Shown here: piece by piece, positions 1-64,000 of the stretch
Layout: each line of letters begins with the position of its first letter
Numbering within the stretch: position 1 is the first letter of the stretch
NCBI RefSeq assembly: GCF_019237615.1
Contig: NZ_JAFAGT010000069.1
Location: 1 to 64,000 of the forward strand
From: Roseateles sp.
GTDB lineage: Bacteria; Pseudomonadota; Gammaproteobacteria; Burkholderiales; Burkholderiaceae_C
DNA: 64,000 bases
Reading direction: 5' to 3'
The notes under the pieces: model-generated
The model's database searches: none
Seen by the model: the letters and a program-made list of their open reading frames with translations, nothing else
What the model was told of the DNA's origin: nothing
Made by a program: the position numbers and the translations under genes

Positions 1-603
1 GCGTTGTCGCTCACACGCACCCCGTGGGCGCCATTGGACGCCTCAGGAGGCTCGCCGGCTCAAGCCTAAGCCGACTCGCACGCCGACGCGCCGACGCCGC
101 CAGCCGTTACAGCGAGAGCGCCGTTCGCGGGCTCGATGGAGAAAACGGATTTTGCAGGGCCGACTCAATAGTTGTCCTTCGATCCTCGCAACCAGGGAGG
201 CTCAACACATGCGCCTCTGACTTGACAGCCAGCAAGGCAAGGAGGATCAGAGCGATTGTTTTCATCTTGGTCAACGACTTGCCCCCTTAAAGAAGCTGTC
301 GCTCTATGTGCGCGGACGGGGCCGGCGGCATCCGGTGGGCTGTCTTTCTCGACTCCCGCGCTATGGTCGTATTCCGCCTTCACGCGTCACCACGATACCA
401 AGCGTCAGTCCGAATCCTGGCCGGGACCGTGAATTGACGTCGCCGCACGGAAGCCGCCTGTCGTTGCGCACGACGGTCCGCATTGAAGGCGCACCGGTCG
501 ACGCTCGTTCAGGCATGTGGGTCGGGAGAGAATCAAAGCTTGGACTGCCCCTGGTCGGATAGACGGATTTTCCCTATCTACAGCTGGTGCCGTCAGACCA
601 CTC

Positions 604-1617
604 ATGACCGACGCTCAATACACGACCTTGCCGCAATGGCCCAACGCTTATCCGGCCAGCGGTGCCAGCGCGACCCTGAAACTCCTCAACGAGGATTTCA
701 TCGTGACCGAACTGCCGCTGCAGCTGCCCTCAGGTGAGGGCGAACACATCTGGCTGGACATCGAAAAGAACGGAGCCAACACCGCCTTCGTCGCCCAGCA
801 ACTGGCCAAAGCCGCCAGCGTGCAGGAATGGGACGTGGGCTACGCCGGCCTCAAGGACCGCTACGCCATCACCCGTCAGTGGTTCAGCATCTACCTGCCG
901 AAGGGCGAGACGCCCGACCTGACCCAGCTTCAGCATCCGGAATTCAAGGTGCTGAATCAGAGCCGCCACGTGAAAAAGCTGCGCCCCGGTGATCTGCAGG
1001 GCAACCGGTTCCGCATCGTGCTGCGTGACGTGACCGGCGACCGCGACGCCATTGAGGCCAATCTTGAGGCTGTCGCGTCACGCGGCGTGCCCAACTACTT
1101 CGGCGCTCAGCGTTTCGGACGCGACGGCGGCAACGTCGAGCAGGGCCGGGCCATGCTGGCGCGCGAAATCCGCGTGCGCAACCCGAAGAAGAAGGGCATC
1201 TATCTGTCAGCGGCGCGCTCCTTCGTCTTCAATGAAGTGCTGGCGCTGCGAATTCAGCAGGGACTCTGGGGCAAGTCCCTGCCCGGTGACGTGATGGACG
1301 AGGCGGGCCGGCCCACCGGACCACTCTGGGGACGGGGCCGCGTGACCGCCACCGATCAAGCGCAGGCTCTGGAAAACGGAGTGGCTGAACGTCACGCCAC
1401 CTTGTGCGACGGCATGGAGCACGCCGGCCTGGATCAGGAGCGCCGCGCCCTGGTGGCGAGTCCGGCGGACATGTCATGGGAATGGCCGCAAGCCAACCAA
1501 CTGGTGCTCACGTTCTCTTTGCCCGCCGGGAATTACGCCACTTCCGTTCTGAACGAAATCCTCCGCGCCACGGAGCCTGAGCGGCACACAGAGAACGAAT
1601 CTGCGGCTGTCGAATGA
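604..1617 (+). CDS. truD: tRNA pseudouridine(13) synthase TruD
   Basis: ORF with TruD-type motifs (VGYAGLKDRYAITRQWFS, GVPNYFGAQRFGRDGGN, RSFVFNEVLALR); likely ATG at 604 inside longer ORF 517..1617. Confidence 0.95.
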   Translation: MTDAQYTTLPQWPNAYPASGASATLKLLNEDFIVTELPLQLPSGEGEHIWLDIEKNGANTAFVAQQLAKAASVQEWDVGYAGLKDRYAITRQWFSIYLPKGETPDLTQLQHPEFKVLNQSRHVKKLRPGDLQGNRFRIVLRDVTGDRDAIEANLEAVASRGVPNYFGAQRFGRDGGNVEQGRAMLAREIRVRNPKKKGIYLSAARSFVFNEVLALRIQQGLWGKSLPGDVMDEAGRPTGPLWGRGRVTATDQAQALENGVAERHATLCDGMEHAGLDQERRALVASPADMSWEWPQANQLVLTFSLPAGNYATSVLNEILRATEPERHTENESAAVE

Positions 1618-2148
1618 CGGTGTCCTCGCCTCGGGCCGAAGGGGGCAGCCCCTGTTCCTGGCACACCGTTTTCCGTCCGGCCGCCTTCCCGTCGGCACGT
1701 GTTCACGCCTGATTCAGCGGGTGGCTTGACTGGGTCGAAGGCGTCGGCCGCGTTGTCGACCATGAGGACCCTCCCTCTGCCCAATCGCGGCGAGGGTGTC
1801 CACGGGGGCTGTCCGCGCCGCTCGGCAAGCGCTCAGGGCGTCTGCTTCCGGCGATTCGGCTGACCAAGCTACTGGTTGCAGCGCATCGAGAGACATCGGG
1901 CAAGTTCGATCGGGAGCAATCGCTTGAGGCCAATAGCCCAGCGCGATGCGACCGAGCAGTTGGTGTGGGGGACAGCGGTCCAGATGCCAGCCGCGCGTCC
2001 TTACCAGCCGGATCATGGCAGGCGGCGCCTCGCCGATAGCCAGGCTCCTGGAGCCAGGCAGGAACATGTGCCTCATCTTCACAGCACATCAAATCCACGC
2101 CGGCTCGCGGCGAGCCTCGCTGCTCAGCACCCACGCTTTTCACCCAAC

Positions 2149-2169
2149 AAATCATTTCATAAATGATTT
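2149..2169. promoter_or_regulatory. Perfect inverted repeat AAATCATTT-cat-AAATGATTT upstream of HipA-like gene; candidate operator
   Basis: 9-bp perfect arms, 3-bp spacer; related half-site TAATCGTTTCAT overlaps the start codon of the downstream gene (2228..2239). Confidence 0.5.
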
Positions 2170-2237
2170 CGCTGAAACACCACAAAACCTGAAGCGCCGA
2201 TGTAGAGTTCACACACATTTGAACCATTAATCGTTTC

Positions 2238-3644
2238 ATGCCATCAGTCGCCGACGAACTGATACAGCTGCTGCGCCGGCGCCATCTGCTGACTGCCGAG
2301 CAGTTGCGCACAGCGCTGGGTGTGAGTCCTGCGACGCTGATGCGGGCAGTGCGCGCCGTGCCGAGGGGCGAGGTGCTGGGCATCGGTCGCGCACGTCGTA
2401 GCGCCTACGCCTTGCGCCGACCGCTGCGCGGCAGCATGGCGCCGCTGCCTTTGTATGCCGTGGACGCGGCGGGCCGGGCCGATCAGGTCGGCCTGATGCA
2501 CCTGGCCCACCCGCATGGCACGCTGCTCGAGCTGACTGGTCACCTGGATGATTTCGAATGGCCGCTGGTCCAGCGAGGCACCCGCATGCAGGACGGCTGG
2601 TTCGAAGGCGTGCCCTACTTCCTTCAGGACATGCGCCCCCAGGGCTTCCTCGGCAGGCAGTTCGCGCGCGCCAACGCCGCCATGCTGCAGGTCAGCGAAG
2701 ACCCCGTCGACTGGAGCGACGACGACACACTCCATGCACTCTCAATGCTGGGTGCGGATCAACCCGGCAACCTCATCATCGGAGAGGCCGCCCTGCGGCT
2801 GTGGCAGGCCGCGCAAAACCGTGGGCCGGCCCGGGAGCCCATCGCCGAGGGCGAAGAGGCGCCGGCTTATGTCGAGCTTGCGGCGCACGCCATGTCACTG
2901 GGTCATCAAGGCTCGTCCGCCGGCGGCGAGTTTCCGAAGTTCGGCGCCGCGCGAACGCTCGGCGGCGTGCCGGCACATGTGCTGGTCAAGTTTTCCGGAT
3001 CAGACGGCTCCCCGGGAACACAGCGCTGGTCGGACCTGCTGACATGCGAGCAACTGGCCTCGGAGATCGTGTCGACCCTGGAAGGGCTGGAGGGCGCCAG
3101 GAGCCGGATCCTGCAGGCCGGCCATCGCACCTTCCTGGAGGTCGAGCGTTTCGACCGCCACAGCATGCCGGGGCGCTCGGGCCTGTGTTCCTGGGCAGCG
3201 ATCAATGCCGACTGGTTCGGCCTGCACGGCCGCTCCTGGGTCGAGGGTGCGACCGCGTTGGCAGGCGAGAGACTGATCGACACCGAATCCGTACGAGCGG
3301 TCGAGCGACTGGTCTTCTTCGGCCGCCTGATCGGCAACACAGACATGCACGATGGCAACCTGTCATTCCGGCCCGGAGCCCGGACGGGCACCCCCCTTCG
3401 TCTGGCGCCGGTCTACGACATGCTGCCCATGGCCTACCGTCCCCAGGTAGGCGTCGAACTGCCCGACGTGACGTTCACACCGCAACTGCCGCTGCCGGGT
3501 CAGCGCGACACCTGGAGCGAGGCGGCGAGCGCCGCGATGAGCTTCTGGCGACGGGCCGCGGATGACCCGCGCATCTCCGCTTCGTTCCGCAAGATCTGCG
3601 AGCGCAATGCCGACCTCGTGGCAGACGCGCGTCGGCGGGCATGA
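2238..3644 (+). CDS. yjjJ: YjjJ/HipA-family serine/threonine kinase-like toxin with N-terminal winged-helix domain
   Basis: N-terminal HTH-like region, HipA-type motifs (HVLVKFSG, FLEVERFDR, GRLIGNTDMHDGNLSF, LAPVYDMLPM). Confidence 0.85.
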   Translation: MPSVADELIQLLRRRHLLTAEQLRTALGVSPATLMRAVRAVPRGEVLGIGRARRSAYALRRPLRGSMAPLPLYAVDAAGRADQVGLMHLAHPHGTLLELTGHLDDFEWPLVQRGTRMQDGWFEGVPYFLQDMRPQGFLGRQFARANAAMLQVSEDPVDWSDDDTLHALSMLGADQPGNLIIGEAALRLWQAAQNRGPAREPIAEGEEAPAYVELAAHAMSLGHQGSSAGGEFPKFGAARTLGGVPAHVLVKFSGSDGSPGTQRWSDLLTCEQLASEIVSTLEGLEGARSRILQAGHRTFLEVERFDRHSMPGRSGLCSWAAINADWFGLHGRSWVEGATALAGERLIDTESVRAVERLVFFGRLIGNTDMHDGNLSFRPGARTGTPLRLAPVYDMLPMAYRPQVGVELPDVTFTPQLPLPGQRDTWSEAASAAMSFWRRAADDPRISASFRKICERNADLVADARRRA

Positions 3645-3767
3645 CGCCCGGCCCAATACGACGCCGCCGCCGGCAATGCGCTCATAAGCGACCCAAACTG
3701 CGTCAACCAGCCTGACGGGCGGTCTGTCAGCGATGGCTACAGACCCTGCCGCGTCCTTTGCCCCTAC

Positions 3768-4724
3768 TCAGGGCAGCAGCGTCGCCATGGCATCGGACAG
3801 CCTGTACCCTGCCAGGACCATCCTTCTTTCGGCCGCATCCTGTGCTTTGCCGACGTAGTCGTCGGGCAGCGACTTTCCATTTGACTTGCTACTGCTTCCC
3901 TTGAGCTTGCCATTCAGATAGACCACGCTCTTGGCCACGACGAGGCTTTCGTCCCTGGCCCATGACATGGCCGCATTGGGGCTGAATGGCCGCTCGGCAA
4001 GCTCGGGAAGATCAGCGCGGCTCAAGCCAGCTCGATTGCGCAGGCCTGTCGCCCGATTGGCGACAACCTGATACCGCTCAGAGCCGAGGATCAGGTTGTC
4101 CCAGAACGCATGCAGGGAAATCGTGGACGAGTCCGGCGTGACGCGAATGTAGAAGCGCGTGCCGCCGCGATCGCCTTCGACCGTGGGGTACTGCGTCGTG
4201 AACAGGCTGACCGAATGCAGCGGCTGGTGGACGTCGCCGGTCAAATGGAAGAGCCAGCAGAGCGCGACCGCGCGATCGCCTTCGTCCGTGGAGTTCAGCA
4301 GGGTCGACACATGCTCGGCATAGGCGGTGACGAGATTCTCCGGACCGGGCTGTGTGACCTTCACCGAGGACGGCTGCCCGGGCGGCTTGTATGCCAGGTC
4401 GATGAAGTGATCTTCAGGCCGATCGAAATCGTGGTCACCGCGGACATCGTCCGGCCACCGCGCAGCCAGCATGAACAGCCTGCGGTTGGCATCGTCTTCG
4501 GACAGGCCGGCCGCCTCGACGTCCGCACGCCATCGTTGGTCGTACTGTGGATGCAGCTTCAGGGCGGCAACGATCCTCGCGACCGTCGAGGGAGAGCGAG
4601 CCTTCAGGTCGTCGTAGGCGATTGCCGCTGAAGTCATGTGCCCCGCCTTGTTCCAGGCCTGAGCCGATGGCATGCAGCCCAACGCAGCCGCACAGAGCAC
4701 CAGGGAACCCAGTTTGCAGTGCAT
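3768..4724 (-). CDS. Secreted S1/P1-family nuclease
   Basis: Signal peptide then WNKAGHMTSAAIAYDDL; RWPDDVRGDHDFD; HLTGDVHQPLHSV; GGTRF; typical zinc-dependent S1/P1 motifs. Confidence 0.9.
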   Translation of the reverse strand: MHCKLGSLVLCAAALGCMPSAQAWNKAGHMTSAAIAYDDLKARSPSTVARIVAALKLHPQYDQRWRADVEAAGLSEDDANRRLFMLAARWPDDVRGDHDFDRPEDHFIDLAYKPPGQPSSVKVTQPGPENLVTAYAEHVSTLLNSTDEGDRAVALCWLFHLTGDVHQPLHSVSLFTTQYPTVEGDRGGTRFYIRVTPDSSTISLHAFWDNLILGSERYQVVANRATGLRNRAGLSRADLPELAERPFSPNAAMSWARDESLVVAKSVVYLNGKLKGSSSKSNGKSLPDDYVGKAQDAAERRMVLAGYRLSDAMATLLP

Positions 4725-5161
4725 GGCTATGCCCTCCGCATTGGTCGACGACAAATCCTACGAAGAGATCACTGCGTTCGCGTCCACAGAATTGTGGAGT
4801 TCGGGCGCCGACCCGCCCGAGACATCCTGGGACTGCCGGGAACGCCGGTAAAGCCGGACAGGGGGGGCCAGATCATCTGCGACGGCTCCCCCGAGCCCTG
4901 GCCGCCCTCGATCCGCATGTCACCGAGGCGGGATCCGTGAACTCTCGGCCCGCCACAGGACCAAGGCGGGCGAACAGCTGCGCAAGCCCCTGGGAGCACG
5001 CCACACCGTTGAGCGCGACGTCGCCGGCTTCGCCCCCAACATTGCGGGTGCCAGTGCACCGGCGAACCGTTAGCGTACGAAATCGGGGTTAGTTCACTCC
5101 TGCCCGCCGCTCCCCGACAACGGCGGAGCCTTGCCATAGGGCGCATGCCTCGGAGGGTGTC

Positions 5162-6424
5162 GTGCGATTCCAGCGGATTCAGTTGATTCGGCCGGCGGCA
5201 TGGGCCTGCGGCGTCGTGGCACTGTGCATGGCCACTCCGATGCAGGCCATGGCGCAAACGGCGCCGGTGCCGCAGGTCCAGGACGGCAAGCCGGTGGACT
5301 GGTGGTTCGTCTTCAAGTTCAACGCCAAGTCCTTCCCGGCTTGCCCAGGCGGCGAGAACACGCTGTGCCCGTTCGGCGGAGAACCGTCGAACGCCACACG
5401 CGGTCAAACCTTCGTCTTCGCGAGCAACGCCAACCCCAAGCTCGAGATGGGCAGCACCTGCGTTGGCGAGACGGATGCCGACCCTGTCGGCGCCACCTTC
5501 GGCGAAGTCATCAGGAGCAAGGTCTTCTATGTCGTCTGGAACGACCAGTTCTACCAGGACCCCTCCATTGGAGGCTGCGCAGACTCCTGCTCCGCTCCCT
5601 GGGGGCATTCCAAGGGCGTGCTGGCCTGGGGCGCCGACGGCAGCGGCCTGCTCGTCCAGGTCACCACTCCGTCCTGGCCCGGCGCCGCCAGCGAGGCATC
5701 CCCGCGGACATCGAGCGGCAACACGCTGGGCTGCATTGCGCGCCCCAACAACGTGCTCGTCAGCCAGGCCTTCTTCTCCGTGCGATTGAGCGCAGCGGAC
5801 GTGCTGCAGGTGCTGCGCGCGCTGGGGAACTCGAGCGTCGTCACCGACCCGAAGAACCGGCAGCTCGTGAACAACGGTGGCCCCAAGGACATCCAGGACG
5901 CCGTCAACTCATTGGGCGTGAGATCCACGAGCACCAAGATCTTCAAGACCCAGCTCTCGTCGGGCGTCGGCCTGCTGTCAAAGCCGTCGCGACTGCATGT
6001 ACCGCCGTGGCAACTGGTGTCGTCGCAGCTGGGCCAGGTGTCGCTGCGCGTCGCCTCCTGGTGGGCCAACCCGGCCATCGGCTCCACAAAGTCATCCACA
6101 CCCATCGATTGCTGGGATGCCAGCCTGTCCAAGCCCGGTGCCGTGCAAATCGCGACCTCCGGCGGCTGGCAGGGCACGAGCTTCGGTCTCAAGGGTGGCG
6201 CGGGCCCCGACTTCAACCACGCCAAGGTCGGTGTTTCGACGACGGGCGACAACCATTTCGTCATCTTCGGCGACATGAACCAGCAGGGCACGATCTCCGA
6301 TTCCAACTGCGGACGCAGCCAGAACGGTCGAGGGGGGTTGTTCTTCATCGTGGACAACCAGGCGCTGTGGACGAGCGTGTCGGAACTGCTCGACGGCAAG
6401 AGCGCACCCGTGATCGGTCAATGA
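5162..6424 (+). CDS. Secreted DNase II-like protein
   Basis: GTG start, signal peptide; DWWFVFKF, two HxK-type segments (GHSKGVLAWGADGSGLLVQVTTPSWP and NHAKVGVSTTGDNHFVIFGDMNQQG...NGRGGLFFIVDN) resembling animal DNase II. Confidence 0.75.
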   Translation: MRFQRIQLIRPAAWACGVVALCMATPMQAMAQTAPVPQVQDGKPVDWWFVFKFNAKSFPACPGGENTLCPFGGEPSNATRGQTFVFASNANPKLEMGSTCVGETDADPVGATFGEVIRSKVFYVVWNDQFYQDPSIGGCADSCSAPWGHSKGVLAWGADGSGLLVQVTTPSWPGAASEASPRTSSGNTLGCIARPNNVLVSQAFFSVRLSAADVLQVLRALGNSSVVTDPKNRQLVNNGGPKDIQDAVNSLGVRSTSTKIFKTQLSSGVGLLSKPSRLHVPPWQLVSSQLGQVSLRVASWWANPAIGSTKSSTPIDCWDASLSKPGAVQIATSGGWQGTSFGLKGGAGPDFNHAKVGVSTTGDNHFVIFGDMNQQGTISDSNCGRSQNGRGGLFFIVDNQALWTSVSELLDGKSAPVIGQ

Positions 6425-6454
6425 ACAGCGCCGCCCGGGCGCAAGGGAGGTCCT

Positions 6455-7204
6455 ATGTCCAAGGGTTACAGCGGCGCCGCCATCCTGTCGGCCGCGGCCA
6501 TCCCCGTCGCCGGCTGGGTCGGCGTCGCGCAGCACAGCTACCGGCTCGCATGGGGCGCGATAGCCGTGCTGATGCTCTGCTTCGTTGCCATCGCCGGCAG
6601 ATCCATAGTCGGGCGCTGGAGCGGCATCCTGATCGATGACCGCAACGTCATCAGCTTGTCGCGGTTCCAGATGACGCTGTGGACTGTGGTCGTGCTGTCG
6701 GCCTACCTCATGGCGGCGCTCTACAACGTCTACATCGGCGTCGATGAGCCGCTCGCGATCGGCATCCCCAAGGAGCTCTGGCTGGCCATGGGCATCAGCA
6801 CCACTTCCCTCGTGGGAACGCCGCTGCTGCTGGCGTCGAAGAAGGACAAGCCCGCCGACGAGAAGGCGTTGGAGCGCACCCTGGAACTCGAGAGGCGGCC
6901 GGCCGGCAGCGACAAGGTTGAGGGGCAGGTGCTGGGCAACATCGATCCCGCCCTGGCCCGCTGGTCCGACATGGTCACCGGCGACGAAACCAGCAACGGT
7001 GCTCACGTGGACCTCGCCAAGGTGCAGATGCTGTTCTTCACGATCGCCATCGTCGCGGCCTACTGCTTTGCACTGTGGCGCACCTTCAAGTACGCCCAAC
7101 CCGATGGCATCACCGACTTTCCGGTGCTCGACGACAGCACCGTTGCATTGCTGGGTATCAGCCACGCGGGCTATCTCGTCAACAAGGCGGTGCCGCGGGT
7201 CTGA
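6455..7204 (+). CDS. Multi-spanning membrane protein of unknown function
   Basis: Several hydrophobic helices; 31 nt downstream of the DNase II-like gene, same strand. Confidence 0.75.
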   Translation: MSKGYSGAAILSAAAIPVAGWVGVAQHSYRLAWGAIAVLMLCFVAIAGRSIVGRWSGILIDDRNVISLSRFQMTLWTVVVLSAYLMAALYNVYIGVDEPLAIGIPKELWLAMGISTTSLVGTPLLLASKKDKPADEKALERTLELERRPAGSDKVEGQVLGNIDPALARWSDMVTGDETSNGAHVDLAKVQMLFFTIAIVAAYCFALWRTFKYAQPDGITDFPVLDDSTVALLGISHAGYLVNKAVPRV

Positions 7205-7513
7205 CAACGGCCCGGCGCCAGGTCATCACAGCCACACGGCCCTCCCGGCAATCTGCGACAGGGTTTTCTATGCCGTCCACCCAGGCCAGCGTCAACAACG
7301 ACGACCCGATGATCTGACCGGCATGGCAGCATGCAAGCCTGGCAAGCCGCCAGGGCTACTCTGTCCGGGGCATCACGCCAAGCGAGGCGTCGCCTGCACT
7401 GCATCAACAGTCGCCAAGAAGAGCCTGGCCTCTCGAGAAGGCCGGGTCGCCAGCAATGACTAAGGCGCCCCATCGATCACAGCGCAGATAATTCAAAGGC
7501 TCCCCGTTGGACC

Positions 7514-7870
7514 ATGCCGTCTCGCCCGTCCGCCCTACGCAGCCTCCGTGCCTCACGGCCGTGGAGCAAGTTGCTGCTGGGCTGGCTGTTCGGGATCGCA
7601 CTGGTCCTGACCCAGCAGGCGGCAGCGCTGCACCAGCTGGAACACAGCCTCTCGGATGCGGACGCCACGCATCAGAGCGATCGCGCGCCGCGCCAGGCCT
7701 GCCAGCTGTGCCAGCTCTTCGCCCATGTCGAATCGCTTGCCGCCGGTCCCGGGATGGTGGCGATGGCGCTGTTTGCGCTGTCGTTCGCGCCGCCGGCCAC
7801 CGTCAAGCCCGTCCGGCGCAGCCTGGATCTTCCGGGCCTTCGCAACCGCGGCCCTCCCCTGCTGGCCTGA
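7514..7870 (+). CDS. Small exported/membrane protein with CxxC (DUF2946-like)
   Basis: N-terminal hydrophobic segment, His-rich stretch and CQLCQLFAH motif, C-terminal hydrophobic segment; directly upstream of a TonB receptor. Confidence 0.55.
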   Translation: MPSRPSALRSLRASRPWSKLLLGWLFGIALVLTQQAAALHQLEHSLSDADATHQSDRAPRQACQLCQLFAHVESLAAGPGMVAMALFALSFAPPATVKPVRRSLDLPGLRNRGPPLLA

Positions 7871-7970
7871 ACTAGGTCCGTCCACGCCCTTCGCGCAGCT
7901 GCGACGCGCCGCGCGGGCGGCGTGCCTGGCGCCGCCGCGCGACGCCGCACCCGTTCAGACAGGGGGTCCC

Positions 7971-10094
7971 ATGCCCGCTCCCACCCTGCGCCGACTGGCG
8001 CTTTCGATCACGCTCGCCTATCCCGTCCTCAGCCCCGCAGAGCCTCCCCCCGTCGCTGCCGACCTCCAACAGCTCCCGGTCGTGGAAGTCTCCGGTGCCC
8101 GCCAGCGGCTCGACGCCGCCCGCAACGGCCTCTCGCCCGATACCGGCAGCAGCGTCTACCGACTGGAGCGGCAGGACCTGCTCAGCCTGCCGCGAGGCGA
8201 GGCCACGCCGCTGAACCAGGTGATCCTGCAGACGCCTGGCGTGGTGCAGGACTCGTTCGGCCAGCTGCACATCCGTGGCGACCATGCCAATGTGCAGTAC
8301 CGCATCAACGGCGTGATCATTCCCGAGGCCATCAGCGGCTTCGGCCAGGCCCTGGAGACCCGCTTCGCGGATCGCATCAGCGTCCTCACCGGCGCCCTGC
8401 CTGCCCAGTACGGCTACCGCACCGCCGCCGTGGTGGATATTCAGACACGCGGCGAAGTGCCCGATCACGGCGGCAGCATCAGCGTGACAGGTGGCACACG
8501 GGGCCACGGCGAGGTCGCCGCCGACCTGGCAGGCTCGCGGGGTGCGTTCAGCTACTTCTTGACGGGATCCTGGTTGCGCGACGGCGTGGGACTGGAGAAC
8601 CCGACCTCCAGCCGCACCCCCCTGCACGACAGGACCCAGCAGGGCAAGGGCTTTGGCAACCTGTCCTACGTACTCGACGCCGACAGCCGGGTCAGCCTGC
8701 TCTTTGGCATCACCAACAACCGCTTCCAGATCCCCGACGCGCCCGGCCAGACGCCCAACTTCGATCTGGTCAATACGCCGCCCAAGGACTCAGCCACCCT
8801 GGACGCTCATCAGCAAGAACGCAACCGCTTCGCCGTGCTGTCCTACCAGAGCGTCCTGGGACCCAACGTGGACTACCAAGTGTCGCTGTTCCAGCGCAGC
8901 ACCGACGTACGCTACCACCCCGACGCGGTGGGCGACCTCCAGTACAACGGCATCGCGGCCGACATCCTGCGCCGCAACGACGCCGCCGGCGTGCAAGCCG
9001 ACCTGAGCTGGCGGCTGAACTCGGCCCACACCCTGCGCGCCGGTCTGTTCGGCCAGCGGGAGCGCTTCCGCGTGGACAACGGCGCGACCGTCTTCCCCGC
9101 GGACAGCGACGGCAACCAAACCAGCAACGTCCCGCTCCTCATCCAGGACAACAGCCGGATCGATGGCCACCTGGCGGGAATCTATCTGCAGGATGAATGG
9201 AAGCCGGCCAGCGGCCTGGTGGTCAACTACGGCCTGCGCTACGACCGGGTGCACACCGTGGTCAGCGAAAGCCAGTGGAGCCCCCGGCTGGGCCTGGTCT
9301 ACGACCTGAGCAAGACGGTGCGCCTGCATGCCGGTTATGCCCGCTACTTCACGCCGCCGCCGACCGAGAAGATCGACACCACCACGGTCGCCAAGTTCCT
9401 GGGCACGACAAACGCCCTGCCGTCCGATGCGAACACAGCCGTGCGCTCCGAGCGTTCCAACTACTACGACGTCGGCGCCGCCTGGCAGGTCACGCCGCAG
9501 CTGACCATTGGCATTGATGGCTACTACCGCCAGGTCCGGCATCTGCAGGACGAGGGGCAGTTCGGCAACGCCCTGATCTTCTCGGCCTTCAACTACGAGC
9601 AGGGACGCATCTACGGCGCAGAGCTGAGCGCGAGCTACAAGGACAAGCGCTGGTCCAGCTACCTGAACCTGGGCTTCACCCACGCGCGAGGCCGTGGCAT
9701 CGAGACCGGCCAGTTCAACTTCGGTCAGGAGGAGCAGGACTACATCCAGTCGCACTGGGTGCATCTGGACCATGAGCAAAAGCTCAGCGCCTCGGCCGGC
9801 GTGGCCTGGCACCTGGACGGCGACCTCACCCTGAGTGCGGACGCCCTGTTCGGCAGCGGGCTGCGCAACGGCTTTGTCAACACCAGCCACCTGCCCGGCT
9901 ATGCCAGCGTCGATGTGGCGGCAGCCAAGAGTTTCAACCTTGGCAACGGACTCGGAAAGTTCGACGCGCGTCTCTCGGTGGTGAACCTGTTCGACCGGAC
10001 CTACCAGATCCGAGACGGATCGGGCATCGGCGTCAGCGCGCCACAGTTCGGGGCGCGGCGCGGGGTCTACATGACGGTAACGAAGCCTTTCTGA
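7971..10094 (+). CDS. TonB-dependent outer-membrane receptor
   Basis: Plug domain (LNQVILQTPGVVQDSFGQLHIRGDHANVQYRINGVIIPE), C-terminal barrel ending ...YMTVTKPF; likely ATG 7971. Confidence 0.9.
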   Translation: MPAPTLRRLALSITLAYPVLSPAEPPPVAADLQQLPVVEVSGARQRLDAARNGLSPDTGSSVYRLERQDLLSLPRGEATPLNQVILQTPGVVQDSFGQLHIRGDHANVQYRINGVIIPEAISGFGQALETRFADRISVLTGALPAQYGYRTAAVVDIQTRGEVPDHGGSISVTGGTRGHGEVAADLAGSRGAFSYFLTGSWLRDGVGLENPTSSRTPLHDRTQQGKGFGNLSYVLDADSRVSLLFGITNNRFQIPDAPGQTPNFDLVNTPPKDSATLDAHQQERNRFAVLSYQSVLGPNVDYQVSLFQRSTDVRYHPDAVGDLQYNGIAADILRRNDAAGVQADLSWRLNSAHTLRAGLFGQRERFRVDNGATVFPADSDGNQTSNVPLLIQDNSRIDGHLAGIYLQDEWKPASGLVVNYGLRYDRVHTVVSESQWSPRLGLVYDLSKTVRLHAGYARYFTPPPTEKIDTTTVAKFLGTTNALPSDANTAVRSERSNYYDVGAAWQVTPQLTIGIDGYYRQVRHLQDEGQFGNALIFSAFNYEQGRIYGAELSASYKDKRWSSYLNLGFTHARGRGIETGQFNFGQEEQDYIQSHWVHLDHEQKLSASAGVAWHLDGDLTLSADALFGSGLRNGFVNTSHLPGYASVDVAAAKSFNLGNGLGKFDARLSVVNLFDRTYQIRDGSGIGVSAPQFGARRGVYMTVTKPF

Positions 10095-10448
10095 GGCGTA
10101 CCTTGGTGCAGGCGACAACGCAGTGGATGGGCGGGCCGCACCCTTGGTCCCGGCGTCGACAAGCGGGCGTGACCGGGCCGGGCCGGGCGGGAGAGATCCA
10201 AAGTGCCGTCCACCGCGGTCCCGATAGCGGCGATCGGGTATGCCGGCCCCTCCCGTCCTATCTGCAGCGGCATCTGGCCATAGGGCTGAACGGCGTCCGG
10301 ATTCCTTCGATCACTCTCCCTTGCCGAGCGTTGCCACAGGCTGCGCATCCGTCGAGTGCCCTGTGCGGCAAGGGTGGTTAGGCCGCGCATGTGCAGCCCC
10401 ACCTGCGACTGGCCCGCAAGAGTTCCCCGGAAGCGATAGACTGTGACC

Positions 10449-10458
10449 GTTACAACAT
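10449..10458. promoter_or_regulatory. Candidate imperfect Zur-type site GTTACAACAT upstream of the Fur-family gene
   Basis: One mismatch to GTTATAACAT core of the palindrome at 13237..13252. Confidence 0.3.
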
Positions 10459-10494
10459 TACATTCATCCGGTACAACAGATCCTGGAGCTGGAC

Positions 10495-10896
10495 ATGTCA
10501 CACGCGCCCGAGCTGACGAAGCATCAAACGCTGGTGTTCAATGCCCTCACGCATGGGGTTGGGCCGGCCAGCGCCTACGACTTGCTGGACCAGCTGCGCG
10601 GGGAAGGGCTGCGCGCGCCGCAGCAGGTCTATCGCGCGCTGGACAAGCTCGTCGAGTACGGACTGGTCCACCGCCTCGAGAGCCTGAACTCCTTCGTCGC
10701 CTGCGCCCATCCCCATGACCACAAGCATGGTCTGCTCGCCTTTGCGATCTGTGACAGCTGCGGCCATGTGGACGAGTTCTCCGATGTGACCATCGAGCGG
10801 CGCCTCAAGAACTGGTCGAACGACCACGGCTTCAGACCGGGCCATGCGGCGATCGAACTGCATGGCACCTGCGCCCGCTGCGAGGCGCCGCAGTAA
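10495..10896 (+). CDS. zur: Fur-family transcriptional regulator, Zur-like
   Basis: ALTHGVGPASAYDLLDQL...QQVYRALDKLVEYGLVHRLESLNSFVAC; CDSCGHVDEF and CARCEAP metal-binding CxxC pairs; HGTCARC as in Zur. Confidence 0.8.
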   Translation: MSHAPELTKHQTLVFNALTHGVGPASAYDLLDQLRGEGLRAPQQVYRALDKLVEYGLVHRLESLNSFVACAHPHDHKHGLLAFAICDSCGHVDEFSDVTIERRLKNWSNDHGFRPGHAAIELHGTCARCEAPQ

Positions 10897-10899
10897 TCG

Positions 10900-13209
10900 T
10901 CAGAAGTCGACCTTGAGGCTCGCGGATATGGTTCTGCCGGGCGCGGTATAGGCCGACAGACGGGCATCATTGGCGGTCAGCGAACTCACTGCGGACCAGT
11001 CGAAATACTGTCGGTCGAAGAGGTTGTAGACCGCCGCATTCAGCGTGGCTTGCTTGCCCAGCCGCCAGTAAGCCGTGAGATCCGCGGTGCCGTAGCCAGC
11101 CGTGGTCAGCGGCACAGGCATGGTCGAGCCGGTCTGCGCGAGCGCCCGGTTGACCCGTGTCTTGGCATCCACGATATTGCCGATCAGCTGTCCGCCGAAA
11201 CGACCGCCGCGCTCGTCCCAACGAAGTCCCGCGATCAGACGGGCGGGCTGGATGCTGTTGATCGGCTGGCCGCTGCTCCTGTCATTGCCGATCGACCATT
11301 GCATCGCGCCGATCAGGCGCCAGGCGTCAACGGCATTCAACCAGCGTCCGATCGGCAGTTGCCCCCGCGCCTCGACGCCGTAGATTTCCACCTCGCCTAT
11401 GTTGCGCGATTGAAAGCGCCGTATCGGCCGTGTGCTGCCGCTCGCACCCGCGGGGATGTAGGCGATCATGTCCGTGCTGATGAAGTCGGTGTAGCGGTTG
11501 TAGAACGCCGACAGCTCATAGGAACCGGCACCGGCCATGCCACGCAGTCCGAATTCGACACCCTTGCTGTGTTCAGGCTTGAGATTCGGGTTGGGGATGA
11601 AGTCGTGGATGAAAGTTGCCACCGCGACTTGGCCCACGCGATTGAGCTGGTCATGGGTCGGCATGCGAAAGCCCGTCACGTAGTTGGCAAAGACAACCTG
11701 CTTGGGCTGCCACTCGTAGCTCAGGCCCAGGCGCGGAGTCCATGCCCCCTGCGACAGCCCAACCGGCGTGGCGTTGGCGACGTTGGCATTGGCAAACAGC
11801 GCATCGGGCTTGGGTGTGAGGCGGTAGCTGTCAAAACGCAGGCTGGGCGTCAACCGCAGTCGGCCGTCCCCAAAGGCCATTTCATCCTGGACGAACAGGC
11901 CGACGTTGCGCACATCGGTGTCGGGAGCGGTCTTGCGAGGGTACACATAGCCGTCGATGACGCTGGTCAGGCCCGCGCCAAGCACTGTCTTCTGCGAAGC
12001 GTCGCTATACACACCCACCGATTTCGACAACAGGTCCACTCCGGTCACCCAGCGGTGCGTGATGCCCCCCGCGTCGAGGCGTCCATCGAGCTGGACGTTG
12101 CCTGACCACTGCGGCTCGCTGTGAGACAGCAGGCCGTCACGCAGCAAGGCGGTCGCGGCGCCGGGCGGCTGCCTGTTCTCGTAGGTGCGCTCCCTGGAGG
12201 TGCTGCGCTGGTAGTCGATCTGCGCGGAGAAGCGTTCGAACCACCTGCCATCGGGTGCATAGTCATAGGCCAAGCCGATCCGGTTGCGCTGACTGTCATC
12301 CTGGGCACGGCTTCCGGTGAGGGTCGTGCCGCCCGCCAACGGACCGAGCAGCGAGCGCTGATCTGTCTCGATCGAATTTTCATAGTGCTCGACGGTGAGC
12401 GTCAACGCCTGCGCGGAGCAGACGTCAAGCACCGACTTGAGCAACAGGTTGCGCAGCTGCGAGCTCTGCGGGTTGGGATGAAGCGAACTGTCCGGATGGT
12501 TCTCCAGTTCGTGGCCATTGCGCGCCGACAGCGACACAAGGTTTTGTGTGGCGCCGGCACGGAACGCCAGGTTGGCATGGGACCAGCGGGCGCCGTCGCG
12601 ACCGTCATAGCCCACGGAAGCCGACCCGGCAATCGACTGGCTGCCGTCAAGGAGGTCCTGTGGCGACAGCGTACGGAACAGCACCACGCCGGCCAAGGCA
12701 TCACTACCGTAAAGGCTGGATGCCGGCCCGCGCAGCACTTCGGCCCGACCTAGTGACAACGGATCGAGCTTGAGCTGGCCCAGGTTCGCGCCCGAGGCCG
12801 CGTAGCCTCCGGGCAACCTGACGCCGTCGACCAGCAGCGCCAGCCGCTGGCCGCCGATCCCGCGCACCTCGATGCCGGCCTCATCGCCACGCCCCCGCGG
12901 CTCGCGGGTCACTGCGACACCGGGTTCATAGCGCAGCAGCTCCGAGAAGTCGGTGACCAACTGTTCCTGCAACTGCGCCTCGCCGATCACATTGATGGTG
13001 GTCGGTGTGGTCAGTGCTGGAGCGGGGCGGCGGGTGGCGGTCACGACCACGGAAGGAAGCTCTTGCGCTGCAACCGGCGCAGCCGCCAGAGATGCCTTGA
13101 AAGCTGCCAACGGTTGGGGGCCTTGCCCCTCCTCAGCCCAGGAGATCGAACTCGCGGCCACCCCGAGCACCCCCAGAGCAGCCGCCTGCAGCGGCCTCAA
13201 ACGAAACAT
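10900..13209 (-). CDS. TonB-dependent receptor (heme/haemoglobin or metal-complex type)
   Basis: MFRLRPLQAAALG signal peptide (start 13209), plug motif, GRTISASLKVDF C-terminus. Confidence 0.9.
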   Translation of the reverse strand: MFRLRPLQAAALGVLGVAASSISWAEEGQGPQPLAAFKASLAAAPVAAQELPSVVVTATRRPAPALTTPTTINVIGEAQLQEQLVTDFSELLRYEPGVAVTREPRGRGDEAGIEVRGIGGQRLALLVDGVRLPGGYAASGANLGQLKLDPLSLGRAEVLRGPASSLYGSDALAGVVLFRTLSPQDLLDGSQSIAGSASVGYDGRDGARWSHANLAFRAGATQNLVSLSARNGHELENHPDSSLHPNPQSSQLRNLLLKSVLDVCSAQALTLTVEHYENSIETDQRSLLGPLAGGTTLTGSRAQDDSQRNRIGLAYDYAPDGRWFERFSAQIDYQRSTSRERTYENRQPPGAATALLRDGLLSHSEPQWSGNVQLDGRLDAGGITHRWVTGVDLLSKSVGVYSDASQKTVLGAGLTSVIDGYVYPRKTAPDTDVRNVGLFVQDEMAFGDGRLRLTPSLRFDSYRLTPKPDALFANANVANATPVGLSQGAWTPRLGLSYEWQPKQVVFANYVTGFRMPTHDQLNRVGQVAVATFIHDFIPNPNLKPEHSKGVEFGLRGMAGAGSYELSAFYNRYTDFISTDMIAYIPAGASGSTRPIRRFQSRNIGEVEIYGVEARGQLPIGRWLNAVDAWRLIGAMQWSIGNDRSSGQPINSIQPARLIAGLRWDERGGRFGGQLIGNIVDAKTRVNRALAQTGSTMPVPLTTAGYGTADLTAYWRLGKQATLNAAVYNLFDRQYFDWSAVSSLTANDARLSAYTAPGRTISASLKVDF

Positions 13210-13236
13210 GACATCTCCTGTTGTTCCAAAAATGTT

Positions 13237-13252
13237 TGATGTTATAACATCA
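13237..13252. promoter_or_regulatory. Zur-box-like perfect palindrome TGATGTTATAACATCA
   Basis: 16-bp perfect palindrome with GTTATAAC core between the divergent TonB receptor and CobN-like gene; Zur-like gene is ~2.3 kb away. Confidence 0.65.
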
Positions 13253-13262
13253 CACTCAGATC

Positions 13263-16200
13263 GTGAATCTGAATTCGTTGCATGTAATGGATGCGGGAGA
13301 TATGCGCCTCTACTCGATGACAAGCCGGCCCCGGCGACAAAAGCTGCTGGCCGGTGTGCTGCTCATGATTGCCCTGGCCGCAGGCTGGACAACCTGGCTG
13401 ACCTGGCTCGCTCCCACGCGCATTGCGCTGGTCAACTATCCGGAGTTCCAGATCGCGCGAATGATGAGGTCGAGCACCTCATCATTCGCGCGGGTCGAAC
13501 TGCTTGCGATTGACCATCTGGACCGTGCGTCACGCTACGACCTTGTGCTGCTGTTTGGACGTGGACTCAAACTGGACGACGCGCAGATCCAGCAGCTGCG
13601 CTCGACCGGCCTCGCGGGCACGCCCGTCTATGTCGATGGCGCGACCAATCCCCAGCACGACGGCCTGACCACGCTCAAGGGCGCAGATCTGGACGCCGTT
13701 GCCGGCTATCTGCGCGGTGGTGGCCCGGTCAACTATGCGAGGCTGCTTTCCTATGCGCGCCGCACGCTTGACGGCAAGACCTTGTTCGCCGGCGATGTCG
13801 GGCCGCCGCAACCCGTACCGCAGGACGTGTTCTTCCACCTGGGCGACGAGGCGGTCTTTCCTGGCTTCGACACCTTCCAGCAGTGGCTGCGCCAGCGTCC
13901 TGGCTGGCGGCCTGGTCGCCCACGGCTGGCGCTCCTGACCAGCGTGCCAGGCCCGTTCAATGCCAATCGCGACCATGTGGATGCCCTGATCCGCACCTTC
14001 GAGGCACGTGGCTTCGAGGTGATTCCAATCTCGGCGACGCGCCAGCGGCTGGCCTTCCTGAAGGCTGCGGATCCCGCGGCGGTCGTCTACATGCCGCATG
14101 GCCGGCTTACCTTGGGCCAGGCGGACGAGGCACGGCAGTGGCTGGAGGCCCGCAATGTTCCCCTCTTCGCGCCCCTGACGGTGTTCTCCGAGGCCGGGCG
14201 TTGGGAGGCGGACCAGCGCAGCTTTGACGGCGGACTGATGAGCATGTCGGTCACGTTGCCCGAGATCGACGGTGCGACGGCGCCGATGGCCATTGCCGCG
14301 CAGTTCCGCGGCGACGACGGCCTGCGAGTATTCCGGGCGTTGCCCACACGGCTCGACCGCTTCGCCGACCTGGTGCAGCGCACGCTGGCCCTGAAGGCCA
14401 AGCCCAATGCCGAGAAAAAGCTGGCCATCTACTACTACAAGGGTCCGGGTCAAAGTGCCTTGACGGCCGGCGATCTGGAGGTGGCGCCCTCGCTCTATGC
14501 GCAATTGCAGGAGCTCAAGCGGGCCGGCTACCGGGTGGACGGCCTTCCCGCCACGGAGGAGGCCTTCGAGAAGCTGCTGCAGCGCCGCGGCCCCAACATA
14601 GGTCCCTATGCCAAGGGTGACTTCTCCCGCTTCCTGCAGGGGGCCGAACCTGCGCTGGTCTCGGCCACGCAGCTGGCGGGCTGGTGTGGCAAGGCGCTGC
14701 CGAAAGCGCTTTGCGAACAAGTGATCCAGCAATACGGCCCCGCACCGGGTGCCTACTTGAGCACTGAAAGCCATGTGGCTGTCGCGCGCGTGCCCCTGGG
14801 CAATGTGGTGTTGCTGCCGCAGCCGCTGCCTGGCGTCGGTGACGACTCGTTCAAGCTCGTCCATGGTGCGCACCAGGCACCACCTTGGCCCTATGTCGCC
14901 TCCTACCTGTGGATGCGCGAGGTCTTTGGTGCCGATGCGGTGATGCATTTCGGCACGCATGGCAGCCTGGAGTTCACGCCGCACAAGCAGGTGGCGCTGT
15001 CGGACAAGGACTGGCCTGACGCCCTGATCGGTGGCCTGCCGCATGTCTACCTGTACACCATGGCCAATGTGGGTGAGGCGATGATGGCCAAGCGTCGCAG
15101 CTATGCCGCCGTCGTTTCCCATCTGACGCCGCCGCTGCGCGAAGGCGGTGCGCAGCTGGCCTACAAGCGGCTCGCGGACGGCCTGCAGACCTGGGCTGCT
15201 GCAACAGGGGCCCTGAAGAGCCAGTATGGACGGGACATGCAGCATCAGGCCGTCGAGCTCGGGCTGCACCGCGATATGGGCCTCGAGGCGAGCGGATCTT
15301 GGAGTGACGAGCAGCTCGAGCGCCTGGCCGACCACATGGAAACGGTGGAAAGTGCCCGCATCACCGCGGGCCTGTACACGCTGGGACGCCCCTATGCGCC
15401 GCAAGCGATCGACACAACAGCCCGATTGATGGGGCTGGATGCGCTGGTGCAGGCGCTGGCGGAGCTGGACGTGGCCCGCGGCAGCGTGCCACGCGAGAGG
15501 CTCGATCGCTCGGCTTGGTTAAGCGCCACCTACCGTCCCCGTGCAGATGCACTGATTGCGGACGTCGAGCGCGGCATGCCGCCCGAACAGGTGTTGGCGG
15601 GTGCAGTCAGGCCCGAAGAGCTGCGGCGCGCACTTGCCTGGCAGACCACCCAGCGCCGCCCCGGCGATGACGAGCTGGTGCGGGGCTTCGCGTCGCTGGG
15701 CAACGTACGCTCACCGGCCAAGCGCCCACCGGAGGCAGCAATGGACGAGGCGTCGCTGCGCCGGCACCTGGCCCGCGCGCTGGCCGATCCTAAGAAGCGC
15801 CGGTTCCTGGAGGAGCTGCGCTCGGACCAGAAGCTCCGCCAAGCCCTGCGCACGCTCGATCCCGACTCGCTACAGGCGGCGCGTAGCGTCTCCCGGTCGA
15901 TACCGGCGATGGCCGAGGCATTGGACATAGCGACCGATGCAGACGTCAGACCCGTGCTGGCCGCCATGGCGTCGGAAGCCGTGCGCCAGCGCATGCTCGG
16001 CTGGATGGCCCAGCCGACACTGCAGGCGGACGTCGACGCCGAGGCGCGACGTCAGCGCGAGGCGCTGCTGGCGCAGGCGCGCCAGCACGAGCCTGCACTC
16101 GATCTGGCGGAGACCAACACGGATGCCCAGATGGCCGTCCGACAGGTTCGCGCCCTCGACGCCGGCGCGCAGGAAAAACTGACGGCGGCGCTGCGCTTCT

Positions 16201-18056
16201 GGCGCGACGCCCGTGGCTTGAGCGGTGAGCACGAAAGCCGCCGCCAAGCGGCCACGGCGGGCATCGGCCGGTTGCTGCAGGCGCTGGAGCACGATTCTGT
16301 AGCCCGCGCCGACCGCGAGCGTCGATTCGCCGAGGCGGTCTTGACCCTGCAGAATCGCCTGCGCGCCATTCCTGGCTACCGCGGCCTCCTGGCCGACAGT
16401 CCACGGCGCGAACTGGCCTCGCTCACGAACGCGCTGGCGGGCGGATTCACTTCGCCGTCCTCCGGCGGGGATGCACTCGTCAACCCGGCCGCACTGCCCA
16501 CTGGCCGCAACCTGTTTGCCATCGACGCCGAGAAGACGCCCTCCGAGCAGGCCTGGGCCGTGGGGCGCAAGCTGGCGGACCAGTTGCTGGCACAACACCG
16601 CGCCGCGCACGGCGGGGCCTGGCCGACCAAGGTGGCCTTCACGCTGTGGGCGGGAGACTTCATCCAGACCGAAGGCGCCGGCCTCGCGCAAGTCCTGTAT
16701 CTGCTGGGCGTCTCGCCCGTGCGCGATGCCTTCGGACGCGTCTCGGGGCTGCGGCTGATTCCGCGCGACGAGCTGGGCCGTCCGCGCATCGACGTGGTGG
16801 TCCAGACCTCAGGGCAGCTGCGCGACCTGGCCGCTTCGCGCCTGTACCTGGTGAACCAGGCCGTGGCGATGGCGGCGCAGGCTCGCGAAGCCGACAACGC
16901 CGTGGCACAGGGCGTGCAGTCGGTCGAACGCCAGCTCAAGGAACGCGGCGCGGCTCCGGCCGACGCCAGGCGTTTCGCCACCGTGAGGGTCTTTGGCAGC
17001 GTCGACGGCGGCTACGGCACCGGCATCATGCGCATGGTCGAGGCCGGCGACCGGTGGAAGGACCGCTCGGAGGTCGCACGCACCTATCTGGCCAACATGA
17101 ACGCGACGTTCGGTGAGGGCGAACTGTGGGGGGCCTCGCAGCCCGGCGCCTTCGAAGCGGCGCTGGCAGGCACGCAGATGGTGGTCCAGCCGCTGCAATC
17201 CAACACCTGGGGACCGATCTCGCTGGACCATGTCTACGAGTTCATGGGCGGCCTGAATCTTGCCGTGCACGAGGTCACCGGACAGGACCCTGCGGCCTAC
17301 TTCAACGACTATCGCAACGCATCACGCCCCACCGTTCGGGAAGCCGTGGCCGCCATTGCGGTCGAGGCGCGCGCGACGCTGCTGAACCCGGCCTACGTCG
17401 AAGCCATGAGCCGGGGCGGCGCTTCATCGGCCGAGGTTTTCGCAGAAACCTTCCGCAACCTCTATGGCTGGAACGTCATGAAGCCTTCAGCCATTCCCGG
17501 CGAGCTGTGGGACGCACTGGACGAGGCCTACGTGCGCGACGCACGCGGCATGGGCGCTCATGCCTTCTTCGAGCGCGTGAACCCCTATGCGCTGCAGGAG
17601 ATGACGGCGGTGATGCTGGAGACGGCGCGCAAGGGCTACTGGCAGCCCGGCAGCGATAGGCTGCACGCGATCGCTCAGCTGCACGCCGATCTGGTGGCGC
17701 GTTTCGGTGCCAGCGGCACCGAGTTCGTCAACGGCAACCGTGAACTGCGGCGCTTCATCGCCAGCCAGCTTCCGGCCCAGGCGCGGGCGTCCTATGACGA
17801 CGCGCTGCAGCAAGCCAATGAGGGCACAGCCATCGCGACCGAGAAGGCGACGGTGCTGCATCAAGAGAATTCACCGTCGGCCGCCGGCGCAACGGCTGGC
17901 CGTGCCGACACGAAACCGGCTGCTCAGACACCGCGAGGACTGCTGCCGCGCTTCGGAGGTGCCGGCGCCGCGGTGGTGGCCGTCGCGCTGCTTGCCCTGG
18001 CTGCACTCGCCTGGTGGTTGCGCCGTCGCTTCGTTCAGACCGAGGCGCCGACATGA
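13263..18056 (+). CDS. Membrane-anchored CobN/magnesium-chelatase-like protein (HmuS-like)
   Basis: 1597 aa, CobN signatures (MHFGTHGSLEFTPHKQVALSDKDWPDALIGGLPHVYLYTMANVGEAMMAKRRSYAAVVSHLTPP, RVFGSVDGGYGTGI), N-terminal signal anchor and C-terminal TM helix. Confidence 0.85.
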   Translation: MNLNSLHVMDAGDMRLYSMTSRPRRQKLLAGVLLMIALAAGWTTWLTWLAPTRIALVNYPEFQIARMMRSSTSSFARVELLAIDHLDRASRYDLVLLFGRGLKLDDAQIQQLRSTGLAGTPVYVDGATNPQHDGLTTLKGADLDAVAGYLRGGGPVNYARLLSYARRTLDGKTLFAGDVGPPQPVPQDVFFHLGDEAVFPGFDTFQQWLRQRPGWRPGRPRLALLTSVPGPFNANRDHVDALIRTFEARGFEVIPISATRQRLAFLKAADPAAVVYMPHGRLTLGQADEARQWLEARNVPLFAPLTVFSEAGRWEADQRSFDGGLMSMSVTLPEIDGATAPMAIAAQFRGDDGLRVFRALPTRLDRFADLVQRTLALKAKPNAEKKLAIYYYKGPGQSALTAGDLEVAPSLYAQLQELKRAGYRVDGLPATEEAFEKLLQRRGPNIGPYAKGDFSRFLQGAEPALVSATQLAGWCGKALPKALCEQVIQQYGPAPGAYLSTESHVAVARVPLGNVVLLPQPLPGVGDDSFKLVHGAHQAPPWPYVASYLWMREVFGADAVMHFGTHGSLEFTPHKQVALSDKDWPDALIGGLPHVYLYTMANVGEAMMAKRRSYAAVVSHLTPPLREGGAQLAYKRLADGLQTWAAATGALKSQYGRDMQHQAVELGLHRDMGLEASGSWSDEQLERLADHMETVESARITAGLYTLGRPYAPQAIDTTARLMGLDALVQALAELDVARGSVPRERLDRSAWLSATYRPRADALIADVERGMPPEQVLAGAVRPEELRRALAWQTTQRRPGDDELVRGFASLGNVRSPAKRPPEAAMDEASLRRHLARALADPKKRRFLEELRSDQKLRQALRTLDPDSLQAARSVSRSIPAMAEALDIATDADVRPVLAAMASEAVRQRMLGWMAQPTLQADVDAEARRQREALLAQARQHEPALDLAETNTDAQMAVRQVRALDAGAQEKLTAALRFWRDARGLSGEHESRRQAATAGIGRLLQALEHDSVARADRERRFAEAVLTLQNRLRAIPGYRGLLADSPRRELASLTNALAGGFTSPSSGGDALVNPAALPTGRNLFAIDAEKTPSEQAWAVGRKLADQLLAQHRAAHGGAWPTKVAFTLWAGDFIQTEGAGLAQVLYLLGVSPVRDAFGRVSGLRLIPRDELGRPRIDVVVQTSGQLRDLAASRLYLVNQAVAMAAQAREADNAVAQGVQSVERQLKERGAAPADARRFATVRVFGSVDGGYGTGIMRMVEAGDRWKDRSEVARTYLANMNATFGEGELWGASQPGAFEAALAGTQMVVQPLQSNTWGPISLDHVYEFMGGLNLAVHEVTGQDPAAYFNDYRNASRPTVREAVAAIAVEARATLLNPAYVEAMSRGGASSAEVFAETFRNLYGWNVMKPSAIPGELWDALDEAYVRDARGMGAHAFFERVNPYALQEMTAVMLETARKGYWQPGSDRLHAIAQLHADLVARFGASGTEFVNGNRELRRFIASQLPAQARASYDDALQQANEGTAIATEKATVLHQENSPSAAGATAGRADTKPAAQTPRGLLPRFGGAGAAVVAVALLALAALAWWLRRRFVQTEAPT
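13454..13492. repeat. Perfect inverted repeat, 17-bp arms and 5-nt loop, inside the CobN-like CDS
   Basis: CGCGCGAATGATGAGGT-cgagc-ACCTCATCATTCGCGCG read directly. Confidence 0.9.
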
Positions 18057-18715
18057 GCCCCGATAGCGCCGTAGTGCTGTTGCTCGGGCTTTGTTGCGCC
18101 GCTGTCGCGGCAGTGCAGGCCGGGGACTGGCATCGTCGATGGCTCATCTCGGTGGCCGCAATGCTGGCTGCTGGACTGATCATCGAGAGCGACATGGCGA
18201 GCCGCACCAGCTTGGCCGATGCGATGCGCTGGGCTTCCTCTCCTCAGCGACGTCAGGACTTGGCGGCGTTGCTGCTGGCCGAGGCGCTGCTGTTCGGCGG
18301 CCTGGCGGTGCGGCAGGCGCAGGCGGATATGGGTTTGGCGTGGCGCGCGCTTGGTGCGCTGCCGCCCCCGTCGCTGCTGCTAACGCTGTTCTTGGTGCAG
18401 GTGTTGGTGATGCTGTCGATCGACGGCATCGACTACGCCGTGCTGTCGTGGCCGTTCGGCGGTGCATGCGCGCTGCTCTTCACCGCCGCTGCGCTCGGGG
18501 TGCGGAAGGTGCTGCCCAGCACGGCGCTGCGCGCCAGTTTGCGCGTCGCCCTGCACGGCGTGCAGGCGGCGGCTGGCCTGTGGCTGGCGCGTCCAGCCTT
18601 CGCTGCCGGTGTGGACCCCACGCCGCCATGGGGGGAGCGCCTCGCAGTGGTCGCAGCGATTGCCGCGGCGCTGGCGGCGGCGGGATGGTTGCGCTGGCGG
18701 ATTGCCAGCCATTGA
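18053..18715 (+). CDS. Hydrophobic membrane protein of CobN-like operon (HmuT-position protein)
   Basis: ATGA overlap with the preceding CobN-like gene; several TM helices. Confidence 0.7.
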   Translation: MSPDSAVVLLLGLCCAAVAAVQAGDWHRRWLISVAAMLAAGLIIESDMASRTSLADAMRWASSPQRRQDLAALLLAEALLFGGLAVRQAQADMGLAWRALGALPPPSLLLTLFLVQVLVMLSIDGIDYAVLSWPFGGACALLFTAAALGVRKVLPSTALRASLRVALHGVQAAAGLWLARPAFAAGVDPTPPWGERLAVVAAIAAALAAAGWLRWRIASH

Positions 18716-18737
18716 GATACGAGCAACGAGAACGACG

Positions 18738-19328
18738 ATGGAATCCTTGATACATGCACTTTCGTGGGTCTCCACCGCACTGCAGGTGCCGGTGGTGGTG
18801 GGGATCCTCTACCTGCTTGTGCGCGGCCTGATGATGCTTGGCGAGACCTATGGGCGATGGGGCGAGCGGCTGCAGCGTGCACGCCGTGGCGCCGTTGCTG
18901 GCGACGTCAGGATCGATGAGCTGCTGACGGCCCTTCGGCCCGCCGGCCACCGTAAGCCAGATGTGCTGCAGCAATCTGTTGACGCCCTGTGTCAGGCACC
19001 AGGCGACCAGGCCTGGCATGACCACGTGGTTGCGCGGTTCGAGTTGCAGATCGACCGCCGCCTGGCGCTGCTACGCACGATGACGCGCATCGGCCCCTTG
19101 CTGGGCCTGATGGGCACGCTGATCCCGCTCGGACCCGCCCTGGTCGCACTCGCGGCTGGCGACATCGCCGTACTGGCGCGCAAGATGGAAGTGGCCTTCG
19201 CCACCACCGTGGTCGGACTGGTGATCGGTGCGATTGGCTTCCTGCTGCACCAGGCAGCACAACGCTGGGCGCTGGACGACTTGTCGATGCTGGAATTCGT
19301 CAGTGCGCGGCTACGAGGCGCGCAATGA
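18738..19328 (+). CDS. MotA/TolQ/ExbB-type proton channel protein
   Basis: TM segments; RTMTRIGPLLGLMGTLIPLGPALVALAAGD and FATTVVGLVIGAIGFLLH are ExbB/TolQ-type. Confidence 0.85.
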   Translation: MESLIHALSWVSTALQVPVVVGILYLLVRGLMMLGETYGRWGERLQRARRGAVAGDVRIDELLTALRPAGHRKPDVLQQSVDALCQAPGDQAWHDHVVARFELQIDRRLALLRTMTRIGPLLGLMGTLIPLGPALVALAAGDIAVLARKMEVAFATTVVGLVIGAIGFLLHQAAQRWALDDLSMLEFVSARLRGAQ

Positions 19329-19693
19329 GCCGGCGCCGCTCCTTGCTACGCGGCCGTGGGATTGGCGCCGACAGTGACGACATGGACCCGCTCGGCTTCC
19401 TGATCAACCTGTTCGACGTCGCGCTGGTCTTTGCCCTGGCACTGATGATTGCGCTGGTATCCAACCTGCGTATTGCTGACATGCTGACGGCCAAGGACTT
19501 CACCGTCGTGAAGAATCCGGGCCGCCCGGATATGGAAATCATCACTCGCGAAGGCGGCAAAGTTTCGCGTTACGTTGCCGGCGACGCCACGGCCAGCAGT
19601 CGCCAGGGCCAACGCGTGGGCACCGCCTATCGTCTCGACAGCGGCGAGATTGTCTACGTCCCCGAAGCTGGCCCGCCTTTGCCGGCGAGGTGA
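19325..19693 (+). CDS. DUF2149-like single-TM protein (ExbD-like position)
   Basis: DMDPLGFLINLFDVALVFALALMIAL; ATGA overlap with the ExbB-like gene. Confidence 0.75.
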   Translation: MSRRRSLLRGRGIGADSDDMDPLGFLINLFDVALVFALALMIALVSNLRIADMLTAKDFTVVKNPGRPDMEIITREGGKVSRYVAGDATASSRQGQRVGTAYRLDSGEIVYVPEAGPPLPAR

Positions 19694-19889
19694 TGAAGCG
19701 GATTTCACGGCCAAGCTGGGCAGGTTTCCGGTCGTGGGCCAAGAGCGCCTCGCCATCCTGAGGCCCGGCGGCGGCCAGGCGCCCCCAATCGCGTCGCCGG
19801 GGTCGGCCCCGATGCTGACCCAGGCCGGACATCTATCCGGTCGACGCTTCGATGACCTCCCCGGCGGGCAGCAGGCGTCCACGCTTCAG

Positions 19890-20206
19890 CCCTCAAGGCC
19901 ACCGCGCCCAAAAGGTCTACCAGGCCTTGCTCGACGAGAGCGCCGAAACCGGCCTGGCGACGGTCTACCGCGTGCGGGTGCAGTTCGTGCAGGCCGGCCC
20001 GTTGCTGCGCACGCACTTCGAAATCGGCAGAGCCGTGTTCGAGCTCGACGAGGTGCGCACCACGACCACTTGATCTGCCACGCGGCGGCGGGGTCAAGGA
20101 GTTCTGCGCCCCCCGGAATCGGAGGCCGCCAGCAGGCCATCGCGGCCGAGCGTAGCTCCCGGCTACAAGCCCACGACCTGGTCTTTCATGGCTTGTGCTC
20201 TCACGG
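19890..20206 (+). pseudogene. fur: Decayed fur (ferric uptake regulator) pseudogene
   Basis: Fragments in different frames: ALKATAP; KVYQALLDESAETGLATVYRVRVQFVQAGPLLRTHFEIGRAVFELDE; HHDHLIC; VKEFC; RQQAIAAERSSRLQAHDLVFHGLCSHG - collinear with Fur but broken by frameshifts and small deletions. Confidence 0.85.
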
Positions 20207-20383
20207 CCCGCCGGCGAAGAAACAGTTGACAGCGCCTCACGGATGGGCGCGCCGGCATGAGGCCACAGATCGACGCCGGGGCGGCCGCTCTCTATGGCCT
20301 TTGACGCAAGGGGGCGGCCATGCACCGGTCTGATGGCCGCCCCGAGGCGGCCATCTGCGCTTGCAGGGCTACCCCTGCGGCGC

Positions 20384-22813
20384 TCAGTACGACGCCGACA
20401 TCGTCAGCAGCAGTTGCCGCGGTGCTGCACGCTGGAACGTCTGGTAGTCGCCCGACACCGAGTAGCCGCCGATGCCAACCGATCCGATGTTGCGGTGGTC
20501 CAGCAGGTTGTTCACATCAAGCCGGAACTGCAACTCAGGCATGGCACCTGACGCACCGAGCTTGTAGGACGCGTTGGCGTTCACCGTCCATTGCGTGGGC
20601 ACGTAGATGTCGTTGCTGTACGTGAACGGTTGTCGGTTGAACAGCGTGCTGGCCAGGCCCGCCTCGAAGGCGCCCCGCCGGACCGAGGCCTGCGTGATGA
20701 ACGACTGGCCCGGATAGCCGGGCTGGCTCTTGCCGCGCAGGTCCACCGGTTCGCCGGGCACTTCGAGCGAGCTGTCGTAGCGGAACCTGCTGACGGACCA
20801 CGACTGCGACAACGTGAGCCAAGACAGCAGATCGGCGCTGACGGTCAGATCGGCGCCGACGACGTGCGAGCGCGGCACGATACCCACGCTGCGGACCGGT
20901 GCGAACTGCGGACCGGTGGCTCCGTTGAGCAGCCGGTTGCGGATCCAGCCGACATAGACGTCGGCGTTCACCCTGGCGGCGCCCATGCGCTGGTAGCCGC
21001 CCAGCGTGAGGTTCCAGGTCTTCTCAGGCTTGAGGGTCTTGACGGCGGCGTCGAAGGTCTCCTGGTCGGTAGCAGACCAGGCCGAGTTGACCGGGCCGAT
21101 GTTGTCGCGGGGGGAGATGCGGTAGGCAACCGTGCTGGCTCCGGTATCGACGAACAACAGCGAGCCTGCGGCGGGCCGCCATTCGACGGCCAGGTGGGGC
21201 AGGAAGGGCGCCGTCACGCCCAGCTTGCCGGTGGGCGCCTGATCGGGACCGACACCGCCGCCCGCCGTCACGAAGCGCACGGCCTTGAAGCCGGCATCGA
21301 TGCTGACATCGCCGAGCGTCACGACGTCGCGGACGTAGAGCTGCGTCGACGAGGTGTGCCAGCGCGAGAGGTTTGCGGTCTCAAACGCCGGGCCGTAAGT
21401 GGTGTAGGGACCGACCGCCTTGAGCGGGGCGCCGGTGCCGAGCGCAGGCTGGTTGTACCAGTTGACGGCCGACCTGCTGGAACCGTGCTCGACCCACACG
21501 CCCACGGACGCATCGTGCCGGTCGGACTTGTAGGTCAGCTCGGCCGTCGCACCGCCGCGATGCGAGCGCGGTTGCCAGACCTGCGACGAGAACGGCGCAC
21601 CGGTTTGCGAGGGCACCGTCACGTCGGAGATCTCGATGTCGCTGCGGTTGCTCGCGCCATAGACCATGAGCTTGCCCGACAAGGACTTCGAGATCGTGAA
21701 GCGATGCGCGATGTTGCCGATCAGGTCGGTCGTTGCCTGGCCGGTGTCGTACGGGACCTGGCTGGCCAGATCGCCGCAGGTGTAGGCGCCGCAGGAGGCT
21801 TGCGCATTCTCGGGCGACGCGACATGGTAGGCGTGGGCGTAGTCGGGATAGAAGATATCCGTGCCCTTCCAGCCGAGCTTGTCGAGCATGTCGAACGAGG
21901 TGTTGTTGTAGCCCCAGACCTGCGCGCGCGCGGCAGAGACGAACATGGAAACATCGCCCCAGGGCAGGTCCTGCACGGCCTTGAAGTTGGCACGCAGGAA
22001 CTGTTGCGTGCCGTGACCCGTGTACTTGTCCTTGGATATCTGCTGCACGCCCAGCAGCAACCTGGGCCCGCTTTCGCCGATGCGCCCCGATTGCCAAGTC
22101 AGCGAGTACAGCTGCGTGTCGTGGCTGCCGCGGCCTACCGTGGCAGCGAGCTTCGGCGCTTCGGCGAGATCGGTCAGCGCGTACAGCAGTTCTCCGCCGC
22201 TGGCGGTGCTCGAGAACGTCGATACGCGGGCCGAACCCGGCGCGACCTTGACCGAGCCGATGTTGTCGGGCACACCGACGCTCAGCACCGAGTTGCCGGT
22301 GACGCTGCCGAAACTGCCGTCGTTGAGGGGAATGCCCTCGAAGGTGTAAGCCAGCTCGTTGTTGAAGAAGCCCCGGACGAAGATGAAGGCGTCCGACGCG
22401 TCCAGGCCATAGGCATCGGCAGAGGTGACGGTGACGCCCGGCAGGTTCCGCGTGAACAGCAGCGGGTTGGCGGCGGGCATCGCCGCTGCGGCCCAGTCTT
22501 CGGCGCGCAGCCTGTACTGGCCCGGAGCGACCGGTGCCGTCGTACCCTCGCCCAGCTTCCTCGCCCCGGTGACGACGACGGTCTTCAGGGCGACGGGCGC
22601 CGCGGCCTGCGCGTCGTCGTCAACTGCGGCGGTTTGCTGATCGCGGACTTCGTTGTCGGGCTTGTCATCGGGGCGCTCGCCTGCGCTGGCGCTGCGCGCG
22701 TTCTGCGTGGATGGAGGTGGTGCCGTTTGCTGTTGTGCCAGCGCCGGCAAGGCCGACGCGATGCAGGCCGTTGCGGTGACGATGGCGGAGGAGAGACGGT
22801 ATTCGAAAGACAT
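20384..22813 (-). CDS. TonB-dependent receptor
   Basis: MSFEYRLSSAIVTATACIASALPALAQ signal peptide, plug (NPLLFTRNLPGVTVTSADAYGLDASDAFIFVRGFFNNELAYTFEGIPLND), barrel C-terminus. Confidence 0.9.
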   Translation of the reverse strand: MSFEYRLSSAIVTATACIASALPALAQQQTAPPPSTQNARSASAGERPDDKPDNEVRDQQTAAVDDDAQAAAPVALKTVVVTGARKLGEGTTAPVAPGQYRLRAEDWAAAAMPAANPLLFTRNLPGVTVTSADAYGLDASDAFIFVRGFFNNELAYTFEGIPLNDGSFGSVTGNSVLSVGVPDNIGSVKVAPGSARVSTFSSTASGGELLYALTDLAEAPKLAATVGRGSHDTQLYSLTWQSGRIGESGPRLLLGVQQISKDKYTGHGTQQFLRANFKAVQDLPWGDVSMFVSAARAQVWGYNNTSFDMLDKLGWKGTDIFYPDYAHAYHVASPENAQASCGAYTCGDLASQVPYDTGQATTDLIGNIAHRFTISKSLSGKLMVYGASNRSDIEISDVTVPSQTGAPFSSQVWQPRSHRGGATAELTYKSDRHDASVGVWVEHGSSRSAVNWYNQPALGTGAPLKAVGPYTTYGPAFETANLSRWHTSSTQLYVRDVVTLGDVSIDAGFKAVRFVTAGGGVGPDQAPTGKLGVTAPFLPHLAVEWRPAAGSLLFVDTGASTVAYRISPRDNIGPVNSAWSATDQETFDAAVKTLKPEKTWNLTLGGYQRMGAARVNADVYVGWIRNRLLNGATGPQFAPVRSVGIVPRSHVVGADLTVSADLLSWLTLSQSWSVSRFRYDSSLEVPGEPVDLRGKSQPGYPGQSFITQASVRRGAFEAGLASTLFNRQPFTYSNDIYVPTQWTVNANASYKLGASGAMPELQFRLDVNNLLDHRNIGSVGIGGYSVSGDYQTFQRAAPRQLLLTMSASY

Positions 22814-24555
22814 GGGAAATCTCCGCAAACTGAATTGCGTGAATGGCATGGGAGAGGACGTGGAGCGATTCGCAGGCCACGCTCGGCGGGGCACGGCGAA
22901 TCGACGGCAGGCGGTGCCCGCTGCCGCTGCGCTCAGGTCACCAAGAGCTCGACAGCGGTCTCACGCACGGTGAGGCAGTCGGTCCTTGTGGAACGAGGGC
23001 GGCAGACATCGGGGCGGAGTCAGCCCCGCGGCCGGCGTCTGGTGGGTGCCCCCGGCGCTTGCGCAGCAAGGCGGCCGAGGCACGATGGAGGCGGATCAAC
23101 AGCATGAAGTTGCTTCGGGCGCTCGGCCACGGAGGCAACCTCGGGCGCTCTAGCGAGCCGGTTGTCCGTGTCGGAGCAGGATTCGGGGGGACGACCGGGA
23201 GGTCGTCACGGGATCGGGCGCGCATCGGCGCCAACTAGGGTCGGGGTCCATGAAGGCTCCTGTGGTTTGAGGTGAAGGGGCGCGACCGGACAGGACGCGG
23301 CGTCCCGCGTCCGGCGCTATGGTCGGCGTGACATCGAGCGGCGCACGATCGAACGCAACCGCCGGCCGCGTGCTCACGCACCGGCGCTCAGGCGGATCGA
23401 CTGATCAGGAAAAAGGGCTGCGGCCTGCAAGGCCGGCCCGCGGAGCGAGCGTTAAACGGCCAGGCAGGCGGCGGCCATCCCGGCACGCACGCATTTGCTG
23501 CAACTACTACTGGCACTGTCCACGCGAGCGGCTCCGAAGTGATGATCTAAAAAGTATCGACGGCCGCATCGACGGCTGTCAACAAACTTTTATCGCTGCG
23601 AACAAAGATGATCGCCTCTGAAGCCGTCCGCCACGGACATCGCTGCCGAAGACTCATGGGATGCCAGCCCATTGCATCCGACTCGGGAGCATTGGGACTA
23701 CGTCCCGCGGCACCGCCAACGCCGCGCCTGTAGGAGCGTCGACCGCGGTCCGGGCGCCAGCTTGCCGCCGTTGCCGAACTCCTCGGCAACAAGGTCCATC
23801 GACCCTGCCTGGCCCGCATGCTCGGCTGCGCGTGCTGTCGGCGTTGCACGACCATCTATCGCTTCTTGGTCTGCTTGGCGTGAGGTGCAACCGCTCATCG
23901 CCGTCGATGCGGCGGCAATGGCCTCGCCAGAGTTGCGGGCCTTCGCGGCGCACCAGTACGCGCTGCCGTCGACGCCCCATTGGCCGGCGTCCCGCATGCG
24001 CCTCCTCGGCTCCGGCCACGAGTCCTTGCAGCGCGTGGCCGTGCGAGCTTCGCGGCACCGGAATCAGTCGGCAGGCCCGACGCGGACCGATGCCAAGGTC
24101 AAGCGAGCAGCAATCTTCGTCACATGGCGGCCCCAGGACGGGCGATGCGCCACCCACACCTCCTCCAGGGAAGCCATTGACGACACTCTGAAGGACCTGA
24201 AGAAACGGGGGATCCAGGATGTCGACGACCCCCCACAAAATCCGTCTTCTCAGTCAAATTCATAACGTCAATGTCAGTGCATTGAAGATTGATCATCAAG
24301 TCTATGGACGAGATCACCATCGCCAGCTCTGCACTGCTAGCATATCGATGACGCTGACTCATGGGAAAGATGTCGACTGCGGCATTGCTCGAATCGAACC
24401 TCTGGATTCCGCAAGTAAAACTGATCCCATAACTTGCGGATGCATGCACATGGAAGGCTGGATAGAACCCTCCCTGACGCTCACCCGGATTACCGCTTCA
24501 GCGCTAACCGCTGACAGGGAAAGAGCGCTTCGAGCGTGGCAACAGGGAGATCGCT

Positions 24556-26388
24556 ATGTCCTCCGAACAGATCAAGGCCGCGCAGGCGAGGCGCGACCAA
24601 CACCACCAGAACTTGGCCAAGAACCGGCGTCAGCTGGTCGAACGTCTGGGCGAGCATCTGAAGGAACAGGAGCGCCAGCGCCGCCCTTCGGTCTCCCCGC
24701 AGGAAGCCCGCCCTGGCCTGCCCCGGAACATGGCGGCAGCCACCAGCACGCCGCTACGGGTGGGCATCGTGGGCGGTGGCATGGCCGGCATGTACGCCGC
24801 GCTGCTGCTGGATCAGCTCGGGATCGACTACCAGATCCTGGAGGCCTCCGGAGAACGCCTGGGTGGCCGGGTACGAACGCACTACTTCAACAACAAGCCG
24901 CATCAGTATGCGGAACTGGGCGCCATGCGCTTCCCGCAGTCCTGGCTGCAGTCTCGCCTTTTTGCGTTCTGGGACTATCTCAACCGGACCGCCCCCGGCA
25001 TCCCGGGCGCCCGCGAAATCACCCGCATCCCCTACATCCTCTACGACGCCAGCACCGACCCCAAGGCCGGCAACCTGCTTTGCTTCAATGGCCAGCCGCC
25101 GGTCACTCGCAACGAAGCCAGCCTGAACAACCGCCTGCTGGGCTTCGACCCCCTCTTCGAAGGAGCGGAGTTCGATTACTTCAAGGACGCGCAGGGAAAC
25201 TTGAAGCCGGCGCAGGAGCTGCTTGACCGCGCAATTCAGCCCTTCATGGATCTTCTCAAAGGCGATCACATCGAGGCGGCCTGGGACAAGATCCTGAGCT
25301 ACGACGGCTACTCGGGCCGCAGCTACCTGCAGGAGGTCGGCGACGGCACGGTCCCCTACCCGGTCCGTATCGTGGACTACATGGAGAGCGTGCTCAGCTA
25401 CACCGGCGTCTATGACCTGGCTTTCCTGGAGATGCTGCTGGACAACTTCTCCTTCGACGACACCAGGCAGTGGTGGGCCATGGACGGCGGCACGGATCGC
25501 GTGGCCCAGGAGATGAGTCATCGGATACCCCGCGAGAAGATCATCATGGGCGCCTCGGTGTTCCGTGTGGAGGAGTCGGGCGACCACGCTCGGGTCCACT
25601 ACCGCTTCGGACAGGGCAACCTCACTGAAGTGGAGGAGTTCGACCGCGTCATCGTCACCGTGCCCTTCTCGGTGCTGCGCTTCATGGACACGCCGATGTC
25701 CTGGTCCGCGCAGAAGTACGAGGCCATACGCATGCTCAAGATGACCAACGCGGTCAAGGTGGCGCTCGGCTTCCGCAGCCGTTTCTGGGAGCGGCCCGGC
25801 CTCTACAGCGAGGGCATGCGCGGGGGCCAGAGCAATACGGACCTGCCGGTGCGCAGCGTGGTCTATCCTTCCTTCGGCATTGGCGAGCCAGGCTCGTCAT
25901 ACATCCTGGCCAGCTACTGCTGGCAGAACGACGCGGACAAGTTCTCGCATCTCACGCAGGAACAGATGTTCGAGGTCTGCCTGCAGCACGTCGTGCGCCT
26001 GCATGGCGAGGTGGCCCGCGAGGAGTACCTCGGGCACGGCGCGTCCATCGTCTGGAACCAGGACCCGCTGGCCGGCGGCGGCTTCGAGTTCTTCGCCCCG
26101 GGCCAGTTCCTGCAGAAGTTCCTGGATGCTCGCGAACCGCAGGGACGCTTTCACTTCGCCGGAGAGCACCTGGACATGGTCCATTACTGGATCGCGGGGG
26201 CCTATGACTCGGCCTTTCGCACGGTCTGGGAGATCCTGATCCAGGAGGGGCGCATGAACCGCCACACCATGGAGCAGCTGGGTTCCGCCCTCGGCGGCGG
26301 CCTCATCCTGCCCTCCATGCTGCCCTGCTTTGGTCGCGCCGACATCGAGGACATGGCGCGCAGCGTGCTGCTCGTGCCCGAGGACTGA
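24556..26388 (+). CDS. FAD-dependent amine/L-amino-acid oxidase-like enzyme
   Basis: LRVGIVGGGMAGMYAALLLDQLGIDYQILEASGERLGGRVRT dinucleotide fold; C-terminal GRFHFAGEHLDMVHYWIAGAYDSAFRT. Confidence 0.88.
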   Translation: MSSEQIKAAQARRDQHHQNLAKNRRQLVERLGEHLKEQERQRRPSVSPQEARPGLPRNMAAATSTPLRVGIVGGGMAGMYAALLLDQLGIDYQILEASGERLGGRVRTHYFNNKPHQYAELGAMRFPQSWLQSRLFAFWDYLNRTAPGIPGAREITRIPYILYDASTDPKAGNLLCFNGQPPVTRNEASLNNRLLGFDPLFEGAEFDYFKDAQGNLKPAQELLDRAIQPFMDLLKGDHIEAAWDKILSYDGYSGRSYLQEVGDGTVPYPVRIVDYMESVLSYTGVYDLAFLEMLLDNFSFDDTRQWWAMDGGTDRVAQEMSHRIPREKIIMGASVFRVEESGDHARVHYRFGQGNLTEVEEFDRVIVTVPFSVLRFMDTPMSWSAQKYEAIRMLKMTNAVKVALGFRSRFWERPGLYSEGMRGGQSNTDLPVRSVVYPSFGIGEPGSSYILASYCWQNDADKFSHLTQEQMFEVCLQHVVRLHGEVAREEYLGHGASIVWNQDPLAGGGFEFFAPGQFLQKFLDAREPQGRFHFAGEHLDMVHYWIAGAYDSAFRTVWEILIQEGRMNRHTMEQLGSALGGGLILPSMLPCFGRADIEDMARSVLLVPED

Positions 26389-26623
26389 CCGCACTGCGAG
26401 AAGCCCGCCCGTGTTGACCCTGGCGCCGACGCACGAGGTCGGCATCGAGGTCATCAACTTCAGAGCCTTTGCCCGGCACGGAACTCGCGCCCCCAAAGCT
26501 GGCGCACAGACAGGCAGAGGCATCAAGGTGCCCATCCCCGGGATGGGCTCAATCGGCATCGATCCGACTCGAGCCGCTCATGCGTCGGACTCGCGGTCGG
26601 TGCCATCAACTGGGAGATTCACC

Positions 26624-28678
26624 ATGGCTTCCAAGCAACCTGCCTTCTCTTCCGCAATCCCCGCCACCATGCAACGCTACATGGCCGGTCTGTCGCACCG
26701 GACCAGCAGCCTCTACCAGACGGCCACCCAGGTGAGCGTCCTGCGCAAGGCAGCGGCCGCCGATGCCCCTAGCGTGGTGGACTATGTCTACAGCGGGCTC
26801 ACATCCCAGGATCTGGCCTACGACACCGACCAGTACCCGGTGAGCGGAACCTTCCAGGGTGTGATGCCACCCTGGTTCAACTCCCTCAGTTCAGTGCCCG
26901 CCAATTGGCTATGGAGCCCCGTCTGGTACGAGTACAACCCGCAGCGCACGGCACAAGTCACTGCGGAGAACGAGTACATCCAGGCCAATGTGCCGCAACA
27001 GACATACAACGGCAGCACCGCCTCGACGCTGATCCAGCAGTGGTACACGCAGGGCATGTGGGACCTCGCCCCCACCCCCAGCTCTCCCGCTCCCTTCTCC
27101 GCGGACCAGGTGGCTGCGCTGAGCACGCACTGGATTGCCGATGACCTGGAGTTCGCCCGCCAACGGCTGGGTGGCGCCAACCCCAACGTCATTCAACAGG
27201 CCGATGCCCAGCGTTACCAGGTGAGCAGCTGGGTCCAGGCCGCCAGCAACGGCGGTCAGCTCGCAACGCTGGCAAGCACGCTGGCCGCCGCCCAGGCCAG
27301 TGGCGCGCTGTATGTCTGCGACTACACGCCGGTGCTCGGCAATGCGGTGAAGAACCAGCTTGTGGTCAAGGGCCGCTATCTGGCCGCCCCGATCTGCTTC
27401 TTCCAGGTGGATACCACCGGCAAGCAGCTGCGCCCCCTGGCAATACAAATCCAGGGCACCGATCCGCAGTCCTACATCTTCACGCCCAACGACCCCTCCG
27501 ACCCGGACGGCAATGCCTGGTTGCTGGCCAAGCTCTGGGCCGCCTCGGCCGATCAGCAGTGGTGGTTCAGCGGTTCGCACCTGTTCAACACCCACACCAT
27601 CGACATGCTCTTCGGCGTGGCTGCGCTGAACCAGGTTCAGCAGGGCCAGCTGGCGGCCAACCACCCCATGCTGCTCCTGGCCCAACCTTTCCTGGCCCAG
27701 GTCTTCGACATCAATGCTGTCGTGATCAGCGCACCCGGCAGCGACGAGAGCGGCATCTACCAGAAGGCCAGCGGCGCCAAGCCAAACTTCTGCGACGCGG
27801 TGCTGCCTACCGGGCGTGTCGGGCTCTATCAGGTCGTCAGCGACCTGTTCAAGAACTACAGCTTCGACGCCAACGCCTTCACCGCCCAGCTGTCCAGCCG
27901 TGGTCTGCAGCAGGGGGCCATCGCCCAGTTGCAGTACCCCTATCGAGACGACGGCCTGGTCTGGTGGAACGCCATTGAGGCCTTTGTCGGGAACGTGGTC
28001 AAGGCCAGCTACGCCAACGACGCCGCCGTGGCGAGCGACACGGGGCTCAACGCCTGGATGGAGACCACCCAGGCCGCCTTCAACCACGACGGGACAGCGC
28101 GATTCAGCTGGACACCGACGATGGCCTATCTGCAAGGCGCCTTCACCAACCTGCTGTTCACCTGTTCGACACAGCACACGGCCGTCAATGACACCATGCT
28201 CAATGGCTGGGCCTTCACGCCCAACGGGCCCTTCGCCATGCAATCGGCACCGCCGGTAGACGCAAAGAGCGTCAGCCAGGCGGCTGTGCTGAACGCACTG
28301 CCCAACCCGCAAACCACGGCAGGCCTGGACCTCATCAAGAACCAGATCAGCTTTGTGATGAACGGCACCGCGATAGTCACACCACCCGACACCCTGGCCC
28401 AGGACAGCGGCAGTGCCAGCGGCATGCTCAAGGTCTTCCCCTACGCAGCCGGCTCCGCGCAGCAGCAGGCGGTGAGCGATTTCTGGAACGCCATCTGGAC
28501 CGGCCCGAGCTCGGTCAACGGCCTGATCACCCAGAACCAGAGCCGGCGCGTCGCTTCCTGGAGTGGCGCGCAGCCGGTACCCAACAGCCTCAGCTACTAC
28601 TACCTGAGCGCCGGGCTCTCCCCATGGAGCGCGCCCGCCTACCTGAACGCCCCCGTGATGAACCAGATCCAGATCTGA
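26624..28678 (+). CDS. Lipoxygenase-like protein
   Basis: IADDLEFARQRLGGANPNVIQ; SHLFNTHTIDMLFGVAALNQ...LAANHPMLLLAQPFLAQVFDIN (H-x4-H plus downstream NHP); FTCSTQHTAVNDTML; C-terminal isoleucine (NQIQI). Confidence 0.8.
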   Translation: MASKQPAFSSAIPATMQRYMAGLSHRTSSLYQTATQVSVLRKAAAADAPSVVDYVYSGLTSQDLAYDTDQYPVSGTFQGVMPPWFNSLSSVPANWLWSPVWYEYNPQRTAQVTAENEYIQANVPQQTYNGSTASTLIQQWYTQGMWDLAPTPSSPAPFSADQVAALSTHWIADDLEFARQRLGGANPNVIQQADAQRYQVSSWVQAASNGGQLATLASTLAAAQASGALYVCDYTPVLGNAVKNQLVVKGRYLAAPICFFQVDTTGKQLRPLAIQIQGTDPQSYIFTPNDPSDPDGNAWLLAKLWAASADQQWWFSGSHLFNTHTIDMLFGVAALNQVQQGQLAANHPMLLLAQPFLAQVFDINAVVISAPGSDESGIYQKASGAKPNFCDAVLPTGRVGLYQVVSDLFKNYSFDANAFTAQLSSRGLQQGAIAQLQYPYRDDGLVWWNAIEAFVGNVVKASYANDAAVASDTGLNAWMETTQAAFNHDGTARFSWTPTMAYLQGAFTNLLFTCSTQHTAVNDTMLNGWAFTPNGPFAMQSAPPVDAKSVSQAAVLNALPNPQTTAGLDLIKNQISFVMNGTAIVTPPDTLAQDSGSASGMLKVFPYAAGSAQQQAVSDFWNAIWTGPSSVNGLITQNQSRRVASWSGAQPVPNSLSYYYLSAGLSPWSAPAYLNAPVMNQIQI

Positions 28679-28779
28679 TCGTCACCCACTTCGCTGCCCG
28701 CACCGCTCGGGAGGACGAGACGACATGACCGCCTCGCCCTCCTTGTGCCGCCCACCATCGAACTGCCCCAGGAGTCGCC

Positions 28780-30903
28780 ATGCCCCAAAGCGGCCTCATG
28801 ACCCAATCCATGTTCCAGCGGTACTTCCGCAAGCCCGCCACCGAATCACCGGCAGCCCCTTCCAACCGCAGGGTCGGCGCCTGGGCCCAGGGAGATCGGG
28901 AAACGGTGGCCAGCTACCTGAACAAGCGCTTGGCCGAGATCGGCGTCAAGTACGTGATGGCCATACCTGGCGACTACATCAGCGACTGGGTTGAGACACT
29001 GGACGGCCCAGACAGTGCCGGGTTGATCCGCGTCCACCCCAACAACGAGATGTGCGCCACCTACGCCGCCGACGGCTTCGGCCGTGCCGGCGGCGGCAAG
29101 ACGGTGGGTTGTGTGTCCACGACCTATGGCGTGGGCTCTCTCAACGCCGTGCAAGCCGTGGCCGGCGCCTATGTGGAGCATGTGCCGCTAGTGCTGATCA
29201 ACGGCACACCTTCCGTGGCGCAATTCAACTCGCAACGCGACCAGGGCGTGCTGTGGCACCACATGTTCGATGGTTCCCTGACGGATCTGCGCATCTACGA
29301 GCAGATCACCCGCATGGCCGTCCGCATCGACAACCCGGTCTTGGCGCCAGACCTGATCGACGCAGCACTCACAGCCTGCATCACCGACTCACGGCCGGTC
29401 TACATCGAGATTTCCAACACCCTGGAAGGCTATGACGTTGCCTCGGTGTCCAGCCGCCCCGCGCTGAAGAGGTCCCCCATCCCGCAGGACAGCCAGTCGC
29501 TGGACGAAGCCCTGGCCGGCATGCTGCAGGTGCTGGTCGACGCCAAGCGGTTGGTGGTGCTGGGCGGCGTGGAGATCGCGCGCTTCGGCCTGCAGGAGCA
29601 GTTCAGCCAGATGCTCAGAGTTCTGAAGGCACCCTACCTCTCCAGCCTGCTGGGCAAGAGCGTGCTCAGCGAGTACAGCGCGCCCCACTTCAGCGGCACC
29701 TACAACGGTCGCAACTCGCAGGCGAACGTGCTGGACCTGATCGACAACGCCGACGTCATCCTCAGCCTTGGCGTGCAGGAGACGGACTTCAACTTCTCCG
29801 GTGTGGTCAGCACGGACTCCGACCCGGGCCAGGCACCCGGCCTGCCGCTGGAGCGCAGCATCGAGGTCCGGCTGGGCGCCGCGCGCATCAATGCCGGACT
29901 GACCCATCACCATCGTGAACTCTACTGGGGGGACATCCAACTGGGTGGCCTTGTCAGCCAGCTGCAGGAGTTGATCTGCGAGCCAAGCGGCCCTGCCATG
30001 AGGGCCCTGGTCAGCAAGTTTGCCGCGCTTGAACCGGTGCAGGAGAAGTTGATCAATGCAAAGGGAAAGCTGCCCAACGCTCCCTTTCCCAAGCTGGTTG
30101 GCGCCGTCTGGGACATCCCACCGCCCGACAGCTATGGCGCACAGGATCAGATCACCTGGGACAGTTTCAAGTCCCTGCTGCACCACCAGTACCTGTGCAG
30201 CTTCGGCAACGACGAGCACAAGGATGCCCCCATCCTGCTGGCCGACACCGGGCTCACCTTCTACAACCTCAACAACGTCAAGGTGCCGCAGAACGGCTTC
30301 ATTGCCCAATTGGCCTGGGGCGCCATCGGCTATTCGCCCGCAGCGAGCTACGGCGTCAAGCTGGCACAGGAATCCCTGGGCAGCCAACGGCGTGTGATCA
30401 GCGTTTCCGGCGACGGCGCCTTCAGCCAGAGTTCCAATGCCATCGGCACCATCGCTGCGCTGGGGTTGGACAACGTGGTCTTCGTGATGGCCAACGGCGT
30501 GTTCGCCATCGAGCAGTTCCTGGTGAACGCCGGCGCCTTCGGCCCGGGCAGTGGCAGCACGGCACCTCCGCAGTTCGCTCCCTTCACCCGCGTCCCGGAG
30601 ACCTCGCTGTGGCAGTGGCAAAAACTGGCGGAGGGCTTCGGCGGCGTGGGCTACGAGGTCAGCACCAATGCCGAGCTGGCGTCGGTGCTGGAGAAGATCA
30701 AGGCCGGGTCACCACCGCCCGCCCAACCTTCGGGGCCTTGTAGTGGCAAGGCTGGTCCGGGCTGCTGCGATTTCGCGCCCGACGCCGCACCGCAGACGCG
30801 TCGCTCGACCTTCACCCTGGTCGCCGTGCGCAATGTCTGCGACGACCTGCCCAGCAATACGCGCTGGAAGCTCGGTGGGGCCTCGCCCCGCCCAGCCGAC
30901 TGA
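28780..30903 (+). CDS. ThDP-dependent pyruvate/indolepyruvate decarboxylase-like enzyme
   Basis: NNEMCATYAADGFGRAGG catalytic-Glu region; GDGAFSQSSNAIGTIAALGLDNVVFVMANGVFAIEQFL ThDP-binding GDG...N motif. Confidence 0.85.
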   Translation: MPQSGLMTQSMFQRYFRKPATESPAAPSNRRVGAWAQGDRETVASYLNKRLAEIGVKYVMAIPGDYISDWVETLDGPDSAGLIRVHPNNEMCATYAADGFGRAGGGKTVGCVSTTYGVGSLNAVQAVAGAYVEHVPLVLINGTPSVAQFNSQRDQGVLWHHMFDGSLTDLRIYEQITRMAVRIDNPVLAPDLIDAALTACITDSRPVYIEISNTLEGYDVASVSSRPALKRSPIPQDSQSLDEALAGMLQVLVDAKRLVVLGGVEIARFGLQEQFSQMLRVLKAPYLSSLLGKSVLSEYSAPHFSGTYNGRNSQANVLDLIDNADVILSLGVQETDFNFSGVVSTDSDPGQAPGLPLERSIEVRLGAARINAGLTHHHRELYWGDIQLGGLVSQLQELICEPSGPAMRALVSKFAALEPVQEKLINAKGKLPNAPFPKLVGAVWDIPPPDSYGAQDQITWDSFKSLLHHQYLCSFGNDEHKDAPILLADTGLTFYNLNNVKVPQNGFIAQLAWGAIGYSPAASYGVKLAQESLGSQRRVISVSGDGAFSQSSNAIGTIAALGLDNVVFVMANGVFAIEQFLVNAGAFGPGSGSTAPPQFAPFTRVPETSLWQWQKLAEGFGGVGYEVSTNAELASVLEKIKAGSPPPAQPSGPCSGKAGPGCCDFAPDAAPQTRRSTFTLVAVRNVCDDLPSNTRWKLGGASPRPAD

Positions 30904-30943
30904 CAGCAGGCGCCCCTGCATCACCAGCTCGCCGGAGACTCCC

Positions 30944-32638
30944 ATGACCAAGACTTTCCACGACCTGCTGCCCGAGTCGGACGACCCGGTGGTGAAGCAC
31001 TACATCGAGATCATCAAGCAAGGGCTGCCCAAGACCCGCAAGCCCCGCAGGATCGCCATCGTGGGTGCCGGCATGGCCGGCCTGGTCTCGGCCCAGTTGC
31101 TGGCCGAAGCCGGCCATCGTGTGACGATCTTCGAGGGCAACACCCGGGTGGGTGGACGGATTCACACCTTGCGTGGCAGCAGGTACTTCGGACGCCCGGA
31201 TCTCTACGGCGAGGCAGGCGCCATGCGCCTGCCCCTGGTCTACCACGACCTGCTACGCACCTATATCTGCAAATACCAGGTGCCGGTGAACACCTTCTTC
31301 CAGGTGGATGTGGAGAAAGACAGCATCAACAGGCAGAACCAGAACCAGGTCATCTGCGACAACGCCCCGATCAAGCCCGCCACCAAGGCATACAACGCCT
31401 GGACCTTCGTCAATGGCATCAAGATGCGGACACGGGACTACATGGCGGCCGAGTTCCCGGCCAAGTCCCTGGGCTACGACATCTCGGCCCTGCCCCAGCC
31501 TCTGCAGAAGATGAACGCCGCCGACCTGCTGGGCTCGGTCACCAACCAGGTCCGGGACTTCGTCAATCAGGACCCACGCAACAACTGGCCGGTGGCCATC
31601 GCACGCTACGACAACTATTCGGTGCAGGGCTTCCTGCGACAGTTCTCCCTGCTGCCCGGCAAGGCCATCGAGTACGTGGAGGTACTGCAGAACCTGGAAA
31701 GCCGCAGCGCGCTGAGCTTCGTACAGAACCTCATCGAGATCTCGCTGATCAACTCCAACAACACCTACTGGGAGATCACCCAAGGCAGCGACAACCTGGT
31801 CAAGGCCTGGTTCGCCCCGCTGACGGCCGCCGGGGTGAAGGTGCACTTCAACCAGTGGATCGATAGCGTGGCCTATGCACCCCAAGGTGGGCGAGCCACA
31901 TTGCGCTTCTCGCCTTTCGACAAGGAATGGGACGGCGACGTCGAGTTCGGCGGCGAGCTCAAGGCTCCGAGCTTTGTGCCCGAGTTCGAGGCAGACGAAG
32001 TCATCCTCACCGTGCCTGTGCCGTGCATGCGCACGATCGACTTCCACCCATGCCTGCCGCAGGACAAACGCCTGATGATCCGCAACCTCTACTACGACTC
32101 TGCGGCCAAGGTTCTGCTCGCGTTCGATGAGCGCTTTTGGGAAACGCGGGACGACATCTGGGGCGGTGGCTCTGTGACGGACCTCTCCAACCGCATGGTC
32201 TATTACCCCAGTCATGGCTTTGGCGAGCAGGCCGGCGTGGTGCTGGCCAGCTACACCTGGGAGACCGAGGCCCGCGGCTGGGGTTCCCTAACCGACGCCC
32301 AACGCATCGAGCTCTCGCTGGATGGCCTGGCCCAGCTGCATGGCGACTACATCCGTCGGCACTTCATCTCCGGTGCGTCGGTCTTCTGGGATGAAAGCCC
32401 ATTTGCCATGGGCGAGGCGGCCATGTTCGCGCCAGGTCAACTGAGCGAGTTGCAGCCGATGGTCTCGGCGCCGCTGGGGAACCTGCATTTCGCCGGGGAC
32501 TGGACCACGCTGCGCCACGCCTGGATAGAGGGCGCGATCGAGTCCGGCATCCGGGCCGCGCTGGAGATTGAGCCCACGCCAAAGGCCAGTAGCGACAAGG
32601 CCAACATGCTCCGCCCCATCCCGCCCAGGGTGATGTGA
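30944..32638 (+). CDS. FAD-dependent amine oxidase (second copy)
   Basis: RRIAIVGAGMAGLVSAQLLAEAGHRVTIFEGNTRVGGRIHTLRG; NLHFAGDWTTLRHAWIEGAIESGIRAA. Confidence 0.88.
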   Translation: MTKTFHDLLPESDDPVVKHYIEIIKQGLPKTRKPRRIAIVGAGMAGLVSAQLLAEAGHRVTIFEGNTRVGGRIHTLRGSRYFGRPDLYGEAGAMRLPLVYHDLLRTYICKYQVPVNTFFQVDVEKDSINRQNQNQVICDNAPIKPATKAYNAWTFVNGIKMRTRDYMAAEFPAKSLGYDISALPQPLQKMNAADLLGSVTNQVRDFVNQDPRNNWPVAIARYDNYSVQGFLRQFSLLPGKAIEYVEVLQNLESRSALSFVQNLIEISLINSNNTYWEITQGSDNLVKAWFAPLTAAGVKVHFNQWIDSVAYAPQGGRATLRFSPFDKEWDGDVEFGGELKAPSFVPEFEADEVILTVPVPCMRTIDFHPCLPQDKRLMIRNLYYDSAAKVLLAFDERFWETRDDIWGGGSVTDLSNRMVYYPSHGFGEQAGVVLASYTWETEARGWGSLTDAQRIELSLDGLAQLHGDYIRRHFISGASVFWDESPFAMGEAAMFAPGQLSELQPMVSAPLGNLHFAGDWTTLRHAWIEGAIESGIRAALEIEPTPKASSDKANMLRPIPPRVM

Positions 32639-32660
32639 ACGCGCAGCCAGGAGACATGCC

Positions 32661-34466
32661 ATGAGCAAGACCTCGCTCTCCGATGTGCACTACCGGGTCC
32701 GGGTCGATCCGCAGTCGCACGAGCTACACGTGCGCATGCGTCTCACCGGTCCGGTTGCACAGGGCACCCTGCACCTTCAGACGCCGAGCTGGGTGCCCGG
32801 CAACTACACCTTCACTCAACTGGGCAGGGACCTGTTTGAGCTGCAGGCATTCAACACCCGAGACGAGCACCCGTTGGCCCTGCATCGTGAGGGCTGGCAG
32901 GCCTACCGGATCGAAGGCGGGGACGGCGACGTCACCGTCAGCTATCGGGCCTGGGCCTATGCCACCGACCTGGGCGAACCCTCCGGCATACTCGACAACC
33001 AGTTCGCTGTCTTGCTGGGCACGCGCTATCTGCACAGCCCGCAACACCTCGGGGCCTGCACGGTCAGCTACGAGTTGCCGCCTGACTGGCAGGGCAGCAT
33101 CCATCACCCCAGCGGCGCGCAGCCGGTCTCGCCGGACAGCTGGCGCTACCCCAGCTACGAGACCCTGCTTGACACCCCGGTGGTGATGGGCCATTACGAC
33201 CTGATCAAGCGGTACGTCGAAGGCACGCCGTTCTTCTTCGCCTTCGTGGATCGTGGTGTCGGCTTCGAGGCGGAGGTCGACGGCTTTGTGGACCAGATCT
33301 GCACGGTGGCTGCCGGCTACCGCAAGCAGTTTGGCAGCTTCCCCTTCGAAGACTACAGCTTCGTCCTCAGCTTGAACCCCCAATCCTCTTGGGGGCTGGA
33401 GCACTTGACAAGCACCATGTGCGGCCTGGGGCCGGACGTCTTCACAGATCCGGACCAACGGGCCATAGGTGTGCGCGTCTGCGCCCATGAGCTCTTTCAC
33501 GCCTGGAATGTCCGCCGGCTGCGCCCCTCGCCGCTGATGGACGTTTCCCAACAGCTTGAGAGCGGCAGCTTCAGCGAGGGGCTGTGGATGGCCGAAGGCT
33601 TCACCCGCTACTACGAGTTCCTGGCCTGCACCCGCGCCCAGGTCTACAGCCCGGCGCAGTTCCTTAGCAACCTGGTGGGCTATCTGGAGCATCTGCGCGC
33701 CGTGCCGGCCTACCAGCGGGTCAGCGCGGCGGACTCTTCATTGGCCACCTACCTCAACCATGCGCCCAAGTACGCCGGCCGGCCATGCAACTGCATTGAC
33801 TATTACGACAAAGGCATGCTGATTGCCTTTGGCGTGGATGCGATGCTCCGGCTAGGCTCGCCCGTGCGCACGCTGGACAAGGCCTTTCGCGGCTTCTACG
33901 AGGAATATGCAAGCGGCGGCCCCAATGGCAAGGGCTACAGCACGAACGACGCCATAGCGTACTTTCGCCAGTTGCAGCCCGCCATCGGCGACATGTTGGA
34001 CGCCACGGTACGCCAGCCTGGCGGCCTGAGCACCGAAGACCTGCTGGGTCAGCTGGGCTTTCTCGTCGAGCACAAAAGCACCCATCAGCTGGGCCTGATG
34101 TTCCTCGACAACGGTGCACCGACGATCTACAACGTGCTGGACGACAGCCCCGCCGGTGACAGCGGCCTCGCTCCGGGCGACGTGATCAGCACGGTCAACG
34201 GTTTCAGCTACACGGCCGCCGCGTTGAACTGGGCTGCCAGCCATGAGGGAATGGTAAGCCTGGGCGTACAGCGTGGACACCGCAGTCTGACCTTCTCGAT
34301 GAGGCCCCGCAGCCACCGGCAGATCATCCGACTGCGCTGGCAAGGCACCGTGGAGCAGGCAGAGCGCCTCTACACCTGGCTGGAGCAGCGCTTTCCCCTG
34401 GCCGAGGGGCAGGTCTTCGAGCCGTCCTTCTACGAGAACTTCCATGGCATCGAAACCGTGGTCTGA
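32661..34466 (+). CDS. M61-family metallopeptidase (glycyl aminopeptidase-like) with PDZ domain
   Basis: WGLEHLTST; CAHELFHAWNVRRLRP; EGLWMAEGFTRYYE; C-terminal PDZ-like DDSPAGDSGLAPGDVISTVNG. Confidence 0.88.
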   Translation: MSKTSLSDVHYRVRVDPQSHELHVRMRLTGPVAQGTLHLQTPSWVPGNYTFTQLGRDLFELQAFNTRDEHPLALHREGWQAYRIEGGDGDVTVSYRAWAYATDLGEPSGILDNQFAVLLGTRYLHSPQHLGACTVSYELPPDWQGSIHHPSGAQPVSPDSWRYPSYETLLDTPVVMGHYDLIKRYVEGTPFFFAFVDRGVGFEAEVDGFVDQICTVAAGYRKQFGSFPFEDYSFVLSLNPQSSWGLEHLTSTMCGLGPDVFTDPDQRAIGVRVCAHELFHAWNVRRLRPSPLMDVSQQLESGSFSEGLWMAEGFTRYYEFLACTRAQVYSPAQFLSNLVGYLEHLRAVPAYQRVSAADSSLATYLNHAPKYAGRPCNCIDYYDKGMLIAFGVDAMLRLGSPVRTLDKAFRGFYEEYASGGPNGKGYSTNDAIAYFRQLQPAIGDMLDATVRQPGGLSTEDLLGQLGFLVEHKSTHQLGLMFLDNGAPTIYNVLDDSPAGDSGLAPGDVISTVNGFSYTAAALNWAASHEGMVSLGVQRGHRSLTFSMRPRSHRQIIRLRWQGTVEQAERLYTWLEQRFPLAEGQVFEPSFYENFHGIETVV

Positions 34467-34590
34467 GCGCGCCCGCCGGAAGCGCCTCCACGAAGGCCAC
34501 CTGCGCGCCACAAAGCCCCCCCACAGAAGAACCGGTAGGCTCAATGGCGTTTGGCGCGCGGCCGTGAATGCGGTCCGGGCGGAGGAAATG

Positions 34591-36522
34591 CTAGCGTCGC
34601 TCCAGGGAATACTGGAGCGCGCTGTCCAGCGCATTCATCAGCTCCGCCGCGTCCAGCGGCTTGGTCAGATAGCGGAAGAACCCGGCCTTCAGGCTCGCGG
34701 CGGCGGCATCGGGCATTGCATTGGCCGTCAGCGCGATAACGGGAATATGTGCGGTGCGCGGATCCTGCTTGAGCAGCGCCTGGGCCTCACGGCCAGTCAT
34801 CAGCGGCATGTTGTTGTCCATCAGGATGACGTCGGGCCTTTCAGCCCGGGCGACCTCCACGCCAGAGCGACCATTGCTGGCCGTCAGCAGACGCAAGCCA
34901 CGGCGCGCCCTTAGCAGCTCCTCGACGAGCCGCAGACTGGCGGGATTGTCCTCGACATAGAGCACTGTAGCTGGCGGCCCCTCCCGGACGCTCGCGGGGA
35001 GCGCGTCGATGTGTGCCGCGCTGGTCTTGGGCAGCGTGGCCAATTCGCTGGCCAGCAGTTCAACCCAGAACACGCTGCCCTCACCGGGCGTGCTCTGCAC
35101 GCCGACGCGGCCGCCCATCAACTCAACGAGCCGTTTCGTGACGACAAGCCCGATACCCGTTCCCTGCTCGGGCCCAGCCTCATGGCCCAGGCGGTTGAAG
35201 GGCTGGAACAGCGCCTCGACCTGATCGGGTGCCAACCCTGCGCCAGTGTCCCGCACAGCGATGCGCAGCTGACGCGCGTCCGTCAGCTCACCCCCGACTG
35301 TCACCGTGCCATTCGGGCGGTTGTACTTGATTGCGTTGCTGACGAGGTTGAGCAGCACCTGCTTGAGTCGCGTGCGGTCAGCATGGACGACGAAGCCCCC
35401 GCTGGTCTCAAAGCGCAGCACGATGCCACGCTGCGTGGCCAGGGGCTCCATCATCCGGCGGCATTCGTCCAGCAGTCCGTCCAGGGGCACAGGCTCCAAG
35501 GACAGCTCGACATGACCACTTTCGATACGAGCGAGGTTGAGGATCTCGTTGATCAGCGTCAGCAGATGCTTGCCGGCGCCGACGATGTGTTCAGCGTATT
35601 CCTGGCGCCGCTCTCCCCCCAGCTCCGCGACGCTTCCGCCCAGCAACTGGCCAAAGCCGATGATGGCGTTCAGCGGCGTGCGCAGTTCGTGGCTCATGCT
35701 GGACAGGAACTCCGATTTCGCGCGATTGGCCTTCTCGGCCGCCGCTGTGGCAACTCGCAGTTCTTCGTTGGATGCCTCGAGTTGGGCCGTACGTTCGCGC
35801 ACGCGGGCCTCCAGCTCCTCGTTGAGCCGCAACACCTCGCGGCTGTGGCGCTCGATTTCACCGAGCATGCCGTTGAAGGAGTCGGCCAACACACCGACTT
35901 CGTCGTCGCGCGCCTTGGGTGCGCGGCGCGAATAGTCCTGGCGCAGCATCACGTCACGCGCCACGCTGCCGATCGCCAGAATGGGCTGAACGACAGCCCG
36001 CTGCAGCCGCATCGACAGCATCAGGGCCACGATCAGAGCCGCCAGCGCGACGGCCGTGGCGATGCCCACGTAGGTGGGCACGCGCTGCCACAGGCCGTAC
36101 TCGGCACGCAGGTAGACGCGACCGATCTCGCGACCGTCTTGCAGTATGGATTGCACCACCAGCAGGTCGCGGCCGTCGTAGCGCACACCGGGCGGCTCGG
36201 CACGCGCGGGTGGCGCGACTCCTGAAGTGGTATAGGTCGCGAAGCTCTGGCCGTTGGCGCCGTAGACCGCCGCGGCGTGGACGCGCGACTGCAGGCGCAG
36301 CAGCGAGAGGTTCTCGTGAGCCACTCGCGCGTCATCGAACTCCAGCGCCGGAGCCGTCGAGCGGCCAATCAACTCGGCCTGGGACTGCAGGTCGCTTACC
36401 CAGCCCTCGTGGTAGGCGTGCAAGTCGTAGGTCACCATCGCGCCGAGCGCAACGAACAGCGCCACCAGTGTCGTCAGCATCGTGACGGCAAGCAGCCGGT
36501 GCTGGAGCGAGAACCTAAGCAT
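34591..36522 (-). CDS. Hybrid sensor histidine kinase, CHASE8-like/HAMP/HisKA/HATPase/REC
   Basis: Two N-terminal TMs flanking a periplasmic domain; FLSSMSHELRTPLNAIIGFGQ; GTGIGLVVTKRLVELMGG; REC VILMDNNMPLMTGREA. Confidence 0.9.
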   Translation of the reverse strand: MLRFSLQHRLLAVTMLTTLVALFVALGAMVTYDLHAYHEGWVSDLQSQAELIGRSTAPALEFDDARVAHENLSLLRLQSRVHAAAVYGANGQSFATYTTSGVAPPARAEPPGVRYDGRDLLVVQSILQDGREIGRVYLRAEYGLWQRVPTYVGIATAVALAALIVALMLSMRLQRAVVQPILAIGSVARDVMLRQDYSRRAPKARDDEVGVLADSFNGMLGEIERHSREVLRLNEELEARVRERTAQLEASNEELRVATAAAEKANRAKSEFLSSMSHELRTPLNAIIGFGQLLGGSVAELGGERRQEYAEHIVGAGKHLLTLINEILNLARIESGHVELSLEPVPLDGLLDECRRMMEPLATQRGIVLRFETSGGFVVHADRTRLKQVLLNLVSNAIKYNRPNGTVTVGGELTDARQLRIAVRDTGAGLAPDQVEALFQPFNRLGHEAGPEQGTGIGLVVTKRLVELMGGRVGVQSTPGEGSVFWVELLASELATLPKTSAAHIDALPASVREGPPATVLYVEDNPASLRLVEELLRARRGLRLLTASNGRSGVEVARAERPDVILMDNNMPLMTGREAQALLKQDPRTAHIPVIALTANAMPDAAAASLKAGFFRYLTKPLDAAELMNALDSALQYSLERR

Positions 36523-36524
36523 CG

Positions 36525-37079
36525 TCAGTTTCGTCCTTCGATGCGTCGCGCCACGCCGAGCAGCCGTGCGCTGATCTTGAGCCCGCTTTGGGCGGCGGCT
36601 GGCAACTGAATGTCAAAGCGTACCTTGTCGTCGACGATGACAAAGTTGATCATGCCCGCCGTGCGGCCCTGGTCAAGCTCGGTGATGGTGAGAATGGGCC
36701 GACCGCGCGCAGCGGCCAGCGCGCTCGCGGCCTGCGCCGTCACCGAACGTGTGATGTAGATGGCATGCAGTCCGTCGGGCAGGTCGGCACGACTCAAGGG
36801 CAGCATCTCCACGGGCCGGCCGGCCACCGAGGCCGCCGCCGCTGTGCGCCGCAGCACCTCAAGCACAGCCTCGTCGCCCAACACGCCGATGCGAAAGGGC
36901 TCCCCCGACCGCCCCAACGCTTCGGCCGGCCATTCCACGTAGTTGCCGAACTTGCAAACGAAGGCGGCCTTGATCTGATACTCGGTGCTGGCTTCGCCAT
37001 TGGCCCTTGAAGCGGCAGGCAGGGCCATCATCCCGAGCAGCAGCAAGCGACGACGAAGTCGGACGGACGGCACGGCCAT
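36525..37079 (-). CDS. YfiR-family (DUF4154) periplasmic protein
   Basis: YQIKAAFVCKFGNYVEWPAEALG; RPILTITELDQG...GMINFVIVDDKVRFDIQLPAAAQSGLKISARLLGVAR; start overlaps stop of upstream receptor. Confidence 0.88.
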   Translation of the reverse strand: MAVPSVRLRRRLLLLGMMALPAASRANGEASTEYQIKAAFVCKFGNYVEWPAEALGRSGEPFRIGVLGDEAVLEVLRRTAAAASVAGRPVEMLPLSRADLPDGLHAIYITRSVTAQAASALAAARGRPILTITELDQGRTAGMINFVIVDDKVRFDIQLPAAAQSGLKISARLLGVARRIEGRN

Positions 37080-39019
37080 CAGCGGTAGCGCATGTGAAGC
37101 TGCAGCATGAGGTTGCGGCGCAGCTGGGTGCGCGTCTCGACCGCGGTGAACTCGCCGTGGGCGCGGTCGAAGAGGTTCTGGCACAGCAGCGCGATCTCGG
37201 TGTCGGCTCCGAGGCGGCTGGCCAGGCGCAGGTCCGCGGTCGTGTAGGCCGGCACGGCGGGCGCCGCGAGTTCGCCGACACGGCGCAACATCAGATCCAG
37301 CGCCGTTTCACGCGGCAGATCGAAGGCCGCGCGCAACTGCCATTGCCGTCGCGGCATCGCCCCTTCGGTCGCAGCCACGGAGCCACCGGTGTCGTGGCTG
37401 CCGGGCTTGAGCGCCATGTTCGGGTGCAGCAGCGCGATGCCGCCGTACAGGCGCAGCCAGGGTGCGGCTTGCACAATGCCCCAGGCCTCGACGCCGCTGA
37501 CGCGGCCCTTCATGCCATTGCCGAAGTACAGCGATGTACGACTGGCGGCCAGCTCCTGAGTGCGCAGCTGATCGTAGTCGGCGTGGAAGGCCGTGGCCGA
37601 CAGCGTCACCGCCGGCAGCACCTGGCCGCGGTAGCCCAGCTCCAGCACACGCGCCGTCTCGCTACGGAAGTCCGGGCCGCCGCCAAGCAGATAGGGCGGC
37701 CGATCCGGAATATAGACGTCGCGGTCAAAGCGCGATGGCGCCCGCACCGTATCCGTTACAGAGGCCCACCAAAGATGGTCGCGCGATGGCTTCCACGCCA
37801 GACGCAGGCTGGGCAGAAACTCGCTGCCGGTGTAGTCGTTGCGTTCGACGCGCGCACCCAGCGTCAGTTGAAGCTCGTCGGTCAGCGCGATCTCGTCCTG
37901 CGCGAACAGGCTGCTCCAGGCCTGGTTGAGGCGCTCGGGCAGTATGGCGAACATCGGCGAGCCGTGCTCCACACGGTCACGCGAGCGTCGCAGCTCGCCG
38001 CCCAGCACCAGTGTGTGGCCCCTGGCCGGGCGCAACGTGTACTGCAGCTCCACGTCTGCAGTGGTCAGCGTGTCGTCGAAGAAGGGCGGCGTGACACGCG
38101 CCGTGCGGTCCAGATAGCCCTGCACGCTGAGCTCGCCGCCCGCCAGCGTCGTTTCCCAGCGCGCCAGCAGGTTGGCGCCGGACAGCCGTATCGTGTCCAG
38201 AGCGAAGCTCGCACCATTGATGACGATGGTGCCAGGCTTGGGCTGGCCATGGTTGCCACGATAGGCGTTGCCGACAACCGTGAAGCGGTCGCCCGTGCCC
38301 CCCCAGTCGGCGCGCAAGCCCCCTTGCAACATGTGCCCGGCATCCGCCACAGGAGCGCCGGCTGCCGTCTCGGTCGCGCTCAGGTCACTGCGCTTGACGT
38401 ACAAGCGCAGCGCCCCGCCGCCGGGCAAGCCCAGGCCATGGCGCAGCGCGGCGGAGCGCTCTCGCCGGCCTCCCGACACCGACGCCAGCGTGCCCTGGGT
38501 ATCGGCCGCACTGCGCGTGATGACGTTGATGACGCCGTTAACAGCGTTGACACCCCACAGCGTGCTGCCCGGGCCGCTGGCGACTTCGATTCGCTCGACA
38601 TCCTCCAGCACCACATCCTGCACATCCCAGAACACGCCGGCGAACAGCGGCGAATAGACCGAACGCCCGTCGATGAGGACGAGCAGCTTGTTGGCCGAGT
38701 TGGCGTTGAAGCCCCGTGCGGTGATGTTGTAGCCACCGGCATAGACCTCGGAGACCTGGAGATTGGGTGCCAGCCGCAGCGCCTCCGGCAGTCGCGTGGC
38801 ACCGCTGCGGCGGATATCGTCGGCCGTGATGACGAAGATCGAAGCCGGTGCGTCGGCCAGGTGCTGCTCGCGCCGCGCGGCGGAGGTGATGGTGACGTTG
38901 CCCAGTTCTTCGAGGCTGAGATAGACGAGGCTGGATTGAGCCCGGGCAGGCCAGGGCAAAGCCAGGGGCACGAGCGCGATTGCAGCAACGATGCCGGGCC
39001 AAGTCGGTAACGGTCGCAT
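37079..39019 (-). CDS. TonB-dependent receptor
   Basis: Signal peptide from MRPLPTWPG; plug ITSAARREQHLADAPASIFVITADDIRRSGATRLPEALRLAPNLQVSEVYAGGYNITARGFN. Confidence 0.92.
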   Translation of the reverse strand: MRPLPTWPGIVAAIALVPLALPWPARAQSSLVYLSLEELGNVTITSAARREQHLADAPASIFVITADDIRRSGATRLPEALRLAPNLQVSEVYAGGYNITARGFNANSANKLLVLIDGRSVYSPLFAGVFWDVQDVVLEDVERIEVASGPGSTLWGVNAVNGVINVITRSAADTQGTLASVSGGRRERSAALRHGLGLPGGGALRLYVKRSDLSATETAAGAPVADAGHMLQGGLRADWGGTGDRFTVVGNAYRGNHGQPKPGTIVINGASFALDTIRLSGANLLARWETTLAGGELSVQGYLDRTARVTPPFFDDTLTTADVELQYTLRPARGHTLVLGGELRRSRDRVEHGSPMFAILPERLNQAWSSLFAQDEIALTDELQLTLGARVERNDYTGSEFLPSLRLAWKPSRDHLWWASVTDTVRAPSRFDRDVYIPDRPPYLLGGGPDFRSETARVLELGYRGQVLPAVTLSATAFHADYDQLRTQELAASRTSLYFGNGMKGRVSGVEAWGIVQAAPWLRLYGGIALLHPNMALKPGSHDTGGSVAATEGAMPRRQWQLRAAFDLPRETALDLMLRRVGELAAPAVPAYTTADLRLASRLGADTEIALLCQNLFDRAHGEFTAVETRTQLRRNLMLQLHMRYR

Positions 39020-39408
39020 TCGCCTCCTGCAACTGTCCATGGACGCGGCACGATAACGTGAGCACATGGCGGTGGCAATCTCTCATGCCCGGCCCTCCTG
39101 GCCCAGGAGGATCTCCGCATGAACGGGATGTTTCTCCCCCTTCAGCGGAGCGTGCGACGCCCACCTGCGTAGCCTGCGGCGCCGGCCGGAATCGGACCTC
39201 GTGCGCATGCCCCGTGCAATCGAGGCCAGCATCCCGCCCGACACCAAGGCGAGTCGGCCCACGGGTGGCCATGCGCTCTGGTTGGCCGTCCCGCGGCGGC
39301 TGGACTCACGCCCGCTTTTCGACCGGGCCATCGAGGCCGGCAGCTGCTTCGCACCGGGTGACATCTTCTCCGCCAGCAGACGATTCCCGAACGGTCTGCG
39401 CCTGAGCG

Positions 39409-39431
39409 CCGGGCACTCCTGGAGTGCCCGG
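39409..39431. repeat. 23-bp near-palindrome CCGGGCACTCC-t-GGAGTGCCCGG in intergenic region
   Basis: 11-bp perfect arms around a 1-nt centre. Confidence 0.8.
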
Positions 39432-39736
39432 GTGGAGGACGGCGTCAAGCGTTTGGGGGCCTCGCAAGCGTGTTGCTCGAAAGCTGAGTTCAGCGCGTCG
39501 CCGTGACCCCGAACGCGCCAGCGCCAGCGGTCGCTCATCTCCGCCATCTGCGCCTGGGCGAAGTGGGGCGAGCTGTTGGGCTGGCCGAGGACGCAGCGTG
39601 TTGTAGCGCTCGTACGCCCCGCCCGAAGTTCATGAACAAGGTCACGCCAGGCTCGGTGGTAACACCTATACCAGAGATTGGCACGGCGAAGATCGCGGGC
39701 GGCCCGTCTCCGTGACCCGATTCCATCGGCCTCTTC

Positions 39737-42685
39737 ATGCTTGAGCAGTTCTTCGTCACCGGCCGTCCCCTCGACGCCTTGTTGCTGCAGCAACACAACC
39801 CCTGGCTTGTCGCGCTGTCCGCGGCGCTGGCCATCGGCGCCTCGGTCATGGCGCTGCACATGGCAGAGCTGGCGCAGCGTGCGCAAAGTGGTGGCATGCG
39901 CCGCTGGACGCTGGGCACGGCCGGGTTGGCGCTGGGCGGCGGCATCTGGGGCATGCACTTCATCGACATGCTGGCCTTCTCGGTCTGTGCGGCGGGGGAT
40001 TTCTCGCCCTGGGTGACGGCGGTGTCCATCCTGCCCAGCGTGATCGCAGCGTGGATTGCCCTGTGGCTGCTGGCCCGACGGCGCGTCAATGCCCTTACGC
40101 TGTTGAGCTGCGGCGTGCTGGTCGGCGCGGGCATCGGCGCCATGCACTACAGCGGCATGGCAGCATCGAGCGCGATGTCCGTCATGCGCTACGACCCCAT
40201 CTTCTTCGGCATCTCCATCGTCGTGGCCGTGGCGATGGCCACGCTGGCGCTGTGGGTGCGCTTTGGCCTGCGGCACTGGCAGCGCAGCCACCTCGCCACA
40301 CTGGTGGCAGGCACGGTGATGGGCATCGCAATCACCAGCATGCACTACACGGGCATGGCGGCGCTGCGCTTCGTGGGTCCGGCGAATACCCAGGGCCACG
40401 AGCAAGTGGCCATGTCTCTAGTCATTGCGATGGTGGTGCTGATCTTCAGCATGCTGGTCGTCGCCATCAACGTCAGCCTGCGCTTCCGGCAGTTGTTCCT
40501 GCATGCGCAGCGCAACGAGTCCCGCCTGCAAGCGGTGGTGGAGACCGCCGTGGATGGCATCTTCATGGTGGATGGCCAGGGCGTCGTTCAGGCATTCAAT
40601 AGCGCCGCAGAGCGCATGCTGGGCTGGGACGCCGCCGAAGTGCTGGGCCAGCACGCGCGCATGCTGGCGCCCGACACGCTGCAGGAGGACAACACCGCCG
40701 TCCACAGCCTGGCCCGTACGGCAGGCAGCAGCCGTGAGACGGAGATGCGAACCCGGGACGGCCGGTTCATCCCCGTGCGCATGGCCGTGGGCTGCGTAGA
40801 TGTGCAGGGAGCTCCGCTATACGTGAGCTTCATCACCGACATCCGCCAGCGCCTCGACCACGAACAGACGCTGCGAGAGGCCCGCGACCGTGCCGAAGCC
40901 GCCGCTGCCGCGCGAGGCACCTTCCTGGCCAATATGAGCCACGAGATCCGCACGCCGATGAACGCCATCATTGGCTTCACCGAGGCGCTGCTGGATTCAC
41001 CGCTGGACGCCTCGCAGCGCCGCCACCTCGGCACGGTGCACAACGCCGCGCGTTCCATGCTGCGCCTGCTGAACGACATCCTCGACACCGCCAAGCTCGA
41101 GAAGGGCGCGGTTGAACTGGAGGTGGCCGACTTCTCGCTGCGCGAGCTGTGCGAGCAGACCCTCGCCTCGCTGCGCATCACCGCAAGCAAGAAGCGGCTG
41201 CCGCTGGAGCTGGACTACCCGCAGGCCGAACCCGAGTTCGTGCGCGGCGATGCGCTGCGGCTTCAGCAGGTGCTCGTCAACCTCGTCGGCAACGCGATCA
41301 AGTTCACCGAGCGCGGCCATGTGCGGCTGCACGTGCGCTATGCCGACAACGAACTGCTGCTGGATGTGGAAGACACCGGCATCGGCATCGCGCCCGAGGC
41401 GCTGGAGCGCATCTTCGACCCCTTCGCGCAGGCCGACGCGTCCACCACTCGCCGCTTCGGCGGAACGGGCCTGGGAACCACGATCTCGCACCAGCTCGTC
41501 GAGCTGATGCGAGGCCGCATCAGCGTGCGCAGCACCCTGGGCCGGGGCAGCGTGTTCAGCGTGCGACTGCCCATGCCGCTTGGCGACGCCAACGCCGTCA
41601 CGCATGGCTTGCAAAGCGCCCGCGTGCTGCCGGCGCTGCGCGTGCTCGCCGTGGACGACGTCCCCAACAACCTGGAGCTGCTGCAGATGACGCTGGAACG
41701 CGGCCGCCACAGCGTCACCACCGCCCACAACGGCGAGGACGCCATCCGGCTCTGCACCGACCAGCACTTCGACATCGTGCTGATGGATCTGCAGATGCCC
41801 GGCCTGGACGGGCTCGAGGCCACGCGCCGCATCCGCGTCGTCGAGCAGGCCCAGCGCCGCAAGTCCGTGCCCATCATTGCGCTGTCAGCCAGCGTGCTGG
41901 AGAAGGACCGCCGTGACGCGCGGGCCGCAGGCATGGACGGCTTTGCCAGCAAGCCGCTGGAGCTGCCCCGCCTCTACAACGAGATCGCCCGCGTGCTGGG
42001 CCTGCGCTCGGACGGCATCAGCCCCGCGGCTGCCGCTTCGATATCGGCCTTCGGCGATCTGGAAGGCACGGCCATCGAAACGCCACCCACCGACAGCCAC
42101 CCACCCATCGACTGGGAAAAGGGCCTGCGCCTGTGGACCCAGGCGCCGCTGCTGCGCGATGCCATCGAGCGCTTCACCCACGAGCAACAGGCCTTGCCCG
42201 AACGGCTTGCCGCCCTGCATGACGCTGGCGATTGGCAGTCGTTGGCCGATTTCTCACACCGCCTGCGAGGCGTTGCGGGCAACCTCGCGCTGGGCCCTTT
42301 GCACACGCTGCTTGGGCAGCTTGAAGGCGCGGCCCGTGCAGCCGACGCAGCGTCGGCCGAAAGCGCCCTCGCCGCTCTCGTGCCCGCCTGGCACCATGTG
42401 ACGCAGGCGCTGGCCGCGCAGGCCAGCGCCCCCGCCGAAGCGCCCCACAACGCTTCGACCCCCTGCGCAATGGACGCGCAGCAAGCTACGCAGGCACACG
42501 CCCTGCTCGAGAACGCCATCGCCGCCCTGGAGCAGGGCGAACTGCCCGAAACCACGCTGACCAAGCTGGCCGCGTTGCTGCCTGCGCTCGCGCTCGAACC
42601 GGTGCGTGATGCCGTGGACAGCTTCGACTTCGACCAGGCCCAATCCCTGCTGCGCGTGCTGCGCGGCTCACTGGCCACGTCATGA
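39737..42685 (+). CDS. MHYT-domain hybrid histidine kinase (MHYT-PAS-HK-REC-HPt-like)
   Basis: Three MHYT-type motifs (GMHFIDM, AMHYSGM, SMHYTGM); FLANMSHEIRTPMNAIIGFTE; REC VLMDLQMPGLDGLEA; C-terminal FSHRLRGVAGNL HPt-like. Confidence 0.92.
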   Translation: MLEQFFVTGRPLDALLLQQHNPWLVALSAALAIGASVMALHMAELAQRAQSGGMRRWTLGTAGLALGGGIWGMHFIDMLAFSVCAAGDFSPWVTAVSILPSVIAAWIALWLLARRRVNALTLLSCGVLVGAGIGAMHYSGMAASSAMSVMRYDPIFFGISIVVAVAMATLALWVRFGLRHWQRSHLATLVAGTVMGIAITSMHYTGMAALRFVGPANTQGHEQVAMSLVIAMVVLIFSMLVVAINVSLRFRQLFLHAQRNESRLQAVVETAVDGIFMVDGQGVVQAFNSAAERMLGWDAAEVLGQHARMLAPDTLQEDNTAVHSLARTAGSSRETEMRTRDGRFIPVRMAVGCVDVQGAPLYVSFITDIRQRLDHEQTLREARDRAEAAAAARGTFLANMSHEIRTPMNAIIGFTEALLDSPLDASQRRHLGTVHNAARSMLRLLNDILDTAKLEKGAVELEVADFSLRELCEQTLASLRITASKKRLPLELDYPQAEPEFVRGDALRLQQVLVNLVGNAIKFTERGHVRLHVRYADNELLLDVEDTGIGIAPEALERIFDPFAQADASTTRRFGGTGLGTTISHQLVELMRGRISVRSTLGRGSVFSVRLPMPLGDANAVTHGLQSARVLPALRVLAVDDVPNNLELLQMTLERGRHSVTTAHNGEDAIRLCTDQHFDIVLMDLQMPGLDGLEATRRIRVVEQAQRRKSVPIIALSASVLEKDRRDARAAGMDGFASKPLELPRLYNEIARVLGLRSDGISPAAAASISAFGDLEGTAIETPPTDSHPPIDWEKGLRLWTQAPLLRDAIERFTHEQQALPERLAALHDAGDWQSLADFSHRLRGVAGNLALGPLHTLLGQLEGAARAADAASAESALAALVPAWHHVTQALAAQASAPAEAPHNASTPCAMDAQQATQAHALLENAIAALEQGELPETTLTKLAALLPALALEPVRDAVDSFDFDQAQSLLRVLRGSLATS

Positions 42686-43707
42686 TCACCACCGACGACC
42701 GCCCCCGCCTGCTCGTCGTGGACGACGAGCCAACCAACCTGCAGGTGCTGCGCCACGTACTGCAGGCCGACTACCGACTGCTGTTCGCCACCGACGGCGA
42801 GCGGGCCATCGCGCTCGCACGCCAGCAGCGGCCCGACTTGATCCTGCTCGATGTGATGATGCCGGGCATGAACGGCCACGAGGTCTGCCGGACCCTCAAG
42901 GCCGACTCCGCGACCGCGTCAACCCCCATCATCTTCGTCACCGCGCTGAGCGACAGCCAGGACGAGGCCCACGGCCTTGACGTCGGCGCGGTGGACTACA
43001 TCACAAAGCCCGTCAGCGCGCCCGTCGTCCGTGCCCGTGTGCGCAACCACCTCACACTCGTACGGCTGGACGAGTTGCGCGAGACGCGCCTGCAGATCGT
43101 GCAGCGCCTCGGCCGCGCCGCCGAGTACAAGGACAACGAGACAGGCCTGCACGTCATCCGCATGAGCCACTTCTCGCGACGTCTGGCGCTGGCCGCGGGC
43201 TTCAACGAAGCCTGGGCCGATGACCTGCTCAATGCCGCACCCATGCACGACGTCGGCAAGATCGGCATCCCCGACGCGGTGCTGCGCAAGCCTGGCCCGC
43301 TGGATGAGGCCGAGTGGGCCATCATGCGCCGACACCCCGAGATTGGCGCCGAGATCATCGGCGAACACCCCTCGGGCCTGCTGCGCATGGCCCGCACCAT
43401 CGCGCTGGCCCACCACGAGAAATGGGACGGCAGCGGCTACCCGAGAAACCTCGAAGGCGAGCAGATTCCCGTCGAGGCCCGCATCGTCGCCATTGCCGAC
43501 GTGTTTGACGCGCTCACCACGCGGCGGCCGTACAAGAGCGCATGGCCGGTGGAACAAGCGCTGGAACACATCCAGGCGCAGGCGGGGCGGCATTTCGATC
43601 CCGCGCTGGTGGAGAAGTTCATCGGCTTGGTGCCAGACCTGCTGGAGATCCAGCGGCGATGGGCGGATGAGCCCGAGGTGGCGCATGCTGTGAGCGAAGC
43701 ACCCTGA
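42682..43707 (+). CDS. Response regulator with HD-GYP c-di-GMP phosphodiesterase domain
   Basis: REC LLVVDDEPTNLQVL...LLDVMMPGMNG; HD-GYP motifs HDVGKIGIPDAVLRKPG, HHEKWDGSGYP; ATGA overlap with the kinase gene. Confidence 0.92.
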   Translation: MITTDDRPRLLVVDDEPTNLQVLRHVLQADYRLLFATDGERAIALARQQRPDLILLDVMMPGMNGHEVCRTLKADSATASTPIIFVTALSDSQDEAHGLDVGAVDYITKPVSAPVVRARVRNHLTLVRLDELRETRLQIVQRLGRAAEYKDNETGLHVIRMSHFSRRLALAAGFNEAWADDLLNAAPMHDVGKIGIPDAVLRKPGPLDEAEWAIMRRHPEIGAEIIGEHPSGLLRMARTIALAHHEKWDGSGYPRNLEGEQIPVEARIVAIADVFDALTTRRPYKSAWPVEQALEHIQAQAGRHFDPALVEKFIGLVPDLLEIQRRWADEPEVAHAVSEAP

Positions 43708-44043
43708 AGCTTCCAGCGGGCAGGCGGGCCCGGCCATCAGGGCCTGCCGCACCCGACACGCATCAGCGGGAACACCCCGATGCGTAGCTGAGGGACATCC
43801 TCAAGCGGCTGTCAACTCACCGCGCCAGTCAGGTCGATGACTTGCGGCCGCACCGGTGGCGGCATTCTGTCGTGGTCAACCTGCGTTCGGCGTGCGTGCG
43901 GCTATAGGTGCCGCGGCGTTGATTTCCCAATGCCCATCCCGGGCGACTCGGGATCGTCCGTCACCATCGGTGGCCCGCCCCCTGCCAGTGCTGCGCGGCC
44001 CGGAGGGCGTTAGCAAAGAGCAATGAGAGGCGAGCCGGACGCA

Positions 44044-45081
44044 TCACTCCTTTCCCGCACCGACAACTTCGTAGCGCAACAGCCCAGCCAGACCCTTGTC
44101 TGAGCCGCCAACGGCCACGTACAGCAGGTTCTGAGAGGACACGAGAAAGGAGGTCTTGGCGCCGTACTCGGAGGGCACCTTCTCCAGTTCCTCGTAGTGG
44201 TCCGCATCGATCTGGCGGAACACCGCGACGTAGCCGTCGCCGGCCGCGTATATGCGCCGGTTCTTCGCGTCGAAGCTCACACCGTTGGTGCGCGGCGGCG
44301 CTTCGAAGCTGGCCACCGTCTCGCCGTTGACCGTGGATTTGACGACGAGCTTGAAGGGCTTGCGCGTGATGAGGAAGAGGCGCTGGTTCTTCTCGTCGAG
44401 GTCGATGGCCGAGTTGTTCTGCCCCTCGGTGACGGGCCACGTGGAGAGCAGCTTGCGGGTTTTCTTGTCGATCACCGCGATCTCGCTCTTGCCCGCGACG
44501 TTGACGAACACGCGGGAGCCCTTCTGCTCTGCGACAACACCCTCGGTGAAGTCAGTGTCGAAGCTCACCTCTCCCAGCACCTTGCCCGTGCGGATATCGA
44601 CCTGGGAGAGCACGGTCATCGGCAGCTTCTGCGCCGCGTTCTTACCTCCGGTGACGAACCAGAGCTGACGTGCCGAGGCATCGTAGGCCATCACGTCGGC
44701 ACCTGGCGTCAGTCTGATCGTTTCCACGACCCCATAACTGCGACCATCCAGCACCTTGCTCATTCCGTCGCCGCTGTTGCTGACGATGAGGCGATTGGTC
44801 TCGGGCTGATAGTGGATGGCATGGGGGGTCTCCATGCCGGGCACGCTGGTGATGCGTTCACCGCTGCGCAGGTCGAAGACCTCCAGCGTACCGCCGTCCT
44901 CTCCGGCGAGGAAGAGGCGCTTTCCTTTGAGATCGGCGCCGAAGTGGTCGAAATCACCCTGGTAGGTGGGCATGTCGGTGCGCCCGAGCAGGCGCAGCGC
45001 CGGGTCGGCGCTGGCCTGGCAAGGGAACAGCGCCAGAACGGCGAGCAACGCGGCGCCTGGCGCCGCAACGGAGGTCTTCAT
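44044..45081 (-). CDS. Secreted YncE-like beta-propeller protein
   Basis: Signal peptide; repeated blade-like segments (GKRLFLAGEDGGTLEVFDLRSGE, TRKLLSTWPVTEGQNNSAIDLDEKNQRLFL). Confidence 0.75.
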   Translation of the reverse strand: MKTSVAAPGAALLAVLALFPCQASADPALRLLGRTDMPTYQGDFDHFGADLKGKRLFLAGEDGGTLEVFDLRSGERITSVPGMETPHAIHYQPETNRLIVSNSGDGMSKVLDGRSYGVVETIRLTPGADVMAYDASARQLWFVTGGKNAAQKLPMTVLSQVDIRTGKVLGEVSFDTDFTEGVVAEQKGSRVFVNVAGKSEIAVIDKKTRKLLSTWPVTEGQNNSAIDLDEKNQRLFLITRKPFKLVVKSTVNGETVASFEAPPRTNGVSFDAKNRRIYAAGDGYVAVFRQIDADHYEELEKVPSEYGAKTSFLVSSQNLLYVAVGGSDKGLAGLLRYEVVGAGKE

Positions 45082-45113
45082 TGCGATCCCTTCCCGGTGA
45101 TGGCGTGAGCCGC

Positions 45114-45641
45114 TTACTTGACGGCGTCGAAAAGCGCGTTGTAGGACGGGATCAGCTTGGCGAGGTCGTCGCGCAGCACCGTGGCCTTGCGCAGGTACTC
45201 GATCTCCTGCTCACTGACGTGCGGCATGGCCGGCGGGTTTTTGAAGGCATAGACAACCAGGCCGACGTTCTCGCCCTTGGCATCGCGCATCGGCATCAGG
45301 ATGACGACCTTCTTGGGGTTGTCCTTCACGCGTTTCCAACGCGGGTCGACGATGGTGATGCCCTTCTTGATGACGTCAATGTCATCCGGGTCGTCAGCGT
45401 TGCCGATGCGATCCGGGAAGGAGCCGGCAAACATGGTGTAGACCTCACTCAGGCCGGGCGGAGTGCCATGCAGCGTGACGCTGAGCAGTTCTGGGTGCTT
45501 GGCCATCGTGTCATCGGACAGCTTCTGGCCGTAGATCCTGTGTGCCGGGGCCGTCCAGTTCTTGTCGGCAGCCGAGGCCGGCGTTGCGTTGAAAGCGAGC
45601 ACGGCAGCCATGGCCAGCGCGCAACCGATCATCTTCTTCAT
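45114..45641 (-). CDS. Small secreted protein, candidate periplasmic sensor/PAS-Cache-like family, copy A
   Basis: Signal peptide; GTPPGLSEVYTMFAGSFPDRIGNADDPDDIDVIKKGI closely matches copy B at 45670. Confidence 0.7.
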   Translation of the reverse strand: MKKMIGCALAMAAVLAFNATPASAADKNWTAPAHRIYGQKLSDDTMAKHPELLSVTLHGTPPGLSEVYTMFAGSFPDRIGNADDPDDIDVIKKGITIVDPRWKRVKDNPKKVVILMPMRDAKGENVGLVVYAFKNPPAMPHVSEQEIEYLRKATVLRDDLAKLIPSYNALFDAVK

Positions 45642-45669
45642 GGTGTCTCCTTTGGCAGCTTGTTTGCAA

Positions 45670-46224
45670 TCACTGCGCCGGCGCGAACAAGGCGTCGACG
45701 CTGGGCGTGCGCGGGCTCAGCGCATCGCGGATGGCCAAGCCGGGGGCCAGGAAGTCCGTGTCCTTCTTACCGCTGGTGGGCGAGGTGTGGAAGGCGATGA
45801 CCATGGCTACCGGCAGATAGTTGCCCTTGACGTCCTTCAGCGGCAGCACCGTCGACACCTTCTTCTGGTAGTCCGGCGTTCCCCACTTCGACTCGACCTG
45901 GCTGACGCCCTTCTTCAGCGTGATGACGTCACCCGGCGATGATTGGTTGCCGATGCGGTCCGGGAACGAGCCGGCGATCATCGTGTAGACCTCCTTCTCG
46001 CCGGGCGGGGTGGCGTGCATCGTGATGCTCATGATGTCGGGTCGGCTGGCGATCAGCTCGTCGACGAGCACCTGCGCCACGATCTTCTGCTTCGGACCTA
46101 CCCAGTTCTTGGGCGTCTGCGGCGTGGACGGTGCGCGCGGGATCTCCTGCGCATGGACCGCTGCGGCGGTGCACATCGCCAGCAGCAGAGTGGCGGTGGG
46201 TACGAATTTCCTGATGATGCTCAT
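45670..46224 (-). CDS. Small secreted protein, same family, copy B
   Basis: Signal peptide MSIIRKFVPTATLLLAMCTAAAVHA; ATPPGEKEVYTMIAGSFPDRIGNQSSPGDVITLKKGV. Confidence 0.7.
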   Translation of the reverse strand: MSIIRKFVPTATLLLAMCTAAAVHAQEIPRAPSTPQTPKNWVGPKQKIVAQVLVDELIASRPDIMSITMHATPPGEKEVYTMIAGSFPDRIGNQSSPGDVITLKKGVSQVESKWGTPDYQKKVSTVLPLKDVKGNYLPVAMVIAFHTSPTSGKKDTDFLAPGLAIRDALSPRTPSVDALFAPAQ

Positions 46225-46275
46225 GGTTTGTCTCCGTCGAAGGCATTGAAGGGAGGTATGCGGTCTGGATTCTGG

Positions 46276-46322
46276 AAACCCACCCTGTACGCTGCCTTTC
46301 TCGATCCTGAAATTCCGTTCAG
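46276..46322 (-). promoter_or_regulatory. Weaker copy of the TTCAG 11-bp-phased element, minus orientation, in the 46224/46358 divergent intergenic region
   Basis: Plus strand CTGAA 46307 - N6 - TTCAG 46318; minus-strand register gives CTGAA, TTCAG, GAAAG, TACAG at 11-bp steps; -10-like part is poor. Confidence 0.4.
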
Positions 46323-46357
46323 GCCGCTGGCGCCCAGCATCACTAATATCGCGCCCC

Positions 46358-47719
46358 ATGAAATCGATAGGCAGTCGCATCGCACTTGGGTACGCGCTCA
46401 GCTTGACCGGCGCCCTGATCGTCCTGTTCTTTGCGGGCCACTACCTGCTGGAGCGTTACCTGATCCGCCAGCTCGACAAGTTGACGGAGGCGCAGTTCAA
46501 GCATCTGGCGGCGACGCTGGGGCGCGACTATGCGACCTTGACACCCCATGTCATCGATGAGCGCATCCGCGAGGCGACCGAATCGGCCTCCCTGATGTTC
46601 TACGTGGACATGCACGGGCCGATGACGAACCGATTCTTCAAGTCGCACAACCTTCGCGGGCTCACCATCCCGGACCTCATCGGACAGAAAACGTATTCAA
46701 TCGCCGTCGATGGCATTGGCGAGGTGCGCGTAGGCGAGTATGTGCTGCAGCCCTTCGACGTCCTGATCGCCACGCCGCTGGCACCCGTGCGCGACCTGAT
46801 GGCGGGCTACCGGCGCGTCTTCTTCGGCCTGCTTGGCGCCGCACTCTTGCTTAGCGCCCTCGTCGGCTTCGGCCTCAGCGAAGTGATCCTCAAGCCGGTG
46901 CGCGTGATGCAGGCCACCGCGATACGCATTCGCTCTGACAACCTCAGCGAACGCATCCCGGTCGCCGACGTGAGCGACGAGCTGTCGCAGCTCGCGAGCT
47001 TCCTCAACCAGATGTTCGACCGGCTGGAGGCATCTTTCTCGGAAGTCCGCCATTTCGCGGCCGAAGCCTCGCACGAGCTGAAGACACCTCTGTCCCTGGT
47101 ACGGCTTCACCTGGAGCGCTTGCTGATGGACGACGCCTTGAGTCCCGCGCACAAAGATTCGGTGATGGTGCAGCTCGAAGAGATTGGCCGTGTCAACCGA
47201 ATCATCGACGAGCTGTTGTTCCTGTCGCGAGCCGATTCCGGCGCGGTTGTGCTCGACATGGAGTCGCTGCAGCCCGAGCGCCTGCTCGCCAGCTTCGCAC
47301 AGGACGCGGCAGTGCTCGCCGAACACGGCGGCAAGCGTTTCGAATGGTCCCATCATGGCGTAGGCACCGTGCTCGTGGACGACGAGCGCATCCGCCAGGT
47401 GCTGCTCAACGTGCTGACAAATGCGCTCAACGTGTCCCCGCCAGGCGGCCTGGTAAGCCTGGCGTCGACGCTCTCCGACGAGTTCTGGCGCATCAGCATC
47501 GTCGATGGCGGACCGGGGCTCGACCCGGAGGCGTGCGAGCGAGTCTTCAACCGCTTCGTACGGCTCGACCCGAGCCGCGGCGACTCGCGCGGCAGCGGCC
47601 TGGGTCTGCCGATTTCGCGCAGCATCGCAACGATGCACAAGGGCCGCATCTGGGCAACCAGCAGCGACGTCGGACGTGGCCTGCGCGTCGTCATCGAGAT
47701 CCCGACGTCCGCGGCTTAG
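46358..47719 (+). CDS. Sensor histidine kinase (HAMP/HisKA/HATPase), no adjacent response regulator
   Basis: Two TMs; HFAAEASHELKTPLSLVRLHLERLL; SRGSGLGLPISRSIATMHKG. Confidence 0.9.
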   Translation: MKSIGSRIALGYALSLTGALIVLFFAGHYLLERYLIRQLDKLTEAQFKHLAATLGRDYATLTPHVIDERIREATESASLMFYVDMHGPMTNRFFKSHNLRGLTIPDLIGQKTYSIAVDGIGEVRVGEYVLQPFDVLIATPLAPVRDLMAGYRRVFFGLLGAALLLSALVGFGLSEVILKPVRVMQATAIRIRSDNLSERIPVADVSDELSQLASFLNQMFDRLEASFSEVRHFAAEASHELKTPLSLVRLHLERLLMDDALSPAHKDSVMVQLEEIGRVNRIIDELLFLSRADSGAVVLDMESLQPERLLASFAQDAAVLAEHGGKRFEWSHHGVGTVLVDDERIRQVLLNVLTNALNVSPPGGLVSLASTLSDEFWRISIVDGGPGLDPEACERVFNRFVRLDPSRGDSRGSGLGLPISRSIATMHKGRIWATSSDVGRGLRVVIEIPTSAA

Positions 47720-47739
47720 CCCCTGCGCAACGGCCCAGT

Positions 47740-47791
47740 CTGAACGTACTTTCAGGAAGAGTTCACCCAGCAGTCAGGTCGCAATCCTAAG
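47740..47791 (+). promoter_or_regulatory. 11-bp-phased regulator element/promoter, copy 1
   Basis: CTGAA 47740, TTCAG 47751, TTCAC 47762, GTCAG 47773, CCTAAG 47786. Confidence 0.7.
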
Positions 47792-47856
47792 GTTCAGGCC
47801 ATCGTGAGCGGCACAGGCGCCGCACGACAACCACCCCGAACCGGAGACAGACTGCC

Positions 47857-48858
47857 ATGAACGTCAAACACAAACTTCTTCTGTGCGCCAGCCTGGTCAG
47901 CGCACTGATGGCCACTGCACCTGCGGCCCACGCCGAGAAGATCACTCTGATGGTCGGTGGCTACGAGAAGATCATCTACCTGCCTGCCAAACTGGCAGAG
48001 CGCCTGGGCTACTTCAAGGAAGAAGGCCTGGACGTCGAGTTGCTGAACGAGGCCTCCGGGGTCGATGCAGAAAACGAGCTTCTCATCGGCGCCGTGCAGG
48101 GGGTGGTCGGCTTCTACGACCACTGCATCGACATGCAGGCCAAGGGCAAGCACATCCAGTCCGTCGTGCAGTTCAGCCACGCGCCCGGCGAGGTCGAGCT
48201 GGTTTCGAGCAAGCACCCGCAGGTCAAGAGCATGGCCGACCTGAAGGGCAAGACGATGGGCGTCACCGGCCTCGGCTCGTCCACCAACTTCCTGACGCAG
48301 TTCCTGATGGTCAAGGCCGGCGTCAACATTGGCGAGTTCACCTCGCTGCCGGTGGGCGCGGGCACCACCTTCATCGCCGCGATGCAGCAGGACAAGATCC
48401 AGGCTGGAATGACCACCGAGCCCACGATTTCTCGCCTCCTCAAGACCGGCGAGGCGCGAGTACTGGTGGACCTGCGCACGCTGGACAAAACCCGGGCCGC
48501 GCTGGGCGGCACCTATCCGGCTGCTTCGCTCTACATGGCCAACGCCTGGGTCGAGAAGAACAAGCCCACGGTGCAGAAGCTGGCGAACGCCTTCGTGAAG
48601 ACGCTGCGCTACATCAACACCCACAGCGCCGCCGAAATCGCATCCAAGATGCCCAAGGACTTCATGGTCGGCGACGAGGCGGCCTATGTGAAGGCGCTCG
48701 ATGAAGGCAAAGGCATGTTCACCGCCGACGGCGTGATGCCTCACGGGGGCCCCGAGACGGTACTGTCCGTGCTCGGCGCGTTCTCCAAGAACGTCAAGGG
48801 CAAGACGATCGACCTGTCCAAGACCTACACGACCGAGTTCGTGAAGAAGGCGAAGTGA
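47857..48858 (+). CDS. NMT1/SsuA-type ABC transporter substrate-binding protein
   Basis: Signal peptide; LMVGGYEKIIYLPAKLAERLGYFKEEGLDVELL; LKGKTMGVTGLGSSTNFLTQFLM. Confidence 0.88.
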   Translation: MNVKHKLLLCASLVSALMATAPAAHAEKITLMVGGYEKIIYLPAKLAERLGYFKEEGLDVELLNEASGVDAENELLIGAVQGVVGFYDHCIDMQAKGKHIQSVVQFSHAPGEVELVSSKHPQVKSMADLKGKTMGVTGLGSSTNFLTQFLMVKAGVNIGEFTSLPVGAGTTFIAAMQQDKIQAGMTTEPTISRLLKTGEARVLVDLRTLDKTRAALGGTYPAASLYMANAWVEKNKPTVQKLANAFVKTLRYINTHSAAEIASKMPKDFMVGDEAAYVKALDEGKGMFTADGVMPHGGPETVLSVLGAFSKNVKGKTIDLSKTYTTEFVKKAK

Positions 48859-48860
48859 GC

Positions 48861-49688
48861 ATGAGCGCCGCAGCAGACAACAGCAGCCCGGCGATCGAGC
48901 TCGTCAACGTCACGCGGCGTTTCACGACTCAGGACGGCAAGTCGATGACCGCGCTGCGCGACTTCACGATGACCGTGGAACGCGGAGAGTTCGTCGCCGT
49001 GGTCGGCCCGACCGGCTGCGGCAAGTCCACCACGCTCAACCTCATCACCGGACTGGCCAAGCCCTCGGCGGGCGAAGTGCGGCTGTTCGGCGGGCCGGTG
49101 GACGGAATCGACCCACGCATCGGCTTCGCATTCCAGACGGACGCGCTGTTCCCGTGGCGCAGCGTCATCGACAACGTCGTCGCTGGCCCGCTGTTCCGTG
49201 GCATGGCGAAAGATGAGGCTTACGAGAACGCACGCCACTGGTTGGCGCGCGTCAACCTCTCCGGCCACGAGACCAAGTTCCCGCACCAGCTCTCCGGCGG
49301 CATGCGCAAGCGCGTCTCGCTGGCCCAGACCTTCATCAACGGGCCACAGATCCTGCTGATGGACGAGCCCTTCTCGGCGCTGGACGTGCAGACCCGCGTG
49401 CTGATGCACGACGAGTTGCTGCGCCTATGGTCGCAGTCGCGCGCGTCCGTCGTGTTCGTGACTCACGATCTGGAAGAGGCCATTGCGTTGGCCGACAAGG
49501 TCTATGTGCTGACCTCGGGGCCAGCCACCGTGAAGTCGATCTATCCCATCGACATCCCGCGGCCGCGGGTCGCCAGTGAGATCCGCTACGAGCAGAGGTT
49601 CATCGACATCTCGCACACCATCTGGAACGACCTGCGCGCCGAGGTTCTGCGCGGCGCCTCGCGTGACGAAGCTCGCGCCGCAGCATGA
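48861..49688 (+). CDS. ABC transporter ATP-binding protein (Ssu/Tau/Nrt type)
   Basis: Walker A GPTGCGKST; signature LSGGMRKRVSLAQ; Walker B ILLMDEPFSALD. Confidence 0.95.
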   Translation: MSAAADNSSPAIELVNVTRRFTTQDGKSMTALRDFTMTVERGEFVAVVGPTGCGKSTTLNLITGLAKPSAGEVRLFGGPVDGIDPRIGFAFQTDALFPWRSVIDNVVAGPLFRGMAKDEAYENARHWLARVNLSGHETKFPHQLSGGMRKRVSLAQTFINGPQILLMDEPFSALDVQTRVLMHDELLRLWSQSRASVVFVTHDLEEAIALADKVYVLTSGPATVKSIYPIDIPRPRVASEIRYEQRFIDISHTIWNDLRAEVLRGASRDEARAAA

Positions 49689-50566
49689 ACGACACCACCA
49701 TGAACACCACAACCGCCGCCGCGCAAGCCCGCGGCACCTCCGAGGCCGAGATCGAGGCGGCAGCCGCGCGCGCCGCCGTCAAACGCCGCCGCACCGTCTA
49801 CTTCTGGCGCTACTTCATCCTGGTCGTCTTCCTGGGAGGCTGGGAACTGTTCTCGAGAACCCAGTTGATCGACGAATTCTTCTTCTCCAAGCCCTCCGAC
49901 ATCATGTCCCGGCTCTACACCTGGGTCACGGAGGGCACCGCTGAGGGCTCGCTCTGGTATCACCTGTGGGTGACGATGGAGGAGTCCATCCTGGGCTTCG
50001 CCGTCGGCTCGCTGGCCGGCATCCTCGCGGGCATCACGCTCGGCCGCAACCACATGCTGGCTGATGTGTTTTCAATCTACATCAAGCTCATCAACTCCGT
50101 GCCTCGCGTGGTGCTGGCGCCGATCTTCATCATGATCTTCGGGCTGGGACTCACGTCCAAGGTCGCGCTCTCCTTCGTGATGGTGTTCTTCGTCGTCTTT
50201 TCCAACGCCTTCCAGGGCGTGCGCGAAGCCGACAGGAACCTGCTGGCCAACGCGCAGATCCTCGGCGCCAAGGGTTGGCAGCTGACGCGCTCCGTCGTCA
50301 TCCCGTCGGCGATGAGCTGGATCTTCGCGTCTCTGCATGTCAGCTTCGGCTTCGCCATCGTCGGCGCCATCGTCGGCGAGTTCGTCGGCGCACGCTACGG
50401 CATCGGCCTGCTGATCAACATCGCCAAGGGCTCGTTCGACGCGGCCGGAATGTACGCGGCCATCGTCATCATCATGGTCGTCGCCCTCGCGGCCGAGTAC
50501 CTGATGACGCTGGTGGAGAACCGCCTGGCCAAGTGGCGCCCGGCGCCGACGCACGACTCGAACTGA
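49685..50566 (+). CDS. ABC transporter permease (Ssu/Tau/Nrt type)
   Basis: NAFQGVREADRNLLANAQILGAKGWQLTRSVVIPSAMSWIFASLHVSFGFAIVGAIVGEFVGA EAA-loop region; ATGA overlap with ATPase gene. Confidence 0.93.
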   Translation: MNDTTMNTTTAAAQARGTSEAEIEAAAARAAVKRRRTVYFWRYFILVVFLGGWELFSRTQLIDEFFFSKPSDIMSRLYTWVTEGTAEGSLWYHLWVTMEESILGFAVGSLAGILAGITLGRNHMLADVFSIYIKLINSVPRVVLAPIFIMIFGLGLTSKVALSFVMVFFVVFSNAFQGVREADRNLLANAQILGAKGWQLTRSVVIPSAMSWIFASLHVSFGFAIVGAIVGEFVGARYGIGLLINIAKGSFDAAGMYAAIVIIMVVALAAEYLMTLVENRLAKWRPAPTHDSN

Positions 50567-50591
50567 GCACGAATCCACAGCGAGGAGATCA

Positions 50592-51461
50592 ATGAACAAG
50601 AGCCCCTTCATGGCGGCGGCTCTGCTGGCCGCCGCGTTTGCGGCACAGGCGCAGCAGCCGGTGCCGGTCAAGACCTACGCGCAAGAGCTTGTGGACCGCA
50701 TCGTGGCCCAGCACCCCGACCTGCGCGCCGCAGTGATGCACGTCACGCCGCCCAAGGCTGTCGAAAACATCATCGTCGCGTCCAGCATCGGGCGCATCGG
50801 CGTCCCGGCGGACGCGAACGACCTCGACGTCATCGCTACCAGCACGACGCACGTGGCGATGGATCACGGGAGGAAACGCATCGAGGTAGAGCTGCCGCTG
50901 CGCGACGTCGGCGGCGCTACCGTGGGCGCCTTGGGCCTGGTCTGGCGGCTGCCGGTGGGCGGTTCGCGCGCCGAGTTCGAACGCAACGCGACAGTGATTC
51001 GCGACACGGTGTCGCGCCGCATTCTGAACGCAGCCAACCTGATGGACCCCTATCCCTACGAACCCCTGGTGACGACCAAGTCGCGTGCGCAGACGCTGGT
51101 CGACGAGGCCCTGCTGCGCCACCCTGAGGTAACCTTGCTGGCGCTGCGCGCACACAGCCGCGGCGAGCTCGTGCTACTGGGTTCCACCTTCGGCCGTCAC
51201 GGCAAGAAGGCCGATGCCGACGACGCCAAGGTGATGAGCAGCAGGGAACCCAGTACCGGCATCTACTCGGGCGGCAGGCGCTTCGGCGTCGACATGGCGC
51301 TGCACGACCGCAACGGCGCGCTGATCGGCACGATGAACGTCGGCTACGCCTACTCCGGCAAGGAGGACACCAGGGCGCTGACCGCCCGCGCCGTCGCGCT
51401 ACGGGACGAACTGCAGTCGCGCATCGACCCCGCCCAGCCGCTTGACGAGATCGATCCATGA
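50592..51461 (+). CDS. Secreted protein with two tandem domains related to the 45114/45670 family
   Basis: VDRIVAQHPDLRAAVMHVTPPKAVENIIVASSIGRIG... and VDEALLRHPEVTLLALRAHSRGELVLLGSTFGRHG... internal repeat. Confidence 0.7.
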   Translation: MNKSPFMAAALLAAAFAAQAQQPVPVKTYAQELVDRIVAQHPDLRAAVMHVTPPKAVENIIVASSIGRIGVPADANDLDVIATSTTHVAMDHGRKRIEVELPLRDVGGATVGALGLVWRLPVGGSRAEFERNATVIRDTVSRRILNAANLMDPYPYEPLVTTKSRAQTLVDEALLRHPEVTLLALRAHSRGELVLLGSTFGRHGKKADADDAKVMSSREPSTGIYSGGRRFGVDMALHDRNGALIGTMNVGYAYSGKEDTRALTARAVALRDELQSRIDPAQPLDEIDP

Positions 51462-52918
51462 GGATCGCGTTGGTCTCCATGTGCGCGGCGCTCCTGGCCG
51501 GTGGTGCGCCGGCGGCGACACCCGCGGCCGGCAAGCTCCCCGTCTCCAGCGTCGGCGCCGCAACGATGGCTCCGATGATGGACGCGTGGATGCAGGCTCT
51601 CGCGCAGCAGCATGCCGCCCCTGTTCGCGGCCCGCGTTGGCAGCATGTGGACGACGCCGCCGCCATCGGCGCGCTGATGTTCGAGCGCGCCGACCTGGCC
51701 CCGATGACGCGCGCGCCGCTGGCCATCGAGCTGGCACCTTATGCCCACCAGTTCCACGGCGACATGATGAAGTCGCCGGTACTGGCGCGCGTCGCGCTGC
51801 GCAATGGGCAGCCGGTCTTCCTCGCATTCAACAAGCGCCCCGACACGCCCGTTCCGCCGGCCGTGGACGGCTTCGTGCGCTTTGCGCTCAGCCCGGCAGG
51901 CCAGGCGCTGGCCGCCGGGCAGCCGGGCATTGCGCCGCTGCCGGCCGGCGAAGCTGACGCCGAGCTCGCCAAGCTGGCCGGCTACCGCGCCGCGCTCGAC
52001 CCGAAGCTACCGGTCTACAGGGCCGGGACAGTCGTGCACGGCGAGCTGCGCAGCGTCGGCAGCGACGGCATGAAGTCGCTGATGGACGGCTGGCTGCGCA
52101 GCTTCCGCACGCTGCAGCCCGGCGTCCGCCCCGGCGACCGTTGGGAGCATCTCGGCACGTTGAACGGTTTCCATGCGCTGATGGCCGACGAAACCGATAT
52201 CGCGCCGATGGGGCGCGAGCTCTGGCCCGACGAAGCCGCGGCGTTTGCGACGCTGCGGGACGGACGCGTGCCGCTGGAGATCCGCGTGGCGCGCGGCGGT
52301 TTCAACACCCAGCAGCGCACCACGGCGCAGGCAGTCTTCGTGAACGCGGCCAACCCCATCCAGCAGTTGACGCTGCCGCAGCTGGCCGCCATCTTCGGCA
52401 AGTCGCCGACGATCACACGCTGGGGCCAGCTGGGTCTCACCGGCGAGTGGGCCGACAAGCCCATCACGCTGGACGTACCGCCGCGCGTGGCGCCCAACGC
52501 GATGTCGATGCAGATGATGGCGCTAAACGGCGGGCCGTGGGCCGAGAGCGTGCACGAGGCCTCCGTCGCCGACACCGCCAAGGCTATCGCCGCCGACACA
52601 GGTGCCGTGGGCTACGGGGGCTTCGAGGACGGTGGCCCGGGCCTGAGGGCAGTGCCGCTGGCGCGCGACGCGGCCAGCCCTGCAGTGGCCGGCACGCCCG
52701 AGAGCGCCGCCACTGGCCGCTACCCGCTGACGCGCTACATGTACATCCGCCTCGACCGCAGGCCCGGCCAGCCCGTCCCGCCAGTGGTCAGGGAATTCCT
52801 GCGCTACGTCTTGAGCCGCCAGGGCCAGGAGCCGATCCCGTATTCCGGCTACTACCCGTTGAGCGCGCAGGAGGTCGCCGCGGAACTCGCCAAGCTCGAC
52901 GGCGTCGCGGCTGAATGA
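51458..52918 (+). CDS. PstS-like binding protein with an extra degenerate N-terminal PstS-like segment
   Basis: C-terminal full domain (LTLPQLAAIFGKSPTITRWGQLGLTGEWADKPITL; YPLTRYMYIRLDRRPGQPVPPVVREFLRYVLSRQGQ); N-terminal half repeats start and end segments only. Confidence 0.8.
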   Translation: MRIALVSMCAALLAGGAPAATPAAGKLPVSSVGAATMAPMMDAWMQALAQQHAAPVRGPRWQHVDDAAAIGALMFERADLAPMTRAPLAIELAPYAHQFHGDMMKSPVLARVALRNGQPVFLAFNKRPDTPVPPAVDGFVRFALSPAGQALAAGQPGIAPLPAGEADAELAKLAGYRAALDPKLPVYRAGTVVHGELRSVGSDGMKSLMDGWLRSFRTLQPGVRPGDRWEHLGTLNGFHALMADETDIAPMGRELWPDEAAAFATLRDGRVPLEIRVARGGFNTQQRTTAQAVFVNAANPIQQLTLPQLAAIFGKSPTITRWGQLGLTGEWADKPITLDVPPRVAPNAMSMQMMALNGGPWAESVHEASVADTAKAIAADTGAVGYGGFEDGGPGLRAVPLARDAASPAVAGTPESAATGRYPLTRYMYIRLDRRPGQPVPPVVREFLRYVLSRQGQEPIPYSGYYPLSAQEVAAELAKLDGVAAE

Positions 52919-52962
52919 TTTTTCAGAAGGGGTTCAGGATGACTTCAGGGTCGCGGCATAAG
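52911..52962 (+). promoter_or_regulatory. 11-bp-phased regulator element/promoter, copy 2
   Basis: CTGAA 52911, TTCAG 52922, TTCAG 52933, TTCAG 52944, CATAAG 52957. Confidence 0.75.
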
Positions 52963-53043
52963 TTTTGAGTCGGGAGTTGACCTGACTCAGCTTGCGTAAT
53001 CGAGGCACCAGTTCTCGAAACTATTACTACTAGGAGACAGACA

Positions 53044-55359
53044 GTGAACAAAACAACTCTTGCGACCGCCCTGGTCGCCTGTTTTCCGTTTCTGGGCTCG
53101 CCCTGCGCGCATGCTCAGGCGAACACAGGCCCAGGCCCGGCCCAGGATGAGTCCGCCGCCACGGCGGAGGCGCCCGTCGAGACGCCACAAACCGTCGAAC
53201 GGGTTGTCGTGCGGGGTTCATACCTGAGCGCCGGCTCGCAGAGCGCGATGAAGGGGAATGTCGCGGTCCGCGACACACCGTTCTCGGTTTCGCCCTACCA
53301 GGAGTCCTTCCTGAAGGCGATCGAGTCGACCAACATCGCCGACCTCTACAACTACATGACCGGCGTGAAGCGCAACGGCAACACCGGCTACGACCTGAAC
53401 ATCCGCGGCTTCAAGACCTCGGGCAACGACCGCAACGCGATCATGGTGGACGGCATGCCTGGCCTGGGCGTTCGCTTCGGCTCACCGCCGACGATCGGTG
53501 TAGAGCGGGTCGAGGTTGTCAAGGGGCCGGCCTCTGTGCTCTACGGGAACGCCCAGCCCGGCGGTTTCGTCAACATGATCAGCAAAAAGCCCAAGTCCGC
53601 ATGGGCCGGTTCGGCGGAGGTGCGCGCCACTGGCTATAGCGGCGCCGGTCTGCGTCTCGGCGACGCCGCCGGCTATGACGCCGCCATCGATCTGACGGGA
53701 CCGCTCGACAAGGAGGGCAACTACCTGTTCCGCGTGGTCGCGCAGACCACCGACAAGAACACCTTTCGCACCGACGCCTACAACAAGGGCACCTACTTCG
53801 CCCCCAGCTTCACCTGGGTCATCGACGAGGCGACGAGTCTGAGCGCGGCGGTTGAACTGCGCCAGACGACCTCCGCCTACGACACCTTCCTGGTGGCGCC
53901 GAACCGTGACATCCAACTCGCGTCACCCATCCGCACCCGGTACCAGGAACCGACCGACACGCAGAAGGAGGCCGGCAGGACGCTGACCCTGTCCTTCAAC
54001 CACTCCTTCGACAACCGCTTCGAGTTGAATGCCAAGGTCCGCAGCGTGCGTCAGCACGACGACGCATCGGGTTTCGACGTCAACAGCATACTCACTGCCG
54101 CCAACTCGAGCTGCCAGACCCACAACGGCCCCGTTACAGGCGCCAACCTCTGCCTCAGCCGGCGCGCCCGCGGCCAGCACAACGAGAGGCAGTACGACTT
54201 CTTCGACGTCAACGTCGGTGGCCCTTTCAAGACAGGCGACATCGGTCACAAGATGCTTCTGGGCATCAACGGCGGGCGCGAGACTGCGGACCTTAACCGC
54301 CTGCAGTTCAATGTGCTGACGGCCGCACAGAACGGCAATATCTCGATCTACGACCCGGTCTATGGGGTCGTCGCTCCCCTCAGCTCCTATTCGGCGGGCC
54401 TGCCGAAAGATCTGACCCATCGCGCGACGGTTTCGCGCAGCCTAGGCGTCTACGCGAGCGACCTGATCACGCTGAGCGAAGACTGGAAAGCCATGGCCGG
54501 CCTGCGCTGGGCGAATGAGAAGCAGGACGCTGAGGAACTGCGTGTCCCCGGAACGCTGCCGTCGAGCAAGAGCGACGTCAAGGTGCTGCCGATGTTCGGT
54601 GTGCTGTACCAGCCTACCAAGCAGTGGACGCTCTACACCAGCTATGCGACCTCGATGGTGCCCGTACCGGCTGCGACCCAGGACATTTACGGCGCCAATC
54701 CCTTCCAGCCCGAACAAGCCAAGCAGATCGAGGCCGGGGTCAAGGCCGAGTTGTTCGAGGGCCGGCTGAACGCGACCCTCGCCGCCTTCCGGATCAGGAA
54801 GAACGACGCGATCAACAGCTTTGCCTGCAACACCGTGCCTGGCGCGACGGCGACCGGCACCTGCTCCACGCAAATCGGCTCCGAAGAGGCCAAAGGCATC
54901 GAGTTCGAGCTGAACGCGCGGCCGACCAGGGACTGGCAGTTCACGCTGGGCTATGCCTTCTCTGATGCGAAGGTGACGGCGTCCAAGGACGCAGCCCAGG
55001 TGGGCGCACGCCTGACCAACAACGCGAAGAACAACCTCAACATCTGGAACCGCTACGAGTTCGGCGGCGCGCTGGATGGCTTCGCACTTGGCGCCGGACT
55101 GGTCTACGTGGGTGAGCGCATGGGATTCATCCCGACCACGGCGGCCAACGGCACGGTGGACAGCCGCCTGATGCCGCTGCCGAGCTACACGGTGCTCGAT
55201 CTCGGCGCTTACTACAACGTCGGCCGGTATTCCTTCTCCGCCAAGGTTGGTAACGTCACCGGCAAGACCTACTACGAGAGCGCCGGCTTCACCGGGGACA
55301 TCAATATCGTCCCAGGCAGCCCGCGCAATGTCGCTGTTTCGATGAGGGTGCACTTCTGA
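53044..55359 (+). CDS. TonB-dependent siderophore-type receptor
   Basis: Signal peptide; DTPFSVSPYQESFLKAIESTNIADLYNYMTGVKRNGNTGYDLNIRGFKTSGNDRNAIMVDGMPGLG; C-terminal NVAVSMRVHF. Confidence 0.93.
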   Translation: MNKTTLATALVACFPFLGSPCAHAQANTGPGPAQDESAATAEAPVETPQTVERVVVRGSYLSAGSQSAMKGNVAVRDTPFSVSPYQESFLKAIESTNIADLYNYMTGVKRNGNTGYDLNIRGFKTSGNDRNAIMVDGMPGLGVRFGSPPTIGVERVEVVKGPASVLYGNAQPGGFVNMISKKPKSAWAGSAEVRATGYSGAGLRLGDAAGYDAAIDLTGPLDKEGNYLFRVVAQTTDKNTFRTDAYNKGTYFAPSFTWVIDEATSLSAAVELRQTTSAYDTFLVAPNRDIQLASPIRTRYQEPTDTQKEAGRTLTLSFNHSFDNRFELNAKVRSVRQHDDASGFDVNSILTAANSSCQTHNGPVTGANLCLSRRARGQHNERQYDFFDVNVGGPFKTGDIGHKMLLGINGGRETADLNRLQFNVLTAAQNGNISIYDPVYGVVAPLSSYSAGLPKDLTHRATVSRSLGVYASDLITLSEDWKAMAGLRWANEKQDAEELRVPGTLPSSKSDVKVLPMFGVLYQPTKQWTLYTSYATSMVPVPAATQDIYGANPFQPEQAKQIEAGVKAELFEGRLNATLAAFRIRKNDAINSFACNTVPGATATGTCSTQIGSEEAKGIEFELNARPTRDWQFTLGYAFSDAKVTASKDAAQVGARLTNNAKNNLNIWNRYEFGGALDGFALGAGLVYVGERMGFIPTTAANGTVDSRLMPLPSYTVLDLGAYYNVGRYSFSAKVGNVTGKTYYESAGFTGDINIVPGSPRNVAVSMRVHF

Positions 55360-56489
55360 TGCGTAGAAAACAACTGACCTGCGCGGTCGCCATCATGCTG
55401 TTCGCCAGCGCCGGCGCGCGCGCGCAATCCATGGTCGAGTGGGTCGTCCCGACCACCCCGACCAATGTCAAGCAGACCGAGGAGCAAGCCGAGGAGGGTC
55501 GGCAGAAAGGCCGCGAACTGCCCGCCCCCGAGATCTTGCAGCCGATGCTGGACGCGCAGTTGCCCAGCTACCAGCCGCGCCGCGACATCAAGATCAGTGG
55601 CACGTTCAAGGGCGCGGCGTCCGACGTGCTCGTCGTACTGGCGCAGAAGTGGATGGCGAAGTTCAAGGCCTACTACCCCAACGCCCACCTCTCCATTGCC
55701 CCGCCCTACGCGGGCAGCCTGGGCGCCATCGAGCTCATCAAGGGCGACCTGGACTTCGTCTTCGTCTCGCGCGAGCTCAAGCCCGAAGACATCAGCAAGT
55801 TCAAGACCAAGTTCGGCTACGAACCGCTGAGCGTGCCCATCAGCGGCGGCTCGTATCGACACTACGGCGCACTGGATGCCGTCGGCTTCTTCGTCAACAA
55901 GGCCAACCCCATCGAGAAGATCACATTCCAGCAGCTCGATGCCATGTACTCGACGACCCGCCACCGCGGCGGCCAGGCGATCAGCAAATGGGGTGACCTG
56001 GGTCTTACGGGCGAATGGGCTGACAAGCCCATCCACCTCTATGGCATCAAGCCCTGGAACGGCTTCGAGGAATTCGTGCGCCAGCGCGTGCTCAGTACCG
56101 ATGGCAAACGCGGCGAGTGGCGCGACGACATCCGTTTCGAGAAGCTCGTCTTCCCGATGGCCAAGGACATCGCCGCCGACCCAGAGGGCATCGGCTACGC
56201 CGGCATGGCCTACACGGATGCGCCGGTCAAGCTGATCCCCCTGGTCGAGAAGGCCGGCGACCCGCCGCAGGCACCCACCTACGAGAACGTCGCGTTGGCC
56301 TCCTATCCACTCAGCCGCCTCATCTACTTCAACACCAACAAGGCGCCCGGCAAGCCGCTGAATCCGGTGCTTGAGGAGTTCCTGCGCTTCGTTCTGAGCC
56401 GTGAAGGCCAGCAGGTCGTGCTCGAGCACGCGCGCTACATCCCGCTGCGGGCCGGTCAGGCCAGCCAGGCGAAGGATCTGCTGAAGTGA
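55359..56489 (+). CDS. PstS-like substrate-binding protein
   Basis: FQQLDAMYSTTRHRGGQAISKWGDLGLTGEWADKPIHLYGIKPWNG; YENVALASYPLSRLIYFNTNKAPGKPLNPVLEEFLRFVLSREGQ. Confidence 0.85.
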   Translation: MRRKQLTCAVAIMLFASAGARAQSMVEWVVPTTPTNVKQTEEQAEEGRQKGRELPAPEILQPMLDAQLPSYQPRRDIKISGTFKGAASDVLVVLAQKWMAKFKAYYPNAHLSIAPPYAGSLGAIELIKGDLDFVFVSRELKPEDISKFKTKFGYEPLSVPISGGSYRHYGALDAVGFFVNKANPIEKITFQQLDAMYSTTRHRGGQAISKWGDLGLTGEWADKPIHLYGIKPWNGFEEFVRQRVLSTDGKRGEWRDDIRFEKLVFPMAKDIAADPEGIGYAGMAYTDAPVKLIPLVEKAGDPPQAPTYENVALASYPLSRLIYFNTNKAPGKPLNPVLEEFLRFVLSREGQQVVLEHARYIPLRAGQASQAKDLLK

Positions 56490-57622
56490 AGCGCGCCGGG
56501 GCCGCCGCTGCCCTGACGGTGGCGACCTGGCTCGCACCCTTCGGCGCGGTGGCCGATCCGCCGGAGTGGGCTCAGGCCGGGCGCCCTGCCCCGCCGCCAG
56601 AGTTCCTCCAGCCGACGCTGGACGCCGGGCTCGCACCCTACCGCACCAGCGGCGCGCACGGTCGGCTCGAAGGCTGCGCACCGCCCATCGTGGCAGCGCT
56701 CGCGGCGCAGTGGATGCGGGCGTTCCAGGCACGCGAGCCCGGCGTGCGGGTCGAGTTGTCGCCGCCCTATCTGCCGCCGCAGGGTGCGCTCAACCCCCGT
56801 CTGCGCGACTTCCTGGAGGGGCATCTCGACTTCGCCTTCCTGACGCGCGAGATGGCGGCCTCCGACGTGGCGCAGTTCCGCCGCGTGCACGGATTTGACC
56901 CGCTGCTGCTGCCGGTGAGCGGGGGCAGCTTCCGGCATTTCGGCTTCGTCGATGCGGTCGCCGTCGTCGTCCATCGCAACAACCCGCTGCAAGGCCTGAG
57001 CCTGGCGCAGCTCGACGCCATCTTTTCTCGCACCCGCCATCGCGGGCAGGCGGCACCGGCGGTGACCTGGGGCGAGCTTGGTCTTCCCGAATGGACCGGC
57101 CGGCCGGTACACGTCGTCGGCACCGGCGCCTGGGTCGGCGAGGAGTCTGCCCGCGCAACCTTCTTCCGCGAGCGCGTGATGGACGGCGCCGCACAGCGGG
57201 GCGAATGGCGCGACGACGGCCGTCCGCCCGATGCGGGTGACGCCGTCGTCACCGAGGCGGTGGCAGCCGACCCGCTGGCAATCGGGTTCACGGCGATGGG
57301 GCATCTCACGCCTGGCGTTCGTGCGATTGCGATCGCAGTGCAACCCGACTCGCCCCTCATCGAGCCGAGCTACGAAAACGTGGCGCGCGCGACCTATCCG
57401 CTAAGCCGGGTCTTCTACCTGGCCCTGGCGCGCAAGCCGGGCCACACGCTACGTCCCGCACTCGAGGCCTGGACGCGCTTCCTGGTGAGCAAGGACGGGC
57501 AGGCCCTGGTGCTGGCGCAGGGCGTCTTCCTGCCGTTGCGCGAGTTCCAGGCCAGCCAGGCGCTGGAAAAGCTGTCGCAATTTTCAGGTGGCGTTCAGCC
57601 TGGATTCGGCTTCGCACCCTAA
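56486..57622 (+). CDS. PstS-like substrate-binding protein
   Basis: Same motifs (LAQLDAIFSRTRHRG...WGELGLPEWTGRPVHVVG; YENVARATYPLSRVFYLALARKPGH); ATGA overlap with previous gene. Confidence 0.85.
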   Translation: MKRAGAAAALTVATWLAPFGAVADPPEWAQAGRPAPPPEFLQPTLDAGLAPYRTSGAHGRLEGCAPPIVAALAAQWMRAFQAREPGVRVELSPPYLPPQGALNPRLRDFLEGHLDFAFLTREMAASDVAQFRRVHGFDPLLLPVSGGSFRHFGFVDAVAVVVHRNNPLQGLSLAQLDAIFSRTRHRGQAAPAVTWGELGLPEWTGRPVHVVGTGAWVGEESARATFFRERVMDGAAQRGEWRDDGRPPDAGDAVVTEAVAADPLAIGFTAMGHLTPGVRAIAIAVQPDSPLIEPSYENVARATYPLSRVFYLALARKPGHTLRPALEAWTRFLVSKDGQALVLAQGVFLPLREFQASQALEKLSQFSGGVQPGFGFAP

Positions 57623-57623
57623 G
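57572..57623 (+). promoter_or_regulatory. 11-bp-phased regulator element/promoter, copy 3 (begins within end of previous CDS)
   Basis: CTGTC 57572, TTCAG 57583, TTCAG 57594, TTCGG 57605, CCTAAG 57618. Confidence 0.7.
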
Positions 57624-57678
57624 GTTCGCCGGGCCCTGGCTCTCGCCGAGAGCCGGTGAATTACTGATGGAGACATTG

Positions 57679-58731
57679 ATGAAGACCCATGCTTTCAACA
57701 TCGCCGTCGCTGCCGCGCTGCTCGCATTCGCCGCCGGCCCCGTCCGGGCGCTGAAGTACGCAGCCCCCGAGCACTCGCTCAAGGCCGACCCGTCGATCCC
57801 CAAGTGGAACCCCGGTCCCGTCGCCAGCGAGCCCGAGGAGGAACTGACCATCGTCGGCGCCGACATCATGGACGAGATGGTGCTGGGCTGGACCAAGATC
57901 TACCGCAAGCAGTACCCGCGCCTTTCGCTGACGATGGACCTGCGCGCCTCGGGCGCCGGCAGCCCCGGTCTGGTGTCGGGCCAGGGCCACCTGGCCCCGG
58001 TCGGCCGCGAGATGTTCCCGAAGGAGCGCCAGGCCTTCATCGACAAATTCGGCTACGAGCCGCTGGAGATCAAGGTCGCGACCGGCAGCGTCGGCTCGCT
58101 CGGCAAGACGGCCAGCAGCGTCATCCTCGTCGACAAGGACAACCCGATCGACTGCCTGAGCCTGCCGCAGCTCGACGCAATCTACTCCAAGACGCGCAAG
58201 CTCGGCCACAAGGAGGTCAACACCTGGGGCGACCTTGGTGCGACAGGTGCCTGGGCGACCAAGCCCATCCACCTGTACGGTCTGAAGGCGGTCAACGGTA
58301 TCGAGCAGTACTTCAAGGCTGTCGCGATGGACGGCGGCGAGTACAAGGACAACATCCAGTTCGTCAAGGGCAAGGGCTTCACGCACGCCTTCACCGTCGC
58401 CGCCGAAGACATGGCCAAGAACCCTGGCGGCCTGACCTACGCGCTGCTTGCCAATGTCACGCCCAACGTCAAGGTGCTGAACCTGTCGTCGAAGCAGGGC
58501 GGCACCTGCTATGCGCCGACGGTCGAGAACGTCTACCAGCACAAGTACCCGTTCAGCCGCTACGTCTACATCTACGTCAACAAAGCCCCGGGCAAGCCGC
58601 TGGAGCCCAAGGTCAAGGAGTTCCTCAAACTCGTGCTGAGCCAGGAGGGCCAGCAGGTGGTGGCGGATGAGCGCGTCTTCATCCCGCTGCTGCCCGAGGT
58701 GGCGAAGGAAGAGCTGAAGAAGCTGGACTGA
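57679..58731 (+). CDS. PstS-like substrate-binding protein
   Basis: LPQLDAIYSKTRKLGHKEVNTWGDLGATGAWATKPIHLYGLKAVNGIEQYF; YENV-equivalent VENVYQHKYPFSRYVYIYVNKAPGKPLEPKVKEFLKLVLSQEGQ; RBS GGAGAC favours 57679 over 57667. Confidence 0.85.
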   Translation: MKTHAFNIAVAAALLAFAAGPVRALKYAAPEHSLKADPSIPKWNPGPVASEPEEELTIVGADIMDEMVLGWTKIYRKQYPRLSLTMDLRASGAGSPGLVSGQGHLAPVGREMFPKERQAFIDKFGYEPLEIKVATGSVGSLGKTASSVILVDKDNPIDCLSLPQLDAIYSKTRKLGHKEVNTWGDLGATGAWATKPIHLYGLKAVNGIEQYFKAVAMDGGEYKDNIQFVKGKGFTHAFTVAAEDMAKNPGGLTYALLANVTPNVKVLNLSSKQGGTCYAPTVENVYQHKYPFSRYVYIYVNKAPGKPLEPKVKEFLKLVLSQEGQQVVADERVFIPLLPEVAKEELKKLD

Positions 58732-58745
58732 CTCGTAGCCTGAAG

Positions 58746-59723
58746 ATGGACAGGCGAAGCCTGCTTGCGGCCTTGTCGGCCGCTCTCGCGAGGGCCCCGG
58801 CGATGGCGGAGCAGTTGCTGCCACCCCCGGGTGCGCCCTATCTGAACGCCGACGGCGCGATCCGCATCGTCGGCTACAACGATATGCAGGAGATGCTGGA
58901 CGCGATCACCGCGCTGTTCCGGCGCATGCATTCCGGCTTCAAGTTCGAGCTGATTCTCAAAGGCACGCGAACAGCGCCCGACGCGCTGGCCCGCGGTCTG
59001 TCGCTGCTGGCGCCCATGGGTGCGGAGTTCTCCGAGGCCGAGCTGGCCGGCTACGCTCGCATCACTGGGGGGGACCTGCCGCTGCCCTTTCATGTCGCGC
59101 ACGATTCGCTGAATCCGGCGGCGCTGTCGGCGCCGCTGGGCGTCTTCGTCGATGCGCGCAACCCGGTGAGCACTCTCAGCATGGCTCAGCTCGCACGGGT
59201 GTTCACGGGGGGCGTCATGCATTGGGGCCAGCTCGGAGTCGGAGGTGAGTGGGCCAGGCGCCCCATCCACCTCTGCGGCATGGCGCCCGCGACGGCGCTG
59301 GGCCGGCTGATGCTGCACCGGCTCGGCGGCGAAGCCTTCGCACCGGGCTTTGCGGGATATGCACAGTCGCGCGATGCGGTCGCCTGTGTCGCGGCCAACC
59401 CGCTGGCGATCGGCTTCGCGTCGCTGAACCGCGGCGTTCCTGGCGTGCGCGCCCTGCCGCTGTCGGCGCACGACGGCAAGCCCGCCTTTGCCGGCACGCG
59501 CGACGATCTCGTCTCCGGCCGCTATCCGTTGGATCGCCACCTGCTGATTTATCTGCGCACCGACCCGCTGACGAAGCGCATCGACCCGGTGGCGCGCGAG
59601 TTGCTGCGCCTGATGCTGTCCGCCGAAGGACAGCAGGCCATCGCCGCCGGCACACTCGGCTACCTGCCCTTGAGCGAACCCGAGCGCATGGCGGAACTGA
59701 AGAGGCTGGCTGCGCTGGAATGA
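58746..59723 (+). CDS. PstS-like substrate-binding protein
   Basis: MAQLARVFTGGVMHWGQLGVGGEWARRPIHLCG; SGRYPLDRHLLIYLRTDPLTKRIDPVARELLRLMLSAEGQQAI. Confidence 0.82.
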   Translation: MDRRSLLAALSAALARAPAMAEQLLPPPGAPYLNADGAIRIVGYNDMQEMLDAITALFRRMHSGFKFELILKGTRTAPDALARGLSLLAPMGAEFSEAELAGYARITGGDLPLPFHVAHDSLNPAALSAPLGVFVDARNPVSTLSMAQLARVFTGGVMHWGQLGVGGEWARRPIHLCGMAPATALGRLMLHRLGGEAFAPGFAGYAQSRDAVACVAANPLAIGFASLNRGVPGVRALPLSAHDGKPAFAGTRDDLVSGRYPLDRHLLIYLRTDPLTKRIDPVARELLRLMLSAEGQQAIAAGTLGYLPLSEPERMAELKRLAALE

Positions 59724-59733
59724 GGTCGCAGCC

Positions 59734-59785
59734 TGAAAGAATATTCAGGTCCGTTTCAGACTGGCTTTATGCACGAGGCCTAGTC
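59734..59785 (+). promoter_or_regulatory. 11-bp-phased regulator element/promoter, copy 4
   Basis: CTGAA 59734, TTCAG 59745, TTCAG 59756, TTTAT 59767, CCTAGT 59780. Confidence 0.65.
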
Positions 59786-59831
59786 TCCTCGTGAGCTACC
59801 GGCAACGTACCGGTTCGGCCGGAGACATAAT

Positions 59832-60608
59832 TTGCGCAACCTCGCTGTTCTCATTCTTTGCGTCGCATTGGCCGCGGGCCCCTTCACCGCCCGCGCCGAG
59901 CTCAGCGACGAGATTCAGGTCTACACCGACGACATCAATGCACCCGGCCAGAAGGGCCTGGAGTTGCACGTCAATACGACGCCGCGCGGCCGCAGGACAC
60001 CCGACTATCCCGGCGAGGCCGTGCCCTACCACGGACTACGAGTCACACCTGAGTTCTCGCTGGGGCTGACGCCTACGCTGGAAGCGGGCCTCTACCTACC
60101 CACCAACCGCGACGCCAACGGTCATTTCAGCCTCGCCGGCATGAAGCTGCGCATGAAATGGCTGCCACTGAAGGCCGAGGAAGGCGGCAGCGGCTTGTTT
60201 GCCGGGGCCAACGTCGAGCTGTCACGCCTGCAGCAGCGTTTCTCGGAATCTCGCAACAGTGCCGAGCTGCGCCTGATTGGCGGCTGGCGCGGCGCCGACT
60301 GGCTGCTGGCGGCCAACCCGGTCATCGGCGTGAACCTGTCGCCCGGCTACCGCAGCGGCGGCGCCGACCTGTCGCTGGGGCTGAAGGCGGCGCGCAGCGT
60401 CGCCAACAAGCTCGCGCTCGGGCTGGAGTACTACGTCGACATCGGCACGACCCAGGGCAGGCTGCCGGCTGCACAACAGCCTCGCAGCCTCTACCTCGCC
60501 ATGGACGGAGAGATCCACGGCTGGGACATCAACGCCGGCATTGGCCATGGCCTCAACGGCGCGACCGACCGGCTGACGCTCAAGCTCATCGTCGGCTTCC
60601 CACTCTGA
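59832..60608 (+). CDS. Exported, probable outer-membrane beta-barrel protein
   Basis: TTG start after GGAGAC; signal peptide ending FTARA; alternating amphipathic strands, terminal LKLIVGFPL. Confidence 0.65.
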   Translation: MRNLAVLILCVALAAGPFTARAELSDEIQVYTDDINAPGQKGLELHVNTTPRGRRTPDYPGEAVPYHGLRVTPEFSLGLTPTLEAGLYLPTNRDANGHFSLAGMKLRMKWLPLKAEEGGSGLFAGANVELSRLQQRFSESRNSAELRLIGGWRGADWLLAANPVIGVNLSPGYRSGGADLSLGLKAARSVANKLALGLEYYVDIGTTQGRLPAAQQPRSLYLAMDGEIHGWDINAGIGHGLNGATDRLTLKLIVGFPL

Positions 60609-60637
60609 ACCGCCTTCAAGCTCTCATCGGAGACTCC

Positions 60638-61726
60638 ATGTTGCGTTCACGTTTCCTCCTGCTCATGCTGTGCGCCCTCTCGGCCACCGGCGGCGCGCTG
60701 GCCCAGTCCTCCGCCGACCTCGTGTCGGCCGCGCGGCGCGAAGGTCGCGTCGTCATCTACAGCGTGCTGAGCAACAAGGCCGCTGCCCCGCTGGTAGCCG
60801 GCTTCAAGGCGCTCTACCCAGGCATCGAAGTGGACTACGACGGCGAGGGCGGCTCCAACGAGGTCGATGAGCGCTTCCGCGGCGAGGTGGCGGCGGGCAA
60901 GCCATCGGCCGACGTGATGTGGAGCTCGGCGATGGACCTGCAGATGAAGCTGGTCGTCGACGGCTACGCGGCCCATTACGAAAGCCCCGAGCGTGGCGCC
61001 CTGGCCGCGGGCCTGAACTTCGAGGACCGCGCCTGGGGCACGACGCGCGAGCCTGTCGTGTTCGCCTACAACCGCCGCCTGCTGCCCATTGACGCGGTAC
61101 CGCGGGACCACGCCGCGCTGGTCCGCGCGCTGCGCGACCCCGCCGGCCCACTGCGCGACAAGGTGACGGCCTTCGACATCGAGAAAAGCGGTGTCGGCTT
61201 CATGTTCGCGGCCCAGGACGCGGCCCAGAACCCCGCCTTCGACGAGCTGCTGTTGGCCCTGGGCGCGGGAGGCCTGAAGCAGTCTCCCGGCACCGGCGCG
61301 ATGCTGGCCGACATCCACGCGGGCCGCAGCCTGCTGGGCTACAACATCATGGGCGCCTACGCGCTGTCGCGCTCCCGCAAGGACCTGCCCGACCTCGCCG
61401 TCGTGATGCCGAGCGACTACACGCTGGTACTGTCGCGCGTGATGCTCGTCAGCCTCCACGCGCCGCACCCGAATGCCGCGCGCCTGTGGGCGGACTACCT
61501 GCTGTCGCGGCACGGCCAGCAGATCGTCGCCGACGCACTGGAGCTGTTCTCGGTGCGCTCCGACGTGAGTGGAGAGCACAGCGGCGCGGCCCTCGATGCC
61601 CGCCTTGGCGCCAACGGGCGCCTCATCTCCGTCGACACCCGCCTGGCCGACACGCTAGTGCCCGCGCGCCACGACGCGCTGGTGCAGCGCTGGCGCACCA
61701 GTCTGCAACGCGGGGCCGCGCAATGA
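60638..61726 (+). CDS. Periplasmic binding protein, ferric-iron/FutA-AfuA-like
   Basis: Signal peptide; LVSAARREGRVVIYSVLSNKAAAPLVAGFKALYPGIEVDYDGEGG; GKPSADVMWSSAMDLQMKLV. Confidence 0.82.
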   Translation: MLRSRFLLLMLCALSATGGALAQSSADLVSAARREGRVVIYSVLSNKAAAPLVAGFKALYPGIEVDYDGEGGSNEVDERFRGEVAAGKPSADVMWSSAMDLQMKLVVDGYAAHYESPERGALAAGLNFEDRAWGTTREPVVFAYNRRLLPIDAVPRDHAALVRALRDPAGPLRDKVTAFDIEKSGVGFMFAAQDAAQNPAFDELLLALGAGGLKQSPGTGAMLADIHAGRSLLGYNIMGAYALSRSRKDLPDLAVVMPSDYTLVLSRVMLVSLHAPHPNAARLWADYLLSRHGQQIVADALELFSVRSDVSGEHSGAALDARLGANGRLISVDTRLADTLVPARHDALVQRWRTSLQRGAAQ

Positions 61727-62748
61727 AGGCCGCCGCGCTCTCGCGCCGCCGCCTCGTCGCCGCCGCGCTGGCCTGCCACGCCGCCGGCCTTGCGCGGGCC
61801 ACGGCTGCGCTCGTCCCGCTGACGCTGATGGTCAAGGCCGACGGTCTTGACAAGCCACACTACGCGCCGATCACGCTGGCCAAGGCGCTGGGCTTCTATA
61901 CCCTGGCGGGGTTGGACGTGAGGCTGGTCAATGAGGTCGAAGGCGTCAACGCCGACGCCGAGCTGGCCGCAGGCCGCGTGCAGGCCGTGGCCGGCTTCTA
62001 CGACAAGCTCATCACCGACCTCGCCAGACCAGACGCGCCACGCGGCCTCAACATCGCAACGCTGGCCGACACGCCCGGCTACGTGCTGCTGGCGAGCACG
62101 CGGCTGGCGGACTTGCCCCCCGGGCCGGCCGCGCTGCGCGGCCGCCGCGTCGCCGTCACTGGGCTCGGCAAGATCGCCCACCTGCTCGTGAACCAGGTGG
62201 CCGCCACCGCTGGGCTGGCGACAAATGACTTCCAGGCCTTGGCCCTAGGTGGGCGCGTCGCTGCCGCGCTGGCCTCCGGCGAGGCCGATTTCGGCATCTT
62301 CTGGGGCCAGGAGGCGCTCAAGGCCGTCGACGCCGGCCATGCGCGCATCCACTGTGACCTGATCTCGCGCGACGCGACGCTGCCGCTGTTCGGCGGACTG
62401 TTTGCCTCCACCTGTGTCTACGTCGACCCGGTGCGCCAGCCGACCGACGCGGAGGCAGTGCGCCGCTTGGCGGGGGCTTTGTCGCGGACCCTGGCCTGGA
62501 TGCAGGCGAATGGCCCGGTCGAGGCCGCCAATCGCTTGCCGGCGAACTATGCGCGCGGCGACGCCGAGTTGCACCGGCGCGCGCTAGCGCTGGCCTGGCC
62601 ATCCTTCACCGCTGACGGCCGCCTGCAGCCGGGGACGGCAGAGAACATGCTGCGCGTGCTGTCCGCTTGGCGGCCCGAACTTCGCCGCAGCGGGCTGGAC
62701 CCGGCCTCCAGCTTCAGCAACCGCTTCATCGACCGGGCGCAGGGGTAG
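61723..62748 (+). CDS. NMT1/THI5-like substrate-binding protein, paralog of 47857 gene
   Basis: LMVKADGLDKPHYAPITLAKALGFYTLAGLDVRLVNEVEGVNADAELAAGRVQAVAGFYDKLI aligns with 47857 product; ATGA overlap. Confidence 0.82.
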   Translation: MKAAALSRRRLVAAALACHAAGLARATAALVPLTLMVKADGLDKPHYAPITLAKALGFYTLAGLDVRLVNEVEGVNADAELAAGRVQAVAGFYDKLITDLARPDAPRGLNIATLADTPGYVLLASTRLADLPPGPAALRGRRVAVTGLGKIAHLLVNQVAATAGLATNDFQALALGGRVAAALASGEADFGIFWGQEALKAVDAGHARIHCDLISRDATLPLFGGLFASTCVYVDPVRQPTDAEAVRRLAGALSRTLAWMQANGPVEAANRLPANYARGDAELHRRALALAWPSFTADGRLQPGTAENMLRVLSAWRPELRRSGLDPASSFSNRFIDRAQG

Positions 62749-62793
62749 GCCGCCCCAGTCCAATCGCATGCCATCGCGCTCAAGGCAACACTC

Positions 62794-64000
62794 ATGAAAG
62801 TCAACCTGCGCAGCCCGCTGCTGTTCGTGCATCGCTGGACGGGCATGACGCTCGGCCTGCTGTTCCTGTTCCTGGCGCTCACCGGATTGACGCTCGTCTT
62901 TCGCGGTGAGCTCGGGGGCTGGATGGACACAAGCCTCCACGGCGACGTCGAATGCCGGGCCCCGCAGCCGCTGGACGCACTGATCGAAAAGGCGCGCGCC
63001 GTGCGCCCCGACGCCGAGGTCCAGGCCATCCGTGTCAGGGACGACGGCCAGTCGGTGATTGTGCGCATGTCCGACCGTCACGACCTGTATGTGGGCCCCT
63101 GTTCCGGCAGGGTGATGGACCGCAATCGCTGGGCTGGCGTGTTCGGCCTGCTGGAGCAGTTGCACCGTTTCCGCTTCCTGGAGAGCGCCGACGCGGGCAA
63201 CTTCATCACCGGCGGTGCGGCGATGGCGATGCTGTTCGCAATGGGCTTCGGCGGCCTCTTCGTGCTATGGCCTTCGTCCTGGCGCCAGCTCAAGACCGTG
63301 ACGACGCCTCGCCCACACCTGCGCGGCCGCGCACTGGATCTCAACCTGCATCGCAGCATCGGTTTCTATACGGCCACGGTCATCGTCATCGTGTCGATCA
63401 CGGCGCTGCCGATGGCCTTCAAGTGGACTCGCACCGTCATCAACGTCGCCGTCGGCTCGCCGACGGAGAAACCACCCAAGCTGCGTTCCACGCCCGTCGC
63501 GGGTGCCCAGGTGCTGGATGCCGGCGCACTGTGGGAGCAGGTCCGACCGCTGCTCGAGCACCCCGACACGACGCCGCACGAGATCTCCATCGAGCTGCCC
63601 AGGAAGCCGAACGACGCGGCCGTGATCTACGCGGTCGAGATCGGCGCCGCCCATCCGAATGCGCGCAGCTACTACTACCTCGACGCCTACAGCGGCAAGC
63701 TGCTGCGCGCCGAACCCTATGCCACAAGCCCGCTGGGCAACCGCATCTACCGCTACACCTCGTCGCTGCATTCCGGTGAAGTCGGCGGCTTGCCGGTGCA
63801 ACTGCTGTTCTTCACCGGCATCGCCGGCGTGCCGGTGCTCGCCTACACAGGCCTACGTAGCTTCTTCCGCCGGCGGCGTCGCGTGGCCGCCGCGCCGCCG
63901 CCGCTGCGGTTACGTGTCGCCGAGATGCGCGACGTGGCCCAGGACATCCGCTGCTTCGTGCTCATCGCGATCGACGGCGGCAAGCTGCCGCCCTTCACGG
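62794..64000 (+). CDS. PepSY-associated TM protein, probable ferric/siderophore reductase; runs off the window end
   Basis: Manual translation from ATG 62794: MKVNLRSPLLFVHRWTGMTLGLLFLFLALTGLTLVFRGEL...; PepSY-TM helices and periplasmic domains; open to 64000, so absent from ORF track. Confidence 0.8.
   Translation, partial: MKVNLRSPLLFVHRWTGMTLGLLFLFLALTGLTLVFRGELGGWMDTSLHGDVECRAPQPLDALIEKARAVRPDAEVQAIRVRDDGQSVIVRMSDRHDLYVGPCSGRVMDRNRWAGVFGLLEQLHRFRFLESADAGNFITGGAAMAMLFAMGFGGLFVLWPSSWRQLKTVTTPRPHLRGRALDLNLHRSIGFYTATVIVIVSITALPMAFKWTRTVINVAVGSPTEKPPKLRSTPVAGAQVLDAGALWEQVRPLLEHPDTTPHEISIELPRKPNDAAVIYAVEIGAAHPNARSYYYLDAYSGKLLRAEPYATSPLGNRIYRYTSSLHSGEVGGLPVQLLFFTGIAGVPVLAYTGLRSFFRRRRRVAAAPPPLRLRVAEMRDVAQDIRCFVLIAIDGGKLPPFT

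Follow-up and report, generated by a model that had tools for sequence, protein, structure and literature searches.

The window, a stretch of 64,000 nucleotides from Roseateles sp., contains a self-contained cassette of genes in the order zur, hmuR-like and then hmuS-, hmuT-, hmuU- and hmuV-like, which we interpret, with a probability of roughly one half, as a Zur-repressed zinc-scavenging system whose periplasmic HmuS-like enzyme would take metal, most likely zinc, from an imported tetrapyrrole. Among the possibilities raised by the original prediction was a chelatase in the periplasm with a zinc complex or a zinc-tetrapyrrole as its substrate, and this is the best-supported reading of the locus. 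The zinc-supply role is the part that we infer, while zinc-tetrapyrrole as the substrate and a proton motor acting on the enzyme are conjectural.

The perfect palindrome TGATGTTATAACATCA (positions 13237-13252, not assigned to a strand) lies between the chelatase operon and the divergent gene for a heme-type TonB receptor, which has a Zur-family gene next to it. The palindrome is 27 bp away from the ATG of the receptor gene and 64 bp from the ATG adopted for the chelatase. It is the single match at up to three mismatches both within the window (0.01 expected) and in the whole 4.8-Mb genome, and it contains the core ATGTTATAACAT of the published alpha-proteobacterial Zur box, GATATGTTATAACATATC (PMC2706843). 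The cassette is found in eight Burkholderiales loci, and the core of the box is kept in seven of the eight orthologous promoters, the Xylophilus promoter being the one without it; the box also stands 5' of the receptor in four gammaproteobacterial relatives. When the 12-bp core was sought at up to one mismatch in 80 related chelatase loci (1.52 Mb), 11 of its 21 occurrences fell in receptor or chelatase promoters, where 0.7 would be expected by a count that ignores kinship. The position of the palindrome is, on these comparisons, no accident. Other copies of the box in the genomes of three relatives (L007, L029 and L040) lie at AztC, ZnuA/ZnuC, AztA-like, zur-ZigA, COG0523 and ZrgA genes, and are mostly at known zinc-uptake genes. 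Since the consensus core is present, the promoter is conserved and the other copies are mostly at zinc-uptake genes, we strongly infer from sequence that the linked promoters are under Zur control. This agrees with the original prediction, which had also pointed to the palindrome, here found to be exact, and to the Zur-like gene adjoining the receptor. Control of the same promoter by Fur was rejected, as a scan of the whole genome for the Fur consensus at up to three mismatches was empty. A promoter and terminator scan of the receptor-chelatase intergenic region found nothing.

The linked zur gene (10495-10896, + strand) encodes a Fur-family zinc regulator of 133 aa, assigned from NCBIfam and PDB matches and from its zinc ligands. 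Its top NCBIfam match is Zur at 95.7 bits, below the equivalog cut-off of 167 (Fur scores 37 bits), and the Zur-like proteins of relatives, including ones beside ZigA, reach just 79-87 bits on the same family. The top PDB matches are 7dh7, of the Fur family (90 bits), and E. coli Zur, 4mtd (75 bits), with the rest at 37 bits or less, and the protein is nearer to these two than to any Fur entry in PDB. Seven of the eight zinc ligands of E. coli Zur are identical in the alignment; the eighth, His-96, aligns to Gly-79, to which His-78 is adjacent. Copies that are 70-72% identical occupy the same position in L005, L007, L008 and L052, and 19 congeners carry neither an HmuS-like protein nor a close Zur, so that the regulator and the HmuS-like system seem to have been acquired jointly. 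A relative of this Zur (68% identical) on a plasmid of Comamonas antarctica has no cassette within 8 kb.

The chelatase gene (13317-18056, + strand; the start codon is uncertain and may be at 13287, 13302 or 13317) encodes an HmuS-like class I chelatase of about 1579 aa, of the Arg type discussed below, with a match of 934 bits to the CobN/Mg-chelatase domain PF02514. Compared with PDB entries it scores 1186 bits on HmuS (9d26) and 357 and 330 bits on ChlH and CobN, respectively, and it falls far under every CobN and ChlH equivalog cut-off (607/1248, 578/829 and 447/822 bits, and lower). The CobN and ChlH identities were rejected on these grounds, and by sequence the protein belongs to the HmuS clade. 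Of the earlier label, CobN(HmuS)-like, the HmuS half was borne out and the CobN half was misleading, because the cut-offs are missed by so wide a margin. The PF02514 domain and the chelatase motifs are common to CobN, ChlH and the window protein; in contrast to the former two, the latter is apparently periplasmic and has ExbB-like and DUF2149 partners, and no AAA+ partner (CobST/ChlID) was noticed in its operon. Hydrophobic helices are found at residues 10-28 and 1546-1564, one at each end of the protein, and the basic residues that border them on their outer sides predict a periplasmic location for the body of the enzyme.

Heme de-chelation by HmuS, the enzyme with which gut bacteria free iron from heme, was demonstrated in 2025, and HmuS is characterised by the motif HFG(T/A)HG with catalytic His-538 and the motif LSLDHxxEFMGG with His-1209 (PMC12583661). 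Both HFGTHG and SLDHxxEFMGG are present in the window chelatase, where ISLDHVYEFMGG matches the longer motif except for its first residue, which is Ile for Leu. In the alignment the positions of HmuS His-254, His-538, Glu-577 and His-1209 are all retained, His-254 (HGR motif, heme site 1) being kept as YMPHGRL, and there is hardly any variation in the porphyrin active-site motifs. The position of the heme ligand Met-79 of B. theta HmuS is taken by Arg-82 (codon 13560-13562, + strand), and the same substitution is found in eight of eight Burkholderiales orthologues and at every locus with a Zur box. The Met-rich insertion in domain IV is absent; the corresponding stretch of 266 residues holds 6 Met and is mostly missing from the L040 and L052 orthologue ORFs. 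In an even draw of 369 genomes of the class, the window protein had no full-length HmuS-like counterpart.

The receptor gene (10900-13209, - strand) encodes a TonB-dependent outer-membrane receptor of the heme/hemoglobin (PhuR-like) type, above the cut-offs of both TIGR01786 (390 bits; cut-off 324) and TIGR01785 (333 bits; cut-off 317). Although PhuR is its closest structure (8the, 315 bits), the plug His of PhuR is replaced by Gln in all eight Burkholderiales receptors; a His in loop 7 (residue 536), before NPNL in FIHDFIPNPNL, is shared by all 13 receptors compared. ZnuD is likewise a heme-type TonB receptor under zinc control, and here an enzyme operon is attached.

The chelatase stop codon is overlapped (ATGA) by a gene for an HmuT-like inner-membrane protein with about six predicted helices (18053-18715, + strand), which accounts for one of the membrane proteins expected at the locus. 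It matched no Pfam or NCBIfam family, and homologues are found in the same place in seven other Burkholderiales loci and in some Bacteroidota loci. The ExbB-like and DUF2149 genes named at the outset follow it, as their family matches confirm. The first (18738-19328, + strand; PF01618, 46.7 bits) encodes an ExbB/MotA/TolQ-like proton-channel protein (HmuU-like), in which Thr-157 is present in 67 and Thr-158 in all of 70 relatives. The second (19325-19693, + strand; PF09919, 96.5 bits), whose ATG overlaps the ExbB-like stop, encodes a DUF2149 protein (HmuV-like) with one membrane helix. Its N-L-F-D-V motif includes Asp-31, which lies in the helix, is kept in 68 of 69 relatives and resembles the membrane Asp of ExbD. 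DUF2149 as a proven ExbD was set aside, since the AlphaFold model is too weak (pLDDT 65, pTM 0.31) and the support consists of the Asp motif.

The resemblance of the gene order to hmu loci is stronger than had been claimed, the chelatase being nearer to HmuS than to CobN. The hmuYRSTUV loci of Bacteroides/Porphyromonas (HmuS 9d26) also have a receptor, an HmuS-clade chelatase anchored at both ends and T/U/V-like genes in the same order. The set in the window is incomplete, with counterparts of R, S, T, U and V and no HmuY gene in the cassette, and it differs further in its divergent receptor, in the change of Met-79 to Arg, in having no methionine-rich insertion, and in the Zur box and zur that stand in place of an iron linkage.

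The Arg and Met types separate across 77 HmuS relatives, and the residue-79 column is the sole one that distinguishes the two perfectly in these sequences. Zinc genes flank 17 of 35 Arg-type loci and 0 of 36 Met-type loci; one later Met-type exception is Prevotella nigrescens, where a ZigA-like gene lies 3.6 kb downstream, and the 18 Arg-type loci that have no zinc gene include all those of Acidobacteria. In Castellaniella the cassette is adjacent to AztC and in Pollutimonas to zur-ZigA; in Rubrivivax it has ZigA-zur on one side and AztA/B/C plus ZrgA on the other. Proteiniphilum and Kuenenia are Arg-type lineages nested among Met types, and both have ZigA, the former in the order HmuY-receptor-HmuS-ZigA and the latter in two copies. 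The distinction between Arg and Met also follows phylum, and probably oxygen use, and when Arg-79 was compared with zinc genes by independent contrasts, two of three agreed and none disagreed, which is too few to be significant. The Arg-79 type occurs in Proteobacteria, Cytophagales and Planctomycetes, among other groups. At the distant CobN-like/ExbB/DUF2149 loci L134-L143 there was no Zur box, nor any cobalamin riboswitch beside them (L140 excepted from the latter search), and these loci were left out of the evidence for that reason.

The gene neighbours across several phyla suggest that the Arg branch of the HmuS family serves zinc, not iron. We propose, rather tentatively, that the family comprises two metal-specific enzymes, a Met-79 form taking iron from heme and an Arg-79 form taking zinc from zinc porphyrins in zinc starvation. 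We found no literature linking HmuS to Zur or zinc, and the Arg/Met split with its zinc linkage is new relative to the original prediction.

Under the zinc-scavenging reading, Zn-loaded Zur would occupy the palindrome and repress both divergent genes when zinc is sufficient, and both would be expressed in zinc starvation. The ligand carried into the periplasm by the heme-type receptor would be a metal-tetrapyrrole, for which a zinc porphyrin, zinc-coproporphyrin III for instance, is the likeliest candidate; zinc-coproporphyrin (zincphyrin) is found in nature (PMC10060970), and a tetrapyrrole ligand is suggested because the receptor is of the heme type and HmuY lies next to Arg-type HmuS in Cytophagales. 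The membrane-anchored HmuS-like enzyme would hold the tetrapyrrole between two active-site histidines and extract the metal, in a reverse chelatase reaction. The ExbB-like, DUF2149 and HmuT-like proteins may form a proton-driven inner-membrane complex which energises the receptor or the enzyme and stands in for the AAA+ motors of CobN and ChlH. The freed Zn2+ would then be imported by an ordinary inner-membrane importer, possibly the one ZIP protein in the genome, from which ZnuA is absent.

Zur control of a receptor/CobN-like/ExbB/DUF2149 unit is not itself new, because PA1922-PA1925 of P. aeruginosa is already Zur-regulated; it was recognised as a strong target of Zur in 2015, its role then still to be determined (PMC4542158). 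This unit comprises a receptor, a CobN-like protein, a proton-channel (ExbD/ExbB-type) protein and DUF2149 (PMC4542158, PMC9431628, PMC8531726), and the window has the same set with a predicted Zur site, but with receptor and chelatase divergent, an HmuT-like gene present and zur linked. The published tables for PA1922-PA1925 list no HmuT counterpart, and the likeness is drawn from published descriptions of the operon. The cassette might by analogy take up free zinc or a zincophore, with the large protein as a zinc-binding or zincophore-stripping factor, and both the description of PA1922 as a free-zinc importer (PMC10393844) and the existence of Zur-regulated metallophore systems (PMC6103462) lend this some plausibility. 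We nevertheless consider it rather unlikely, as neither the near invariance of the porphyrin active-site motifs nor a heme-type receptor with a fully conserved loop-7 His fits it well; the receptor, with 10 His among its 770 residues, is not rich in histidine, and in an incidental look at the neighbourhood no metallophore synthesis gene was noticed.

Retention of all catalytic residues of the heme de-chelatase, together with the PhuR/hemoglobin type of the receptor and the HmuY-family genes that accompany some Arg-type loci, is also consistent with heme use induced by zinc starvation, in which iron would be stripped from ordinary heme, as Bacteroides HmuS does, and Zur control would be a general nutritional-immunity or host-contact response. 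This is unlikely given that the site-1 heme ligand is Arg at every Zur-box locus, that the Burkholderiales receptors have Gln where PhuR has its plug His, that a search of the relatives' neighbourhoods aimed at zinc genes found importers and chaperones of zinc, and that the genome has no site matching the Fur consensus at the threshold used. Cobalt salvage, in which cobalt removed from a corrinoid or from a complex of cobalt would replace zinc in starved cells, is highly improbable: the P. aeruginosa Zur regulon is repressed by cobalt, PA1923 has been connected with cobalt by the authors (PMC13083405, PMC8531726) and CobN is among the class I chelatases, but the enzyme here resembles HmuS more closely than CobN, the receptor reaches 128 bits on the B12-receptor family versus 390 on hemoglobin/transferrin receptors, and the genome holds no other CobN-family protein.

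The locus joins the puzzle of PA1922-PA1925 to HmuS, since it combines an HmuS-clade protein, a Zur box and, in relatives, zinc-uptake islands, and a single heme-ligand residue changes in step with the zinc linkage. If the zinc-scavenging reading is true, zinc-tetrapyrroles would be a new class of zinc source for bacteria; if the HmuS family is divided as proposed, residue 79 would be a readable marker of the metal, and a human pathogen might have a system of this kind in PA1922-PA1925. The zinc-scavenging reading would also explain some annotations as cobaltochelatase CobN that are unrelated to B12, and it would serve as a warning that an hmu-like operon does not always signify iron acquisition.

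The interval 10495-19693 holds six genes and one operator. The zur gene, starting at 10495 on the forward strand, is the first of the cassette and is followed by the gene of a heme-type TonB receptor on the reverse strand. The operator, a perfect 16-bp palindrome (13237-13252), separates the receptor from the chelatase operon, which encodes on the forward strand a chelatase-domain protein of 1579 residues, an HmuT-like membrane protein, an ExbB-like protein and a DUF2149 protein, with overlapping ATGA starts at two of its three junctions. Directly 3' of the DUF2149 gene lies a decayed fur gene (19903-20052, forward strand, reaching about 20120), in which 49 residues share 65% identity with the intact Fur encoded on contig C38 of the genome before the frame breaks; judged from its sequence, this relic beside a zinc-type cassette is the remnant of an iron regulator. 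Two more TonB-dependent receptor genes lie on either side of the cassette (7656-10094, forward; 20384-22894, reverse), neither with a Zur box even when three mismatches are allowed, and no Zur box adjoins a gene of the S1/P1 nuclease family of zinc-dependent enzymes (3771-4757, reverse).

Four lines of evidence indicate that the palindrome is a Zur box. Its 12-bp core, ATGTTATAACAT, is the core of the published box GATATGTTATAACATATC (PMC2706843) and is contained in a fragment that served as an EMSA probe for E. coli Zur (PMC5916954). The same gene order occurs in eight Burkholderiales loci, seven of which carry the core (at most one mismatch) in the divergent promoter; the sole orthologue without it, from a Xylophilus MAG, has an imperfect AT-rich palindrome in its place. 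In three genomes with related chelatase loci (L007, L029, L040), zinc genes adjoin most further core copies with identifiable neighbors; the genes at such copies were assigned by Pfam and NCBIfam to AztC (357 bits, cut-off 350), ZnuA, an AztA-like ATPase, ZigA (701 bits, cut-off 600), COG0523, a Zur-like regulator and ZrgA. Finally, of the 21 core copies across 80 related chelatase loci, 11 sit in the promoter of a receptor or chelatase gene, where 0.7 would be expected by a calculation that ignores kinship. The Pollutimonas genome has two further core copies at other TonB receptors and two one-mismatch copies besides. The divergent cassette promoter holds the only core copy in the window genome and likewise in those of L005, L008 and L052; the window genome contains no second copy of the palindrome with up to three mismatches, and only one other match to the core, weak and with two mismatches. 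Control of the cassette by Zur is thus predicted with high confidence.

Among solved structures, the linked regulator is closest to the Fur-family regulator 7dh7 and to E. coli Zur, and Fur trails them by a wide margin. At what we take to be the ligand positions of E. coli Zur, seven of eight zinc ligands match exactly, and the remaining one is offset by one residue. The protein scores under the NCBIfam Zur cut-off, as do Zur-like proteins beside ZigA in relatives. Since 19 same-genus genomes yielded neither an HmuS-like protein (at most distant CobN/ChlH-type matches) nor a close Zur relative, regulator and cassette were probably acquired together by horizontal transfer. A Zur-like gene 68% identical to that of the window occurs on a Comamonas antarctica plasmid (L184, 7968-8477) in a neighborhood of unrelated metabolic genes that lacks an HmuS cassette.

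The chelatase, the sole PF02514 protein in the genome, matches HmuS (1186 bits) far ahead of ChlH and CobN, falls below every CobN and ChlH equivalog cut-off, and has its nearest relatives in Rubrivivax, Cupriavidus and Comamonas, which points to a betaproteobacterial, probably Burkholderiales, origin of the window. Because the hydrophobic helix at each end carries basic residues on its outer flank, its body is predicted to be periplasmic, as for HmuS. Residues implicated in de-chelation by HmuS were described in a 2025 structure paper (PMC12583661); the window protein retains these at the positions of His-538, Glu-577, His-1209 and Glu-1212, and keeps His-254 as well, but has Arg in place of Met-79, one of the ligands of the site-1 heme, and a domain IV insertion that is not methionine-rich. 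As two sequence features by which that paper defines HmuS are absent, we call it HmuS-like.

Residue 79 is the only column that perfectly parts the two types among 77 HmuS-clade sequences, being Arg in 36 and, in the rest, Met or occasionally His or Ile. Every locus with a Zur box is Arg-type, and these loci belong to two proteobacterial clades. In the flanks retrieved, zinc genes (homologues of ZigA, COG0523, Zur, AztB/C and ZrgA) accompany 17 of 35 Arg-type versus none of 36 Met-type loci (Fisher p 4e-7, overstated because the sequences are related). About half of Arg-type loci thus show none, and the independent contrasts number only three, two concordant and none discordant. The divide between aerobes and anaerobes cannot alone account for this pattern, since the anaerobes Proteiniphilum (L074), nested in Met-type Bacteroidales with the order HmuY - receptor - HmuS - ZigA, and Kuenenia (L033/L034), in a mixed clade with two ZigA genes upstream, are both Arg-type. 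In several Arg-type loci of Cytophagales the order is ZigA - receptor - HmuY - HmuS. A counterexample from outside the scored set is a Met-type Prevotella nigrescens locus, with a ZigA-like gene lying 3.6 kb downstream. Upstream of Arg-type loci in Cytophagales, Chitinophagaceae and Planctomycetes lie small proteins with a C-x-x-C-like motif (L009 721-1053, L028 5982-6371, L033 1018-1425, L041 6479-6814); none belongs to a Pfam family, and most also contain several His. In L014, a gene for CusA/CzcA heavy-metal efflux (4548-7709, 1491 bits) shortly precedes an Arg-type HmuS operon of a gammaproteobacterium, and this operon lacks a Zur box.

The receptor exceeds the cut-offs of hemoglobin/transferrin-type and heme-type families, and its closest structure is PhuR, whose ligands we take to be His-124 and Tyr-519 (8the seems to number them with an offset of 13). 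Gln replaces the plug His in each of the eight Burkholderiales receptors, which also have a gap at the Tyr column, where the five gamma- and alphaproteobacterial receptors have Tyr or Phe. A single His immediately N-terminal of the NPNL motif never varies among the 13 receptors compared, and one axial ligand would fit a five-coordinate zinc porphyrin, which is only suggestive.

HmuU/HmuV have been assigned to energizing the receptor (PMC12583661). Almost every chelatase locus with sufficient flanking sequence also has the ExbB-like and DUF2149 genes, including loci in which they lie upstream of the chelatase gene (L024, L033, L037, L041, L045, L080) and some where the receptor search found none nearby; this tracking suggests that they may act on the enzyme, in the role that AAA+ motors play for CobN and ChlH. 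The single DUF2149 helix has a near-invariant, ExbD-like Asp (N-L-F-D-V, 68/69), and the ExbB-like protein retains its membrane threonines.

The closest parallel in the literature is the P. aeruginosa operon PA1922-PA1925, which is strongly targeted by Zur and has no agreed role (PMC4542158, PMC8531726, PMC9431628); another source describes it as importing free zinc (PMC10393844). That Zur can control a gene set of this kind is therefore already known; in the literature searched we found no report of the HmuS-clade identity seen in the present cassette or of the linkage between residue 79 and zinc. A more distant CobN-like family with TonB receptor, ExbB-like and DUF2149 genes occurs in several other proteobacteria (L134-L143), with no Zur box and, where scanned, no cobalamin riboswitch; PA1923 may belong to it.

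In the mechanism we propose, Zur would repress both divergent directions when zinc is present; under zinc starvation the receptor would import a metal tetrapyrrole, from which the HmuS-like enzyme would extract the metal in the periplasm. Zinc would then enter through ZIP in the window organism, whose genome has one ZIP protein and no ZnuA that we could find, and through AztABC-, ZnuABC- or ZrgA-type systems in relatives. That the natural substrate is a zinc porphyrin is a tentative proposal, somewhat short of even odds, and tetrapyrrole de-metallation is the reaction we moderately favor. A role of the cassette in zinc supply is considered likely, at a probability of roughly 0.8.

Follow-up and report, generated by a model that had tools for sequence, protein, structure and literature searches.

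TonB-dependent siderophore systems with a PepSY reductase are known from FpvA, which acts with FpvG and FpvCDEF, and from the FoxA/FoxB type. In these systems, as in the gene island described here, a TonB receptor and a PepSY reductase are combined with an ABC transporter and periplasmic binding proteins; the island differs in its apparently PstS-derived, several-fold paralogous binding proteins, its Tau/Ssu-type ABC transporter, and its receptor Cache-like domains and beta-propeller. The combination of a TonB receptor with a YVTN beta-propeller is found in E. coli, where the receptor PqqU (YncD) is linked with YncE; we know of no PstS-like or Cache-like proteins in that system. Expanded substrate-binding proteins without permeases of their own are typical of the Bug/TctC orphans. 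This is also the situation in the island, and some related islands include a TctC-like gene, but the binding proteins belong to a different family, and their genes lie together in a single island that includes a TonB receptor gene. By sequence and fold, their best match is PstS of the Pseudomonas aeruginosa type (PDB 4omb, 4pqj; TIGR02136), with which they share the Type II periplasmic-binding-protein fold; unlike it, they have lost both the SGT motif and the phosphate-binding Arg, contain 9 extra residues at the hinge, have no pstCAB linkage, and score below the family cut-off.

The window, that is, the whole stretch of 64,000 nucleotides analyzed, contains five PBP_like_2 (PstS-like) ORFs on the plus strand, all matching Pfam PF12849 above cut-off: paralogs A (51458-52918, 486 amino acids, 4.2e-17), B (55359-56489, 376 amino acids, 6.9e-21), C, the sister of B (56486-57622, 378 amino acids, 4.2e-16), D (57667-58731, 354 amino acids, 2.5e-17), and E (58746-59723, 325 amino acids, 1.7e-9). 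A contains, in addition, a second, weak N-terminal partial copy of a PF12849-type domain. Identity is 23-39% among the five, well past chance level, and 27-38% to P. aeruginosa-type PstS. The PstS kind of fold is assigned to D from an AF2 model (pLDDT 93.2; Foldseek best match PstS 4omb, E 3.6e-35) and to A, B, C, and E from Pfam and sequence; Pfam, tree, and fold together rule out a chance similarity to PstS. The cluster of five PstS-like genes announced by the first-pass annotation is thus real, as is the absence of pstC, pstA, and pstB from the window. Its description as a tandem holds only for the clustering, because the gene of a 771-amino acid TonB receptor (53044-55359, plus strand) interrupts the run between A and B, and the string WGDLGLTGEWADKPIHLYG, given as common to all copies, is present exactly in B and shared in part by the other paralogs.

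The receptor is of the siderophore type (TIGR01783, 279.9 bits versus a cut-off of 223.5; PF00593, PF07715), an assignment which is not citrate-specific. Upstream of A, on the plus strand, lie an NMT1/SsuA-type substrate-binding protein (47857-48858; PF09084, 1.4e-21; PDB 3qsl, 3.6e-57; orthologs of 65-88% identity), a Tau/Ssu-type ATPase (48855-49688; 69-91%), a TauC/SsuC-type permease (49685-50566; PF00528, 1.4e-26; 61-93%), and a tandem Cache-like periplasmic protein, cacheD (50592-51461; AF2 model pLDDT 91.6). Paralog E is followed, on the same strand, by a conserved exported protein of unknown family (59832-60608; no Pfam match, 38-49% homologs in Ralstonia islands), an SBP_bac_1-type binding protein (60656-61726; PF01547, 5.5e-12), a second NMT1-type binding protein (61723-62748; PF09084, 1.2e-13), and a PepSY-TM/FAD/2Fe-2S reductase (62794-64000, continuing past the window end), which has 35-45% homologs in Ralstonia, the one in L067 matching PepSY_TM at 5.5e-50 and Fer2 at 2e-12. 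An ORF reading as a protein similar to the SBP_bac_1-type one adjoins an E-like gene in G105 (L049). The genes from 47857 to 65903 are all on a single strand, and no gap between them exceeds 137 bases. On the minus strand, a YVTN-type beta-propeller periplasmic protein (44044-45081; propeller-type Pfam matches, a weak match to the YncE model, 69% identity to the propeller of the G117 island) is accompanied by two small periplasmic Cache-like proteins (cacheS) without Pfam match. The one at 45114-45641 has 47-69% orthologs beside D in relatives and was aligned (A6); the other, at 45670-46227, is a paralog of the protein at 50592 with a 68% ortholog in Rhodospirillales (L083).

Genomes were scanned with a profile from a three-sequence alignment, and 28 related islands of at least 11 kb each were compared. 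Recurrent components are the NMT1/Tau-type ABC transporter, TonB receptor, Cache-like and PstS-like proteins, two-component system, beta-propeller, and PepSY reductase, with Cache-like proteins in 27, B in 25, a response regulator in 19, and TonB receptor, NMT1-type protein, and propeller in 18 relatives each. Distribution is patchy; the receptor type is exchanged between lineages (that of the window versus the L045b type) while the periplasmic set stays constant, and one relative, G117, contains 13 PstS-like matches. The most widely conserved copy is D, with 60-90% orthologs across Proteobacteria and Eremiobacterota. The island is apparently rare, mobile, and undescribed; a search of open-licence papers, a scope in which absence carries little weight, returned none on this gene set.

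A clue to the ligand comes from the relatives, where ATP-citrate-lyase-like, 2HCT, or TctC genes are found in the cluster in 10 of 28 cases (raw count). Lyase-like genes are located within or adjoining the island in L075, L076, L080, L082, and L094, and also in L071, where they lie between D and E; a 2HCT carrier is present in the islands L084, L085, and L088, whereas none of the 185 genomes sampled from the class has one; and a TctC-like gene occurs in L088, L089, and L092. Neither a lyase-like ortholog nor 2HCT was found in the window's own genome. The lyase is not exclusive to the island, since five of 151 family genomes, none of them with array matches, possess it; outside the island, the lyase pair adjoins an apparent TRAP carrier (L109) or a TctA-like carrier (L112), both identified by eye. 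The Cache-like proteins point in a similar direction, if faintly: cacheD has a weak CitA/DcuS profile match, and the Cache profile reached a probability of 73 with CitA/DcuS versus 0.1 with PhoQ in hhalign, with a weak CitA sequence match (PDB profile, E 0.15). Unlike the kinase-borne CitA/DcuS domains, they are soluble or receptor-fused, and the residues which we take to be the citrate contacts of CitA are, as judged by eye, not conserved. Such a fusion is found in Ralstonia (read in L067), where a tandem Cache-like domain homologous to cacheD makes up the N-terminal part of the TonB receptor; in the papers searched, no report of a receptor-Cache fusion was found.

The explanation favored here, to which we give an even chance as a whole, is that A-E descend from the Pseudomonas-type PstS family and have been repurposed as soluble periplasmic receptors of a TonB-dependent acquisition island. 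From the relatives, the cargo would most likely be a citrate-type hydroxycarboxylate or its metal complex. We infer an inward route, along which the TonB receptor would carry the scarce complex across the outer membrane and hand it over in the periplasm to the Cache-like proteins, free or receptor-fused, and the PstS-like proteins, which would bind the complex or its parts. Each PstS-like copy would have its own specificity; in all five the phosphate site is replaced, and an additional loop of 9 residues flanks the cleft at the hinge. The metal may be released reductively by the PepSY ferredoxin-type reductase, the organic part would enter through the NMT1-type ABC transporter, and expression would be under the control of the linked two-component system. 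It is tentatively proposed, with somewhat less assurance, that this is a horizontally spread, undescribed TonB-dependent system for hydroxycarboxylates or their metal complexes. Its non-phosphate periplasmic receptors would have arisen by repeated re-tooling of the PstS fold, and its outer-membrane receptor could bear, on the periplasmic side, a domain like that of a citrate sensor. If confirmed, the island would represent a further TonB import route, one with a new periplasmic receptor family and a receptor-Cache fusion, and the expansion to 13 copies in G117 would be a striking one, with a ligand that is directly testable.

The same components could serve xenosiderophore uptake, the receptor importing ferric siderophores of other microbes, with the PstS-like proteins binding siderophore or iron, PepSY acting as ferric reductase, and the carboxylate genes being incidental or devoted to citrate-based siderophores. 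The TIGR01783 score of the receptor, the reductase in the island, and the exchange of receptor types over a constant periplasmic set would all suit this reading. On the other hand, no FecCD/FepDG-type iron-siderophore permease was seen in the island, where the permease is of the TauC/SsuC type, and linkage of lyase, 2HCT, and TctC is left unexplained unless the siderophore contains citrate; xenosiderophore uptake is thus regarded as unlikely, though it is the strongest of the alternatives.

Ligand presentation, in which the PstS-like and Cache-like proteins would mainly report ligands to a histidine kinase and transport would be secondary, is less probable still. The kinase concerned (46358-47719, plus strand) is of the heavy-metal-sensor type (HAMP/HisKA/HATPase; TIGR01386, 207.8 bits, below cut-off), its 45-80% orthologs adjoin a response regulator in relatives, and its own partner regulator is located beyond the window (L044:6184-6882, minus strand). 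Presentation is possible because this pair belongs to the island, as it does in many relatives, and Cache-like domains are sensor folds; yet the many binding proteins per kinase, and the 13 matches in G117, are more than a sensor needs, and the islands include genes for transporter and receptor with much the same frequency as the regulator. The initial suggestion of buffering, relay, or presentation had been made without sight of the conserved TonB-receptor/ABC/two-component island and is not retained in preference to acquisition.

Phosphate, organophosphate, or arsenate might alternatively be scavenged and passed to a genuine PstCAB encoded elsewhere. A contiguous pstS-pstC-pstA-pstB-phoU set is indeed present on contig C66, which also holds the sole genome match above the PstC cut-off, and fold and ancestry of A-E are those of PstS. 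Their pockets, however, have been rebuilt: the R-x3-SGT phosphate-binding motif, which in PstS reads GRNSVSGT, is replaced in all five window proteins, by VPPRVAPN in A (52475-52498), GIKPWNGF in B (56043-56066), GTGAWVGE in C (57119-57142), GLKAVNGI in D (58279-58302), and GMAPATAL in E (59277-59300), and 9 residues are inserted at the hinge, namely RGGFNTQQR in A (52292-52318), GGSYRHYGA in B (55845-55871), GGSFRHFGF in C (56921-56947), TGSVGSLGK in D (58081-58107), and HDSLNPAAL in E (59100-59126), all plus strand. Among 132 related array domains compared, none has kept the Arg and 131 contain exactly 9 inserted hinge residues. By contrast, all five genuine PstS examined retain R, S, G, and T and have no hinge insertion; the ten best non-array matches retrieved likewise all read GRNSVSGT without insertion, and pstC adjoins nine of them. 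Loss of the Arg alone is no proof against phosphate binding, because a SAR11 PstS with Pro in its place still binds phosphate (PMC12421899), and B retains some serines. Against scavenging stand the additional loss of SGT, the conserved replacement motifs, the hinge insertion, and the absence of pstC, pstA, and pstB from all 28 related islands, which make it improbable.

That A-E are themselves genuine PstS is ruled out by TIGR02136 scores of 70.8-138.3 bits, below the cut-off of 206.6, together with the lost Arg and SGT, the missing pst linkage, and their tree position. In the tree, rooted at midpoint, the array rows stand apart from the genuine PstS group with modest deep branch support (87/78), and A (11 rows, 100/100), B and C (24 rows jointly, 100/100; C rows 100/100), D, and E (12 rows, 100/98) form separate supported clades. 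The first-pass view that these proteins serve something other than plain phosphate import thus withstands, by sequence, comparison with genuine PstS phylogeny and pst dependence. With their PBP_like_2 domain and likeness to PstS, proteins of this kind are therefore easily annotated as phosphate-binding, which could mislead readings of phosphate physiology and of metagenomes.

Functionless decay of duplicated PstS, to which the low mutual identity of A-E and the partial extra domain in A might be ascribed, is highly improbable, being contradicted by intact ORFs and by the conservation of D across genera and indeed phyla, while pocket decay is ruled out by invariant clade-specific motifs. Each line (A, B/C, D, E) has its own conserved pocket motif, in agreement with the earlier proposal, plausible from sequence, that different copies may bind different ligands; in 33 orthologs of D, the residues G, L, K, N, G, and I of the replaced phosphate motif and six of the nine positions of the hinge insertion are invariant.

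The five PstS-like open reading frames named in the first-pass annotation, A (51458-52918), B (55359-56489), C (56486-57622), D (57667-58731) and E (58746-59723), are present and all encode PBP_like_2 proteins (Pfam); as had also been claimed, none of the pst permease genes lies near them. Overlooked there was a TonB siderophore-type receptor of 771 amino acids (53044-55359), which is sited between A and B. The best curated match of A-E is the PstS model TIGR02136, with 71-138 bits, all below its cut-off of 207 bits, and pairwise identity among the five is 23-39%. A normal PstS-PstC-PstA-PstB-PhoU operon is kept in the same genome on contig C66, its PstS having the E. coli-type RADGSGT motif. 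The N-terminal fragment of A resembles lobe I of a binding protein, with lobe II absent.

The closest solved relative of A-E is the PstS of P. aeruginosa (4omb), whose GRNSVSGT is replaced in all five copies (A, VPPRVAPN; B, GIKPWNGF; C, GTGAWVGE; D, GLKAVNGI; E, GMAPATAL). The phosphate arginine is kept in none of the 132 related domains of the array, and the hinge contains exactly nine extra residues in 131 of them. Genuine PstS proteins have the full motif and a hinge without the insertion (5/5); among the ten best non-array matches fetched as a control from the class and phylum samples, GRNSVSGT is found in all and the insertion in none, and pstC adjoins nine. Loss of the arginine by itself is no proof of lost phosphate binding, as is seen with SAR11 PstS (PMC12421899), but in A-E the SGT is gone as well. 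Judged by these residues, A-E are predicted to have the PstS phosphate site no longer.

In the tree, the array resolves into groups of D (24 rows, support 100/100), A (11 rows, 100/100), E (12 rows, 100/98), B plus C (24 rows, 100/100) and a tandem expansion (23 rows, 100/100); the deepest splits are only modestly supported, with 87/78 for genuine PstS versus the array. Conserved pocket strings differ group by group: D, for example, has TGSvGSLGK at the hinge and also GLKxxNGIE, and B has SGGsyRHfG and PWNGFEE. Decay of PstS duplicates is ruled out by these well-supported separate groups, each with its own strings. D is modelled confidently by AF2 (pLDDT 93.2), with a PstS-like fold. Genome G117 has 13 PstS-like matches, some copies being fused in pairs; they form head-to-tail arrays (L045 and L047, on contigs C71 and C339) and vary widely in pocket residues, and their contig also carries TonB receptors and a response regulator.

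The surrounding gene cluster is probably an acquisition island that depends on TonB, with PstS proteins re-tooled as its periplasmic receptors. It starts at 44044 and extends past the window end; from 47857 to 65903 all genes share one strand, no gap between them exceeds 137 bases, and several overlap by 4 bases. In 28 related loci, each of at least 11 kb, the recurring set includes an NMT1/Tau-type ABC transporter, Cache-like proteins (27/28), B (25/28), a response regulator (19/28), a TonB receptor and a propeller (18/28 each); pstC, pstA and pstB occur in none. No description of this set was found in open papers, to which the search was limited, which is weak evidence of absence.

The Cache-like proteins match no Pfam family. 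For the tandem one (50592-51461), a confident model (pLDDT 91.6) shows a pair of alpha/beta units resembling PAS, GAF and Cache domains. In Ralstonia soli, this unit forms the N-terminal part of a TonB receptor, after the signal peptide, which ties it physically to the import step. There, in L067:6855-9851, the order is signal peptide, tandem Cache-like domain and plug, for which no description was found in the papers searched; similar fusions occur in L050, L076 and L081. Profile comparison gives CitA/DcuS a probability of 73 versus 0.1 for PhoQ; the plain sequence match to CitA is weak. By eye, the citrate contacts of CitA are not conserved in the Cache-like proteins.

A citrate-type cargo is possible, though less likely than not. 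A gene for citrate-type acids lies inside or abuts the island in 10 of 28 relatives: an ATP-citrate-lyase-like pair in Roseateles, three Paraburkholderia loci and Polaromonas, a 2HCT carrier in Rudaea, one MAG and Sphingomonas, and a TctC-like gene in two Sphingomonas and one MAG. The short G105 contig L094 has the lyase-like pair as well; the other lyase-like genes, inside or beside the island, are at L071:11071-15096 and in L075, L076, L080 and L082. The lyase beta gene has a Pfam citrate-binding domain above cut-off; in the alpha protein CoA-ligase domains were found and a citrate-synthase domain was not detected (Pfam). Away from the island, one copy of the pair lies beside a TRAP-like and one beside a TctA-like carrier, identified by eye. 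When 185 genomes of the class were sampled, 2HCT was found in none. Neither lyase nor 2HCT was found in the own genome, so that the proposed ligand is taken from the related islands and may be a different one in this genome.

In a scan of named genomes, D was found at 60-90% identity in Ralstonia, Roseateles, Paraburkholderia, Burkholderia, Pandoraea, Polaromonas, Collimonas, Sphingomonas, Rudaea, other Proteobacteria and Eremiobacterota MAGs; among 369 class and 399 phylum genomes sampled, no match above 42% occurred outside the own genome. Of 401 genomes of the family, 4 have the Cache-like marker; five other genomes of this genus all lack it. This patchy occurrence fits horizontal spread of the island. 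The Ralstonia and Collimonas islands contain a DUF347 repeat membrane protein (L067:13027-13962), and an exported protein family without Pfam or NCBIfam match (L067:15873-16820) is kept in those of Ralstonia, Collimonas and Phenylobacterium. Upstream of the island, another TonB receptor adjoins a CHASE8 hybrid histidine kinase (37079-39067 and 34591-36522), a pair apparently separate from it.
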